From Lachnospiraceae bacterium (GTDB lineage: Bacteria; Bacillota; Clostridia; Lachnospirales; Lachnospiraceae), in NCBI GenBank assembly GCA_017405805.1, contig JAFQZU010000027.1, forward strand, positions 1 through 47,849: a DNA stretch of 47,849 nt, read 5' to 3'. Positions 1-47,849 of this stretch are shown one piece after another (position 1 is the stretch's first letter; each line of letters begins with the position of its first letter). The position numbers and the translations under genes are program-made. The notes beneath the pieces are model-generated. The model was not told the DNA's origin, did not search any database, and was given only the letters and a program-made list of their open reading frames with translations.

Positions 1-22
1 GAAATCGATGGCCGCATAAAAT

Positions 23-140
23 ATCAGCAATGCTGATCTTATGGGGTAGGGGGCTTTTGCCCATTTTTAACCTGAATGAGCAAAATTTTCAAACACAAAA
101 AGGGCGTGTGAAAAACGATTTCTCATTTTTCACACGCCCT
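23..140 (-). terminator. Intrinsic terminator after the lipoprotein gene
   Basis: A 15-bp inverted repeat (arms 101-115 and 126-140, each reading agggcgtgtgaaaaa or its complement) lies 27 bases beyond the stop codon of the lipoprotein gene. On the minus strand it is followed by a T-rich run, so it fits a terminator for that gene. Nothing convincing was seen in bases 1-100 apart from a short 7-bp dyad at 23-37. Confidence 0.8.
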
Positions 141-166
141 TCTTTAGCTTTACTTTTTTAGTGATT

Positions 167-1060
167 TTACTGCAGTACCTGTACGCTGTCCGGATCGGGC
201 TCGAAGCAGGTGATGGCGGATTTGAATTCATCCATCTGCCCTGCAAGGCCTTCGTACTCCTCTGCGTATTCGCCGAGATCCTCCACATTATCAAGCGTGG
301 ACTCATCTACAAAGTAGAAGGTATACTCCTCTACCTTGCCGATCTCTTCCAGATTGGGTCTGGGAAGGCCCGACTGCTCAATGTAATCCGCGAGGTCGTC
401 CTCAGTGCGGTTTCCGTCGATGCTGTACACGGAAAACAGGCTCCGGCTTACCTTCTGGACCTTCTCGATGTCGTCCTGGGTAAGCGCATTCTCACTTGCT
501 TTGTTGTTGAGCTCGTTGTATTCATCCTGGGAGATGCCGATATAGTTCACGGCGTAATATGTTACGCCGGAGCCCTCAGCCGTCTCTCCGTTGCCGATCT
601 CCTCGATCACGCCCTTGAGGCTCTGGAAGCTGTCCGGTGCCCTGAAGGTGAGGCCGGCTCCCTGGCGTTCCCAGAGGTTGGGGTCTTCTTCCCCTGCCGC
701 TCCGGGAGGCCCTCCGATCCCTTCGGTCTCAGACTCGTCGGAAGTCAGCTCCGGGGCGTCCTCTCCCATTCCGTCATCCGGTGCGTCCTCGGGAGAGACA
801 TCCTCTCCTCCGGTGGTGGTAGCATCCGCCACGCCTGACGCGGGACCCGTCTGTGCTCCGTCCGCCGCAGTTTCCTCCGAGGCCGTTTCCCCGGGTGCTG
901 TCTCCTCAGCACTTTCCTGCTGCGCTTCTTCAGAAGGCGCCTCTGTCTCTTCCTGCGTCTCTTCCTTTGCGCTGTCTGTCTGTGTTCCTGCGCTTCCCGC
1001 GCAGCCGGCAGCAGTCATGACTATACCTGCCAGCAACATTGTCAGTACTCTTCTTTTCAT
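167..1060 (-). CDS. Hypothetical lipoprotein with acidic linker
   Basis: Predicted exported lipoprotein of 297 residues. It starts with a basic n-region (MKRR) and a hydrophobic stretch ending in TAAGC, so Cys20 is the likely lipidated residue. Residues about 22-135 are a low-complexity Glu/Thr/Ser/Ala linker typical of a cell-wall-spanning tether. The rest (about 135-297) looks globular, with several aromatic residues, and I do not recognise the family. The ATG at 1060 is preferred over an in-frame TTG six bases upstream, because GGAGG lies 9 bases before the ATG but only 3 before the TTG. The gene stands alone with its own promoter and terminator. Function unknown; surface location is inferred from the lipobox. 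Confidence 0.8.
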   Translation of the reverse strand: MKRRVLTMLLAGIVMTAAGCAGSAGTQTDSAKEETQEETEAPSEEAQQESAEETAPGETASEETAADGAQTGPASGVADATTTGGEDVSPEDAPDDGMGEDAPELTSDESETEGIGGPPGAAGEEDPNLWERQGAGLTFRAPDSFQSLKGVIEEIGNGETAEGSGVTYYAVNYIGISQDEYNELNNKASENALTQDDIEKVQKVSRSLFSVYSIDGNRTEDDLADYIEQSGLPRPNLEEIGKVEEYTFYFVDESTLDNVEDLGEYAEEYEGLAGQMDEFKSAITCFEPDPDSVQVLQ

Positions 1061-1087
1061 ATACAAATACCTCCGTCAGTCTCACTC

Positions 1088-1117
1088 TATCTAATCACCT
1101 TTACTGCTTCCCGTCAA
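1088..1117 (-). promoter_or_regulatory. Promoter of the lipoprotein gene
   Basis: On the minus strand TTGACG (1112-1117) and TAGATA (1088-1093) are separated by 18 bases, a good sigma-A match. It lies about 30 bases upstream of the ATG, just ahead of the GGAGG ribosome binding site. Confidence 0.55.
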
Positions 1118-1156
1118 CGAAACTTTTTGTTAATAATCATTTTTCCGGGGCGGACA

Positions 1157-1209
1157 AGGCGCGCAGCGCCTCTGTACGCCCACAGTCCCGAATGCGGAGC
1201 ATTTGGGAC
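1157..1209. repeat. Two adjacent hairpin-forming dyads
   Basis: AGGCGC-gca-GCGCCT (1157-1171) is followed by a longer dyad with arms 1185-1195 and 1199-1209 (GTCCCGAATGC and GCATTTGGGAC) around the loop GGA. They lie between two divergent genes and have no T-run, so they do not look like terminators. The inner AATGC...GCATT core resembles part of the repeat at 14746-14865. The rest of the 1061-1351 gap holds only the two divergent promoters. Confidence 0.45.
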
Positions 1210-1264
1210 ATGGGGTGCTGAATATTAACACTTTATATTGAGAATATTGCCGCCCCGCCCCACC

Positions 1265-1293
1265 TTGCCAGCACGAAAGCGATTAGGTAAAAT
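1265..1293 (+). promoter_or_regulatory. Promoter of the alarmone synthetase gene
   Basis: TTGCCA (1265-1270) and TAAAAT (1288-1293) are spaced by 17 bases. This gives a leader of roughly 50 bases before the ATG at 1352. Confidence 0.5.
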
Positions 1294-1351
1294 GTGTACG
1301 TAATTCAAGACGAAACCTCGGCAGAAATATTACAGACACGGGATATTGTTT

Positions 1352-1939
1352 ATGAGTACTGAAAGCATTTACAGAGACGCAATGCCTGCGCTCTGCTCCG
1401 TCAGGGATGCGCTGCTGGACGAGATCACGGCGATCCGGAAAGACATGGAAGAGGAACTGGGAATGGATCCGATCGAGCATCTGCTCGCCCGGATCAAGTC
1501 CGAGGAGAGCATGCGCGAGAAATGCCGGCGCAAAGGCCTTCCGGAGACGGCGGAGTCCGCCCTGGAAAAGATTTATGACGCGGTGGGACTGCGGATCGTC
1601 TGCGCTTTTGTCGACGACATCTACACCATACGGGACCGGCTCCTGACCCTTCCCGACGTCGAACCGGTCGAAGAGAAAGACTACATACGAAACGTAAAGC
1701 CCAACGGGTACCGCAGCTACCACATAATCATCCGCTACAAAAAGCAGCACTATGCGGAGATCCAGATGCGGACCATATCCATGGACACCTGGGCGGCGCT
1801 GGAGCACCACCTGAAATACAAAAAGGACATTTCCGGAAACACCGCGCTGATCACGGAGGAACTCAAGCGCTGCGCCGACGAGCTGGCCTCCACCGACGCC
1901 TCCATGCAGACGCTGCGGGACATGATCCGGGATCTGTAA
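1352..1939 (+). CDS. Small alarmone synthetase (RelA/SpoT domain)
   Basis: GTP pyrophosphokinase that would make (p)ppGpp in the cytosol from ATP and GDP/GTP. The 195-residue protein is only the synthetase domain, close to the length of RelQ/YjbM-type enzymes, with no HD hydrolase, TGS or ACT domains. Recognisable motifs are IYDAVGLRIVC (about 75-85), the substrate-binding segment KPNGYRSYH and the AEIQMRT...WAALEHHLKYK block, all hallmarks of RelA_SpoT. An in-frame TTG lies two codons upstream, but the ATG fits the family better; the ribosome binding site is weak. The response regulator gene begins 48 bases downstream on the same strand, so they may be co-transcribed. Confidence 0.9.
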   Translation: MSTESIYRDAMPALCSVRDALLDEITAIRKDMEEELGMDPIEHLLARIKSEESMREKCRRKGLPETAESALEKIYDAVGLRIVCAFVDDIYTIRDRLLTLPDVEPVEEKDYIRNVKPNGYRSYHIIIRYKKQHYAEIQMRTISMDTWAALEHHLKYKKDISGNTALITEELKRCADELASTDASMQTLRDMIRDL

Positions 1940-1987
1940 CAGGCCGTCACCTTCTGACAGGCAAAAGAAAAATGAGGTAAGCATATC

Positions 1988-2680
1988 GTGAAAATACTGA
2001 TCGCCGAAGATACCGCCGATCTCAACCGCGTCGTCACCGTCATGCTGCAGCACGCCGGATACGAGGTAGACTCCGTCTATGACGGGGAAGCGGCGCTCGA
2101 ACAGATCGACCGGAACGGATACGACGCCGTCATCCTGGATATCATGATGCCCCGCATGGACGGCATCACCGCCCTGAAGACCATACGCGCGAAGGGGATC
2201 ACTGTGCCCGTCCTGCTCCTGACTGCCAAGGCTGAGATCGATGACCGCGTGAACGGACTCGATGCCGGAGCGGACGACTACCTGCCCAAGCCCTTCGCCA
2301 TGAAGGAACTTCTCGCGAGAGTCAACGCTATGACCCGGCGCCGGATCCAGTACGCCTCCCGCAGGCTTGACCTGAATGGTTTCTCCCTGGATACGGAGAC
2401 ACTGGCACTCACTGCCAGAAACACGGTCCGCCTCTCCATGAAGGAATGCGAGCTCCTGCAGCTCTTTATGCAAAATCCGGAGAGAGACCTGGGTGTTCCG
2501 TATATTCTCACCCATGTCTGGGCGGGCGACGGAAATGCCGACCAGGATACAGTTGAGCTCTACGTGCGATATCTGCAGAGAAAACTTGCGTCGACCATCG
2601 CGCCGGCGCATATGGAAGGAAGCCGCGGCAAAACATACCGCCTCGTCCTGTCGGAGGTAGAGACTGATGACCGAACGTGA
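1988..2680 (+). CDS. OmpR-family response regulator
   Basis: DNA-binding response regulator of 230 residues. The N-terminal receiver has the acidic pair Glu7-Asp8, phosphoacceptor Asp51 in LDIMMPRMDG, the Thr in LLLTAKAE (about 79) and Lys101 in LPKPF. The C-terminal half (about 130-225) is a winged helix ending in the PhoB-like hairpin (GSRGKTYRL). It starts with GTG preceded by GAGGTAAG. Its 3' end overlaps the kinase gene by 14 bases, so the two form a translationally coupled two-component pair. Target genes cannot be told from the window. Confidence 0.95.
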   Translation: MKILIAEDTADLNRVVTVMLQHAGYEVDSVYDGEAALEQIDRNGYDAVILDIMMPRMDGITALKTIRAKGITVPVLLLTAKAEIDDRVNGLDAGADDYLPKPFAMKELLARVNAMTRRRIQYASRRLDLNGFSLDTETLALTARNTVRLSMKECELLQLFMQNPERDLGVPYILTHVWAGDGNADQDTVELYVRYLQRKLASTIAPAHMEGSRGKTYRLVLSEVETDDRT

Positions 2681-4088
2681 AATCAACCGGATCCGTTCCC
2701 GCTTTATCCTGACTTCCACGCTCACGCTCTTCTGCGTCATGCTCCTCATGGGAGGCTGCATCTACCTTTTCAGCGCCGTCACGGTGCGCAACGAGGTCCG
2801 CGGGATCATGCGCTACATAGCAGCCAACGACGGCGATCTCCCGGTGCCCTCTGCAGCAGACGATACAGAGGAGCAGACCGTCGATGACAGCACAGTCTCC
2901 GAAGAGAGCACCACGGAAGGGAACACCGCCGAAGGGAACACCGCCGAAGGGAACACCGCCGAAGAGGAAAGCAGCCAGCACGACAGCTCTTTCAGCGAGG
3001 AGATGGAGTGGAGTCTGCAGGGGATCTTCGGGATCGGGGATGATTTTGGCGAGATTCCGGATTTTATCTATACGACGCGTTTTTTTGCCGTGCTCTTCTC
3101 GGCGGACGACGAACTTGAGCAGGTAAAAACGACGCACATCGCCTATATCGACGACGCACAGGCAGAGGAGTATGCCCGGATCGCTCTCCGGCGCAGGATC
3201 CATTTCGGAAGTTTCGGAAGATACTATTACTACGTCGGGGACCGTCCCGCGCCGGCAGGCGGCACGATCGTCATCTATCTGGACCGGACCGCCCAGATTA
3301 CACTGATAAACCGCATGCTGTTCGCCGCCCTGGCCATCCTCGGCCTGGGGACCTGCCTGTCCTTCTTTTTCATGCGCCTCTTTTCCAGGGATATCGTCCG
3401 AAGCGAGATCCGGAACGCTGAGAAACAGAAACAGTTCATCACCAACGCCAGCCACGAGCTGAAGACCCCGCTGGCCGTCATCCGCGCCAACACGGAGATG
3501 CAGGAGATGCTGGATGGGGAGACAGAGTGGACCCGGTCCACCATGCGCCAGGTCGACCGCATGAGCGGCCTGATCGGAAACCTGGTGCAGATCGCGCGCT
3601 CTCAGGAGCGGGAGGACGGGACCCTCGAAAAGATCGATATTGCGGCAGCAGTCTCCGAGACGGCGGATTCCTTCGTTCCGGTCGCTGCCAGCGAGGGCAA
3701 GACGCTGACGAAGGAGATCCCTTCCTCCGTCATTCTCAGGACCGATGAGAGCCTGATCCGCCAGCTCACGTCCATCCTTCTCGACAACGCGGTCAAATAC
3801 TGCGATGAGAACGGCACGATCCGCGTCCGCCTGGAAAAGTCGGGCCGCCATGTCCGTCTCCTCGTCAGCAACGACTACGCGGAAGGAGCCGGCGTGGACT
3901 ACAAGCGCTTTTTCGAACGTTTTTACAGGCAGGACGAGGCGCATACGATCGCCGGCGGCACAAAAAACGGCTATGGAATCGGACTTTCCATAGCCGAATC
4001 ACTGGTCCGGACCATGCGCGGCACCATCGGGGCAGACTGGAAGGACGGCGTCATCACCTTCACCTGCTCCTTTATGGCCGCGGCCTGA
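2667..4088 (+). CDS. Membrane sensor histidine kinase
   Basis: Partner kinase of the response regulator, 473 residues. Two membrane helices (about 13-38 and 213-237) flank an extracellular sensor loop of about 170 residues. The loop has a Glu/Ser/Thr-rich insert with three EGNTA repeats (residues 84-98), followed by a probable folded part. The cytoplasmic part has an H-box NASHELKTPLAVIRAN with phospho-acceptor His263, an N-box (LLDNAVKY) and a G-box (GYGIGLSIAES). A canonical HAMP domain is not evident; only a short linker separates TM2 from the dimerisation helix. The G-box codons also contain the terminator of the convergent DeoR gene. The stop lies one base from the DeoR stop codon. Confidence 0.93.
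   Translation: MTEREINRIRSRFILTSTLTLFCVMLLMGGCIYLFSAVTVRNEVRGIMRYIAANDGDLPVPSAADDTEEQTVDDSTVSEESTTEGNTAEGNTAEGNTAEEESSQHDSSFSEEMEWSLQGIFGIGDDFGEIPDFIYTTRFFAVLFSADDELEQVKTTHIAYIDDAQAEEYARIALRRRIHFGSFGRYYYYVGDRPAPAGGTIVIYLDRTAQITLINRMLFAALAILGLGTCLSFFFMRLFSRDIVRSEIRNAEKQKQFITNASHELKTPLAVIRANTEMQEMLDGETEWTRSTMRQVDRMSGLIGNLVQIARSQEREDGTLEKIDIAAAVSETADSFVPVAASEGKTLTKEIPSSVILRTDESLIRQLTSILLDNAVKYCDENGTIRVRLEKSGRHVRLLVSNDYAEGAGVDYKRFFERFYRQDEAHTIAGGTKNGYGIGLSIAESLVRTMRGTIGADWKDGVITFTCSFMAAA
2916..2960 (+). repeat. Three perfect 15-bp in-frame tandem repeats
   Basis: GAAGGGAACACCGCC occurs three times without a mismatch at 2916-2930, 2931-2945 and 2946-2960, encoding EGNTA x3 in the extracellular loop of the kinase. 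A further partial GAAG follows. The perfect identity suggests a recent or slippage-prone expansion that changes loop length without shifting the frame. Confidence 0.9.
3962..3996 (-). terminator. DeoR-gene terminator inside the kinase coding sequence
   Basis: An 11-bp perfect inverted repeat (arms 3968-3978 and 3986-3996, CGGCTATGGAA and its complement, 7-base loop) is followed on the minus strand by six T (3962-3967). It is a complete intrinsic terminator for the DeoR transcript, about 95 bases beyond its stop codon, yet lies wholly in the G-box codons of the convergent histidine kinase gene. Confidence 0.8.
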
Positions 4089-4089
4089 C

Positions 4090-4851
4090 TCAGACGATAT
4101 GAACCTCCGCGCCGGTCTCACGCAGTCTGCTCTCCCACGCCGGACTGATCCCCTGATCCGTCACGATCATGTCGAGATCCTCCAGCGACGAGATAAATCC
4201 GCTGCGGATCTCCCCGAACTTGGAGGAATCGCACAGGAGTATCTTCTCTGAGGAGATAGACAGCGCCGCCCGTTTCATGGAGGCTATGTGCTGATCCGTA
4301 CAGGTGATGCCCATGGTCTCATGGACGCCTGAGGCGCACAGGAACATTTTCCGGGCGCGGAGCTGTTTCAAAAACTGCATGCCCTCTGTCGATTCAAAGG
4401 TCTGCGTGTTGTGATGATAATAACCGCCGGCCAGGATCAGGTCGATGTTGCTCCTGTCATACAGTTTCGAAACGATATAGTAGCTGTAGCATATCACGGT
4501 CAGCGGCATGTCGTCCGGTATGACCGCCGCCAGCATGCCGGCGGTGGTTCCGGAATCCAGGGCGACGATCTCCCCGGGTTTCAGAAGGCCCAGCGCAAAT
4601 TCCGCGATTCTGCGCTTCTGCTCCGCGTTCCGGATCTCCTCCTCGAGATATTCGTAGCGCGAGGCGCCCGCCGTCCGGCCCCCATGCAGGATCTCCGGCC
4701 TCAGGAGACGATTTTGTTCGATATACTGCAGATCCCTGCGGATGGTCATCTGCGAGACCTGAAAGAGCGCCGCCAGTTCGGCAACAGACTGCTCGGGCCT
4801 GAGGGAGAGTTCACGGATCATAGATTGTATTCGCACGTCTTTTTTATTCAT
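4090..4851 (-). CDS. DeoR-family transcriptional regulator
   Basis: Repressor-type regulator of 253 residues. The N-terminal helix-turn-helix (about 6-60: RPEQSVAELAALFQVSQMTI then RRDL) is the DeoR signature. The C-terminal DeoRC domain binds a phosphorylated sugar effector in this family; its marks are ALDSGTTAGMLA (about 97-108) and the LAGGYYHHNTQTF segment. The start ATG has AAGGCGG upstream. It lies 39 bases after the HAD gene on the same strand, and nested dyads in that gap may be its own operator. No sugar-catabolic gene lies beside it, so its regulon is open; control of the HAD/riboflavin genes or only of itself are both possible. Confidence 0.9.
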   Translation of the reverse strand: MNKKDVRIQSMIRELSLRPEQSVAELAALFQVSQMTIRRDLQYIEQNRLLRPEILHGGRTAGASRYEYLEEEIRNAEQKRRIAEFALGLLKPGEIVALDSGTTAGMLAAVIPDDMPLTVICYSYYIVSKLYDRSNIDLILAGGYYHHNTQTFESTEGMQFLKQLRARKMFLCASGVHETMGITCTDQHIASMKRAALSISSEKILLCDSSKFGEIRSGFISSLEDLDMIVTDQGISPAWESRLRETGAEVHIV

Positions 4852-4862
4852 ATCAGCCGCCT

Positions 4863-4895
4863 TTTGACGTATTCTGACGCTTTTTGTCAGTCAAA
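4863..4895 (-). promoter_or_regulatory. Nested dyads, possible DeoR autoregulatory operator
   Basis: Two nested inverted repeats lie between the HAD and DeoR genes: outer TTTGAC/GTCAAA (4863-4868, 4890-4895) and inner CTGAC/GTCAG (4874-4878, 4886-4890). On the minus strand a possible promoter TTGACT-17-TACGTC overlaps them. The arrangement fits an operator over a weak internal promoter, but this is inference. Confidence 0.35.
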
Positions 4896-5601
4896 TCATA
4901 CCATTTGTCCAAACCGAAGAAAAGGCAGAGGATTGAATTTCCTCCGGCGTACCGTATCCGTAGCTGCACCCGCAAAAAGATGCCCCGATCCTCTCTGCCG
5001 CTTCCCTATCGCTATAGCGGTCTCCGATCACCGTAAATCCGTTTCCGGGATCCGCCGCACAAAGGCGCTCCGAGAGGAGAGGCTCCCCGCAGCGGGCGGC
5101 AGCCCTCTCTGCCTCCCCCCGAAAATTCCCGGCGATCCGCTCCAGGACGTCAGCCTTGGAGATCCATCCGTAGGATCCGCAGTCCCAGAACGCCGTGAAC
5201 CAGCGCTCCATTCCAAACACTTCCCAGTTGAGCAGCGCGTACTCCCTGTCACAGTTGCTCAGGACGGTCATCACATACCCTTCCGCTTTGAGCGCGTCCA
5301 GGCGCTGCCGCACCCGGGGATACCATCTCCCGTTTCCGGCACGGATCTCGCGGTTCATGAAGCGTCCGACCCTGCTGCCCGCTTCCTCTTTCAGGCGGGC
5401 AGGCAGCTGCGGGAGAAAATCCTCCCACATCTGCGCCGTACTCATGCCCAGCCAGCTCCTGATCCGCTCGTCGGAAGGCATCTGCACCTCTACGCCGTGA
5501 ACGCAGACGAGCCAGTGCACGATATATTCTATGGCAGGCCTGTAGACCCGCATGGTCTCGTGCAGGGTCCCGTCATAGTCGAAGACCAGGATCGGATGCA
5601 T
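4891..5601 (-). CDS. HAD-family phosphatase at the end of the riboflavin operon
   Basis: Haloacid dehalogenase-like hydrolase of 236 residues with all four HAD motifs: DYDGTLHE (nucleophile and acid/base Asp, residues about 8-10), motif II Ser in VLSNCD, a motif III Lys (WISKADV), and motif IV GDRYSDREAAE. The helical insert after motif I is a C1-type cap as in phosphoglycolate-phosphatase-like proteins. The ATG has GAGGAG upstream and lies 10 bases after the ribH stop codon, so it is co-transcribed with the rib genes. The riboflavin pathway needs a HAD phosphatase for 5-amino-6-ribitylamino-uracil 5'-phosphate, and this position makes the protein a candidate; the sequence alone does not prove the substrate. 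Confidence 0.85.
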   Translation of the reverse strand: MHPILVFDYDGTLHETMRVYRPAIEYIVHWLVCVHGVEVQMPSDERIRSWLGMSTAQMWEDFLPQLPARLKEEAGSRVGRFMNREIRAGNGRWYPRVRQRLDALKAEGYVMTVLSNCDREYALLNWEVFGMERWFTAFWDCGSYGWISKADVLERIAGNFRGEAERAAARCGEPLLSERLCAADPGNGFTVIGDRYSDREAAERIGASFCGCSYGYGTPEEIQSSAFSSVWTNGMI

Positions 5602-5611
5602 CGTTCTCTCC

Positions 5612-6085
5612 TCACATCAGTCTGATCAGGTTGACCATCTCAATGGCGCCCAGGGCGCAGTCATATCCCTTGTTGCCGGCTTTGCTTCCGGCCCTGGCGA
5701 TGGCCTGGTCGATGTTCTCCGTCGTGACGATCCCGAACATAGTGGGCACGCCGGAGGCCAGTCCCACCTGCGCAACGCCCTTAGACACTTCATTGCAGAC
5801 ATAGTCGTAGTGGGTAGTCTGTCCGCGGATCACGCAGCCAAGGCAGATGACGGCGTCGTATTCTCCGGATTCGGCCATTTTTTTCGCGACCACCGGGATT
5901 TCGAAGGCGCCCGGCACCCACGCCGCCGTGATATTGTCCTCCTCCACGCCGTGGCGGACCAGTCCGTCCACCGCGCCGCCCAGGAGCTTATTCACGATGA
6001 TCTCATTGAAACGGGCGGCCACGATCCCGACCTTCATTCCCTCGGGTGCTACGACTTTGCCTTCCAGCAGTTTATATTCCTTCAT
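5612..6085 (-). CDS. ribH: 6,7-dimethyl-8-ribityllumazine synthase
   Basis: Penultimate enzyme of riboflavin synthesis, condensing 5-amino-6-ribitylaminouracil with 3,4-dihydroxy-2-butanone 4-phosphate. At 157 residues it has normal family length. Motifs seen: [10 protein letters not shown], the substrate-binding [25 protein letters not shown] with the catalytic His, and the late [14 protein letters not shown] helix. The start at 6085 has AAGGAG six bases upstream; a GTG six codons earlier is in frame but has no spacing for a ribosome binding site. It lies 28 bases after ribBA. Members of the family usually form 60-subunit capsids or pentamers. Confidence 0.97.
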
Positions 6086-6113
6086 TTTTTCTCCTTCCTT
6101 CACTCCCGATGCT

Positions 6114-7337
6114 TTACAGGTTGATCACGTTGAAAATATGTCCCATCTTGGTCTTTTTGGTCTTTAGATAGCGGATGTCATACTGCTGCGGCGCGATCTC
6201 GATCGGCACCCGCTCGACGATATCCAGCCCGAACTCCCCGAGCTCATAGACCTTGTCCGGATTGTTGGTGAGAAGACGCAGGGACCGACATCCCAGGTCG
6301 CGCAGGATCTGTGCTCCCACCCAGTATTCTCGCAGATCGGCGGCAAAACCGAGCCGGATATTGGCCTCCACCGTATCCAGTCCCTGCTCCTGCAGCGCGT
6401 ACGCCTTGATCTTGTTGATCAGGCCGATCCCGCGGCCCTCCTGCCGCATATAGAGGACGATCCCCCTGCCTTCCTTTTCGATCATTTCCATGGACTTCTG
6501 CAGCTGCATGCCGCAGTCGCAGCGCATGGAGCCGAAGGTGTCGCCGGTCAGGCACTCGGAGTGGACACGGCACAGCACGTTTTCACCGTCGCCGATCTCT
6601 CCCTTGATCAGCGCGACATGGTGCTCGCCGGTGATGTCGTTGATGTACCCTGCCATCCTGAAGTGCCCGTACTGGGTGGGAAGATCCGCGACCGCCTCCT
6701 GGACCACGTGCTTTTCGTGCACCCGCAGATAATCCTGCAGCTCGCGGATGGTGATGAACTTCATGCCGTATTTTTTCGCCATCTCCCACAGTCCGGGCGT
6801 CCGCATCATGGTTCCGTCTTCGTCCATGACCTCGCAGCACACGCCGCACTCGGTCATGCCGGCAAGTCGCAGCAGATCCACCGTCGCCTCCGTGTGGCCG
6901 TTCCTCACCAGTACGCCGCCGTAGCGCGCGATCAGCGGGAATACATGTCCCGGCCTGCGAAGATCCCCGGGCTTTGTCTCTTTCTGTGCGCACTTGATCA
7001 TCGTGTAGGACCGCTCCGCTGCGGAGATGCCGGTGGTCGTGTCGATGTGATCGATCGAGACCGTAAATGCCGTCTCGTGATTGTCCGTATTCTCGGCGAC
7101 CATGGGCGGCAGACCGAGGCGGTTCGCCACCTCCGCGCTCATGGGCGTGCAGATGAGGCCTTTTGCGTGCGTCGCCATGAAATTGATGTTGGCCTGTGTG
7201 GCAAACTCTGCCGCACAGATCATGTCGCCCTCGTTCTCCCGGTCCGGGTCGTCCGTGACCAGGATGATCTTTCCCTGCCTGAGCTCCTCGAGCGCCTCCT
7301 CGATGGTGTTGTACTGGTATTTCTGTCCCTGTTCCAT
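6114..7337 (-). CDS. ribBA: Bifunctional DHBP synthase / GTP cyclohydrolase II
   Basis: 407-residue fusion supplying both riboflavin precursors. The N-terminal RibB part (about 1-200) makes 3,4-dihydroxy-2-butanone 4-phosphate; it has the acidic [10 protein letters not shown] loop and [11 protein letters not shown]. The C-terminal RibA part (about 205-407) opens GTP; it has zinc ligands in [15 protein letters not shown] and the RQEGRGIGL nucleotide-binding segment. Both halves look complete. The ATG has GGAGGG nine bases upstream. Gene order ribD-ribE-ribBA-ribH is the usual Firmicutes operon. Confidence 0.97.
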
Positions 7338-7374
7338 GATTTTTATCCCTCCAATTCTTTATGCAGCAGCGGAT

Positions 7375-8043
7375 TCAGAAGCCTATCTCCCTGAGATAGT
7401 CCATTGTGAGTCCGGAACGCTCTGTTCCATGTGTTCTTCCCTGATCGGAGGACGGGCCGGTCCCTATCAGCTTTTCCACGTATTTCCCGACGATATCATT
7501 CTCCAGGTTCACGACATCGCCGGCCGATCTGGAAAGAAGCGTCGTATGCCCTCCCGTATGGGGAATGACCGATACCTTAAAGACGCGGTCGTCCACGTAA
7601 GCCACGGTAAGGCTGATCCCGTCGATGGCAATGGAGCCCTTCTCCACGATATAGCGAAGGATATGCGGCGGCGCCGCGATCGTGACCCACACGGCGTTCC
7701 CTTCCTCCTTGAGCGACTGCACCGTTCCGGTCCCGTCGACGTGCCCCGCTACGATATGCCCGCCAAAACGCCCGTCCGCGGCCATGGCGCGCTCCAGGTT
7801 CACCTCGTCCCCGGGTCCGCACTGTCCCAGTCCCGTGCGGCGCACCGTCTCAGCCATCACGTCCGCCGTAAAACCGTCCGGCTGCAGGCTCGTGACGGTC
7901 AGGCACACGCCGTTCACGGCGATGCTGTCCCCGATCTTTGTCCCGCCAAGCACCTCTCTGGCCCGAATGGCGATCGTGCCTGATTCGCCCGACAGATTGA
8001 TGTACTTGACCTTTCCCTTCTCCTCAATGATCCCCGTAAACAT
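7375..8043 (-). CDS. ribE: Riboflavin synthase alpha chain
   Basis: Dismutates two 6,7-dimethyl-8-ribityllumazine molecules to riboflavin. The 222-residue protein begins MFTGIIEEKG and has the two tandem lumazine-binding barrels, marked by VNGVCLTV in the first and IDGISLTV in the second, plus GGHIVAGHVDGTG at the repeat junction. The first 20 bases overlap the end of ribD, implying translational coupling. The C-terminal tail past about residue 200 is slightly extended and not conserved. Confidence 0.97.
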   Translation of the reverse strand: MFTGIIEEKGKVKYINLSGESGTIAIRAREVLGGTKIGDSIAVNGVCLTVTSLQPDGFTADVMAETVRRTGLGQCGPGDEVNLERAMAADGRFGGHIVAGHVDGTGTVQSLKEEGNAVWVTIAAPPHILRYIVEKGSIAIDGISLTVAYVDDRVFKVSVIPHTGGHTTLLSRSAGDVVNLENDIVGKYVEKLIGTGPSSDQGRTHGTERSGLTMDYLREIGF

Positions 8044-9205
8044 TTCCGCTCTCCTTAAACCCGTACCGGATCAGAAGATCCTCTCCGACCCGCTCCACCG
8101 ACAGCATGATCAGCCCGGCCGCCTCGTCCGGAAGACTTACGCCCTCCCCCTCCACCGGCGATCTGGCTTTTCCGCCAAAAATCTTCGGTGCGACAAACAC
8201 ATCCACTTCCTGCACGATGCCCGCCCGCAGCGCGCTCTCGTTCAGGGTCCCGCCGCCCTCCAGAAGGACGCTGTCTATTCCCTCCGAACCGAGCGCCTTC
8301 ATCAGCTTTTTCAGATCGACGCCTTTTCCGGCGGGATCCGGGAGATTGCAAACCGTGATCCCGTGCCCCATAAAGAGCAGGATCCTGGACGACCGCTCGG
8401 CCTGCTCCAGACAAAGACCGGTCTCCGGAAGATCCGCCTTTTCAAGTTTTCCCTCCGGCAGCCAGGGAAAGCCGCAGACCAGGATGGTCTTACACTCTCC
8501 CGCCGTCCTGCAGATCTGCGACGATCCCGGGATGCGCAGGTTCGTGTCACAGATGATCCGCACCGGGTCCCTGCCTCCCTCTGCCCTGCAGTTGAGCATG
8601 GGATCGTCCGCGAGCACCGTCCCGATCCCGGCCATGATCCCCATACAGGCGCCGCGCCAGCGGTGGACCAGCGCTCTGGAGGCCTCCCCGGAGATCCATT
8701 TGGACGCGCCCGTCTTTGTGGCGATCTTCCCGTCTGCCGTCATTGCGTACTTCATGCGGACATATGGCGTGCCCGTGGTGATGTAGTGGAAGAATACGGG
8801 ATTGAGGGCGTCGCACTCCTCCCGCATGAAATCCTCCTCCACGGTGATCCCGTGCTCCCGCAGCATCTTTACGCCGCCTCCCGCCACCTTCGGATTCGGA
8901 TCCCGGGAACCGATCACCACGCGGGATATGCCCTGCTCTATGATCGCCAGGGTACAGGGAGGCTGTTTGCCGTAGTGGCAGCAGGGCTCCAGCGTCACAT
9001 AGATTGTGGCGCCCGCCGCCGGCTCCCGCAAAGACGCGATCGCCTCCCGCTCCGCGTGCAGGCCGCCATACTTCTTATGCCAGCCCTCGCCGATGATCTT
9101 TCCGTCCTTTACGATCACTGCGCCGACCATGGGATTGGGATTGACGGATCCTTCTCCCCTCGCGGCCAACGCGATCGCTCTGCGCATGAAATCACGGTCT
9201 GTCAT
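8024..9205 (-). CDS. ribD: Bifunctional riboflavin deaminase/reductase
   Basis: 393-residue fusion carrying out the deaminase and side-chain reductase steps after GTP opening. The N-terminal cytidine-deaminase-like domain has H50-A-E and the zinc-binding PCCHYGKQPPC (Cys75, Cys84). The C-terminal reductase domain (about 150-365) has VRMKYAMTADGKIATKTG and the late LLEGGGTLN. The ATG at 9205 is chosen over one ten codons upstream because GAGAGG lies six bases before it, while the upstream ATG has no ribosome binding site. It is the first gene behind the FMN riboswitch. Confidence 0.96.
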   Translation of the reverse strand: MTDRDFMRRAIALAARGEGSVNPNPMVGAVIVKDGKIIGEGWHKKYGGLHAEREAIASLREPAAGATIYVTLEPCCHYGKQPPCTLAIIEQGISRVVIGSRDPNPKVAGGGVKMLREHGITVEEDFMREECDALNPVFFHYITTGTPYVRMKYAMTADGKIATKTGASKWISGEASRALVHRWRGACMGIMAGIGTVLADDPMLNCRAEGGRDPVRIICDTNLRIPGSSQICRTAGECKTILVCGFPWLPEGKLEKADLPETGLCLEQAERSSRILLFMGHGITVCNLPDPAGKGVDLKKLMKALGSEGIDSVLLEGGGTLNESALRAGIVQEVDVFVAPKIFGGKARSPVEGEGVSLPDEAAGLIMLSVERVGEDLLIRYGFKESGNVYGDH

Positions 9206-9289
9206 AGGACACCTCTCCAAGCGTTTTGTATTCATGTATTCAATTTTTCAGGGCAGGAAAAGACGGCAGAAATTGCCGGATAGGATGGT

Positions 9290-9322
9290 AAAAAAAATCC
9301 TGCGGCCATAGGGACCACAGGA
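9290..9322 (-). terminator. Terminator of the FMN riboswitch expression platform
   Basis: On the minus strand TCCTGTGG (9315-9322) pairs with CCGCAGGA (9298-9305) around a 9-base loop, followed by eight T (9290-9297). It lies about 70 bases downstream of the aptamer and ahead of ribD, as expected for FMN-dependent premature termination. A CAAACG/CGTTTG dyad between aptamer and terminator could be part of the switching region. Confidence 0.85.
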
Positions 9323-9390
9323 CATTTCATGCACCATAAAACCGAATCCAAACGAAACCACTCCGTTTGAGAAACAGACCCATTTAACTT

Positions 9391-9497
9391 CTTCCATCCA
9401 GACTTTACTGTCGGCTTTGGACTTTCACCAAATCATGCCTTGCGGCTCGCGGGCTGTACCGCCGGTCGGGAATTGCACCCTGCCCTGAAGTCTTTAT
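9391..9497 (-). promoter_or_regulatory. FMN riboswitch (RFN element)
   Basis: On the minus strand the leader contains the conserved RFN segments in order: CTTCAGGGCAGGGTG, AATTCCCGACCGGCGGT, AGCCCGCGAGCC, and GTGAAAGTCCAAAGCCGACA, closing with the complement of the first helix near GGATGGAAGAAG. It precedes ribD directly. By the known mechanism FMN binding should stop transcription at the terminator at 9290-9322. Confidence 0.96.
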
Positions 9498-9512
9498 TCA
9501 ATTACAGTGCTC

Positions 9513-9541
9513 ATTGTACTTCTATCAAAGGTATTTGTCAA
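9513..9541 (-). promoter_or_regulatory. Promoter of the riboflavin operon
   Basis: TTGACA (9536-9541) and TACAAT (9513-9518) on the minus strand are spaced by 17 bases, near perfect sigma-A consensus. Transcription would begin about 9506, roughly ten bases before the riboswitch. No clear terminator for the polysaccharide operon was seen between 9542 and 9608. Confidence 0.85.
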
Positions 9542-9608
9542 CCGCCGCAGGAATTCCCCCCGCAGCCTTCGCAGGATCCCTTTTGAAAATGTATTTAAAA
9601 CTACCCGG

Positions 9609-11165
9609 TCAGTTCATCACCACGGATCCGAGAATGTTGGTTTCATATTTTCTGCAGATCTCGATCTCCCTCTCTATATCCGCATAGCGGGACGCGTCGA
9701 TCCCTTCCACAAGCACGACGCCGTCCGACTCCGCAAGCCTGTGCAGGGACGCGGGATCATGCATGACGCAGTCTCCGGCAGCCACGGTGAGATCTGCTCC
9801 CCCCTGCTCTGCGAGCCGCTCGCAGATCCTCTCCTTAAGCTTCACGGAAGCTTTATCCATACCGCTGCCCGTGACAAAGATCCTGCCGCAGTTTTTTCTG
9901 GACGCGCTGTGCTGGATGCCGGAGCAGATCATGCCCAGCATCTCCTCGTAATCCACCGGCGTCTCCTTGTGGAATATCCTGTCGATCAGCCTGTCAACCG
10001 CGTTTTTCCGGCGTTTCCGGCTGCCGGCGGCGGACATTTCTCCCAGCACATAGGTGTGGAAGAGCTGCGTCATCTCCTCGGCGGTCTTCAGCCTGGGAGA
10101 GACCGCATAGCGCACGAAGATCCACATGACGGGAATAAACAGCCCGAAGAAAATGCCCAGGATCAGATATTTGAGACTGAAGGTCCGCACCACCTTGACC
10201 GGCTGCGCCTCCAGCTTTTCCCTCTCGGCCACAGCTTCATCATAGGCTGCGTTTGCCTTGTTGCTTACACCCAGGTAGGTGAGCGTCGGGTCCTGCTGCA
10301 GGAAATACTCCCCGAGGTCCATCCAGGCCTTATAGTACTCCTTCTGGGCATCCGTCAGCTTGTCCGCGAGCGCCAGCATGTTCTTTTCCTGGGAGGAAAT
10401 GGTGTCGGCAAAGGTCTGCTGCTTTTTGGAGAGCGTCTCGTCATATTTGACCGAGTAATAGGTGCCGATAAACTGGATGTCAAAGGCAACGGCCGCCTGC
10501 AGTTTGGGCGTAACATTGGTGAGTCTTTGTTCGAGCACCTCCATGACTGCCTCGCACTGCGCCTGATCCTGCCCGAAAACGGAGACCTGCATGATGCTCC
10601 TGCCGATCCTCTGCACGCTGACGACTTCACGGATGTAATTCTCCGCCGTATACCAGTCCGCGTTATTCCGGATCTCCGCGACGATATCGCCCTCTACCAG
10701 TTCGTTGCGGAACAGGCCGATGATATTGTCGGCTACGCTGCTGTTATCGGCCAGAACCATTTCCGCCGTCTCAGCGTAGTTGGAGATCAGGTAGGTATTT
10801 ATCAGGGTGGGGACCCTCTGCGCGTCCAGTTTCTGGAGCAGGGAATTATCCCCGTAGCGCCGGGTGTTTTCGTACAATTTCCGATAGGAAAGATAAGCAT
10901 CCAGCGCGATCTGCGTCTCCTTGATCTCCCTCTCGGACAGCGATTTTTCCGCTTTTTTGAGACGGTTCATCCCGGAGATGATGGACGCGTTCAGCGCCGA
11001 TCCGGAATCGCCTCCCGTATCCACCACTTTGGCCGACCGCATATAACCGAAGAGGCCGAACAGGACCGCTCCGATCAGGACACAGACCAGTATGGTGCGC
11101 CATTTCCGGAAGATCCGGTAGAACAGATCGACAAAATCAAATACTCTCTCTTCTTTGTAATCCAT
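9609..11165 (-). CDS. Wzz-like polysaccharide co-polymerase with degenerate BY-kinase-like tail
   Basis: 518-residue membrane protein, last gene of the polysaccharide operon. Helix 1 (about 22-41) and helix 2 (about 332-352) enclose a long extracellular, partly coiled-coil region, the Wzz/CpsC architecture that sets chain length in Wzx/Wzy systems. After TM2 a basic segment leads to a tail (about 425-518) whose plan resembles a CpsD tyrosine kinase domain: IFVTGSGMDKAS stands where a P-loop would be, then an LTVAAGDC strand and GVVLVEG. The Walker A Gly-Lys-Ser/Thr and Walker A' Asp are missing and there is no Tyr cluster, so catalysis is unlikely. Starts 16 bases after legF. Confidence 0.82.
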   Translation of the reverse strand: MDYKEERVFDFVDLFYRIFRKWRTILVCVLIGAVLFGLFGYMRSAKVVDTGGDSGSALNASIISGMNRLKKAEKSLSEREIKETQIALDAYLSYRKLYENTRRYGDNSLLQKLDAQRVPTLINTYLISNYAETAEMVLADNSSVADNIIGLFRNELVEGDIVAEIRNNADWYTAENYIREVVSVQRIGRSIMQVSVFGQDQAQCEAVMEVLEQRLTNVTPKLQAAVAFDIQFIGTYYSVKYDETLSKKQQTFADTISSQEKNMLALADKLTDAQKEYYKAWMDLGEYFLQQDPTLTYLGVSNKANAAYDEAVAEREKLEAQPVKVVRTFSLKYLILGIFFGLFIPVMWIFVRYAVSPRLKTAEEMTQLFHTYVLGEMSAAGSRKRRKNAVDRLIDRIFHKETPVDYEEMLGMICSGIQHSASRKNCGRIFVTGSGMDKASVKLKERICERLAEQGGADLTVAAGDCVMHDPASLHRLAESDGVVLVEGIDASRYADIEREIEICRKYETNILGSVVMN

Positions 11166-11181
11166 ACAGCACCTTTTCCCT

Positions 11182-11874
11182 TCAACCGCGCTTCAACTCA
11201 TCGAAGATCACTTCCGCGAGCCTGAAGTCCAGCATGGTATCAATGTCGACGCTCTTATCCTGGCTCATGATATAGGCATAGCTTCCCTCTTTATACAGGA
11301 ACCGGTCCTGTGCAAAACGCCGGGTGCTGACGATATAGATCGCCCCGTTCAGCCTGTAGAAGGGACTTCCCGCCTGCCTCTGCTTCATGCCGGCCTCGTC
11401 GATAAAGTCCGTGAATTCCCCCGACTCCGGCAGGTGGCCGCACCAGAGCGGCGAGTGCTCTGCCTCACAGACGGAGACGACGGCAAAAGAAGCTCTCTCC
11501 CTGAAGATCTCATATGCGGCCCGGATGTCCTCCCCGTCCCGCAGAGGGGACGTCGGCTGCAGGAGACAGAAGGTATCGAATTCCTTCCCCCGCTCTCTGT
11601 ACCCGTCCAGCACCTCCTGCACCATATCCCATGAACTGGCGCTGTCCGTGGAGGTCGCTTCACTTCGCAAAAACGGCACGCTTGCGCCCCACTCCCGGGC
11701 GATCTGCGCATATTTTTCCGAATCGGTGGATACCATTACCTCGTCAAACTGGCCGGACTCCAGGGCGGCGCAGATGGTATGCGCCATGAGCGGTTTTCCG
11801 GCCAGAAGCCTGATATTTTTGTCGATCACGCCTTTGGACCCGCTTCTTGCGGGAATGATCGCGATATTTTTCAT
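11182..11874 (-). CDS. CMP-nonulosonate (legionaminate) cytidylyltransferase
   Basis: Activates a nonulosonic acid with CTP. The 230-residue protein has the NeuA/LegF-type N-terminal nucleotide loop IPARSGSKGVIDKNI, the VSTDSEKYA segment, the LLQPTSPLR motif and the metal-binding DIDTMLDF near the C-terminus. Its place directly after legG and legI homologues, and the presence of legB, legC and a ptmE-like gene, favour legionaminate over sialate as substrate; this is inferred from context. There is no extra C-terminal domain as in some longer NeuA proteins. Confidence 0.88.
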   Translation of the reverse strand: MKNIAIIPARSGSKGVIDKNIRLLAGKPLMAHTICAALESGQFDEVMVSTDSEKYAQIAREWGASVPFLRSEATSTDSASSWDMVQEVLDGYRERGKEFDTFCLLQPTSPLRDGEDIRAAYEIFRERASFAVVSVCEAEHSPLWCGHLPESGEFTDFIDEAGMKQRQAGSPFYRLNGAIYIVSTRRFAQDRFLYKEGSYAYIMSQDKSVDIDTMLDFRLAEVIFDELKRG

Positions 11875-11913
11875 ACAGCACTCCTCATCTGTACAAGTCC
11901 CTCTCGGGGAAGA

Positions 11914-13074
11914 TCAAAGATCGTAGAACTTCTTTTTCAGGTCGATCCCGCCGCTGCGCACGATCTCTACTGCCTTGGCCGCGATGCGCGCCGCCGCATT
12001 TCCGTCTCCGTAGGGGCTTACGACTTCCCGGCATATAGCTCTGTGTTCTTTACTCATGGCGGTCCGGATCGCCGCCGCAATGGAGTCTGCGTCGGGCGCG
12101 CAGTCAATGATGCTCGGCGTCTGGAGCCTCCCCCTTTGCCTGTCCCCGATATTCACCGTAGGGATCTTAAAAGCGGGCGTCTCGATGATCCCGCTGGAGG
12201 AATTGCCCAGCACGAACTCGGCGTATTTCATAAGGGACAGATAGCGCCGGATCCCCAGTGAAGTAAAGACATGCAGGTTGTCGATCTCCGGCTCCGCTTC
12301 ATCCAGGAGGGCGTTGATCCGCGCGCCGCCCTGGTCCGCGTTGGATTTGGTCACAATGAACTGGATGGACGGGAACCTCCGGATCGCTTCGAGAAAATAG
12401 GCCACCTGCCCGTCGACGCCCCCTTTCTCCATAGTGACCGGGTGATAGGTGCAGACCGCATACCGGCAGTCGGGAAGTCCCACGCTCTCCAGCGCCTCTT
12501 TCCTGGTCATATCCGCGGCGTGCAGGATGTTGTCAATGCTGGTGGATCCGTAATTGAAAACGCGGGCGGGATCCTCTCCCAGCTGGATGACACGCTTCCG
12601 GCTGTCCTCATTGGTGACAAAATGCAGATAGCTGATCTTGGTGATCGAATGCCTGATCCACTCGTCCAGAGCGCCCTCCGTCGTGTCTCCGCCGCACAGA
12701 TGAAAGACCGGCGTCCTGGTGTTGCCGGCCGCCACGGCCACCGCCAGTGTCTCGTAGCGGTCTCCCAGCAGGATCACGGCGCTGTAGCGGCTGCCCGCGA
12801 ACAGCCTGGTAAATTTGATCAGGACTTCCGCCTGATTCGCGGAGATGTCCTCCTCGCTCTCAGAGCACACCGACACCGGGACGGTTCGGTCGATCCGCGT
12901 GCCCGCGGTCTCGATCTCCCGGATCGTCATGCCGTACTGCTCGCTCAGGTGGGTCCCCGTGACGATCAGTTCGATGCGCAGATCATCGCTCTCATACGCC
13001 CGCAGCGCATCGATGACCGGAGAGAGCAGCCCGTACTCGGCCCTTGTGGCCGTGACAACAGCGATCTTCTTCAT
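11914..13074 (-). CDS. Hydrolysing UDP-sugar 2-epimerase (NeuC/LegG type)
   Basis: 386-residue epimerase that would release the 2-epimerised free sugar from its UDP form, giving 6-deoxy-diacetamido-mannose for the legionaminate synthase. It begins MKKIAVVTATRAEYGLL, diagnostic of NeuC-like enzymes, with HLCGGDTTEGALDEWIRHSI and the C-terminal GNSSSGIIE loop for the nucleotide. The in-frame opening extends 27 codons upstream, but the ATG at 13074 starts the conserved part and follows GAGG overlapping the legI stop codon. The C. jejuni LegG enzyme uses a GDP-linked substrate, so the nucleotide here is uncertain. Confidence 0.9.
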   Translation of the reverse strand: MKKIAVVTATRAEYGLLSPVIDALRAYESDDLRIELIVTGTHLSEQYGMTIREIETAGTRIDRTVPVSVCSESEEDISANQAEVLIKFTRLFAGSRYSAVILLGDRYETLAVAVAAGNTRTPVFHLCGGDTTEGALDEWIRHSITKISYLHFVTNEDSRKRVIQLGEDPARVFNYGSTSIDNILHAADMTRKEALESVGLPDCRYAVCTYHPVTMEKGGVDGQVAYFLEAIRRFPSIQFIVTKSNADQGGARINALLDEAEPEIDNLHVFTSLGIRRYLSLMKYAEFVLGNSSSGIIETPAFKIPTVNIGDRQRGRLQTPSIIDCAPDADSIAAAIRTAMSKEHRAICREVVSPYGDGNAAARIAAKAVEIVRSGGIDLKKKFYDL

Positions 13075-13088
13075 ATCCCGTCCAAACC

Positions 13089-14081
13089 TCACAATTCGAT
13101 CATTTCGTCCTCGGCGTAATCTCTCACCGCCCTGGTTCCCAGCACCTCGTCCCAACGCATGGGGCTGATCCCGGTTCCCGGACGCTTCACCGTGATATTG
13201 TCCTCTGTCAGCAGTTCCCCGGCCCTGATAGCGCGGGCCGCAACAATGCTTTTTCTGGCCACTGCCATGTTCTTTTTCTCCGAGGGAGACGGCTCCTTGA
13301 CGCCGCTTCCCAGGGCGGCCTCGATGTGGCGGATGGATGTCACCATGTCCTTCAATTCCTGCGGCTCAAGGCTTGCCTTGTGGTCGGGGCCCTCCATGTT
13401 CCGGTCCAGCGTGAAGTGTTTTTCGATGATCACGGCCCCCATGGCTGCCGCCGCGACGGGGACCTCGATTCCCTTCGTGTGATCGGAATAGCCCACTTCG
13501 AGTCCGAATGTATCTCTGATCGTCTGCATGGCGCGCAGGTTCACGTCCTCATAGGGCGTGGGATATTCCGTATTGCAGTGCAGGAGCGTGATCTCTCCGG
13601 CGCCGCTCTCCCGCAGCGCCTGCACGGAAGAGGCGATCTCGTCCATAGTGCACATGCCCGTGGACATCACGACCGGTTTCCCGGTCCGCGCGACGGCCCG
13701 CAGATAAGGAAGATTGGTCACTTCCCCCGAGGGCACTTTCCAGAAGGGCATCCCTATGGAATTCAAAAAGTCAATGCTCTCGAAGTCAAAGGGCGTGGAG
13801 AGAAACGCAATCCCTATGGATTCGCAGTATTTCTTGAGGGAGATGAACTCCTCATACGACAGCTCGAGCTTTTTGAGCATCTCCTGCTGGGAAGTGTCTC
13901 CCGTGGCAGCTTTCTGGTACTGTGCCTTCTCCGCGTTCTTCGACACCAGCTTCTCCGCCTTGAAGGTCTGGAATTTGATGCAGTCCGCCCCCGCCTCCAG
14001 GGCGGCGTCCGCGAGCCTGCAGGCCAGTTCATAGCTTCCGTTGTGATTGACGCCTGCCTCGGCGATGATGTATATTCCCAT
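13089..14081 (-). CDS. Nonulosonate (legionaminate) synthase, NeuB/LegI type
   Basis: Condenses phosphoenolpyruvate with a mannosamine-type sugar. 330 residues: an N-terminal barrel beginning IYIIAEAGVNHNG, with KFQTFKAEKLVS, KVPSGEVTNLPYL, STGM and EVGYSDHTKGIEV, and a C-terminal SAF/antifreeze-like domain (RSIVAARAIRAGELLTEDNI). The chosen ATG has GGAG six bases upstream and fits family starts; another ATG four codons earlier (14093) has a more distant AAGGA and is possible. Sits between the acetyltransferase and the epimerase in the nonulosonate block. Confidence 0.93.
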   Translation of the reverse strand: MGIYIIAEAGVNHNGSYELACRLADAALEAGADCIKFQTFKAEKLVSKNAEKAQYQKAATGDTSQQEMLKKLELSYEEFISLKKYCESIGIAFLSTPFDFESIDFLNSIGMPFWKVPSGEVTNLPYLRAVARTGKPVVMSTGMCTMDEIASSVQALRESGAGEITLLHCNTEYPTPYEDVNLRAMQTIRDTFGLEVGYSDHTKGIEVPVAAAAMGAVIIEKHFTLDRNMEGPDHKASLEPQELKDMVTSIRHIEAALGSGVKEPSPSEKKNMAVARKSIVAARAIRAGELLTEDNITVKRPGTGISPMRWDEVLGTRAVRDYAEDEMIEL

Positions 14082-14106
14082 TTTTGTCTCCATTCCGATC
14101 AGATCC

Positions 14107-14736
14107 TTATCGGATGATCCTGCACGGATTGCCAAAGGCCGTGACGCCTGCCGGCACATCCTTAACGACGGCACTGCCGGCGCCGACCAGGGCGCGCGCC
14201 CCGATCCTGAGTCCCTGCCGCACGACGCTCCCGGCCCCCACATGGGCCCGGTCCTCCACATAGACCTTCCCGCAGAGCACCGTCCCCGGGCTTATGTGGC
14301 AGAAATCGCCAATCCGGCAGTCGTGCTCGATGACAGCGCCTGTGTTGACGATGGCGTGGCGGCCGATCACCGTCCCCGTATTGACCACGGCTCTTTTGCC
14401 GACAAACGTGCCCGGGCCGATCACGGCTGCGGGCGACACGACGGCCGAGGGATCCGCGATCACGGGAATGAAAAACCCGATCTCCTCGATCAGGCGGGCC
14501 AGCTTCTCCCGCACTGCGGTATTTCCGATGCTGCCCACCGTCACGAAGGCGTCAGTCCAGCCCTCCTCAAAGAGCCTGGGCAGATCCTCGTCACAGCCCA
14601 CCGGCGTGATGCCTCCCGCGGCGTCCGCGTTCTTTTCTACTACGCCTACATCCTCATATAACCCGGAAGCCAGGGCGCAGTCCATGACTGAGGCGGCGTG
14701 ACCTCCCGCCCCGATAAGAAGTAATCTTCTATCCAT
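14107..14736 (-). CDS. PglD/NeuD-type sugar N-acyltransferase (LegH candidate)
   Basis: 209 residues. The N-terminal Rossmann-like part starts LLLIGAGGHAASVMDCA and the C-terminal part is a left-handed beta-helix of hexapeptide repeats (about 90-200). The catalytic His expected of PglD-like enzymes fits the segment GAVIEHDCRIGDFCHISPGT. By position between ptmE and legI it is the likely transferase acylating the 4-amino group of the legionaminate precursor. GGAG lies seven bases before the ATG and abuts a perfect 10-bp hairpin of the repeat at 14746-14865, which could limit access to the ribosome binding site. Confidence 0.85.
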   Translation of the reverse strand: MDRRLLLIGAGGHAASVMDCALASGLYEDVGVVEKNADAAGGITPVGCDEDLPRLFEEGWTDAFVTVGSIGNTAVREKLARLIEEIGFFIPVIADPSAVVSPAAVIGPGTFVGKRAVVNTGTVIGRHAIVNTGAVIEHDCRIGDFCHISPGTVLCGKVYVEDRAHVGAGSVVRQGLRIGARALVGAGSAVVKDVPAGVTAFGNPCRIIR

Positions 14737-14745
14737 TCTTCTTCT

Positions 14746-14865
14746 CCCGAAGTTCTGCCCCGCAGAACTTCGAAAAATGCGAGCCTCGTATTGCGAGCAT
14801 TCGTTTACGCCCGAAGTTCTGCCCCGCAGAACTTCGAAAAATGCGAGCCTCTTATTGCGAGCATT
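14746..14865. repeat. Two tandem 56-bp copies of a double-hairpin repeat
   Basis: Copies at 14746-14801 and 14810-14865 differ at only one position (cctcg versus cctct) and are separated by 8 bases (period 64). Each has a perfect 10-bp dyad (CGAAGTTCTG/CAGAACTTCG, loop CCCCG) and an AATGC...GCATT dyad. The pair fills the gap between the ptmE-like stop codon and the legH start, interrupting an otherwise tightly packed operon. Possible roles are an mRNA processing/stabilising structure or a mobile REP-like element. Confidence 0.85.
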
Positions 14866-14869
14866 TTTT

Positions 14870-15919
14870 CTATTCTCCGTAGAGCCTCACCCTCATCTTC
14901 TCCAACTCCGACAACTGCCCCATATCCATCCAGTCATTCTCACTGACCGGGAAAGCCGCCACATTCCGCCCCTTCTCGATCTGCCCCATCGCGATCTCCG
15001 GGAAACCGACCGCCACATCGTTTTCGATGTCGTCCAGGACATACGGCTCCACGATATAGATCCCCGTGTTGGTCAGAAACGACATGAGGGGCTTCTCCTT
15101 CATGGCCTCGATCTTTCCGTTTACGCCCATTTCCACCACGCCGTAGGGGATGGGGAAATTCTTGGTCGCGCAGATCATGGTGACCGCGTTATGGTTCTCC
15201 TTGTGGAACTCCAGCATACGCTCGTAATTGGCCGTCAGGAGGTTGTCGCAGTTGGTGAAAAAGAAGGTCTCACTGATCTTCCCCTTCAGAAGGCTCAGGC
15301 CGCCGCCGGTCCCGAGGGGCTTTTCCTCGTCGTACCAGGCGATGCTGTATCTGTTCTCGTTCTCGGCAAAATACGCCTTCATCAGCTCCCTTTTATAGTT
15401 CACGATGATATGGAATTCCTCGCACTGATAGGATTGGAACTCCTTCATGATGTGCTCGATGATAGGTAGCTCTCCCACGGGGATCAGGGGTTTTGGCAGC
15501 ACGCGCGTGAAGGGATCCAGTCTCGTCCCTTTCCCGCCGGCGTTGATGACCACCGGCACCTTCAGGGCCCCGTGCCTGCGGTTTTCCCTGCCGTCTCCCG
15601 TGTAGAGATCAACGATCCTGCCCTCCCCGTCCAGCACCGGGATGGCCACGTAGTTCTTCTTGTGATAAAGCGTGCCTGCCTCGTCGTAGGTGGAAGCGAT
15701 CTTGGGCGTGCGGTTGGCCGCTTTGAGGGCGGGTTCGTCCATTTTGCCGCCCGCAAGGAGAAAACGGCGGATATCGCCGTCCGTGATGCAGCCAAGGAGC
15801 CTGTCTCCCTCGTCCGTAAGGAACAGGATCCGTCCCGCGTTCTCGTCGATCCGCCGCATGGCGTGCGCGACGGTGAGATTTCCGCTTCCCAGGTACTTTC
15901 TGATATCCTGATTATCCAT
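14870..15919 (-). CDS. CBS-domain sugar nucleotidyltransferase (PtmE-like)
   Basis: 349 residues: paired CBS motifs (about 1-118, with TDGDIRRFLLAG) fused to a nucleotidyltransferase domain with GGKGTRLDPFTRVLPKPLIP (about 127-146), FTNCDNL and DWMDMG. In Campylobacter, PtmE has this architecture and makes GDP-glucosamine for the legionaminate pathway; the same reaction is inferred here from architecture and context. The ATG at 15919 overlaps the end of legC by 8 bases and has GGAG nine bases upstream; a TTG five codons earlier is less likely. CBS domains suggest allosteric control by a nucleotide. Confidence 0.87.
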   Translation of the reverse strand: MDNQDIRKYLGSGNLTVAHAMRRIDENAGRILFLTDEGDRLLGCITDGDIRRFLLAGGKMDEPALKAANRTPKIASTYDEAGTLYHKKNYVAIPVLDGEGRIVDLYTGDGRENRRHGALKVPVVINAGGKGTRLDPFTRVLPKPLIPVGELPIIEHIMKEFQSYQCEEFHIIVNYKRELMKAYFAENENRYSIAWYDEEKPLGTGGGLSLLKGKISETFFFTNCDNLLTANYERMLEFHKENHNAVTMICATKNFPIPYGVVEMGVNGKIEAMKEKPLMSFLTNTGIYIVEPYVLDDIENDVAVGFPEIAMGQIEKGRNVAAFPVSENDWMDMGQLSELEKMRVRLYGE

Positions 15920-17090
15920 TTGCCAGCTCCTCAAACAGCGCTTTGACCTCCTTCACCACGATGCCGATCTCCTCCTGCGTGATCTGGGTACTGCAGGGGA
16001 TGTTCAGGATCCGCGCGGCGTAGTAAGGCGCCTTCTCCAGTCTGTAGGTCTCCTCGCCTTCATAGGGCCTCTGCTCGTTGATCAGGCCCCAGATCGCTCT
16101 GGTCTGGATGCCCTTCTTCTCCAGGGCCGTGATGATCTCGCGCATGGAGGCCGTGATCCTCGTCCGGTCGATCTCCAGCGAATAGAACCACATGTTGGAG
16201 GATGTTCCTTCCCTGAAGGGCATCAGCTTCGCGAGATCGAAGTCCTCGAAAGCCTTTTTGTAGATTTCGTAATTCTGCTGCTTGCGGCGGATGAACTCGG
16301 GGAGCTCCTCCATCTGGGCCGCGCCCAGAGCCGCCTGCAGATTGGTCATTCTGTAGTTGTAGCCGATCTCATTGTGGATGTAGTAGTGGGGATCGTCCTT
16401 GGCCTGGGTGGACAGATAGCGCAGATGATCCACTTCGGCCGGATCACGGGATACGATGGCGCCGCCGCCGCCCGTTGTGATGATCTTGTTGCCGTTAAAA
16501 CTGTAGGCGCCGAAGTCGCCGATGGTCCCGGCGTATTTTCCCTCGTAGCGGCCCTCCGTGTAATAGGTGCCCAGCGCCTCGGTGGCGTCCTCGATCACCT
16601 TGAGCCCGTACCGGTCCGCTATATCCATGATCTGCTCCATGTCGGCCATGTTGCCGAACACGTGCACGACGACCACGGCTTTGACGGGACGGCCCTTATG
16701 CATGAGGACGCCGTCCTCCATCGTGCACTCCTTTTCGCAGAAGTCCCGGAGCTTGACCGGATCCATGCAGAAGCTGTCGTCACAATCAATGAAGACCGGC
16801 ACCGCGAACTGGTACTTGACCGGATTGACGGCCGCGATAAAGGTGAGCGGAGGCACGAGCACCACGTCTCCCGGCCGCACGCCGGCCTCGGATAGTGAGA
16901 GGTGGAGGGCTGACGTGCCGCTCTGGCATGCCGCCACGTTCTCCACGTGGAGAAATTCCGCAAGCTGCTTCTCCATCTGCGTGATAAAGGCCCCGCCGGT
17001 GGACACCCACCCCTGTTCAATGGCCTCGTTTACATACTTCTTTTCATTCCCTTCAAAATTCGGGATCGACAGCGGGATAAATCTGCTCAT
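15912..17090 (-). CDS. PLP aminotransferase of the legionaminate pathway (LegC type)
   Basis: DegT/DnrJ/EryC1/StrS-family sugar aminotransferase, 392 residues. It would add the 4-amino group to a 4-keto-6-deoxy nucleotide sugar. The PLP Lys is Lys202 in [14 protein letters not shown]; other family marks are QSGTSALHLSL, PPLTFIAAVNP, VIEDATEALG and GYNYRMTNLQAALG. Located 9 bases after the dehydratase gene and overlapping the ptmE-like gene. A second, more distant DegT aminotransferase opens the operon at 28862-30166, so the two probably act on different sugars. Confidence 0.93.
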   Translation of the reverse strand: MSRFIPLSIPNFEGNEKKYVNEAIEQGWVSTGGAFITQMEKQLAEFLHVENVAACQSGTSALHLSLSEAGVRPGDVVLVPPLTFIAAVNPVKYQFAVPVFIDCDDSFCMDPVKLRDFCEKECTMEDGVLMHKGRPVKAVVVVHVFGNMADMEQIMDIADRYGLKVIEDATEALGTYYTEGRYEGKYAGTIGDFGAYSFNGNKIITTGGGGAIVSRDPAEVDHLRYLSTQAKDDPHYYIHNEIGYNYRMTNLQAALGAAQMEELPEFIRRKQQNYEIYKKAFEDFDLAKLMPFREGTSSNMWFYSLEIDRTRITASMREIITALEKKGIQTRAIWGLINEQRPYEGEETYRLEKAPYYAARILNIPCSTQITQEEIGIVVKEVKALFEELANG

Positions 17091-17099
17091 AGCGGTGCC

Positions 17100-18308
17100 T
17101 CACATTTTCTGGTCCAGGGACTTTCCGGTCTCGATGTGCTCAAAGTTGGGGAGATAATCGCTCAGGATCTCCACGACTTCCTCCTTGGTGGTCTCCTCCT
17201 TGTCAAAGGCCGCACCAAGCTTTCTGTATAACTCTTCCACTTTCTCCCTGTCGGGGATCTGTTTGCCCGTGATCACGCCGAGAGAGGAAAAGCGCTCCAT
17301 ATCGGCCGTCTCGGTGTCCGTCACGAACTCCTCGAAGGATTTTTCCCCCGAGGTATCCGAGTAGGAGTAATGTACGGGGTATTTTCTGCTGCCGTTCTGC
17401 AGCGCGTGCGCCCAGTGGATCGCCTCGTTGTCGTCGCTGCACTCCAGGACTTCGTAGCCGTGCGCCTCGAGGAGGGCCGTGCCGATGGCGTCAAAAGTCA
17501 TCATCTGCGCCTCCTCCAGCTTGGGGAAGAAGATGGCGCGGTTCTCGCCCAGCATGCAGGAGAGAAGACAGATCTGGCCGCTCTCCTCGGGGGAGACGAA
17601 GTAGCGCTTGACGTCGGAGGGCGCCGAAAGCGGCTGAAGCTTCCTGATCCTCTCGAGGAACCCTGCGGGGAGGGATCCGTTGGAGAAGGCGACGTTGGCG
17701 AAGCGGGCCGTTTTGACGGGGAAGCGGTCGGAATAGCTGAATATCACATCCTCCATGACGCGCTTGGACGCCCCCATGATGTTGACCGGGTTGGCCGCCT
17801 TGTCCGTGGACACGCAGAAGAAGGCCTGCGGCGGATATTCGGCCAGAAGGTCCAGCAGGATCCTCGCGTGCAGGACGTTGTTCTGCAGAAGCGCCTCCAC
17901 CGAATAGATGTCCTTTTCAGAGCGGACGTGCTTGTGGGCGGAGAAATTCGCCACGATATCAAACCCTCCCCTCTTTTTGAACATCTTGGTAAAGACGGGC
18001 GAGGAAAAATCCATCGGATACGGCAGGTAGTCCTCCGGGATCCTGTATCTGCCGGAGGAGCGCAGGTCTCTCGTCAGCTCCGCCAGGCCGTTCTCGTTGG
18101 TGTCGACGACCACAAGAGAAGCCGGCTCAAAAGGCAGGAGCGCCTTGATGAAGGAGGAACCGATGCTGCCCGCGCCGCCGATGACCAGGACGGATTTCCC
18201 CCAAATCTTCTTCGCAAGCGTCTCCCGGTTCGCCTCGATGTCCTTTAAAAACATGGACTTGGGCCTTTTTGTCACGTTTTCTGCTATAAACTGCTCCAGA
18301 TTAAACAT
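17100..18308 (-). CDS. Nucleotide-sugar 4,6-dehydratase (LegB type)
   Basis: 402-residue extended SDR that would form the 4-keto-6-deoxy intermediate for LegC. The NAD loop is VLVIGGAGSIGSSFI (about 39-53), followed by VVDTNENGLAE, NFSAHKHVRSEKD and CVSTDKAANPVNIMGASKR. In the last motif Met replaces the usual catalytic Tyr, as in the WbpM/PglF class of dehydratases, while the Lys is kept. Length fits soluble LegB rather than membrane PglF; there are no transmembrane helices. GGGAGG precedes the ATG. First of the seven nonulosonate genes. Confidence 0.9.
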   Translation of the reverse strand: MFNLEQFIAENVTKRPKSMFLKDIEANRETLAKKIWGKSVLVIGGAGSIGSSFIKALLPFEPASLVVVDTNENGLAELTRDLRSSGRYRIPEDYLPYPMDFSSPVFTKMFKKRGGFDIVANFSAHKHVRSEKDIYSVEALLQNNVLHARILLDLLAEYPPQAFFCVSTDKAANPVNIMGASKRVMEDVIFSYSDRFPVKTARFANVAFSNGSLPAGFLERIRKLQPLSAPSDVKRYFVSPEESGQICLLSCMLGENRAIFFPKLEEAQMMTFDAIGTALLEAHGYEVLECSDDNEAIHWAHALQNGSRKYPVHYSYSDTSGEKSFEEFVTDTETADMERFSSLGVITGKQIPDREKVEELYRKLGAAFDKEETTKEEVVEILSDYLPNFEHIETGKSLDQKM

Positions 18309-18323
18309 TATTGCCTCCCGTTT

Positions 18324-19904
18324 TTATTGAAACCTGCGCATGAGCGGTCTGACGTACCGCATGATCATGGCTCTTACATATTTTCCCTGCTCCGTCCGCA
18401 GCTCTGCCGCGAGCAGCACGGCGGGGACCGTGACGCCGCAGATCAGCGCATGGACGATCACGGAGATCCATCCCATACCGGTCAGAAAGCGCGCGCACAC
18501 ATAGTAATCGACGGCCCCGGTCAGAAGGATCAACAGAAGATACTTTCCGTTTACGGCAAAATAGCCGCTGACCGGAAATTCTCCCGCAAATCCATGTCTG
18601 TGGATGATGATCGGGTCGTACCACATGAAGGTCGTCCAATCGGCGATGACGGTCGCCAGGATGACGCCGCTGATGCCCATTTTCCCGACCAAGGCGACCG
18701 AGAGAACGATATTGATGACCATCCCTGCCAGCGGCCGGTATTTGGCCTGCTGGAAGAGCCCCATCGTGGCCCGGTACTTACCCAGGGCCGTGCGGATCGC
18801 CATGGTGTAGAGCTCCAGTCCCATGATGAAGGAGAAAGGCTGCTCCAGCACCCATTCGCTGCCGATCCAGGTCCGGATGAATTCGTCGGCGACCACGAAA
18901 ATTCCGATAAAGGCCGTACCGCCCATGATGACCGTGATCAGGTTGACCACCTTGAAGATCCTGTACTCGTGCTGCCGGTCCTTGGTCGTGTGCAGATTGC
19001 CGAGGCTGTGTGAGACGGCGTTGAATATTTTGGCGAACAGGGTCTGGATGGTAGTGTAAAAAATGTAGTAGTTGGAATACAGGCCCACCATCTCCAGCCC
19101 GAGAAAGACCGAAAGCACGAGGTTGTCCGTGGACTTGAGGACCACCGTATTCAGTTTGTAGATAAAGAGCGCGGTGCAGTCCTTCAGGATCCCGCGCGTC
19201 TCCTCCCGGCTCAGCTTATCGTCCGTCCTGTCATTGATGTACGGATACATCTTATCGGCCAGGAGCGCGAAGATTATATTCTGCACGATCACGTAAAAGA
19301 TCGAGATCCCCACGTAGAGCTCGAAGGGTCCCCCTGCCACCAGGGCGATGATCTGCGTGACGCCTCTCGCCACTGTGACGATGTAGGAGATAAAGGTGAT
19401 GATATATTCCTTCTGGTCTGCCTTGATGATCGCGCTCTTATAGGCGAGAAAGAGGTAGGACGACACCGAGTTGAGCAGGTACAGAAGGAAGATGACGGCC
19501 GGCCGGATATTCAGCTCCAGCAGGTGGTCGTAATTCTTGATCATGTACGGCAGAAAAGGCACCAGGCACAGCCCCACCGCCGCCACGGCAATGCCGATGT
19601 AGCGGTACGCCGTCTTGTAGAACTTCATCAGCACCGTGATCCTGTGCTCGTCCTTTTTGGCCAGCGGCTCGTAAAGCTTAAACAAAATGGCGCTGCCCAC
19701 GCCCATCTCCGCCAGGGACAGCATGGTCAGGATATTGGAAAAAAGCCCGTTGATGCCCAGATACTGCTTGCCCAGCGTCTGGATAAAGAAGGTCCTGACC
19801 ACGAAATTCATGATCATGACCACCATCTGCCCGCCGATACTGCTTGTAAAGTTAAAAATCGTATTGGTTGTCCTCGAGTGCGACTGGCCGAGGCGACTGT
19901 TCAT
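18324..19904 (-). CDS. Wzx-type polysaccharide flippase
   Basis: Polytopic membrane protein of 526 residues with about 14 predicted helices, of the MATE-like polysaccharide exporter superfamily. It starts with a polar segment (NSRLGQSHSRTTNTI) followed by a first helix, then RTFFIQTLGKQYLGINGLFSNIL, the typical Gram-positive Wzx opening. Expected role: flipping undecaprenyl-PP-linked repeat units outward. The ATG at 19904 lies inside the end of wzy (53-base overlap); a TTG four codons earlier is possible but abuts the AGGAAAG site. Substrate is probably the legionaminate-containing unit assembled by this operon. Confidence 0.88.
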   Translation of the reverse strand: MNSRLGQSHSRTTNTIFNFTSSIGGQMVVMIMNFVVRTFFIQTLGKQYLGINGLFSNILTMLSLAEMGVGSAILFKLYEPLAKKDEHRITVLMKFYKTAYRYIGIAVAAVGLCLVPFLPYMIKNYDHLLELNIRPAVIFLLYLLNSVSSYLFLAYKSAIIKADQKEYIITFISYIVTVARGVTQIIALVAGGPFELYVGISIFYVIVQNIIFALLADKMYPYINDRTDDKLSREETRGILKDCTALFIYKLNTVVLKSTDNLVLSVFLGLEMVGLYSNYYIFYTTIQTLFAKIFNAVSHSLGNLHTTKDRQHEYRIFKVVNLITVIMGGTAFIGIFVVADEFIRTWIGSEWVLEQPFSFIMGLELYTMAIRTALGKYRATMGLFQQAKYRPLAGMVINIVLSVALVGKMGISGVILATVIADWTTFMWYDPIIIHRHGFAGEFPVSGYFAVNGKYLLLILLTGAVDYYVCARFLTGMGWISVIVHALICGVTVPAVLLAAELRTEQGKYVRAMIMRYVRPLMRRFQ

Positions 19905-21159
19905 ATCTATTACCAACTTTCCTGACAGGGCCTCTGCGAAGCCCCTTATACATCATTGCGAGAATTGCCCAGAAGGCCGTGTTGTACCAGAAGGAATCCG
20001 ATACCAGGAGCTGGCAGGCCAGCCCCACGAAGACCAGAAATACGTCCACGCAGCCGTCATTTTTCCTGTCCGTGACAAACCGGACGATTCCCAGGATGAA
20101 CAGGGCCATGATCACCGCGCCCGCGGCGCCGAAGGTCACCATCATCTCCAGGAAGATGTCGTGGCTGTAGCCCCAGGAATAGTACTGTCCTATGATCAGC
20201 CTGTCCCCGTAGGCGCCCCTTCCGAAGGGCCAGTTGTCACGGATGATCCCGGCCGACAGGGCCCAGATCCTCTTGCGCGCGTTGTCCTCGAAGAAGGTCC
20301 CGTCCAGAAGCTTCTGCACGGTCCTCGACTGCCCCAGCCTGCCCGCGTGCGCCGCCGCGAACTGTATGAGCGCTATGTACGTTTCGGAGTACCACAGCCA
20401 GAAGACGAAGAGCGCCGCAGCAACGATCAGGGCGTTCTTCCAGCCCTGTTTTCTCGCGTGGACCATGTAGCGGAGCAGAAGGAAGACCGCCAGCGCCAGA
20501 AGACATCCGCGGCCGCCGTATTTGAGCACCATGACCAGCGACAGACCGGACATGGCCAGATACAAGTATTTTCCGCTCGTGCGGAATTCGTTCCAGAAGA
20601 CCATCACGCACAGGATCGTGCGGTAGCCGAAACCGAGGCTGTAGGTGCTCTGGTTGGTCCGCAGTCCCGTCCTGGCAGCCGTGTTCCAGTGTCCCGTCCG
20701 GATGACGGGGATCAGCTGGTAAGCTGCGAACAGGAGCATGATCCATGCCACGATCCGCATATTGCGCCGAAGATCCTCGTCGCTCTCGCAAAGGCACACG
20801 AACAGAAAGGCGAAAATGCCGTCCGACGGATAAAAGACGCTGGCAAACAGTCCGTAATCCGGGTTCTCGAAAAACCACTTGCCGTATTCCGGATGGATCG
20901 CGTATGTCACGGCGAATACCGCCGCACACAGTCCCACCACGAACACGGCAGCCGCCAGGTCCTGCTTCCTGCGCCTGGAGAGGCACACCGCGATGAAGAC
21001 GAAGACATAGATCAGGAGTAAGGAAAGTCCCGTCGACACCCTCGTGAGACTCAAGCGGAATACCGTAAACCACGCCTTATATGTAAAAAACAGAATAAAC
21101 GCAATGTCAGAGGCCGTTCTCGCGTCGATCCGGCTCCTGATCCTGCCAAGCAGATCCAT
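19852..21159 (-). CDS. O-antigen polymerase-like protein (Wzy)
   Basis: 435-residue integral membrane protein with about 10-12 hydrophobic helices and a large polar loop (about 255-325, including FEDNARKRIWALSAGIIRDN and FGRGAYGDRLIIGQYYSWGY), the pattern of Wzy/O-antigen ligase proteins. The YSHDIFLEMMVTFG segment after the loop resembles the HN-x-(F/L) region of the Wzy_C family. It would polymerise flipped repeat units outside the membrane. Its position next to wzx supports Wzy over a ligase. Confidence 0.82.
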   Translation of the reverse strand: MDLLGRIRSRIDARTASDIAFILFFTYKAWFTVFRLSLTRVSTGLSLLLIYVFVFIAVCLSRRRKQDLAAAVFVVGLCAAVFAVTYAIHPEYGKWFFENPDYGLFASVFYPSDGIFAFLFVCLCESDEDLRRNMRIVAWIMLLFAAYQLIPVIRTGHWNTAARTGLRTNQSTYSLGFGYRTILCVMVFWNEFRTSGKYLYLAMSGLSLVMVLKYGGRGCLLALAVFLLLRYMVHARKQGWKNALIVAAALFVFWLWYSETYIALIQFAAAHAGRLGQSRTVQKLLDGTFFEDNARKRIWALSAGIIRDNWPFGRGAYGDRLIIGQYYSWGYSHDIFLEMMVTFGAAGAVIMALFILGIVRFVTDRKNDGCVDVFLVFVGLACQLLVSDSFWYNTAFWAILAMMYKGLRRGPVRKVGNRYEQSPRPVALEDNQYDF

Positions 21160-21187
21160 GCAGTCTTCTCCTTGCTTCCCGGGCCGG

Positions 21188-22279
21188 TCAGTCCAGTACG
21201 TTCGGTCTGTCCTGGTCCGCGTCCCCCTTGAAGGTGCGCCAGGTCACTTCGGCATGGGGCGTCGTGCAGTAAATATCGACGTTCTCCGGATAAAAGGGTT
21301 CGTAGTATACCGGAATGACGGCGCCGTCCCGCTCCCGCATGGAAAACCCTGCTTCCTCCATGACCTGCGAAGGCATTCCGCTGCACAGAAACAGCATGTA
21401 TTCGGCTCCCTCTTCCCGCAGCAGCTCCCGAAGGGCCCCGCCGGCTTTGGCCAGGACCTTTCCGTCCCCGATATAGTCCACGGCAAAAATGCACTTTCCT
21501 TCCGGCGCCTGCGCCGTGCGGCACATGAGGATCTCGCTCCCGCCCGTCTCTCCGTCCCGCAGAAGGAAGGCGTCGTAATGATAGACGGGATGGTCAAAAT
21601 AGCGCCCGCAGTAGTACTGTACGGATTTAAAGGGCGGGATCTTCTCCTCCCCCGCCTCCGCCGCTGCGGCAGCCCATTCCTCCCGTCCGACCCTGCGCAG
21701 GGAGACGGCGGAACCGGACGCGGCCATCTTCTCGGCGCGCTGCTCTCCGGAGGGGCGCCTGATCAGATGATATTCCTCCATATACGGATTGGCCATGTAC
21801 CAGGTCTCCAGCTTGTAGACCTGCTTGCCCTGACTTTTGCTGTAGGTCATCGCATCGCTGGAGATGCCCACCTCCGAGGCATAGGCGCCCGCATATTCAT
21901 GCTCGCGGTACTGCTTGACCACCATTCCCAGTCCGGGAGGCGCCACGCCCTCCACGGTCTTCCAGATGGCGCCCCAGGTCATGGGCGTGCGGATGGAAGG
22001 ATCGAACTGGCTGGTGGGGATAAAGCCTTCTATGGCGTGGATCTGTCCGGTCTTTTTGGAGCGTGCCACGATAAAGTGGTAGGTGCCGTTCTCCGGGTCG
22101 CGGTGCTGCCAGTCCATCAGCGCGCGGGACTTTACCAGCGTATGTCCCTTTTTCCAGTACCGGTCGATGAAGGCCTGTACCGCGCCGATCTCGTCCGCTC
22201 TGCAGACCGAGATGTCGTAGAGAGGATCGAACATCTTCTTGTAGCGCTGATACATTCTTTCCCGCTGCTCGTTGTTCAT
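21188..22279 (-). CDS. GNAT-like protein of the polysaccharide locus
   Basis: 363 residues, soluble, no signal peptide. The N-terminal half resembles GNAT-fold proteins common in capsule clusters: RADEIGAVQAFIDRYW, then the DWQHRDPENGTYHFIVARS block, where GNAT proteins of this sort have a DWQY motif, and EGFIPTSQFD. The region about 120-160 (GLGMVVKQYREHEYAG) could be the acyl-CoA pyrophosphate loop. The C-terminal half is less recognisable. A role in acylating a sugar or precursor is plausible but unproven. It lies 19 bases after the deacetylase gene. Confidence 0.6.
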   Translation of the reverse strand: MNNEQRERMYQRYKKMFDPLYDISVCRADEIGAVQAFIDRYWKKGHTLVKSRALMDWQHRDPENGTYHFIVARSKKTGQIHAIEGFIPTSQFDPSIRTPMTWGAIWKTVEGVAPPGLGMVVKQYREHEYAGAYASEVGISSDAMTYSKSQGKQVYKLETWYMANPYMEEYHLIRRPSGEQRAEKMAASGSAVSLRRVGREEWAAAAAEAGEEKIPPFKSVQYYCGRYFDHPVYHYDAFLLRDGETGGSEILMCRTAQAPEGKCIFAVDYIGDGKVLAKAGGALRELLREEGAEYMLFLCSGMPSQVMEEAGFSMRERDGAVIPVYYEPFYPENVDIYCTTPHAEVTWRTFKGDADQDRPNVLD

Positions 22280-22298
22280 GTCATATCCTTCCTGATCG

Positions 22299-23252
22299 TC
22301 AAAGCTTCAGATAGTTGCTGCTGACCGGCGGAAAGTCGTTGGTGTCGAGCCGGGGCAGCTGAAACGGTGAATCCTGGCCTATATAAGCCGTCGCGGACCT
22401 GGTAATGACACCCAGCGCCGCTCCCTTTTCCTTCGCGATCTCCTCCACCTCCATGGAGTGGGAGCCGTAGGGGTAGCAGATGATCCATCCCTCCCTGTCG
22501 ACGATCCCGTCCATGGCGTCCAGGGCCATCTCCATGTCCCGCTCCGCCTGCTCCTTCGTCATCCGGTTCAGCCAGGCGTGCTCATATCCGTGGATCCCGA
22601 AGACCATGCCCATGCGCTTCATGAGCTTCATCTGTTCGGGAGACATATAGAGTTCCTTGACCATGACGTTCTCCGGCACGCCGACGACCTCGTCGTACAG
22701 CCGGTCCGCCAGACCGTTCCGAATATCCTCGGGAAGCTCCACCTGCAGCATGCGCTTGATGAAGATCACCTCCGGCGGATCGAAGCGGCTGGTCAGATTG
22801 CAGCGGTTCCAGTACTCCTCCATGGAGGGCAGATCATTTTCCTTCAGCGTCCGCACAAGCAGCTTTTTGAACTTGGGCCACAGGACCTCCATGCTCTCCG
22901 CCGCCAGCGTGTAATGGATCTTGTTCACGTCCAGAAGGCGCTTTTCGCGCAGGATCCTGCCGGGCATGGAGAAAAAGGCGGTCATGTCATTTTCCATAAG
23001 GATCGGGAAGACCGTCGTGTAATGATCGATATAGCCGTCGTCAAAAGTCAGCATGCACGCATTCTCCGGAAGCCTCTGCCCGCCATGCGCGGCCTCGATG
23101 ACCGCCTGCGGAGAGACCACCGTGAAGTTTTCCTTCAAAAAGGCGATCTGCTGCTCGAAGCGGTTCGTGCTCAGTCCCCGGATCTCCGGGTAGCGGCTGT
23201 TCTCGAGATCCCTGACATAGTGATACATTACGATCTTAAGCGGCTGTGTCAT
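22299..23252 (-). CDS. Polysaccharide deacetylase (NodB homology)
   Basis: 317-residue carbohydrate esterase family 4 protein. Metal-site motifs: TFDDGY (motif 1, about 69-74) and GIHGYEHAWL (motif 2, His-x-x-x-His, about 201-206). It begins MTQPLKIVMYHYVRD with no signal peptide, so it probably acts on a cytoplasmic intermediate or lipid-linked oligosaccharide. ATG overlaps the preceding stop codon by 4 bases (ATGA). Could remove an N- or O-acetyl group before re-acylation by one of the acyltransferases of the operon; this last point is inference. Confidence 0.87.
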   Translation of the reverse strand: MTQPLKIVMYHYVRDLENSRYPEIRGLSTNRFEQQIAFLKENFTVVSPQAVIEAAHGGQRLPENACMLTFDDGYIDHYTTVFPILMENDMTAFFSMPGRILREKRLLDVNKIHYTLAAESMEVLWPKFKKLLVRTLKENDLPSMEEYWNRCNLTSRFDPPEVIFIKRMLQVELPEDIRNGLADRLYDEVVGVPENVMVKELYMSPEQMKLMKRMGMVFGIHGYEHAWLNRMTKEQAERDMEMALDAMDGIVDREGWIICYPYGSHSMEVEEIAKEKGAALGVITRSATAYIGQDSPFQLPRLDTNDFPPVSSNYLKL

Positions 23253-24484
23253 TTCGTTCCTCCGATCAGATCCACGCCGCAGTACTCCTTGATGAGGTCG
23301 GTCATCAGAGTATGCGGCCTTGAAAGCATGATATATCCCCGGTCGATCATGTTCTGGAACTTGGCCGGGTCCACGTAGTTGTCGATGAGGACTTTTTTGT
23401 CGGAGTAGTACGCCTCCGTGAGCACCGTGGAGTTATAGGCGCCGATGTATTCGCTGCACTCCATGGACTGCTCGAGGGTCCAGGTCTTGTCCTCGATCAT
23501 ATAGCCCTTAAATACCTCCGCAAGGAGCTCTGTATCCGTAAACCTGGGATGGGGACGGAGCTTGCAGCGAAGTCCTCTGGATTCCAGAAGGTCCGTACAC
23601 TGCTTGATCCGCTCCATTCTGTCTCTGGACTCGGAAGTAAAGTAATAGGTCAGGAAGTAGTCGTAGGGCACGCCCTCCGGTCTGGGTTTTACCTTCGGCT
23701 CGAATTTTTTGGGCTTATAGACCTCGAGGCTTCCCTCTCTCGCTCTCAGGCGGTAGAACATGTCGACGTAGTAAGGCTCCCAGACATAGTATCTGGTAAA
23801 TGTCAGATAAGCCTTATCGATTGAGTATACGAAGATCCCGTGCATAAAGCTGACGGTATCGACATTCTTGTCATTACTGTATTCATAGAGGATCGGGGCG
23901 ATGTACTGCCTCTCCAGCCCGTATCCCGCGACGGCCTTGGGGTGATAGCGGTACATGAGCTCGCAGCTGCCGGCGATGCGGAGCAGCGCCTCCAGACAGA
24001 AGTAAGGGTGATGCCAGTACCTTTTAAGGCACACGCCAAAACGTCTCCAGGCCTCCTTGTCCATACACCGTTCCGACACGGTCAGCGGCTTGACCTCCCG
24101 GACAGGCCCGTAGTCCCGCTCGATCTGCGGCGGCAGGATGTCCTTATAGCCCATGGTCGGGGAGACCGTGAGGATGACGCCCTCCGGCACAAAAGGGCTG
24201 AAGTCCTTTTTCCTGCTTTTTACCGCGAATAAGACAGCAAAAACAGGCACCATAACGATGCCTGCGCAGTTGTACAGAACCCGCACAGGGTTCGAGAAGT
24301 GATAGTAGGAATGGCACTTGTATTTCAGATAGGCGCGCTCATATTCGTCCCGCGGCTCCCCCAGGCTCTGCATGTACCTGGTCTGATCCTCCATTTCCCG
24401 GTGCTTCTTGGTGCTCTCCGCGCCAAAAAGCATCCTCCTGTTAAACTTCAGATATAAATTGGTCAGACTGGTGATCAAGGACAT
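23249..24484 (-). CDS. Putative glycosyltransferase, sialyltransferase-like motifs
   Basis: 411 residues, one possible membrane-associated hydrophobic segment (about 72-90). The N-terminal half has MHGIFVYSIDKAYLTFTRYY, the C-terminal half KLRPHPRF (His312-Pro313) and GAYNSTVLTEAYY (Ser352-Thr353). HP and S-S/T motifs in this order and spacing characterise bacterial sialyl- and polysialyltransferases that use CMP-sugars. No other obvious CMP-sugar transferase lies in the locus, so this is the best candidate for adding legionaminate. The ATG at 24484 has GGGGGAG upstream; the frame is open for 57 codons before it but the extension overlaps the preceding gene. Confidence 0.65.
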   Translation of the reverse strand: MSLITSLTNLYLKFNRRMLFGAESTKKHREMEDQTRYMQSLGEPRDEYERAYLKYKCHSYYHFSNPVRVLYNCAGIVMVPVFAVLFAVKSRKKDFSPFVPEGVILTVSPTMGYKDILPPQIERDYGPVREVKPLTVSERCMDKEAWRRFGVCLKRYWHHPYFCLEALLRIAGSCELMYRYHPKAVAGYGLERQYIAPILYEYSNDKNVDTVSFMHGIFVYSIDKAYLTFTRYYVWEPYYVDMFYRLRAREGSLEVYKPKKFEPKVKPRPEGVPYDYFLTYYFTSESRDRMERIKQCTDLLESRGLRCKLRPHPRFTDTELLAEVFKGYMIEDKTWTLEQSMECSEYIGAYNSTVLTEAYYSDKKVLIDNYVDPAKFQNMIDRGYIMLSRPHTLMTDLIKEYCGVDLIGGTK

Positions 24485-24507
24485 GTTCTCGTCTCCCCCG
24501 CTCCTCT

Positions 24508-25143
24508 TTATTTCTTCTGAAAGACTCGCGCGGGATTGCCGAATACTTTCGTATCTTCCTCCACACTGCGGATGACGACGCTCCCGATCCCCACATAGGA
24601 TCTGGCGCCTACCTCCAGGCCGACCGCGATGGCCGCGTGATCCGCGATGAAGCACTCTTCATGGAGCCTGCAGCCCCCTGTGATCCCGCAGCTGGAGCTC
24701 ACGGTCACATAGTTTTCGATCTGCACGTCGTGCCCGATGATCGTGGACTGGATCGTGACAAAATCGCCGATCCTGCAGCCCGTCGAGATCTTGCAGTTGG
24801 GGTAGGTCACAAGCCCTTCGCCCAGCGGAAACTCCGTATAGATCCGGGTGCTCGGATGGATGATCCGCGCAAAGACGGCGCCCCGCTCAAGAAGCGCGCG
24901 GGCCACCTTGTGCTTGACCGCCGGATTGGCGATCCCCATGGCCAGGTATACGCCTTCTTCCGGCGTATAGCCGCTGATCGGCCCGATCACGGGATAGCGG
25001 GAAGGCAGGCCCTTCAGGGCGTCCGGATTGTCATCCAGAAATCCCCTGATCGTCCATGTCTCCTCTTCTTTATTGATGTCTTCGATCCAGTTGGCCACTT
25101 CTCTTCCGCAGCCGCCCGCACCGACAATCATAATATCTTTCAT
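24508..25143 (-). CDS. Second PglD/NeuD-type hexapeptide acyltransferase
   Basis: 211 residues: Rossmann-like start IMIVGAGGCGREVANWIEDI, then a left-handed beta-helix (about 95-205) with STIIGHDVQIENYVTVSSS, where the His would be the base. The second residue pair is GCGRE, unlike the GGHA of the LegH candidate, and the two proteins are only distantly alike, so they should differ in substrate. It directly follows the AMP-forming ligase gene (12-base gap), which suggests that it transfers the acyl group that the ligase/carrier module prepares. Confidence 0.8.
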   Translation of the reverse strand: MKDIMIVGAGGCGREVANWIEDINKEEETWTIRGFLDDNPDALKGLPSRYPVIGPISGYTPEEGVYLAMGIANPAVKHKVARALLERGAVFARIIHPSTRIYTEFPLGEGLVTYPNCKISTGCRIGDFVTIQSTIIGHDVQIENYVTVSSSCGITGGCRLHEECFIADHAAIAVGLEVGARSYVGIGSVVIRSVEEDTKVFGNPARVFQKK

Positions 25144-25155
25144 TCTGCAGCCCTC

Positions 25156-26565
25156 TTAACCGGCATAGGTCTCGTCCATCACCCTGTACTGGATCTTTCC
25201 GGTGTCGTTGCGGAGGATCCCGGGTACGACATAGATCTTGAACAGGGATTTGTAAAGTCCTGTCTTGCCTGCGATATAATCCAGCACATCCTTTTCTTTG
25301 GAAGCGTCCGTGATATAGACGTTCATCCTCTGGTCATTCCCGGCGCAGGCGCATTCGATGCCGAATTCCTGCTGGATCAGGCGCTCGCTCTGGTCCAGGC
25401 TGACGCGGTAGCTGAGGAGCTTCAGGAACCGGGAGAGCCTTCCCGTCACGTAGTAGCAGCCGTCGGCGTCCCTTCTGGCCAGGTCGCCCGTTCTGTAGAC
25501 CCCCTTAAACTCATCGCCCTTGGAGAGGTCTTCTTTGCAGACGGCGTAGCCCATGGTCACGTTGGGGCCCTTGTAGCACATCTCGCCCTCGGCTTCCATG
25601 TCTGTCAGCACCTGCCCGTTCTCGTCGATCAGAAACAGTTCGCCCTCGGGGATGGCCCTTCCGATGCTTCCCGTCTTGGTGAGCGCCAGCTCCGCGGGCA
25701 GGCACGCCATGCGGGCGGAAGTCTCCGTCGTCCCGAAGGAGGGGATGAAGCGCTTTCCGGTCCTCTGCGCGTATTCCGCCAACTGGATGAAACGCGCGTC
25801 CGTCAGCTTTCCGCCACCCTGGGAGAGGGTCCGCAGATCCGGCAGATCCATCCTCTCGAAGCGCAGCCGGTAGAAAATGTCATAGCTGAAGGGGACGCCG
25901 GTAAAATTGGTGCCGCGCTCCTTCCGGATATAGTCCCAGAAATCCGCGCTCATCAGGTTATAGGTGGTCAGGAGCACCGTCGCGCCCACATACAGGTGCG
26001 TATTGATGACATTCAGCCCCATCGTATACTGCATGCCCAGATCGCAGATCGCGCGCTCCGCGCTGGTCCAGCCGAAGGCTTTGGCGACGTTTCTCGCATT
26101 GGCCTCCAGATTTCCTTTCTTGTAGCGCACGAGCTTGGGGCTTCCGGTGGAGCCGGACGTCGTCATGCAAAGCTGCAGATCCTCGTGCAGAGGATAGATC
26201 TCGCTGTCCGTCCGCAGGAGCACATATCCGTGCGTCTCATAGACCGGCGCATAGGGGAATTCTTCCGCAGCCGCCTTCGGGGCCCAGATATAGGCGGGGG
26301 CATAAACCTCAAGCAGATTCCGGAGGAGTTCCCTGTCAATGTGGGCGTTAAGCGTCACGGGTACTGCGCCGGCATCGACAAAACCCAGATACCCGAGCAT
26401 ACTGCCGACCGTGTTGGTGCACAGCAGAAAGATCAGCGAGCGCTTCTGCACCTGCCTGCCCGCTTCCGCAGCAAGGGCCGCGGTCTCTCCGTACGTCAGT
26501 CTGTACCCCTCGTTGTCGATCATCGCGAGCGATGAACCGTTCTGCCTGTCAATTCCCAGAAACAT
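25156..26565 (-). CDS. AMP-forming acyl ligase (ANL superfamily)
   Basis: 469 residues. ATP-binding loop TTSGSTGSPKLVRYKKG (about 135-151), GTTETSARM, hinge region YRTGDLARRDADGCYYVTGR and the C-terminal catalytic lysine region NDTGKIQYR. All core motifs needed for acyl-adenylate formation and thioesterification are present. It is shorter than acyl-CoA synthetases (usually over 500) and sits one gene away from a carrier protein, as DltA does with DltC, so loading the carrier is the likely job. Ribosome binding site AGGGAG. The acyl substrate cannot be told from sequence. Confidence 0.85.
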   Translation of the reverse strand: MFLGIDRQNGSSLAMIDNEGYRLTYGETAALAAEAGRQVQKRSLIFLLCTNTVGSMLGYLGFVDAGAVPVTLNAHIDRELLRNLLEVYAPAYIWAPKAAAEEFPYAPVYETHGYVLLRTDSEIYPLHEDLQLCMTTSGSTGSPKLVRYKKGNLEANARNVAKAFGWTSAERAICDLGMQYTMGLNVINTHLYVGATVLLTTYNLMSADFWDYIRKERGTNFTGVPFSYDIFYRLRFERMDLPDLRTLSQGGGKLTDARFIQLAEYAQRTGKRFIPSFGTTETSARMACLPAELALTKTGSIGRAIPEGELFLIDENGQVLTDMEAEGEMCYKGPNVTMGYAVCKEDLSKGDEFKGVYRTGDLARRDADGCYYVTGRLSRFLKLLSYRVSLDQSERLIQQEFGIECACAGNDQRMNVYITDASKEKDVLDYIAGKTGLYKSLFKIYVVPGILRNDTGKIQYRVMDETYAG

Positions 26566-26602
26566 AGTGTGAAACTCCCTGATAAGCCTTTTGTTGCGTT
26601 TG

Positions 26603-27346
26603 TTACATGATCGTGCAGCCGTCTACGGGCAGCACCTGGCCGGAGATATATCCGGCGTAATCGGATGCCAGGAGCAGGCAGCCGCCGGCGATGTCGGCCG
26701 GCTTGGCGATCCGTCCCATACAGATGTTGGCGATCCGCCCCTGCAGCTTTTCGATGTCCGCCTGCGCCATCATCTCGGTCTGCGTGAGCCCGGGCGCGAT
26801 GGAATTGACCCGGATCCCCTTGGGCGCCAGCTCCTTGGCGGCCGACTTGGTGAGGCCGATCACGGCACCCTTGGTCGCCGAATAGACCAGCTGTCCCGCG
26901 TTGCCGCGAAGGCCTACCATCGACGAGATATTGATGATGCTGCCGCCGCCGTTTCTGGCCATGATCCGGCTGACCGTCTGGATCATCTCGATCATGCCGA
27001 AGACGTTGACCCTGAACATCTTTTCCATATTGTCGCGGGAGATCATGCCGATCAGCTCGTTGAACTCCACGCCGGCGTTGTTGACCAGCACGTCGATCCG
27101 GCCGAACTGCTTTTTGACGGCCATCACGTTCCTGCGCACCGCGTCCGGATCGGTGATGTCAAAATAGAAGGCGTGCAGCCGGTCCTTTACGGTACTCTGC
27201 GCGATCCACTCGTCCGCCGCCCCTTCCCTGGCGTCATTGACCACGACCTCTGCGCCTTCACATGCAAATAAAGAGGCGATCTCCTTACCGATCCCGCGAC
27301 CTGCCCCCGTGACGATACAAACTTTATCTTTTAATAAATCGCTCAT
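26603..27346 (-). CDS. Short-chain dehydrogenase/reductase, FabG-like
   Basis: 247 residues. Cofactor loop VTGAGRGIGKEIA (about 11-23), NNAG, catalytic Ser in INISSMVG, and YSATKGAVIGL with Tyr and Lys; the RVNSIAPGLTQTEMM tail is FabG-like. The ATG has GAGG six bases upstream; a longer in-frame extension overlaps the carrier gene. Located between carrier and ligase genes, it probably reduces a 3-ketoacyl group on the carrier to a 3-hydroxyacyl group. Acting on a nucleotide sugar is an alternative. Confidence 0.88.
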   Translation of the reverse strand: MSDLLKDKVCIVTGAGRGIGKEIASLFACEGAEVVVNDAREGAADEWIAQSTVKDRLHAFYFDITDPDAVRRNVMAVKKQFGRIDVLVNNAGVEFNELIGMISRDNMEKMFRVNVFGMIEMIQTVSRIMARNGGGSIINISSMVGLRGNAGQLVYSATKGAVIGLTKSAAKELAPKGIRVNSIAPGLTQTEMMAQADIEKLQGRIANICMGRIAKPADIAGGCLLLASDYAGYISGQVLPVDGCTIM

Positions 27347-27377
27347 TCCGTTCCTCTTGGCCGGCAGCTGATCCGGC

Positions 27378-27620
27378 TCAGTCAATCGCGACGCCGTAGC
27401 GGGCAAGGATCTTCCTGCCGTTGTCATACCCGCCGAAATGCAGTATGTCATCCGTCTCGAACATGATGTCAAAAGCGTCTTCCAGCTCACTGATCAGCGT
27501 CAGGTGAGAGAGGGAATCCCACTTCTCCACATCCGCGAAGTTAAAGCCGCTGCCAAGCTCGCTCTTATCCACTTCAAAGACCTTCACAAAGATCTCGTCA
27601 TACTTTTCTCTTGCCGTCAT
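27378..27620 (-). CDS. Acyl carrier protein
   Basis: 80-residue acidic four-helix carrier. The phosphopantetheine Ser lies in the motif WDSLSHLTLI (Ser36), followed by the acidic helix SELEDAFDIMFETDDI. It is not next to fatty-acid genes but overlaps the upstream acyltransferase gene by 4 bases (ATGA) and precedes the reductase, so it is a dedicated carrier of the polysaccharide locus. It carries, by inference, the acyl group made by the neighbouring ligase and reductase. Confidence 0.93.
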   Translation of the reverse strand: MTAREKYDEIFVKVFEVDKSELGSGFNFADVEKWDSLSHLTLISELEDAFDIMFETDDILHFGGYDNGRKILARYGVAID

Positions 27621-28210
27621 TTTGTCTCTTTTCTCCTTTTCCTGTGCAGTTCCCAGAGCGCCTCAGCGGTCTCCCCGGAGAGGTCCTTTCTCTCAGGGAA
27701 CTTATCGGATTCCCCGCTGCTGATCCTCGTGATCTTCACGGCGGGCGCATTTCTTCTCTTCTCGATCAGCTCCTCCAAAGAGCAGATATATCTGGCCGGC
27801 ACGCCGCCATAGACGCCGCCGGAGGCCAGGTCCTTATTCACCAGGCTCATGGCCGCCACCACCACGTCCGACCCGATGGTCACGCCCGGCAGCACGGTGG
27901 TGCCTTCGCCGATAAACACATTGTCGCCGATCTCGATGCAGCCCAGGTGTTCGGGAAACTCATTTTTGCCCGCGCGGTTGTTCAGCATCCGGTTGATCAC
28001 GTCGTGCGTCGTCAGGGAGACGCCGGAAGCGATCCACACATTGTCTCCCATCGAGATCAGCTCCGGATGCAGGGGGATCTTGCGGAACATGACCATGCAG
28101 TTTTTGCCCGCATGGCGGAAAATATCGTGCTTATGCAGATACTCTCCCCTTCCCTGGCCGGTCCTCTTCAGGCACATGCCGATCGTATGTCTGATCCTGT
28201 TCCATTCCAT
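27617..28210 (-). CDS. WbbJ/LacA-like acyltransferase
   Basis: 197 residues, hexapeptide-repeat acyltransferase: SMGDNVWIASGVSLTTHDVI contains the catalytic His of the galactoside/maltose acetyltransferase type, followed by IEIGDNVFIGEGTTVLPGVT and YGGVPARYI. A charged C-terminal extension (about 150-197) is unusual. Its start codon shares a base with the stop of the phosphoglycosyl transferase, and its end overlaps the carrier gene, so a carrier-bound donor is plausible; acetyl-CoA is the usual donor in the family. Confidence 0.85.
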   Translation of the reverse strand: MEWNRIRHTIGMCLKRTGQGRGEYLHKHDIFRHAGKNCMVMFRKIPLHPELISMGDNVWIASGVSLTTHDVINRMLNNRAGKNEFPEHLGCIEIGDNVFIGEGTTVLPGVTIGSDVVVAAMSLVNKDLASGGVYGGVPARYICSLEELIEKRRNAPAVKITRISSGESDKFPERKDLSGETAEALWELHRKRRKETK

Positions 28211-28842
28211 CAGTCTGCCGTCCCCATAAACTCTTCCATGGTCACGGAGGTCTCCGAGCTGATGCCTTCCCGCTTCAGAACGGTCCTCACCGTGGCAAAA
28301 ATGATCTTCCAGTCGCCGATGAAGGTGATCTTGTCGACGTATTTGACGTCCCAGTCAAACTTCTCCTCCCAGGAGATCGCGTTGCGGCCGTGCACCTGCG
28401 CGAGGCCGGTAAAACCCGGCAGCACCTCATGCCTTCTGGCCTGGTGCGCGTTGTAGCGGGGCAGGTACTTGACCATCAGGGGACGCGGCCCCACGATCGA
28501 CATATCTCCCTTAAGGATGTTGAAGAGCTCAGGCAGTTCGTCCAGACTCGTGCTGCGGAGTTTCTTTCCGAAGGACGTCAGCCGCTGCGCGTCGGGCAGG
28601 AGCTTCCCGTCCTTGTCCTTTTCGTCCGTCATCGTCCGGAACTTATAGATATGGAAGATCTTTCCGTCTTTGCCCGGTCTCTCCTGCTTAAAGATCACGG
28701 GACTCCCGAGCTTGCAGCGGACAAGGAGCGCCGTTCCGGCCATGACCGGGCTCAGCGCAGTGATCGCCGCAAGAGAAAGCAGGAAGTCCTGCGGCCTCTT
28801 AAAATATTTTTCGTACGGGCCGTATGGCTTATGTGTGCTCAT
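28210..28842 (-). CDS. Phosphoglycosyl transferase, PglC/WcaJ type
   Basis: 210-residue monotopic transferase that would place the first sugar-1-phosphate on undecaprenyl phosphate at the cytoplasmic face. One N-terminal hydrophobic helix (about 16-40), then [19 protein letters not shown] with the catalytic Asp-Glu region ([24 protein letters not shown]) and the C-terminal [13 protein letters not shown]. The short length equals PglC rather than WbaP. GAGG is close to the ATG; an upstream in-frame extension overlaps the preceding gene. Substrate inferred as a UDP-diamino or amino sugar because an aminotransferase gene precedes it. Confidence 0.93.
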
Positions 28843-28861
28843 GTCACCTCTTATCTGTCTG

Positions 28862-30166
28862 TTATTGGAAGCACCTGTGGATGATGTCGATGATGACATC
28901 CTGCTGCTCCTTCGTCATCTTGTTGTCCGAGGGCAGGCACAGGCCTCTCTCAAAAATATCCATTCCCACGTCCGCCGCGGTTCCTTCGTCGATGTAAGCG
29001 TTGCTGCGCCCTCTGCCGACGCCCTCCGTGCTCATAAAAACGTTGCCGCGGTATACGGGCTGCATGTGCATGGGCTTCCAGATGGGCCGTCCCTCCGCGC
29101 CAAAAGCCCCGATCGCCTCCAGGATCTCCGTGGGACACGATCTCCCTGACTGCGGTATGTAGAGCGGCCTTCTCTCGCCCCGCATCTGCGGGCACATGGC
29201 GTCCTCGTCGATCAGGATGCAGGACAGCCAGTAGTTGGGCTCGCAGTCCGCCGGGATGGGATTCATGGTCACCGGAAGATCGCGCAGTCCCTCCCTGTAA
29301 CGTTCGTAGACCGCCTTCTTCTGGGCGATATGCTCTTCCATATAAGGAAGCTGGCCGCGAACCACGCCCGCGATGATATTGCTCATCCTGTAGTTGTAGC
29401 CGAGCTCCTCATGCTGGTACCAGGGTGCGTCCTCTCTGGCCTGCGTGGCCCATTTGCGCACTTTGTTGACGTCGGAGAGCGAATCGCTCACCAGCATGCC
29501 GCCGGCACTGCCCGTGATGATCTTATTCCCGTTAAAACTGATGATGCTGTAATCCCCCAGCTTTCCAGTCATCACGCCCTTGTAGGACGCCCCCAGGGAC
29601 TCCGCCGCGTCTTCCACGATCAGTGCACCGTGCTCGTCCGCAATGGCCCTGATCTCGTCGTATAGGGCCGGCGTCCCGTAAAGGTGTACCAGTACGATCA
29701 GCCGGACGTCAGGATAGATCTCGAAGGCCTTCCGCAGCGCCCCGGGAGACATGTTCCAGGATTCGCGCTCCGAATCGATAAAGACCGCCTCGCCGCCCTC
29801 GTAAGCCACGGGATTGACCGTCGCGTCAAAAGTCATGTCAGAACAAAAGACCCTCCGTCCCTCCAGAACGCCCTTGTTGGCGGGTGCGGGACCATACAGC
29901 CTCTCTCCGGCCAGCCGCACAGCCAGATGAAGCGCAGCCGTTCCCGAGGAGAGCGCGGCCGCGTATTTCCGGCCTGTCTTCTCCGCCATGATCTTCTCCA
30001 CTTCGTCGATGTTGGCGCCCACCGTGGACACCCAGTTGGTGCGGATCGCCTCGTCCACCCAGCGCTGCTCATCCCCGTGCATGGTCGGGGAGGACAGCCA
30101 GATCCTGGACGGAAACGGCTCTATCCCTGAAAACCTTTTATCCTGTAAATAATCGATCTGATTCAT
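28862..30166 (-). CDS. DegT-family sugar aminotransferase (PglE-like)
   Basis: First gene of the polysaccharide operon, 434 residues from this start. PLP Lys in [14 protein letters not shown], plus [35 protein letters not shown] and [13 protein letters not shown]. It probably makes a 4-amino-6-deoxy-hexose for the initiating sugar. A matching UDP-sugar 4,6-dehydratase other than LegB is not in the window. Starts at 30181, 30178 (ATG ATG) and 30166 are all possible; none has a good ribosome binding site. Confidence 0.87.
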
Positions 30167-30227
30167 ACAATCTACCATCATCTGCGCAAAAACGCAAACT
30201 TACCCAATTTTTTAATAATCATAACAC

Positions 30228-30256
30228 AGGATACGACTCCACTGGAAGAGCGTCAA
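30228..30256 (-). promoter_or_regulatory. Promoter of the polysaccharide operon
   Basis: TTGACG (30251-30256) and TATCCT (30228-30233) on the minus strand with a 17-base spacer. No other strong promoter was noticed inside the tightly packed 20-kb operon, so this probably drives it all. Confidence 0.65.
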
Positions 30257-30294
30257 GAAAAATCTCCTTACGCGGTCTTTACAAAAGCCCTGCC

Positions 30295-30323
30295 TTGACC
30301 GCTCCGCCGGGGCATTATATCCT
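30295..30323 (+). promoter_or_regulatory. Divergent promoter of the acyltransferase-3 gene
   Basis: TTGACC (30295-30300), 17-base spacer and TATCCT (30318-30323); the -10 is identical to that of the divergent polysaccharide promoter, hinting at joint control. Confidence 0.5.
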
Positions 30324-30389
30324 TATTTGGAAACCATCCCATGATTGTCCGAACTGTCCTTCACTTAGCCGCAAGGCCGGAGAGATCAC

Positions 30390-31445
30390 TTGAGTACACA
30401 AAAGAGCACGCCGGCTACGCGCGCCGCAGGCGCCGTCCGCATCGCCAAATTCGACAACATTAAACTGTTCCTTATATTCTGTGTGGTCCTGGGCCATATG
30501 ATCGAGCGCTTTCTCACAAAGAGCCCGTCCGGCGCCCGCGTCCAGCTTTGGATCTATCTCTTTCACATGCCGGCCTTTGCCTTTCTCGCAGGCCTTTTCT
30601 CGAAAAAGACAGTGATCCGCCGGGACCTGCGCAGGATCTTTTCCTTCGTCCTTCTCTATCTTTTTATGGAAGTCCTGTTCTATCTCTCCTCCGCATATGT
30701 GAAGGGCATGGAAAACGCGGTCTTTGACCCTTTGCACGAGGACGGAATCCCCTGGTTCTGCCTCTCCATGTTCTGGTGGTACCTGCTGACCCTGCTCACA
30801 AAAGAAATCCGCCCTGCGGTTTCCCTGCCATGCGCGGTCCTGGCCGCCGCGGCCGCCGGTTTTGCGCCGCCTGCGGACGGCCTCCTTGCGCTGCTTAGGA
30901 CAGCGGTCTTCTATCCGTTTTTCCTGGCGGGCTTTCACACGGATCCCCGCCGGCTCCTTACCTGTCTGGAAAAACCGGCCCTGCGCGCCGCCGGCCTGTG
31001 TGCCGCCGCCGGGTCCCTGGCGGCCTGCTTCCTTTTATATTCCCGGATCGGGTGGACCATCGACCTGTTTCGCGGCAAACTCACCTACGGCCAGCTCGGA
31101 TTGACCGGCGCTTCTGCCCTCCTTGCAGGCCCGCTCCTGCGTCTCCTCGCCATGCTTGTATCCGCGGTCCTCATGCTCTCCGTGATGGCCGTGATCCCGT
31201 CCCGCAGGACCTTCCTGTCCGGACTGGGGAGCCATACGCTCGCCGTTTACGTCCTGCACGGCCCGGTCTACTCCGTCATTCTCGGCACTTGTGAACCGGT
31301 ACTGCGCTGGATCGTGCAGGATCACATCCTGCTCCGGTGCGCCCTGCTGAGCGTTGGGATCGTTGCTGTCACGGCGCCGGCGGGGGAACTGCTGCAGACT
31401 CTGCAGGCATTTCTCCGGTCGCGAAATGTCCATTCCATTATCTAA
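30390..31445 (+). CDS. Membrane O-acyltransferase (acyltransferase 3 family)
   Basis: 351-residue membrane protein with about ten helices. It opens with FDNIKLFLIFCVVLGHM, where the His is the conserved catalytic residue of OafA-type enzymes, followed by HMPAFAFLAGLF. Such enzymes move acyl groups onto exported polysaccharide or lipid-linked sugars. The predicted start is TTG with GGAG seven bases upstream. It is divergent from the polysaccharide operon and probably O-acetylates its product. Confidence 0.85.
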   Translation: MSTQKSTPATRAAGAVRIAKFDNIKLFLIFCVVLGHMIERFLTKSPSGARVQLWIYLFHMPAFAFLAGLFSKKTVIRRDLRRIFSFVLLYLFMEVLFYLSSAYVKGMENAVFDPLHEDGIPWFCLSMFWWYLLTLLTKEIRPAVSLPCAVLAAAAAGFAPPADGLLALLRTAVFYPFFLAGFHTDPRRLLTCLEKPALRAAGLCAAAGSLAACFLLYSRIGWTIDLFRGKLTYGQLGLTGASALLAGPLLRLLAMLVSAVLMLSVMAVIPSRRTFLSGLGSHTLAVYVLHGPVYSVILGTCEPVLRWIVQDHILLRCALLSVGIVAVTAPAGELLQTLQAFLRSRNVHSII

Positions 31446-31472
31446 GAATCTGTTCTGATTGTCCAACAAAAA

Positions 31473-31522
31473 GAACTGCCGCACAAGCAAAGGATTTTAA
31501 TCCCTGACTTGTGCGGCAGTTC
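31473..31522. terminator. Bidirectional terminator
   Basis: Arms 31473-31487 and 31508-31522 form a perfect 15-bp stem with a 20-base loop. The T-run is better on the minus strand (TTCTTTTTG) than on the plus strand (TTCCTTTC). It ends the acyltransferase gene and can stop transcription arriving from the metallo-hydrolase side. Confidence 0.8.
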
Positions 31523-31612
31523 CTTTCAGAGTATAAAAGGGGGGTAACGGCGAAGCAGCATTAATAGTTTTCAGCACGTATGCTGCCCCGCCTTTCTTAA
31601 AGGTATTTGTAA

Positions 31613-31641
31613 TTGACGCTCGAGGAAAGTACAACTAATAG
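31613..31641 (+). promoter_or_regulatory. Promoter-like site before a gene relic
   Basis: TTGACG (31613-31618) and TAATAG (31636-31641), 17-base spacer, followed by AGGAGG at 31653. Upstream, a GGCG..GCAGCAT/ATGCTGC..CGCC dyad (about 31550-31593) is the only other structure in the 31523-31847 gap. Confidence 0.45.
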
Positions 31642-31664
31642 TTTTGTGGGTTAGGAGGAAACCA

Positions 31665-31850
31665 ATAACAGAAGCGTCTCTTACAATTTGGAATTCTGGT
31701 AGTTGTCCTGATCAACTATCTGTAAATGATTTTAATCCCGGAAAGACGTTTGAGCAAATCCTTGCTGCTTATAGCAATAATAAAATGGCTCTATGGGGAT
31801 ACCGATTATCTATGCGCAAAAAGAGTTTCGCTTTATCTGAAGGTCTGTCA
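31665..31850 (+). pseudogene. Possible 5' gene relic with ATA at the start position
   Basis: A perfect AGGAGG lies six bases before an ATA codon that opens a frame reading ITEASLTIWNSGSCPDQLSV and on through NPGKTFEQILAAYSNNKMAL. The stretch is clearly AT-richer than its neighbours and the frame runs on into the antisense of the next gene. Promoter, ribosome binding site and frame suggest the first part of a gene whose start codon mutated and whose rest was lost. I do not recognise the protein, and the end point given is arbitrary. Confidence 0.3.
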
Positions 31851-32846
31851 CCTGACCCTGTATCTCCGAATCCCGTCCTTTTCATAGCGCTCGATCTCCC
31901 CCATTTTCAGAAGGTGGTCGAGATGGGAGAGGCACTCCCCGACCGCATACCATCTCTGGGTGTCCGGGAAATCCTCCCAGCTTCTGGAACGGATCTTCCA
32001 CGTCATTTGGCCCGTGATCTCATACGCGCACAGACCTTCCTGTTCCGCGATGATCCTTTTTGCTTCCTGAAGGCGCTTGTCATGATGCCGCAGCAGCGCG
32101 TCGATTCTTGCCTGATAGTCCCCTGTCTCGCGGTGCCCCGGCAGCGCAAGCTTTACCGGGTAATTGCGGATCGCATGCAGTGAATCCAGATAGTTGCTGA
32201 GGGCGTCTTCCACATCCGCAAAGGCTGTGATGTTCGGAGTGATGTCGAACAGCACAGTGTCGCCGGTAAACATGATGCCCTGCTCTTTCTCCCAGAGCAT
32301 ACAGCATCCGGGGCTGTGCCCGGGCGTGTAGACAACCTGCAGCTTCAAGCCGCCGATCTGAAATACATCACCGTCTGAGACGGCGGTAAATCTGCTGTCC
32401 ACCTTATCCAAAGCGCCTTTTCTGGCGGGATTGTTGTCCTGGATCCAGAACAGGAGATCTCTCGGAAATCCTTCCTTTAGAAATCTGTGGCGCATCTTGC
32501 CCTTGTTGACGTCGTTCAGGATCTCCCGCTGCAGCTTGAGGTCCAGCCCGTGCATGTAGATTCTCCGGTTCTCGCCGGCCATCTCGCGGGCAAGGCCGCT
32601 GTGGTCAGAATGCACATGCGTGCAGAACACATCGCGTATCTCCCGTCTGCTCCCAAGAAGCTCCAGTCCCTTGAGAAGCGGCTCCCTGCAGCTCTTCCTC
32701 CGAAATCCCGTATCAATGAGAAGTTCTGTGCCCTCTCCTTTGATCAAATAGCTGTTGATAGCCCTCAAGGGATTGCCGATCAGCGGCACTTCAATCCTGT
32801 AAATATGATCTGTTATCTGCCAGACATTTTCTCCGAGTTTTTCCAT
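31848..32846 (-). CDS. Metallo-beta-lactamase-fold hydrolase
   Basis: 332 residues. Two-metal site: THVHSDHSG (about 79-86), TPGHSPG His, FTGDTV Asp and LALPGHRE His, i.e. the complete set for a binuclear metallo-hydrolase. The C-terminal ~90 residues form an extra, charged helical domain resembling a winged-helix-like tail seen in glyoxalase II-like and CoA-thioesterase-like members. Last gene of the operon from prpD; thioesterase or lactonase activity on a pathway intermediate is a reasonable guess. GAGG precedes two consecutive ATG codons; the second (32846) has better spacing. Confidence 0.88.
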   Translation of the reverse strand: MEKLGENVWQITDHIYRIEVPLIGNPLRAINSYLIKGEGTELLIDTGFRRKSCREPLLKGLELLGSRREIRDVFCTHVHSDHSGLAREMAGENRRIYMHGLDLKLQREILNDVNKGKMRHRFLKEGFPRDLLFWIQDNNPARKGALDKVDSRFTAVSDGDVFQIGGLKLQVVYTPGHSPGCCMLWEKEQGIMFTGDTVLFDITPNITAFADVEDALSNYLDSLHAIRNYPVKLALPGHRETGDYQARIDALLRHHDKRLQEAKRIIAEQEGLCAYEITGQMTWKIRSRSWEDFPDTQRWYAVGECLSHLDHLLKMGEIERYEKDGIRRYRVR

Positions 32847-32893
32847 CATCACCTCATGTCGACGCGTCCTCTGCACATCGAATACCTGTTAAC

Positions 32894-33688
32894 TTACTTT
32901 CCTCTGAATACGATCGGCTGTTTGGCAATAAATGCCTTCACGGCCTCCTGAAAATCCTCCGAATCCGTGCAGCTGATCTCCGTGGGGACTTCGCATTCGC
33001 GAAGGAACGCCTCATACCCTGTGAAGTTCGCCTCGTAGAGCTGCTTCTTCAGGTTCTCGTAGGCAATCGTCGGACCGGCCGCCAATCGCTTTGCGAACGC
33101 CTGCACTTCCTCTTCCAGTGCTTCCGCAGATGTCACCTTATAAACCAGTCCGAGCTTCTCTGCCTCCGCAGCGGAGAGCCCCTCTCCCAGTGCGCACAGC
33201 CGGAGCGTCTCGTTGATCCCGATGATGCGGCTCATCAGATATACGCCGCCAAAATCGGGGACCAGTCCGAGATTGACAAACGAGTGAAGAAATTTGGAAC
33301 GGTCGGAGCAGAACGTGAAGTCACAGGCGTACGCCAAAACAGCGCCGGCACCCGCCGCGGGACCGTTCACGCAGCCGATGATCATCTTCTTCAGGCGCTT
33401 CATTTTTCCAATCAGCTGCCCGCTCTTGGTGATCATCGTATCCAGCGTCACTCTCCCGCTCTCCTGAATCTGCTTCTTGAAATACGAAATATCGCCTCCG
33501 GCGGAGAAGGCTTTGCCCTCCCCGCGAAGAACGATTACACGCACCTTTTCGTCCTGATCACACTCGTCCAGCTTTTCCATGAGCGCATCGATCATCGGCT
33601 CGTCAACGGCATTGAGATTTTTCTGATGATCCATCGTGATTACGGCGATTCCATCCTGAAGCTGAAATCTGATCTTGTCGTTTTCCAT
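32894..33688 (-). CDS. Crotonase-family enoyl-CoA isomerase/hydratase (PaaG-like)
   Basis: 264 residues with the crotonase fold: FSAGGDISYF and VNGPAAGAGAVLAYACDF form the oxyanion holes for the CoA thioester. The two catalytic Glu of classical enoyl-CoA hydratase are absent: Val117 and Phe137 stand at their places. Instead LGLVPDFGGVYLM has Asp145 in the position used by PaaG-like isomerases. It is thus more likely an isomerase than a hydratase. ATG at 33688 has AGGAG eight bases upstream. It follows the nitronate-monooxygenase-like gene by 44 bases. Confidence 0.87.
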   Translation of the reverse strand: MENDKIRFQLQDGIAVITMDHQKNLNAVDEPMIDALMEKLDECDQDEKVRVIVLRGEGKAFSAGGDISYFKKQIQESGRVTLDTMITKSGQLIGKMKRLKKMIIGCVNGPAAGAGAVLAYACDFTFCSDRSKFLHSFVNLGLVPDFGGVYLMSRIIGINETLRLCALGEGLSAAEAEKLGLVYKVTSAEALEEEVQAFAKRLAAGPTIAYENLKKQLYEANFTGYEAFLRECEVPTEISCTDSEDFQEAVKAFIAKQPIVFRGK

Positions 33689-33732
33689 CACTTTCACTCC
33701 TTTTTATCAAAAGCTTTCCGACCGCAGAGACA

Positions 33733-34704
33733 TCACTGCAGCGCATTCAGCTTGTTCATGATCGCGTTTGCCTCTGCGATGATATCCTCGATGATCTGCT
33801 TCGCAGGCTTGACATCGTCGATCAGACCGATATCCTGTCCCACTGTAAAGATGCCCTTGGAGGTGTCGCCGCTCTCGTATGCCGCTTTGCCGACCTGTCC
33901 GGAGATGACCGGCATGAGCGTCGCGAGATCGCACCCCTCCTGTGCCTCAAGGCGCAGGCATTCATCTGCCGCATCGTTATGCGCAGCGCGGATGATATTC
34001 TTGATCACGCGCTGGCAGATCACGGTATCCATCTCCTGGTGGTCGATGATCCACTGCTTGTGATTGTCGGAGATCTTGCACTCTGTCGCGTTGATGAAAC
34101 GCGTGCCGATCACGACGCCCTCCGCGCCGAGGGCCAGCATGGAGAGGAAGCTCGCGCCGTCACAGACACCGCCGCCGCCGATGACGGGGATCGTGCAGAG
34201 TTTTGCCGCCTTGTTGACCAGGATACTGGAGCTGATCAGGTTCATGGAAGGATGGCCGGCTGCCTCCGCGCCAATGATCGATACGATATCGACGCCGGAT
34301 TTTTCCACGTGCAGTGCATGTCTGGGCATCGGGACCTTGTGGATGATCTTCATGCCGTAGCCGTGGATCTGATCGATGAACTGCTTAGGATCCCTGCCGT
34401 TGGTCTCAATCGCGTTGACACCCTCCTCGCCGCAGACGTCAATATACTGTTTGATCTTGTCGTTTGCGCTCTCGTCGATCATGGAAATATTGACAGCGAA
34501 CGGCTTGTCCGTCTTCTGGCGCATCCAGTGCACCGCGTTCCGGAAGTCGTTGATGTCCGGAAACATCGTCATATTGGTCATGCCCAGACCACCGGCCTCC
34601 GCGATCGCGACGCCCAGCTCCGGGTTTGCGACATTCTGCATTCCGCCGCACATGATCGGGTACTTGATTCCCAGAATTTCTGTCACTCTTGTCTTGAATT
34701 CCAT
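33733..34704 (-). CDS. Nitronate monooxygenase / FabK-family flavoprotein
   Basis: 323-residue FMN-dependent TIM-barrel protein. It opens with YPIMCGGMQNVANPELGVAI and has IIGAEAAGHPS with the His that is catalytic in nitronate monooxygenase and in FabK, then VIGGGGVCDGASFLSML and GAEGVVIGTRF that bind the phosphate of FMN. In an anaerobe, in an operon with CoA enzymes, an oxygenase is unlikely; a reductase-like or unknown flavin reaction is more plausible. Located between the crotonase and MmgE/PrpD genes. Confidence 0.85.
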   Translation of the reverse strand: MEFKTRVTEILGIKYPIMCGGMQNVANPELGVAIAEAGGLGMTNMTMFPDINDFRNAVHWMRQKTDKPFAVNISMIDESANDKIKQYIDVCGEEGVNAIETNGRDPKQFIDQIHGYGMKIIHKVPMPRHALHVEKSGVDIVSIIGAEAAGHPSMNLISSSILVNKAAKLCTIPVIGGGGVCDGASFLSMLALGAEGVVIGTRFINATECKISDNHKQWIIDHQEMDTVICQRVIKNIIRAAHNDAADECLRLEAQEGCDLATLMPVISGQVGKAAYESGDTSKGIFTVGQDIGLIDDVKPAKQIIEDIIAEANAIMNKLNALQ

Positions 34705-34725
34705 AATTTACCTCCCGTATAGTTT

Positions 34726-36120
34726 TTATCTCTCAAAGCTGCTGTTGACAGTTGCAATAAACTCACTGAAGTCTTTGATATCCTCCAGATTGTCGATCAT
34801 GGAAAGGATGTTCTCCGCCGCGCCGCTCTTAAGCGGGATGGCGCTGAATTTCATGGCATCCATGAACTTCTCTTTCATGTCTTCCTTTGTGAACGGGTTG
34901 GACGGATGTCCCTTCTGGAAAATGCAATCCTCGTACACACCGTCCTTGGTGTGAATGACGACCGGTGAAGGCGCGACGCCGCGTCCGTACTTCTCCTCGA
35001 GGCCCGGATCTTCATGGAAATGAATCTTTCCGATCACGGACAGCATCTCAGGATCACTGATTCCCTCTTCCGTGAGGTCACTCAGAAGCAGATGCCCCTT
35101 TGTGAGAATGTTGGCGACGCCGAAAGGCAGCGAGAACTGCGCGTCCACGACCGTCTTCGGTGCATATTTCACATCCTTCGGCTCCACGACGATATCCATA
35201 GTCTGCTTCGTCACGCCGACCTCAACTGCAGTGATGTCCTCCACCTTTAAGTTGTTGTCGAGCATGATCTTGCGTGCCGTCGCAGCGCCGCTCAGGATCA
35301 GTCCGCAAACAGGATACGGCTTGTAGGTCAGTGTCGGGATCCAGAACTTCTTTCCCAGATCCTCGGTCAGGATACTCTTGTCACAGCGGTCCTTCAGATA
35401 TACCTTGTAGAAGTTGTATCTGCCATCGATGATGTTCTTTGCTCCGGTGACGCCGGCCCTTGCCAGGTATGCCGAGAACACGCCGCTCCTTGCCGCAAAA
35501 GCGGGCTGCATTCTCTTGGTCAGGGATGTGTCCGCACTCGCCTGCTGATTGCCGGCCGCCTGAGAATAGACGATTCCCAGTGCATTGACCATCGTCTCCT
35601 CATCCAGACCCATGATCAGGGACGCTGCGGCCGCGGATGCAAAGTGCCCCACAAGAGGAGAATAGATCCAGCCGGATTCCATGATCGACGCTTTGATCGC
35701 GAGTCCCATCCGGATGAAAATGTCGTCTGCCGCGACGATCGTGGAGAGGATCTTTTTGCCGTCCGTTCCGCCGACAGCTTCCGCCGTGGCCATCGTCGTC
35801 GGAATGACTGAGATTCCCGTGTGGACGATCGCGTCGGACTGCACCTCGTCGTAGTCCCTGGCATGCGACAGAAGGCTGTTGACAAACGCCGCGTGGTGTG
35901 CCGGGAGCTTCTTGCCGTAAACGAGCACGGAGCTCTCCTCCTTGCCGCCCCAGTCGAACATCAGGTCCGCCACCTCTTTGGAAGACGTCGCAGTTGTTCC
36001 TGCAACGGTCGTGGCGATGATGTCCGTGAGCAGCATCTTGGCCCCGTTCAACGCATCTTCCGGTATGTCCTCATACCGAAGGTTTCTCGCAAAGCGCACC
36101 AGATCATAAATAGTATCCAT
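34726..36120 (-). CDS. MmgE/PrpD-family protein
   Basis: 464 residues, full length for the family that includes 2-methylcitrate dehydratase and cis-aconitate decarboxylase. Family marks: SHARDYDEVQSDAIVHTGIS (about 86-105), GLDEETMVNALGIVYSQAAGNQQ, KRMQPAFAARSGVFSAYLAR and YKPYPVCG. The HT pair and the basic substrate pocket residues (KRMQ, Arg) are present, but substrate cannot be decided. It is the first gene of the minus-strand operon divergent from iclR; AAGGAGG precedes the ATG at 36120. Fits a di- or tricarboxylic acid substrate. Confidence 0.9.
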   Translation of the reverse strand: MDTIYDLVRFARNLRYEDIPEDALNGAKMLLTDIIATTVAGTTATSSKEVADLMFDWGGKEESSVLVYGKKLPAHHAAFVNSLLSHARDYDEVQSDAIVHTGISVIPTTMATAEAVGGTDGKKILSTIVAADDIFIRMGLAIKASIMESGWIYSPLVGHFASAAAASLIMGLDEETMVNALGIVYSQAAGNQQASADTSLTKRMQPAFAARSGVFSAYLARAGVTGAKNIIDGRYNFYKVYLKDRCDKSILTEDLGKKFWIPTLTYKPYPVCGLILSGAATARKIMLDNNLKVEDITAVEVGVTKQTMDIVVEPKDVKYAPKTVVDAQFSLPFGVANILTKGHLLLSDLTEEGISDPEMLSVIGKIHFHEDPGLEEKYGRGVAPSPVVIHTKDGVYEDCIFQKGHPSNPFTKEDMKEKFMDAMKFSAIPLKSGAAENILSMIDNLEDIKDFSEFIATVNSSFER

Positions 36121-36166
36121 TATACCCTCCTTCATTTAAAACAATGACCTGCATGAACTATTACTG

Positions 36167-36195
36167 TGGACAATGAAATATAATAATGCTATGAT
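36167..36195 (+). promoter_or_regulatory. Promoter of the IclR-family gene
   Basis: TGGACA (36167-36172), 17-base spacer, TATGAT (36190-36195). The TTCC-type dyad at 36209-36223 lies just past the expected start point, suiting autorepression. Confidence 0.6.
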
Positions 36196-36223
36196 ATAGA
36201 AAAATAAGTTCCATATTATAGAA
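36187..36223. promoter_or_regulatory. Putative IclR-family operator between iclR and prpD
   Basis: The dyad TTCCATATTATAGAA (36209-36223) and a weaker copy at 36187-36201 (11 of 15 match to the same consensus) are 22 bases apart in the divergent region. The same motif recurs at 41324-41418. Placement by an IclR gene suggests its binding site; this is inference. Confidence 0.5.
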
Positions 36224-36245
36224 TTTCAATTAATGGAGTGAAAAA

Positions 36246-37007
36246 ATGCCTGCCAAAACAGAAAAAGGAAGTATCAATTCCATCCAGAAAGCCTGCCGCA
36301 TTCTCTCCTGCTTCAGCCTGGAGAACAGTTCCTGCAACCTGACGTATCTCTGCAACCAGACAGGCTTCGCCAAGTCCACCGTATACCGCATCTGCAACAT
36401 CCTTGTACAGGAAGGCTTCGTACATAAATCCGAGAACGGTTTTCAGTACACGCTGACAGAGAAAGTCTTCGCACTCGGCGTCGCCGCGGCGCATGGATTT
36501 GATTTCAAGAATGTCTCTCAGATGTATCTGAACAACCTGGCCCAGAACGTCCGGGAAACCGCCTCGATCTTCGTCGAGAACAATTTCGAGAGACTGTGCG
36601 TTGCCGCCGTGGAATCCCCCTCGGAGGTCCGCGTCGTCTCCCAGATGGGCAAATCCTTTCCCATTTACCTGGGTGCATCCGGCCGCGTCCTGCTCACATG
36701 GATGGATCCTGACCGGCGCGAAGAGTATCTCAGGACGCTGGAAGAAAACCCGCCCCGGGACCTCACCATTCCTGTCCAGCAGCTCAGGCAGGAGATCGAG
36801 GACACGAGAAAACGCGGTTATGCCGTGACGTACGGTGAGCGCATTCCCAACACGATTTCCATCGCTACGCCCATCTTTTACAGCAGCAACCAGCATGCGG
36901 CCCTGACCGTGAGTGCCCCCAACACACATCTTGCAGGCGTCAAGATGGTGGATGCGATCGAGGCGATCCGGGAGACCGCGAAGAACATCAATCTGCAGAT
37001 GCAGTGA
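36246..37007 (+). CDS. IclR-family transcriptional regulator
   Basis: 253 residues. N-terminal winged helix (about 10-75: SIQKACRILSCF, LTYLCNQTGFAKSTVYRICN) and C-terminal effector domain (about 90-250: IFVENNFERLCVAAVESP, YLGASGRVLLTW, GYAVTYGERIPNTISIATPI). GGAG seven bases before ATG. IclR proteins respond to small organic acids, so it probably controls the adjacent acid-degradation operons on both sides. It is followed by a strong bidirectional terminator. Confidence 0.93.
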   Translation: MPAKTEKGSINSIQKACRILSCFSLENSSCNLTYLCNQTGFAKSTVYRICNILVQEGFVHKSENGFQYTLTEKVFALGVAAAHGFDFKNVSQMYLNNLAQNVRETASIFVENNFERLCVAAVESPSEVRVVSQMGKSFPIYLGASGRVLLTWMDPDRREEYLRTLEENPPRDLTIPVQQLRQEIEDTRKRGYAVTYGERIPNTISIATPIFYSSNQHAALTVSAPNTHLAGVKMVDAIEAIRETAKNINLQMQ

Positions 37008-37064
37008 TCTCTTCTGAATTTCTTTCTGTGATCTGTTTTCTTTTATATTAATCTGTACTATAAG

Positions 37065-37105
37065 GGCCCGGACGTAACATTTGGTCTATTACGTCCGGGC
37101 CCTCA
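37065..37105. terminator. Bidirectional terminator between iclR and CoA-transferase genes
   Basis: A perfect 15-bp stem (arms 37065-37079 and 37091-37105, AGGGCCCGGACGTAA and complement) with an 11-base loop lies between two convergent genes. The flanking T content is modest on both sides, but the stem is very stable. Confidence 0.85.
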
Positions 37106-37123
37106 TTTCATGCGGACTGTTTC

Positions 37124-38716
37124 TTATTCAGCATACTGGCGAAGCTTTTCGACGCCCATCGGGGGCTCCTGGAAGATTGCGGGATCCATCAGCTTCAGAT
37201 CCTTGGAGATGATCGGTTTGAACTCCATCCAGCGGAGGATATCCTTTTCAAGGTCGACACCGGGTGCGATCTCGGAAAGGACAAGTCCCTCCTCGCTGAT
37301 CGTAAAGACGCAGCGCTCTGTCACATACAGAAGGGGCTGACCGGTCTTATAGGCATAAGGGCCGCTGAAGGTCTTCTGAATCAGGTTGTTGACGAACTTG
37401 ATCTTTACGACGTCCTCCGTCTCACCTTCGATCACGAGCTTGCCATCTTTTACATGGACGGTCTCCACGCCCTTGGGTGTATTGACAAAGGTTCCGCAGA
37501 AGACAGCCTTCTTTGCCTGCACGACGGAGAGGAAGCCGCCGACACCGGGAAGTCTCGTACCGAGCTTGGACACATTGACACTGCCGGTGGCGTCGCACTG
37601 GCCGAGGCCGACGAACGTCACGTCCAGACCGCCGCCGTCATAGAAGTCGAACTGGTAAGGCATGTCGATGACTGCCTCGGAGTTGTAGGAGGAACCGAAG
37701 GACAGGCCGTGTCCGGGAATTCCGCCGACGATACCGTCCTCAACAGTAAGCGTGAACCAATCGCCGACGCCTTCTTCGTTCGCGACCGTTGCGACATACT
37801 CAGGTGCGCCGACGCCGAGGTTGACGACCTGGTTGGGACGAAGCTCAAAGGCAGCGCGGCGGCCGATGATCTTCTTTGCGGTCATGCGGAAAGGCTTGCC
37901 GCTCTTGAGCTGTGCGGGTCCTCTGAGTTCTCCGGAGAAGAAGGGATCGTAAGGCATCGCCCACGTCATGGGGTGATTCTCAGGGCTTGCAACAACGATT
38001 GCATCCACCAGGATTCCGGGGACCTTTACATCCTTCGGCTTGAGGGAGCCGTGTGCCACGACGCGCTCGACCTGTGCGATGACCTTGCCGCCGTTGTTCT
38101 TTGCAGCCTGTGCCGCAGAGATGCAGTTGTAATAGCCGACTTCGCGCTCATAGGTGATGTTGCCGAACTCATCGGCCGTCGTTCCGCGGATGATGGTCAC
38201 ATCGGCGGGAACAGCGTGGAAGAAGAGCCATTCCTTTCCGTCAATCGTGATGACCTCATTCATCTGGTCCTTACTGATGTCGTTCAGACCGCACCCTTCG
38301 TTGCGGGGATCGATGAAAGTGTCCAGACCGATCTGGGTGATCAGGCCGGGATGGCCGGCTGCCTGCTCACGGAAGATCTGGGACAGCGTGCCCAGAGGAT
38401 AGAGATACGCCTCGATCTTGTTGTCCATGACCAGTTTTCCGAGATTTCTGTTCATGGCAAAATAGCCTGCGATGACCTTCTTGACGAGGCCCTCGTGTGC
38501 GAGGTGGTCCATGCCGCGGCCCTTGGCATTGCCGTAGCTGGCGCCAAAAGTTGTCAGGTTGCAGGGATGACCCGTCTCCTTGAAGGAATTCTCCATCTCC
38601 AGAAGAACTTCCTCTGCGCCGCCGCAGACGGAGAACCCGTCGATCAGGACTGTATCGCCATCTTTGATATATTTGTCGATGGCTTCACGAGCTGTCATTA
38701 TTTTGTTCAGTTCCAT
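37124..38716 (-). CDS. Class I acyl-CoA:acetate CoA-transferase (Pct/YdiF-like)
   Basis: 530-residue fused alpha/beta CoA-transferase, the length of propionate CoA-transferase and YdiF. The catalytic Glu lies in LTVEDGIVGGIPGHGLSFGS (about 333-352), followed by FDFYDGGGLDVTFVG and ATGSVNVSKLG, both family hallmarks. It exchanges CoA between a short acyl-CoA and a carboxylate. Third gene of the operon behind two CaiB-type transferases (49-base gap), ending at the strong terminator. It could recycle CoA from the product to acetate. Confidence 0.93.
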   Translation of the reverse strand: MELNKIMTAREAIDKYIKDGDTVLIDGFSVCGGAEEVLLEMENSFKETGHPCNLTTFGASYGNAKGRGMDHLAHEGLVKKVIAGYFAMNRNLGKLVMDNKIEAYLYPLGTLSQIFREQAAGHPGLITQIGLDTFIDPRNEGCGLNDISKDQMNEVITIDGKEWLFFHAVPADVTIIRGTTADEFGNITYEREVGYYNCISAAQAAKNNGGKVIAQVERVVAHGSLKPKDVKVPGILVDAIVVASPENHPMTWAMPYDPFFSGELRGPAQLKSGKPFRMTAKKIIGRRAAFELRPNQVVNLGVGAPEYVATVANEEGVGDWFTLTVEDGIVGGIPGHGLSFGSSYNSEAVIDMPYQFDFYDGGGLDVTFVGLGQCDATGSVNVSKLGTRLPGVGGFLSVVQAKKAVFCGTFVNTPKGVETVHVKDGKLVIEGETEDVVKIKFVNNLIQKTFSGPYAYKTGQPLLYVTERCVFTISEEGLVLSEIAPGVDLEKDILRWMEFKPIISKDLKLMDPAIFQEPPMGVEKLRQYAE

Positions 38717-38765
38717 GGCTGCCTTTCCTTTCCCGGACGCAAAGTCCGACTGTATCTATTCTTTC

Positions 38766-39944
38766 TTACCGGCCCTGCGCAACGACAGTTCCGTTCTTGA
38801 TGTATTCATCGATCTCCGCATCGCTGTAGCCATATTCCTTCATGACTTCGACCGTATGCTCGCCCAACTGCGGTGCCCTGTACTCGTCCAGGGTCTCATC
38901 GCCGTTGAACTTGATCGGATTTGCGGGAATACGGATCCGTTTGCCCTTCAGAGTATCCACATCGCTGAAATAGGTATTTGCCTCTGCCTGCTCATCTGTG
39001 ACCGTATCAAGGCCGGTAAAGTATTTGCTGACAGCGACATCTGCCGCCGTTAGGCCGTCTACTGCCTCCTGCACGGTGATCTGGGCAAAACCGGAATCGA
39101 GAATCTCGGTCAGTTCGATCGCGTTCTCTCCCTCGGTATCCTCCATGCACTTCCACCTGGGATCCCCGATCAGGTTGTCGAGATGCGCGACTTTCAGGAT
39201 GCTGTTGAAATCCTTGTCAAAGTTCAGGGTCATCGTCTGCACCCATCCGTCCTTGCAGCGGAAGGTATTCTTCATGGCGCGGCCGGGATCCTTGCGCGTC
39301 TTGGGATACTTGACGCCGAGCTGCTGGTCGATGATCTGGGAGTTGTTCAGGAACAGTCCCACGGAGTACAGCGAGGTATAGACCTGCATTCCTTTTCCGG
39401 TCCTTGTGCGGTCAAAGAGTGCGGCGATAACGCCCATCGCCAGGTTCTCGCCGCAAGCCACGTCGCCGGTTCCCTGTGGTACGATCAGCGGCATATTGGC
39501 GTTCTTGTCCATACTGTCACTGCTCAGACCTGCCCTGCCCCAGAATGCAGTGACATCAAAACCGGGTGCATCCTTCATGGGGCCTTTGGTCCCGTATCCG
39601 GAGATCGTCGCATGGATCAGTTTCGGATATTTATCTTTCAGGGACTCGTAATCCAGACCGAGTGTCTTCAGTACACCGTTTCTGTAATTGCTGACGAAGA
39701 CATCCGCTTTCTCCAGAAGGCGATGCATGAACTCCACGCCCTTAGGGTCTCTCATATTGATCGGAACGCTCTTCTGGTTATTGATATAGAAGTCGCCGAA
39801 ATTCAGGTAGCGGAGCGGGATCCCCTTGACGGGCTCCACAAAGACTGTGTCCGCGCCGAATTCCGTGAGCATCTTAACGCAGCAGCAGCCGGCTGCCGCT
39901 CTGGTAAACGCAACGACTTTAATGCCTTTTAATGTCTCTACCAT
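38766..39944 (-). CDS. CaiB/BaiF family III CoA-transferase, copy B
   Basis: 392 residues. Family III CoA-transferase: GIKVVAFTRAAAGCCCVKML at the N-terminus, VSNYRNGVLKTLGLDYESL, and the active-site GTGDVACGENLAMGVIAALF with the catalytic Asp in GD. About 33 bases after copy A. The two proteins share the plan KGPMKDAPGFDVTAFWGRAG / KGPKKDDPGFDATAWWGRSG and could form a heteromeric enzyme as BbsE/BbsF do, or act in succession. Confidence 0.92.
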   Translation of the reverse strand: MVETLKGIKVVAFTRAAAGCCCVKMLTEFGADTVFVEPVKGIPLRYLNFGDFYINNQKSVPINMRDPKGVEFMHRLLEKADVFVSNYRNGVLKTLGLDYESLKDKYPKLIHATISGYGTKGPMKDAPGFDVTAFWGRAGLSSDSMDKNANMPLIVPQGTGDVACGENLAMGVIAALFDRTRTGKGMQVYTSLYSVGLFLNNSQIIDQQLGVKYPKTRKDPGRAMKNTFRCKDGWVQTMTLNFDKDFNSILKVAHLDNLIGDPRWKCMEDTEGENAIELTEILDSGFAQITVQEAVDGLTAADVAVSKYFTGLDTVTDEQAEANTYFSDVDTLKGKRIRIPANPIKFNGDETLDEYRAPQLGEHTVEVMKEYGYSDAEIDEYIKNGTVVAQGR

Positions 39945-39977
39945 AATAATCTGATCTCCTTCATTGACGGATCTGTA

Positions 39978-41186
39978 TCAGTTGCTGTAGCGATATTCCT
40001 GATGTCCGTGGATCGCCTTGACGATGCCGCGGTCCTCATAATCCTTGATCTGGTCATCCGTATAGCCGAGCATATGCATGACTTCGATCGTGTGTTCGCC
40101 CAGCATCGGTGCATATTTGAGTTCCTGGTGGCCGCCGTCATTGAAGCGGATCGGGGTCGCGGGGTGCATGATCTTTTTGCCTTCTCTGTCAGTCCACTCG
40201 TAGACATACTCATTCTCGATGGCCTGCTCATCCTTTGTCACATCGATGGAGTGCTGGGCTTTCTCAACCGCGATCGTGCCGCAGGAGAGGAGACTCTCCA
40301 CGATATAGTCGCTGTCATATTTCTTGAACTCTTCGTCCAGGATTGCAATGACGGCAGGTGCAAACTCGCCTTTGGTGTCGTCGTGTTCGGGATACTTGTC
40401 GATCAAGTCCTCTCTGTGAATGGTTCTGCAGATGCAGGGCCAGGAGGTCTCCCAGTGATGGGTCGCATTGATGGAGATCCACTCGCCGTCGCCGCACTGG
40501 TAGGAGTTGAGCATTGCACGGATCGCTCTCTTTCTGGAAGTAGGGAGCTTGTAGCCGTACTGAGTCTCGACGATCGCATCATAATTAAGGAAAATACCGG
40601 ATGCCATCAGCGAAGTGGAGACCTTCATGCCTTCGCCGGTCTTCTCTCTGCGGTACAGCGCCGCGCAGATGCCGAGTGCCAGGGAATGGCCTGCGGAGAA
40701 ATCGCCGGTAGCATAAGGGATATTGATGATGCTGTCAGGCTGTGCGATGTCGACGAGAAGTCCGCTTCTGCCCCACCAAGCCGTCGCGTCAAAACCAGGA
40801 TCGTCCTTCTTTGGGCCCTTGTTGCCGAAGCCGTACAGATGTGCATAAATCAGACGGGGATTGATCTTGTGGAGTTCTTCATAACTGAAGCCGAGCTTGA
40901 CCATCGCCTTCTCGCGGTAATTGCAGACCATGACGTCCGCCCACTTGACGAGCTTTGTCAGCAGTTCTTTTCCTTCCGGAGTCTTCAGGTTGCAGGGAAT
41001 GCCTTTCTTGCCGCCGCACTTGAAATCAAAGGAATGCGGTGCGGTATAACGAGTGCTCTGTCCTTCCAGCGGTTCCACCATAATATCTTCCGCGCCGAAA
41101 TCAACGAGCATCCTGCTGCAGGAAGGACCTGCTGCCGCCACGCACATATCCAGTACTTTTACTCCTTCCAGTATATTCTCTGCCAT
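39978..41186 (-). CDS. CaiB/BaiF family III CoA-transferase, copy A
   Basis: 402 residues, first gene of its operon. KVLDMCVAAAGPSCSRMLVD opening, YREKAMVKLGFSYEEL, and ATGDFSAGHSLALGICAALY with the catalytic Asp retained. It moves CoA between a donor thioester and a carboxylic acid, usually without free acyl anhydride release. GGAGG seven bases before ATG at 41186. Divergent from the decarboxylase genes across a regulatory region with phased repeats. Confidence 0.92.
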   Translation of the reverse strand: MAENILEGVKVLDMCVAAAGPSCSRMLVDFGAEDIMVEPLEGQSTRYTAPHSFDFKCGGKKGIPCNLKTPEGKELLTKLVKWADVMVCNYREKAMVKLGFSYEELHKINPRLIYAHLYGFGNKGPKKDDPGFDATAWWGRSGLLVDIAQPDSIINIPYATGDFSAGHSLALGICAALYRREKTGEGMKVSTSLMASGIFLNYDAIVETQYGYKLPTSRKRAIRAMLNSYQCGDGEWISINATHHWETSWPCICRTIHREDLIDKYPEHDDTKGEFAPAVIAILDEEFKKYDSDYIVESLLSCGTIAVEKAQHSIDVTKDEQAIENEYVYEWTDREGKKIMHPATPIRFNDGGHQELKYAPMLGEHTIEVMHMLGYTDDQIKDYEDRGIVKAIHGHQEYRYSN

Positions 41187-41275
41187 TGTCAAACCTCCTT
41201 TGCAATTGTCCAAATCTGAAAGCGAATGCAAAAAGATCTTCTTCACGAGGAAGAAAACCACTGTTGCTTATCTCT

Positions 41276-41305
41276 TATATACAACAAATCAAAGAGAATT
41301 GTCAA
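41276..41305 (-). promoter_or_regulatory. Promoter of the CoA-transferase operon
   Basis: On the minus strand TTGACA (41300-41305) and TATATA (41276-41281) with an 18-base spacer. The leader to the ATG at 41186 is about 80 bases. Confidence 0.6.
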
Positions 41306-41323
41306 TAATTCAGAACCAATACA

Positions 41324-41418
41324 TTCCATAATATGATGTTATATTCCGTATGTTGGAAAGCACTGACATAACATTTGATTATATTTCGTATTTTAAAATG
41401 TCATTCCTGAATATGAAC
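41324..41418. repeat. 20-bp-phased array of TTCC-type regulatory sites
   Basis: Elements beginning at 41324, 41344, 41364, 41384 and 41404 start at exact 20-base intervals. They match a TTCCRTAATATGGAA consensus at 12, 12, 9, 10 and 11 of 15 positions; the second (TTCCGTATGTTGGAA) is a near dyad. The array fills the space between the two divergent -35 boxes (41305 and 41426). The same motif lies in front of the iclR gene. Confidence 0.55.
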
Positions 41419-41425
41419 TAATTTC

Positions 41426-41454
41426 TTGACAAATGTATGCACGGACGATATAGT
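41426..41454 (+). promoter_or_regulatory. Promoter of the decarboxylase operon
   Basis: Consensus TTGACA (41426-41431), 17-base spacer, TATAGT (41449-41454). The last phased repeat ends eight bases before the -35 box, a place suited to an activator or looping regulator. Confidence 0.8.
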
Positions 41455-41497
41455 CAAATTGCATACGAAAATGCATCTTTTGCAAGGAGGATTTGGC

Positions 41498-41671
41498 ATG
41501 GACAATCTCAGTTTAATGGAATGCGTTCTGTATTCGATCGTCGGTTTTCTGGTTGTGTTTGGAACACTGCTGCTCTTATCATTCGCAACCAAGATCATTT
41601 CCCGAATCGTGATCTCTGTTGAGAAGGCCCAGGCTGACAGACACGCAAAGGAAGCAGCTGTAAAGAAGTAA
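41498..41671 (+). CDS. Na+-decarboxylase small membrane subunit (OadG-like)
   Basis: 57 residues: one membrane helix (about 10-34, ECVLYSIVGFLVVFGTLLLL) and a charged tail rich in Ala and Lys. OadG/GcdD-type subunits hold the biotin carrier and alpha chain at the beta subunit. A perfect AAGGAGG lies seven bases before the ATG, so the longer in-frame opening from 41426 is not needed. First gene of the plus-strand operon. Confidence 0.8.
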   Translation: MDNLSLMECVLYSIVGFLVVFGTLLLLSFATKIISRIVISVEKAQADRHAKEAAVKK

Positions 41672-41752
41672 CTGTTATAAGTGTTATTAGTACTGTTTCC
41701 TATTAAGTACTGCACAGCGCGCAAGCAATCATATTTCAGAAAGGAGCAAATC

Positions 41753-41965
41753 ATGCAGGAAATTTTAAGCCCTATGCCCGGTAACGTTTTTGAGATCAAG
41801 GTCAACGTCGGTGACAAGGTTGAGGACGCGGATGTTGTCATCGTTCTCGAGGCCATGAAGATGGAAATCGAAGTTGTTGCACCTTGTGCAGGCACTGTCG
41901 AGTCGATCACCGTCAAGAAGGGTGATGTCGTTGATACCAACCAGGTTCTCGGCACGATCAAATAA
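41753..41965 (+). CDS. Biotin carrier subunit (biotinyl domain)
   Basis: 70-residue biotin-lipoyl domain without a linker: MQEILSPMPGNVFEIKVNVG, biotinylated Lys36 in EAMKMEIEV, then GTVESITVKKGDVV. It carries CO2 from the carboxyltransferase to the membrane beta subunit. AAGGAG precedes the ATG. It is the minimal domain; the Pro/Ala-rich hinge of many homologues is missing. A carboxyltransferase (alpha) gene is not adjacent. Confidence 0.93.
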   Translation: MQEILSPMPGNVFEIKVNVGDKVEDADVVIVLEAMKMEIEVVAPCAGTVESITVKKGDVVDTNQVLGTIK

Positions 41966-42101
41966 GAGATAACAGCTTAGCGAAGTATCCACATACGTGT
42001 CTGTTCGGATCTCCGGGCGGGCACGTATTCGTTTTTCAGGTGTGCGGAGATGTTTCTTTCAGAGAACGGAACGCGCCCTGTTCCAAGAGGAGTTGCAGAT
42101 T

Positions 42102-43253
42102 ATGAAGATTTCAGAGGTTTTTCTGGAGCTGTTTCAGACTTCCGGATTTGCAAATATAACCTGGCGGGAGCTTGTCATGCTGGTCGTGGCGTGCGTCCTG
42201 CTTTACATGGCGATCGCCAAAGGCTTTGAGCCGCTGCTTCTGACCCCTATCGCATTTGGTATCCTGCTCGCCAATCTTCCCATGGCCAACCTCATGTACG
42301 ATGCGACGGCCGAAGGCGGACAGTGGTGGCAGAGCGGCCTGCTGCAGATCATCTACAGCGGGGAGCGAAGCAACCTGTTCCCATGCCTGATCTTTATGGG
42401 GATCGGCGCAATGACAGACTTTGGACCGCTGATCGCGAATCCGACAAGTCTGCTGCTCGGCGCCTCCGCCCAGTTCGGTGTGTACATCGCATTTATCGGC
42501 GCAAGGGCAACCGGCCTGTTCACAGCGCCTGAAGCCGCAGCGCTCGGCATTATCGGAGGCGCGGATGGCCCGACTTCCATCTACCTTTCCAACGCGCTGG
42601 CACCTCACCTCACCGGGCCGATCGCCGTGGCCGCCTATTCCTACATGGCTCTTATCCCGCTGATTCAGCCCCCGATCATGAAACTTCTGACCACAGAAGA
42701 GGAGCGCAAGATTCAGATGCAGCAGCTTCGCCGTGTCAGCAAGGCTGAGAAGATCGTCTTCCCGATCTTTGTAACCGTCTTCACGGCACTCCTTCTGCCT
42801 GATGTAGCACCTTTGATCGGCATGCTGATGCTCGGCAACCTGTTCAAGGAATCCGGCTGCACAGACCGTCTTTCCGACACCGCGCAGAACGCGATGTGCA
42901 ACATCGTCACGATCCTGCTCTCCGTCTCCGTCGGTGCCACGACCAACGGTCAGACATTCCTGCAGATCAGGACGCTTGCCATTGTTGTGATCGGGCTTCT
43001 CGCCTTCTCGTTCTCGACGGCAGGCGGACTCATCTTCGGCAAGATCATGTGCAAGGTGACCGGAGGCAAGGTCAATCCGCTGATCGGCTCCGCCGGCGTC
43101 TCTGCTGTTCCCATGGCAGCGCGTGTAGCCCAGAAGGTCGGTGCGGAAGCAAACCGGCACAATTTCCTTCTGATGCATGCGATGGGGCCCAATGTGGCGG
43201 GTGTCATCGGCACCGCTGTTGCGGCCGCTTACTTCATGAGAGTGTTCGGATAA
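42102..43253 (+). CDS. Na+-translocating decarboxylase beta subunit (OadB/GcdB)
   Basis: 383-residue membrane protein with about ten helices that couples carboxybiotin decarboxylation to Na+ export. Conserved signatures: MGIGAMTDFGPLIANPTSLL, GIIGGADGPTSIYLSNAL with the Na+/H+ Asp, GNLFKESG and a late GPNVAGVIGT. GAGGAG precedes the ATG at 42102. Length and motifs are normal for glutaconyl-, methylmalonyl- and oxaloacetate decarboxylases, so the substrate, set by the alpha subunit, stays open. Confidence 0.95.
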   Translation: MKISEVFLELFQTSGFANITWRELVMLVVACVLLYMAIAKGFEPLLLTPIAFGILLANLPMANLMYDATAEGGQWWQSGLLQIIYSGERSNLFPCLIFMGIGAMTDFGPLIANPTSLLLGASAQFGVYIAFIGARATGLFTAPEAAALGIIGGADGPTSIYLSNALAPHLTGPIAVAAYSYMALIPLIQPPIMKLLTTEEERKIQMQQLRRVSKAEKIVFPIFVTVFTALLLPDVAPLIGMLMLGNLFKESGCTDRLSDTAQNAMCNIVTILLSVSVGATTNGQTFLQIRTLAIVVIGLLAFSFSTAGGLIFGKIMCKVTGGKVNPLIGSAGVSAVPMAARVAQKVGAEANRHNFLLMHAMGPNVAGVIGTAVAAAYFMRVFG

Positions 43254-43282
43254 GCTATATAACAACAGTATATTTATAAGGA

Positions 43283-43317
43283 AGCCGCTCCCTGACTCTT
43301 CCGGTCCGGGAGCGGCT
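43283..43317 (+). terminator. Terminator of the decarboxylase operon
   Basis: AGCCGCTCCC (43283-43292) pairs with GGGAGCGGCT (43308-43317), followed by GTCTTTGTCTTTC, 30 bases beyond the beta-subunit stop codon. Confidence 0.8.
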
Positions 43318-43355
43318 GTCTTTGTCTTTCAGGCTTCTGCTGAGTAGCGTCTGCT

Positions 43356-44363
43356 TTACATTTCAAAATAGAAAACATAATTCTTCAGATCCGTCCTCTT
43401 CTCTATTCCCAGTTTATAAAACACACTGTGAAGAATAGCACGCACCGTATTGGCGGAGATATGCAGATCATCCGCGATCATCTTGTTGCTGAGTCCCGCT
43501 GCGCAGAGCGCAGCGACCTCCCTCTCCCTCCTTGTCAATTCAAAGGACAGGGAATTTCCCGTGATCTGATTGTGTCTGCGGATTCTATTGGGTATATATT
43601 CCTTGTAGGCAGCCCTGATGCGGGCGGCGCACTCCGGCCACCGGCGGGCGATGTGATCGACCATATCCTCGCTGAGGAACATGGCGCTCAGCACGAAAGG
43701 ATACGTAAATCCGTCAGGCTGCAGGAAGTCACAGGCTGTCTTAATGTCCTGAACAGCCTTTCCCTTCATGCGAAGAGAGTCAAAAGCGATCGCACTCTGA
43801 ATCAAGATACATCCAAAGGGGAGCGGAAAGGATCTTCCGTCCATCATAAAGTGAAGGCTCCTTCTCACTGCAATTATTTCCTTCAGACGTCCGGAATTAA
43901 ACAGCCAGGAGCAATAGATAAAAAGGCACCGAAGCCGCACGCCGTCCGACAGCATGCTCATATCCAGCTTATGCAAATGCCGGATCTGTTCATAGTACGT
44001 CCCGGGTGCAAAAAGAGTGTCATAGATCGCGGTCTTCTCGATCCAAACAAGAAGACTGTCCTCCCCCTCTTCTGCCATGGAGCTCAGTTCTTTTTCTCTC
44101 TTTTGACAGTTTGCCGTTTTGCCTAGTGTGGTCCCCATACTGATCGAAAGCCGCAGCGCATAGGCCCGCACACCGCTTCTGTGTGTCTGAAGTGCCTGCT
44201 GAAGGTATTTTTCCGCCTCTTCAAAGGATTCCCTCATCAGACAGTACTCACTCAGACAGAGTGCTTTCTCCGCCTCATTTTCGATCATCTGAAAAGCAGT
44301 CAGTGCATCCCCCGGTATGTATTCGATTGTGCTGAGTGTATTCATATTGATGAACTCTGCCAT
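43356..44363 (-). CDS. LuxR-type transcriptional regulator with helical repeat N-terminus
   Basis: 335 residues. The C-terminal LuxR/GerE helix-turn-helix is clear: LTRREREVAALCAAGLSNKM then IADDLHISANTVRAILHSVF (about 268-325). The N-terminal 250 residues are helical, reminiscent of the TPR-like part of MalT-type regulators (SEYCLMRESFEEAEKYLQQA), but there is no P-loop ATPase domain. GGAGG eight bases before the ATG at 44363 excludes the longer opening. Likely regulates the adjacent hydrolase/symporter operon on the same strand. No recognisable sensor domain. Confidence 0.88.
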   Translation of the reverse strand: MAEFINMNTLSTIEYIPGDALTAFQMIENEAEKALCLSEYCLMRESFEEAEKYLQQALQTHRSGVRAYALRLSISMGTTLGKTANCQKREKELSSMAEEGEDSLLVWIEKTAIYDTLFAPGTYYEQIRHLHKLDMSMLSDGVRLRCLFIYCSWLFNSGRLKEIIAVRRSLHFMMDGRSFPLPFGCILIQSAIAFDSLRMKGKAVQDIKTACDFLQPDGFTYPFVLSAMFLSEDMVDHIARRWPECAARIRAAYKEYIPNRIRRHNQITGNSLSFELTRREREVAALCAAGLSNKMIADDLHISANTVRAILHSVFYKLGIEKRTDLKNYVFYFEM

Positions 44364-44457
44364 TTGTACTACCTCCAGGAGCATTTCCTGCGGTTTTCAT
44401 AACTATATATTCAGAAAAACTATATGTAATATTATATACTATTCTTCAGACAAAAAC

Positions 44458-44481
44458 TGGCTGCCGATTTCCCGGCAGCCA
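44458..44481 (-). terminator. Terminator of the symporter-hydrolase operon
   Basis: A 9-bp perfect stem (TGGCTGCCG/CGGCAGCCA, 6-base loop) followed on the minus strand by GTTTTTG, about 35 bases after the hydrolase stop codon. The promoter of the LuxR-type gene must lie just beyond, in the AT-rich 44385-44457 stretch. Confidence 0.8.
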
Positions 44482-44514
44482 TCAGATTTAGTAAATATAA
44501 TCCACATTTATTTC

Positions 44515-46005
44515 TTATGCCTTCAGCCACTTTTTAAAGAATGGAACCCAGTTGTCCAGTTCTTCAATGGATACGCTGTGATCAAGCCCCTTCTGCACCT
44601 TATAGTCCGCAAAAACATCCTGCGGCTGTGACTTCAGATATTCAAACAGCTTGCCGTTATCCTCGTCAAAATTTCCCAGTGCATCCTGGTTGCCATGCTG
44701 AAGCAATAGTGCCACATCCAGCATATTCTCCCTCTGATTATAAGGACAATGCTTCTCATTGGAGGCAATGCAGTATTCCTTTGTGATCTCGTGATCCACC
44801 ACGACACCTGTTTTGACGGAATACATATTGGTCCCCTCCGGCATCCATGCCCGGTTGCTCGCGGGATTGCCGGGCTCCCAGGTCTTACGAATGTCAAATG
44901 CGCCGGCGCAGGTCGCGGCAGCGACCGGATGATACGTGCCTTTAACAGTGTAATACATACTGAACATTGCTCCCAGTGAGAAGCCGCAGATACCGAGCCT
45001 TGAGAGATCTGCCTGCGGGCAGTTCTCCCTGACATATTCCAGTACGACATCTACATCCGGAACGATCTCGCCCACTTCATCGGCTTTATAGATAGGATCA
45101 TCCATGCGGGCCCCGTTGGCATACAGCTCCGGTGCGACGACGAAGAAGCCCTCCTCGGCGAGCCTGCTCCCGATCTCGATATTCATGCACGTATCAATAC
45201 AGGTGAGCGTGCCGTGCAGATATACGATCACAGGAAGCTTTTTTTTGGTCTCAATGTGGAAGGTGTGGAAGGGAACACGCCCCGCCTGGCAGGTTCCGCG
45301 CACAATATCGCGCCCGCTGATGTCCTTGCTGTAGACACTGTGAAGTACCGTCGTCGTAATGCTGCAGGTATCGTATCCGTAAGGATCCGGGTAGACCGCC
45401 GCAAGATGAGGATCCACTTCTCCGACTTCCTCTGTGCTGAAGCAGAGTCTTCCGCTCAGGGCATTGTACAAAAGCACAGCAGCCGCTTCCCCGGTGATCG
45501 GATAATCCCCGGTTCCCACAAATCCGCTCAGTCCCTTTAACAGCCCGCAGTTGAAGGCTCTGGCGATACAGTCGCTGCCGGTATACTTCTTGTCCGGAAG
45601 AAGAATCCTGAGCGCGTTTTCCACGAGGACCAGAAATCCCTCGTACGTGCACGGATCCTCCGGGTACACCTCGCCGCTCACGCCGTACATGATCTTATTC
45701 TCCAGGCAATAGGCAACGGCGTCTTCCGGCTCCTGTGTCGTTCGTAGCTTTGACAGGCAGCGCGCCGCCTCCCTTTTCGTAATGCCCGCTCCCATGTCGT
45801 ACTGCTCCGGCAGGATCCGGAGCTGTTTCAGCATAGAAACCGCCTTCTCCAGTCTTCCTTCGTCCGTCTCAATCGCTGCATGTCCGAAGTACAGCGGTTT
45901 CTCAATAGCCAGATGCGCCTTCTCCTCAAACTGTGCCGGCGTCAGTCCTTCGCCCGCTGCCATCTGCCGCAGCTCCGTCACTCTCTCTGGAATCGTAAAA
46001 ATCAT
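44515..46005 (-). CDS. SLH-like / alpha-beta hydrolase fusion protein
   Basis: 496 residues with two parts. Residues about 70-200 contain three segments resembling S-layer homology motifs: GITKREAARCLSKL, AVAYCLENKIMYG...CTYEGFLVLVENAL and GDYPITGEAAAVLLYNAL. The C-terminal half (about 255-496) is an alpha/beta hydrolase of the dienelactone-hydrolase/acetyl-xylan-esterase sort: VIVYLHGTLT oxyanion region, nucleophile Ser in GICGFSLGAMF, Asp in LLQHGNQDALGNFDED, His in GLDHSVS. There is no signal peptide, which is odd for SLH motifs. ATG (AGGAGG, 5 bases) preferred over GTG one codon earlier. It lies 27 bases after the symporter gene. Confidence 0.78.
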   Translation of the reverse strand: MIFTIPERVTELRQMAAGEGLTPAQFEEKAHLAIEKPLYFGHAAIETDEGRLEKAVSMLKQLRILPEQYDMGAGITKREAARCLSKLRTTQEPEDAVAYCLENKIMYGVSGEVYPEDPCTYEGFLVLVENALRILLPDKKYTGSDCIARAFNCGLLKGLSGFVGTGDYPITGEAAAVLLYNALSGRLCFSTEEVGEVDPHLAAVYPDPYGYDTCSITTTVLHSVYSKDISGRDIVRGTCQAGRVPFHTFHIETKKKLPVIVYLHGTLTCIDTCMNIEIGSRLAEEGFFVVAPELYANGARMDDPIYKADEVGEIVPDVDVVLEYVRENCPQADLSRLGICGFSLGAMFSMYYTVKGTYHPVAAATCAGAFDIRKTWEPGNPASNRAWMPEGTNMYSVKTGVVVDHEITKEYCIASNEKHCPYNQRENMLDVALLLQHGNQDALGNFDEDNGKLFEYLKSQPQDVFADYKVQKGLDHSVSIEELDNWVPFFKKWLKA

Positions 46006-46032
46006 CACAACCTCCTGGTTTTATAATATGTC

Positions 46033-47547
46033 TTACCTGACAACTGTCTTTTCTCTTACTTTATGATCCAGCAAGGGCTTCATAAACGCCGCTCTCTCCT
46101 CCGCAGGCACCGGCTTCGTCACCAGAGATACGATGACAAAAACAGCGACCCCTGCAAGAAATGCCCAGAAGCCCCCCGTGAATCCCAGCGGGTTCATTCT
46201 TGTGATCGTAAAATAGCAAACGAGCAGCATATTCACAATCATTGCACTTACGATCCCTGCCTTTGTTGCACGGGGCCACATGAAAGTCCCGATGCAGGGA
46301 TACAGGTTGATGATGGCAAAGGAAGTCACAAGACCCATCAGCAGCTGTACGCCGCTGTTCGTATTGAGCGACATATAGATCGCGATCACCGCCATGAAGA
46401 CGATCCACACACGGCCAAGCTTTACATAGAAGCTGTCGTCTTTTCCCTTGATAAAGCGCTTTGCGAAGTCCATGGTAAAGATCATGCTGGTCAGGTTGAA
46501 AGTGCCGCTGATGGTCGACATTGCAGCGGACAGAATCCCGAGCGTCACGAGCACACCCCAGAACGGATGTATTGCGGACAGCAGCGAGAAACTGATGACA
46601 TCGGCGCTCTGCACCTCCGCCACATTGTTCAGGACCAGTGCAAAAGCACCCATAATGCAGGCCGGAACCGAGATGAACAGTCCGGTCATGAGGGGCATGC
46701 GGGTGGTCAGATTAAGGACGGATTTTGCATCCTTAGCCGTCAGGAAACGCAGGAAGATGCCTGCATTGAGGTTGGTCCCGAGTATCAGGATGAACGTGAA
46801 GGATATTGCGTACCGCATCGTCCACAGACCTTCTCCCTCGCGCTGGTAGCGAACGAGCGCCTCATTGTAGCTGTTCAGTTCGTTAAACAGGCCGACGACA
46901 CCGTACCTTTTCGCGTAAAAGCATGCAAACAATCCGCCCCAGAGCACGCACAGGAACAGAAGCCCCTGGAATGTCTCGATGATGGAGCCGCCGCGGAAGC
47001 CGCCGAGCAGCATATACGTCATGACGACCAATGCAATGAAAATTGCGCCCCACATCTGCGGAATCAGCGATTCCGTAGCGACGTTGATGATCAAGCCGCA
47101 GGCGAGCATCTGTGCGGTGAGATGCGGAATGACGCCGAGCAGGCAGATCAGCGCGATCAGGTGGTGGAGGATGCCGGGCGTCTTCTCATACAGGGAGGAA
47201 AAGAAATCCGCCATCGTCAGGAATTTTCCTCCTCTCGCCAGACATACGACGCGGGGGGCCAGATACCCGATCATGCAGTAGATTCCCGCCTGATACATGA
47301 TGACCCACAGCACATAGTTCATGCCGCCAGTGAATCCAACGGAAGGGCCGCCGGTCAGGACCCAGCTGGAAAAGCTCGCCGCGACTGTACCGATCAGCAG
47401 GACGAGCGGGTGGGAGCCGGTGCCGAAAAAGAGGGTCTTGGAATTGACATTGTTCTTTTCCCTGACATACATATATGCGCAGAACGCTATCGTCAGAATA
47501 ACATATAAAATGACACTGACAGTGATAAATCTTCCCCAGAAACTCAT
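46033..47547 (-). CDS. Sodium:solute symporter (SSS family)
   Basis: 504 residues with about 13 membrane helices. SSS signature-like segments: SFSSWVLTGGPSVGFTGGMN (TM2, Na+ site), MTYMLLGGFRGGSIIETFQG (TM6) and ILSAAMSTISGTFNLTSMIF (TM9, with the Ser-Thr Na+ site). Substrate unknown; organic acids and amino acids are usual. AGGAGG precedes the ATG. The operon also holds the small membrane protein upstream and the hydrolase downstream, suggesting uptake of an ester or amide that the hydrolase then cleaves. Confidence 0.9.
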   Translation of the reverse strand: MSFWGRFITVSVILYVILTIAFCAYMYVREKNNVNSKTLFFGTGSHPLVLLIGTVAASFSSWVLTGGPSVGFTGGMNYVLWVIMYQAGIYCMIGYLAPRVVCLARGGKFLTMADFFSSLYEKTPGILHHLIALICLLGVIPHLTAQMLACGLIINVATESLIPQMWGAIFIALVVMTYMLLGGFRGGSIIETFQGLLFLCVLWGGLFACFYAKRYGVVGLFNELNSYNEALVRYQREGEGLWTMRYAISFTFILILGTNLNAGIFLRFLTAKDAKSVLNLTTRMPLMTGLFISVPACIMGAFALVLNNVAEVQSADVISFSLLSAIHPFWGVLVTLGILSAAMSTISGTFNLTSMIFTMDFAKRFIKGKDDSFYVKLGRVWIVFMAVIAIYMSLNTNSGVQLLMGLVTSFAIINLYPCIGTFMWPRATKAGIVSAMIVNMLLVCYFTITRMNPLGFTGGFWAFLAGVAVFVIVSLVTKPVPAEERAAFMKPLLDHKVREKTVVR

Positions 47548-47548
47548 C

Positions 47549-47695
47549 TCATTCCTCCTTTCCGGACAGGATGCCCTCATCCTCCAGTCCCTTGTCAAAA
47601 GTATCCCAGACATGATTCTTGGCAATGAAGTAGTTCACATACTGCAGTGCGATCAGGCAGATCATCCAGATCGTGCAGAATGGGTACACGTTCAT
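47549..47695 (-). CDS. 48-residue membrane protein preceding the symporter
   Basis: Short frame MNVYPFCTIWMICLIALQYV with one hydrophobic helix, then NYFIAKNHVWDTFDKGLEDE and GILSGKEE. Its stop codon lies one base before the symporter ATG, and its last codons supply the symporter's AGGAGG. Such small partners occur in front of SSS genes, where a WDTFDKGLED-like tail suggests an accessory subunit. No good ribosome binding site precedes the ATG, and the frame stays open upstream without a standard start, so the N-terminus is uncertain. Confidence 0.55.
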   Translation of the reverse strand: MNVYPFCTIWMICLIALQYVNYFIAKNHVWDTFDKGLEDEGILSGKEE

Positions 47696-47767
47696 TGCGT
47701 CAATAAAGTGTTGCTGACCTCTTGAACTGACGATTTTCTGCTCTGCTTGCCTGTCTCCGGAGTGCTC

Positions 47768-47795
47768 GTTATACTGTCATAAGAAAAAATGACAA
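47768..47795 (-). promoter_or_regulatory. Promoter of the symporter operon
   Basis: TTGTCA (47790-47795) and TATAAC (47768-47773) on the minus strand with a 16-base spacer, about 70 bases before the small membrane gene. Confidence 0.5.
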
Positions 47796-47800
47796 AAGGA

Positions 47801-47843
47801 GAGCCCCAGAGACGTCCCTCGCAAAGATGTCACTCTGAGGCTC
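47801..47843 (-). terminator. Terminator of a gene beyond the right edge
   Basis: An imperfect stem (arms 47801-47816 and 47826-47843, GAGCCCCAGAG against CTCTGAGGCTC with wobble) followed on the minus strand by TCCTTTTGTCATTTTTT. It appears to close a minus-strand gene that starts outside the window. Confidence 0.6.
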
Positions 47844-47849
47844 ATGGTA

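Follow-up and report, generated by a model that had tools for sequence, protein, structure and literature searches.

Comparison of sequences across loci indicates that the conserved unit in this polysaccharide region of a Lachnospiraceae bacterium is a trio of genes for an acyl carrier protein (ACP1), a FabG-like reductase (FabG1) and an AMP-forming ligase, sitting inside a bacillosamine-type cassette (PglE, PglC ... PglD). On balance, we favour the reading of the trio as a carrier-loading module within a Pgl first-sugar cassette, from which a hydroxyacyl group would reach the PglE-made sugar via the PglD-type enzyme. If right, this would be a means for these bacteria to vary the sugar that begins their surface polymer, and the ACP1-FabG1-ligase clade would be a marker set for predicting hydroxyacylated polysaccharides from genomes.

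Gene content of the locus

Five adjacent genes with overlaps or short gaps had been claimed by the first-pass annotation of the window (the whole stretch of 47,849 nucleotides that was analysed), and open reading frames and family matches bore this out. In the direction of transcription, five consecutive minus-strand ORFs encode a hexapeptide acyltransferase, the ACP, the FabG-like reductase, the AMP-forming ligase and a PglD/VioB-type acyltransferase (Table 1). The first two overlap by 4 bp and the following gaps measure 31 bp (ACP-FabG), 37 bp (FabG-ligase) and 12 bp (ligase-PglD). As first listed, the FabG ORF started at GTG 27490 and overlapped the ACP gene, but its relatives place the true start at ATG 27346; likewise, the PglC ORF opens at 28899 and relatives point to a start near 28842.

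Table 1. Positions of the trio and of its neighbours in the window.
Feature	Position	Strand	Evidence or remark
PglE-type DegT aminotransferase (4-keto to 4-amino UDP-sugar)	28862..30181	-	PDB 1o61, 4ztc; DegT Pfam; start codon unsettled
PglC-type phosphoglycosyl transferase	28210..28842	-	PDB 8e37/8g1n
WbbJ/maltose-acetyltransferase-like hexapeptide acyltransferase	27617..28210	-	Hexapep; optional, O-acetylation probable
ACP1, dedicated acyl carrier protein	27378..27620	-	predicted phosphopantetheine Ser in WDSLSHL; NCBIfam ACP below cut-off
FabG1, 3-oxoacyl-ACP reductase-like SDR	26603..27346	-	SDR Pfam; best PDB match FabG 4nbu
AMP-forming (ANL) ligase, candidate acyl-ACP ligase	25156..26565	-	PF00501
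PglD/VioB/NeuD-type sugar N-acyltransferase, candidate acyl-ACP user	24508..25143	-	TIGR03570; best PDB match VioB 7txp
Uncharacterised protein, next in operon	23249..24484	-	relatives elsewhere (L009, L011, L058, L139, L140)
Legionaminate-type genes	11182..18308	-	context, outside the trio

Upstream of the five genes lies the start of the cassette. The aminotransferase (DegT Pfam, 2e-68) has as best PDB matches 1o61 (6e-61) and 4ztc (4e-60), which we take to be Campylobacter PglE, and the PglC-type protein best matches the N,N'-diacetylbacillosaminyl-1-phosphate transferase entries (7e-70 and 2e-69; next match 2e-31). Relatives of PglE, PglC and PglD are thus found in one operon, as in the Campylobacter Pgl pathway (PglF/E/D/C), which is not known to contain a carrier, FabG or ligase. 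The window differs from that pathway in that no PglF match was found in its own assembly, which is 84% complete, at 1e-15 with the L005 protein as query. A PglF-like dehydratase is encoded upstream of PglE in L006 and L045, and genes of similar size stand there in L005 and L007, from which the full order would be PglF-PglE-PglC-trio-PglD, with other genes interspersed.

The uncharacterised protein had no match in Pfam or NCBIfam; its relatives in L009 and L011 are encoded directly behind the ligase. The legionaminate setting that had been claimed for the polysaccharide also held, with LegC matching its family at 453 bits (cut-off 420) and NeuB and NeuC also above their cut-offs. This set comprises a dehydratase, LegC, a nucleotidyltransferase, NeuD/LegH, NeuB/LegI, NeuC/LegG and a cytidylyltransferase. 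The gene at the LegB position (17100-18308), a further member of a dehydratase family, gave only a weak match, and a second NeuD/LegH-type enzyme is encoded at 14107-14736.

Conservation of the trio

The ligase belongs to a clade of 16 rows in the ligase tree (SH-aLRT 100). Seven of 76 rows were left out of the tree, L076 as a fragment and L078, L084, L087, L088, L089 and L090 for their long branches, and are still counted among the 60 other ligase loci. An initial grouping of 15 loci, picked with their gene context in view, was replaced by this clade, which added L096.

An ACP gene was found within 9 kb of the ligase in all 16 clade loci, versus 42 of the 60 others. FabG of the FabG1 type was found within that distance in 15/16 versus 2/60; here the clade was defined by the ligase tree and the FabG threshold was set with the loci in view. 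PglD-like genes (at least 90 bits, same strand, at most 9 kb away) accompany 12/16 clade ligases versus 1/60. The reverse distribution was observed for LuxE (1/16, in L093, versus 41/60) and LuxC (1/16, again L093, versus 37/60), and neither lies within 9 kb of the window ligase. ACP, FabG1 and ligase follow each other in that order inside 2.4 kb in 13 clade loci. An MBL-fold gene separates ACP from FabG in L007 and L009, the order is FabG-GNAT-ACP-ligase in L011, the trio genes are scattered over 8 kb in L092, and L096 is a clade member without FabG1. The GNAT gene of L011 stands between FabG and ACP in place of a PglD-like gene.

The co-occurrence of all five genes across genomes, which the first-pass annotation had suggested looking for, was recovered in part. 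The dedicated ACP, the FabG of its own branch and the ANL ligase do travel together, mostly beside a PglD-type gene, while the five-gene unit dissolves, with a WbbJ-like gene within 9 kb in only 6/16 clade loci. The grouping extends to Parabacteroides, where plasmid 35 carries genes for a PglD-like protein, ACP, FabG1, ligase and a DegT aminotransferase together. Among viral contigs, 17 pattern matches contained no relative.

Neither ligase nor FabG1 was found in any of 41 PglE loci, a comparison over 40 regions, mostly the higher-scoring matches, from which G350 (trio-bearing, L045) was left out. The Pgl cassette is thus the common part, to which the trio is added.

FabG1 is, from gene neighbourhoods, uncoupled from KASIII. 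KASIII genes occur no more than 9 kb from the ligase in 4/16 clade loci; at that distance they are absent around the window ligase and likewise in 11 of the 15 FabG1-bearing clade loci. Three of the four FabG1 loci with KASIII hold a further, distant FabG; in L092, the fourth, the corresponding side is truncated.

Carrier, reductase and ligase

At E 0.001, ACP1 matched nothing in Pfam, and against the NCBIfam ACP models it scored 28.5 bits of the required 66 (E = 1.4e-6). Its W-D-S motif (D35, S36), the predicted phosphopantetheine site, is invariant in 11/11 aligned carriers, and it shares 42% identity with the L158 ACP.

FabG1 (Pfam adh_short_C2, 6e-60) shares 64-83% identity with nine relatives, and its YSATK motif is invariant in 10/10 aligned sequences. 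In the FabG tree, a branch with support 77 sets the FabG1 group apart. The best PDB match was FabG 4nbu (1.5e-55), and the best-matching solved relatives are mostly FabG. Among the 25 models listed, PRK07231 ('glucose 1-dehydrogenase') was the sole one above its cut-off, FabG models scoring 167-217 bits, under theirs.

The ligase (AMP-binding, 3e-40) contains the motifs TSGSTGSPK and GKI. Together with YSATK of FabG1 and the His of IGHD, which the window PglD-like protein keeps, we take these to be the catalytic signatures, and they are intact here. The AlphaFold model of the ligase is of poor confidence (mean pLDDT 62; residues 160-257 below 50), too low for a pocket or substrate to be read from it.

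An ANL ligase with a small carrier recalls DltA/DltC, and the pair could load an amino acid, for example alanine, in a DltA/DltC- or NRPS-like manner for subsequent aminoacylation of a sugar. This architecture, the matches to the DltA (TIGR01734, 8e-19) and amino-acid adenylation (TIGR01733, 1e-36) models and the best single-sequence PDB match, an amino-acid-activating domain of linear gramicidin synthase (2e-23), agree with such loading, yet we consider it very improbable. Both scores stay far under their cut-offs (67.5 of 559.85 bits and 126 of 317 bits), a profile search of the PDB returned CoA ligases as best matches, none of the scanned operon proteins gave a match of DltB or DltD type, and FabG would be left without a clear job. 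In DltA, the Asp of the A4 motif binds the substrate amine. Thr181 of the ligase, invariant in 10/10 relatives, aligns with this Asp in the reference used, the DltA-like protein of a related genome (L115), itself below the DltA cut-off. The replacement argues for a non-amino acid as substrate, and the DltA-like ligase that had been implied thus does not appear DltA-like in what it activates.

Acyltransferases and the acceptor sugar

The PglD-like protein matches PglD_N (1e-9) and the NeuD/PglB/VioB family (168 bits, cut-off 160.8), with VioB as best PDB match (1.4e-17). The best solved relatives of the WbbJ-like protein are maltose and galactoside O-acetyltransferases. This enzyme is an optional one, probably for ordinary O-acetylation.

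PglD-type enzymes mostly use acetyl-CoA. If this one does so, as in Campylobacter, the trio would serve either the WbbJ-like enzyme (O-acyl) or legionaminate via the NeuD/LegH-type enzyme at 14107-14736, which we hold to be rather unlikely. The WbbJ-like gene does directly precede the ACP gene with which it overlaps, a carrier is absent from 9/10 PglE loci with a PglD-like gene close by, and Leu or Phe takes the place of the catalytic His in 3 of the 12 clade PglD-like proteins (L008, L009, L094). PglD-like genes are nevertheless enriched with the trio, whereas a WbbJ-like gene was not found within 9 kb in 10/16 clade loci and also occurs in the trio-free Pgl loci L121, L123 and L143. As to legionaminate, which the first-pass annotation had favoured as acceptor, just 1/16 clade loci have a NeuB/LegI-like gene at 9 kb or less, a count in which the window's own gene, about 12 kb away, is not included and most loci extend about 8 kb to each side. 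The PglE/PglC sugar is hence the more likely acceptor. A rule that PglD always accompanies the trio was dropped because of the three proteins without the His and because no PglD-like gene was found within 9 kb in L011, L092, L095 and L096.

Relation to described systems

Carrier-based activation, as the first-pass annotation proposed it, has precedents in the wfp, vio, RfbK/RfbL and Aeromonas systems. Going by the available text, wfp of Flavobacterium psychrophilum comes nearest among the described systems whose product is known, being O-polysaccharide genes for 3,5-dihydroxyhexanoyl on D-Qui2NAc4N (PMC6519341); nothing closer was found among the literature matches listed. Its dedicated ACP (wfpD) and its PglD homologue (wfpG), for which transfer from ACP to UDP-Qui2NAc4N is predicted, have counterparts in the window, as its 3-ketoacyl-ACP reductase (wfpF) probably does, but it is a Gram-negative O-antigen system whose chain is attributed to two KAS, wfpC and wfpE, and the text available mentions no ligase (PMC6519341).

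The viosamine island of Pseudomonas syringae (vioA, vioB, vioR, vioS, acp) yields an N-(3-hydroxy-1-oxobutyl) product, and modified viosamine was lost in a vioR mutant (PMC3927599). Aminotransferase, VioB acyltransferase and ACP have counterparts in the window, as FabG-type VioR probably does; the island differs in its KASIII, vioS, in the lack of a ligase among the genes listed in the available text, and in using a dTDP-sugar on flagellin (PMC3927599). A search for 3-hydroxybutyryl, acyl carrier protein and viosamine together gave no literature match. With no KASIII found within 9 kb of the window ligase, the module may work like those of wfp and vio without counting as an ordinary member of that type. 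What looks new here is a ligase-primed variant without KAS, along with signs of interchangeable carrier-loading modules in the Pgl cassette.

By analogy to RfbKLMNO, FabG1 could instead make the hydroxy acid as a free-acid alcohol/keto reductase, the ligase loading the ready-made acid. We judge this distinctly unlikely, although FabG1 passes the cut-off of a sugar-dehydrogenase subfamily and not those of FabG, as its solved relatives point the other way. The other Vibrio rfb genes encode a dehydrogenase and the LuxC/LuxE-like RfbN, and in such a route LuxE/LuxC would make a second alcohol; the window has neither near its ligase and the other clade loci almost always lack them there too. The precedent itself, as described in the available text, is the proposed activation of 2,4-dihydroxybutanoate by Vibrio cholerae O1 RfbL with its carrier RfbK, in an O-antigen cluster, which resembles the window in pairing ligase and carrier for a hydroxy acid (PMC12208996). 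Nonulosonate/glycan loci, namely the flagellin glycosylation islands of Aeromonas Group II and enterobacteria, likewise combine ACP, 3-oxoacyl-ACP reductase and AMP-dependent synthetase/ligase, genes ascribed by the authors to fatty-acid synthesis or a 'liposugar' (PMC7874193, PMC4875605), but differ from the window in being accompanied by luxE and luxC (PMC7874193). Also in favour of the RfbKLMNO-like reading, the Aeromonas AH-3 glycan ends in a moiety of 102 Da, unassigned in the text available, which by mass corresponds to a C4H6O3 residue.

Proposed pathway

For the favoured carrier-loading module, the chemical steps, the substrate and the identity of the sugar are proposed from the observed genes, their order and families, and the conservation and company of the trio. 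The ligase would adenylate a short non-amino carboxylic acid and attach it to the phosphopantetheine arm of ACP1, after which FabG1 would reduce the loaded keto-acyl group to hydroxyacyl-ACP, in the simplest guess acetoacetate to 3-hydroxybutyryl. The PglD-type enzyme would then transfer the acyl group from ACP onto the sugar of UDP-QuiNAc4N type made by PglE, at its 4-amino group, and PglC would place the acylated sugar on the lipid carrier, starting the repeat unit. Separating the ligase-linked FabG from the KASIII-linked FabG, with the trio seen as an addition, offers a concrete pathway for work with purified proteins.

Tentatively, the Pgl cassette may possess an exchangeable acyl-loading slot that sets the donor of PglD. 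With the slot empty, PglD would use acetyl-CoA; with ACP and FkbH, as in the Pgl locus L143, glyceryl-ACP; and with ACP, FabG1 and ligase, as in the window, hydroxyacyl-ACP derived from a free short acid that the cell scavenges, for the price of ATP and one reduction and with no malonyl-dependent synthesis. The chemistry of the surface polymer would in that case hinge on free short acids in the cell. The donor would also be extendable, as addition of a KASIII+FabG2+ACP2 set, found in L046, L091, L095 and Parabacteroides, could lengthen the hydroxyacyl starter, for example to a 3,5-dihydroxyhexanoyl-type group. A phosphopantetheinyl transferase is encoded at the L046 locus (TIGR00556, 67 bits; cut-off 45).

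The five-gene group and its surroundings

The first-pass annotation had described five consecutive ORFs, encoding a WbbJ-like acyltransferase, an acyl carrier protein (ACP), a FabG-like reductase, an AMP-forming ligase of the ANL type and a PglD-like acyltransferase. All five were recovered on the minus strand between 24508 and 28210, overlapping or with short gaps. The names given to them agreed broadly with the family matches, with the ACP and the reductase weak against curated models. The ACP matched family models below cut-off only, and the reductase exceeded the cut-off of the PRK07231 'glucose 1-dehydrogenase' subfamily model and fell under those of the FabG models shown, its closest solved relative in a PDB search being FabG. 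The start of this reductase gene was moved from 27490 to 27346. ACP, reductase (FabG1) and ligase are referred to below as the trio.

The legionaminate setting was upheld by LegC family, NeuB and NeuC models, all over their cut-offs; the gene at the LegB position matches weakly. The protein at 23249-24484, which has no family match, is perhaps a glycosyltransferase, which is a guess. The genes at 31848-41261, upstream of the polysaccharide operon, resemble a separate acid-degradation cluster.

Features located in the window and in comparison loci (L-numbers)
Feature	Location	Strand	Remarks
Legionaminate-type genes	window, 11-18 kb		Family-model matches
Protein without Pfam or NCBIfam match	window, 23249-24484	-	RPHPR and TVL.EA blocks invariant in 4 aligned relatives
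MBL-fold hydrolase, enoyl-CoA hydratase-, FabK- and FadX-like genes, two formyl-CoA-transferase-like genes	window, 31848-41261		
PglD-like	L008, 106-735		Catalytic His position Leu or Phe
PglD-like	L009, 5589-6236		Catalytic His position Leu or Phe
PglD-like	L094, ~2 kb upstream of ligase		Catalytic His position Leu or Phe
Second ligase copy, LuxE, LuxC, metallo-beta-lactamase-fold protein, ACP	L043 (contig C37), 13829-19934		
PglE to FkbH	L143, 4567-9796		

Distribution and gene company of the ligase

At family level, ligase relatives (E ≤ 1e-60) were found in 45 of 397 genomes; a profile search at E ≤ 1e-80 found them in 30 of 392 genomes at order level and 9 of 398 at phylum level. These samples overlap, and each counts the window's own genome. 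This genome carries a second copy, 45% identical, on another contig (L043). Ligase loci were examined at 76 places. When 69 of the 76 ligases were put into a quick tree, 16 rows, the window included, were set apart by a branch with an SH-aLRT of 100; in a slower tree of 56 rows the ten members known by then were supported at 100/100.

This clade was compared with the other 60 loci for genes on the same strand within 9 kb of the ligase, in counts that are lowered because many loci are short contigs (5 kb was present on both sides in 13 of 15 trio-type loci and 41 of 61 others, by an earlier grouping). The counts were 16/16 against 42/60 for an ACP, 15/16 against 2/60 for a FabG of at least 230 bits and 12/16 against 1/60 for a PglD-like protein of at least 90 bits; a WbbJ-like gene was near 6 of the 16 ligases and none of the 60. 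LuxE and LuxC show the reverse, each near one clade ligase and near 41 and 37 of the others respectively (L047: LuxE Pfam 6e-52, LuxC 2e-23). KASIII was counted at 4/16 and 2/60, a LegI-like gene at 1/16 and 9/60 and a split transketolase at 1/16 (L096) and 15/60. One lineage therefore combines ACP and ligase with acid reductases; in that of the window their partners are FabG and, as a rule, an N-acyltransferase. No PglD-like gene was found in range in L011, L092, L095 and L096, and the last lacks FabG1 though it lies inside the clade. Three of the clade's PglD-like proteins (L008, L009, L094) have lost the catalytic His. In L093, LuxE and LuxC relatives lie about 5-6 kb away from the trio.

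Substrate of the ligase

An alpha-amino acid would be an unlikely substrate, since Thr181 of the ligase stands where a DltA-like protein of a related genome (L115; under the cut-off for DltA) has an Asp, and 10 of 10 close relatives share this Thr. Against the PDB, the single sequence matched best the adenylation domain of gramicidin synthase, and a profile of ten matched best oxalate- and succinylbenzoate-CoA ligases; these relatives are all distant and would not fix the acid. A structure prediction of the ligase gave no help. By analogy, our guess is that the acyl group may be 3-hydroxybutyryl.

The trio as an insert in a Pgl cassette

Judged by its nearest relatives, the operon is assigned to the Pgl cassettes, the bacillosamine-type first-sugar genes. 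The aminotransferase upstream of the trio is nearest to PDB entries 1o61/4ztc (E 6e-61), which we take to be Campylobacter PglE. For the sugar transferase the best PDB matches are PglC structures (7e-70; the next family follows at 2e-31), and for the PglD-like acyltransferase VioB. PglF-like proteins lie upstream of PglE in L006 (631 aa) and L045 (630 aa), with 195 and 190 bits against the PseB model, under its cut-off, and similar proteins of 677 and 689 aa occupy the same place in L005 and L007. A search of the window's own assembly (84% complete) with the L005 protein gave no PglF match.

Of 397 genomes of the family, 95 have a PglE relative (E ≤ 1e-110), and 41 PglE loci from 40 regions were compared. 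PglF lay within 4.5 kb upstream in 26 and PglC (at least 200 bits) within 4 kb downstream in 25; neither ligase nor FabG1 was found in any of the 41, and an ACP in one. A PglD-like protein was present within 3 kb in ten, nine of them without a carrier. The sole carrier-bearing locus among these ten, L143, has the order PglF-PglE-PglC-WbbJ-PglD-ACP-FkbH (FkbH 272 bits, cut-off 146.65). FkbH proteins load glyceryl groups onto ACPs, and glyceryl-ACP is probably the acyl donor for the Pgl sugar here; L143 is a separate instance of a carrier loader attached to a Pgl cassette.

The initial observation of a dedicated gene group is sound, and the carrier-bound acyl route drawn from it appears reasonable. 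The system is a variant of already known ones, and its modular arrangement of trio and cassette is unusually clear and testable. Such related systems are described in PMC6519341, PMC3927599, PMC12208996, PMC7874193 and PMC4875605; searches of open-licence papers found none that describes the trio, either for Lachnospiraceae or for a Pgl cassette.

Two groups of FabG

In a FabG tree, FabG1 formed one side of a branch (15 rows, support 77). No KASIII lies within 9 kb in 11 of the 15 clade loci with FabG1. The KASIII loci L046, L091 and L095 contain FabG1 and a further FabG; these three further FabGs group separately (support 100). In the KASIII locus L092 the sequence ends on the side where this gene would be. 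In L046 the ligase is accompanied by two KASIII, three ACPs and two FabG, as well as a holo-ACP synthase.

Plasmid 35 of Parabacteroides distasonis (L158) carries relatives of FabG1 (49%), ACP (42%) and ligase (47-49%; nearest to clade member L093, 54%), together with a PglD/VioB-like protein (34%, IGHD retained), a second carrier and SDR, KASIII, a DegT aminotransferase and dTDP-sugar genes. The ligase on plasmid 67 of this strain has its six best matches outside the clade. One SDR lies beside KASIII there; its three best matches are KASIII-linked FabGs (33-34%), and no FabG1 is among the best six. On the simplest interpretation, FabG1 would act on the ligase-loaded group and the second FabG on the KASIII product. 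L158 is a circle of 19,350 bp whose listed genes run from a tyrosine autokinase to a sugar transferase and read as a single polysaccharide locus; the circle was either excised as such or produced by the assembly.

Other carrier and ligase loci

The L043 cluster adjoins a gene of the acetyl-CoA hydrolase/transferase family. In L069, L071, L075 and L077, an HpaB-family gene (Pfam match for L071) is found close to ACP, ligase, LuxE and LuxC; this family includes 4-hydroxybutyryl-CoA dehydratase. These clusters suggest carrier-bound acid reduction in fermentation, not in glycan synthesis. Other ACP-ligase-LuxE-LuxC loci (L047, L051, L061, L063, L065 and others) often contain apparent split transketolase genes, judged by eye, together with a distinct FabG, a hint of a further pathway based on a carrier. 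For the flagellin glycan of Aeromonas AH-3, PMC7874193 gives an end group of 102 Da. This is the mass of a dihydroxybutyryl residue (C4H6O3), and such a group would be consistent with the ACP, FabG, ligase, LuxE and LuxC genes of the island.
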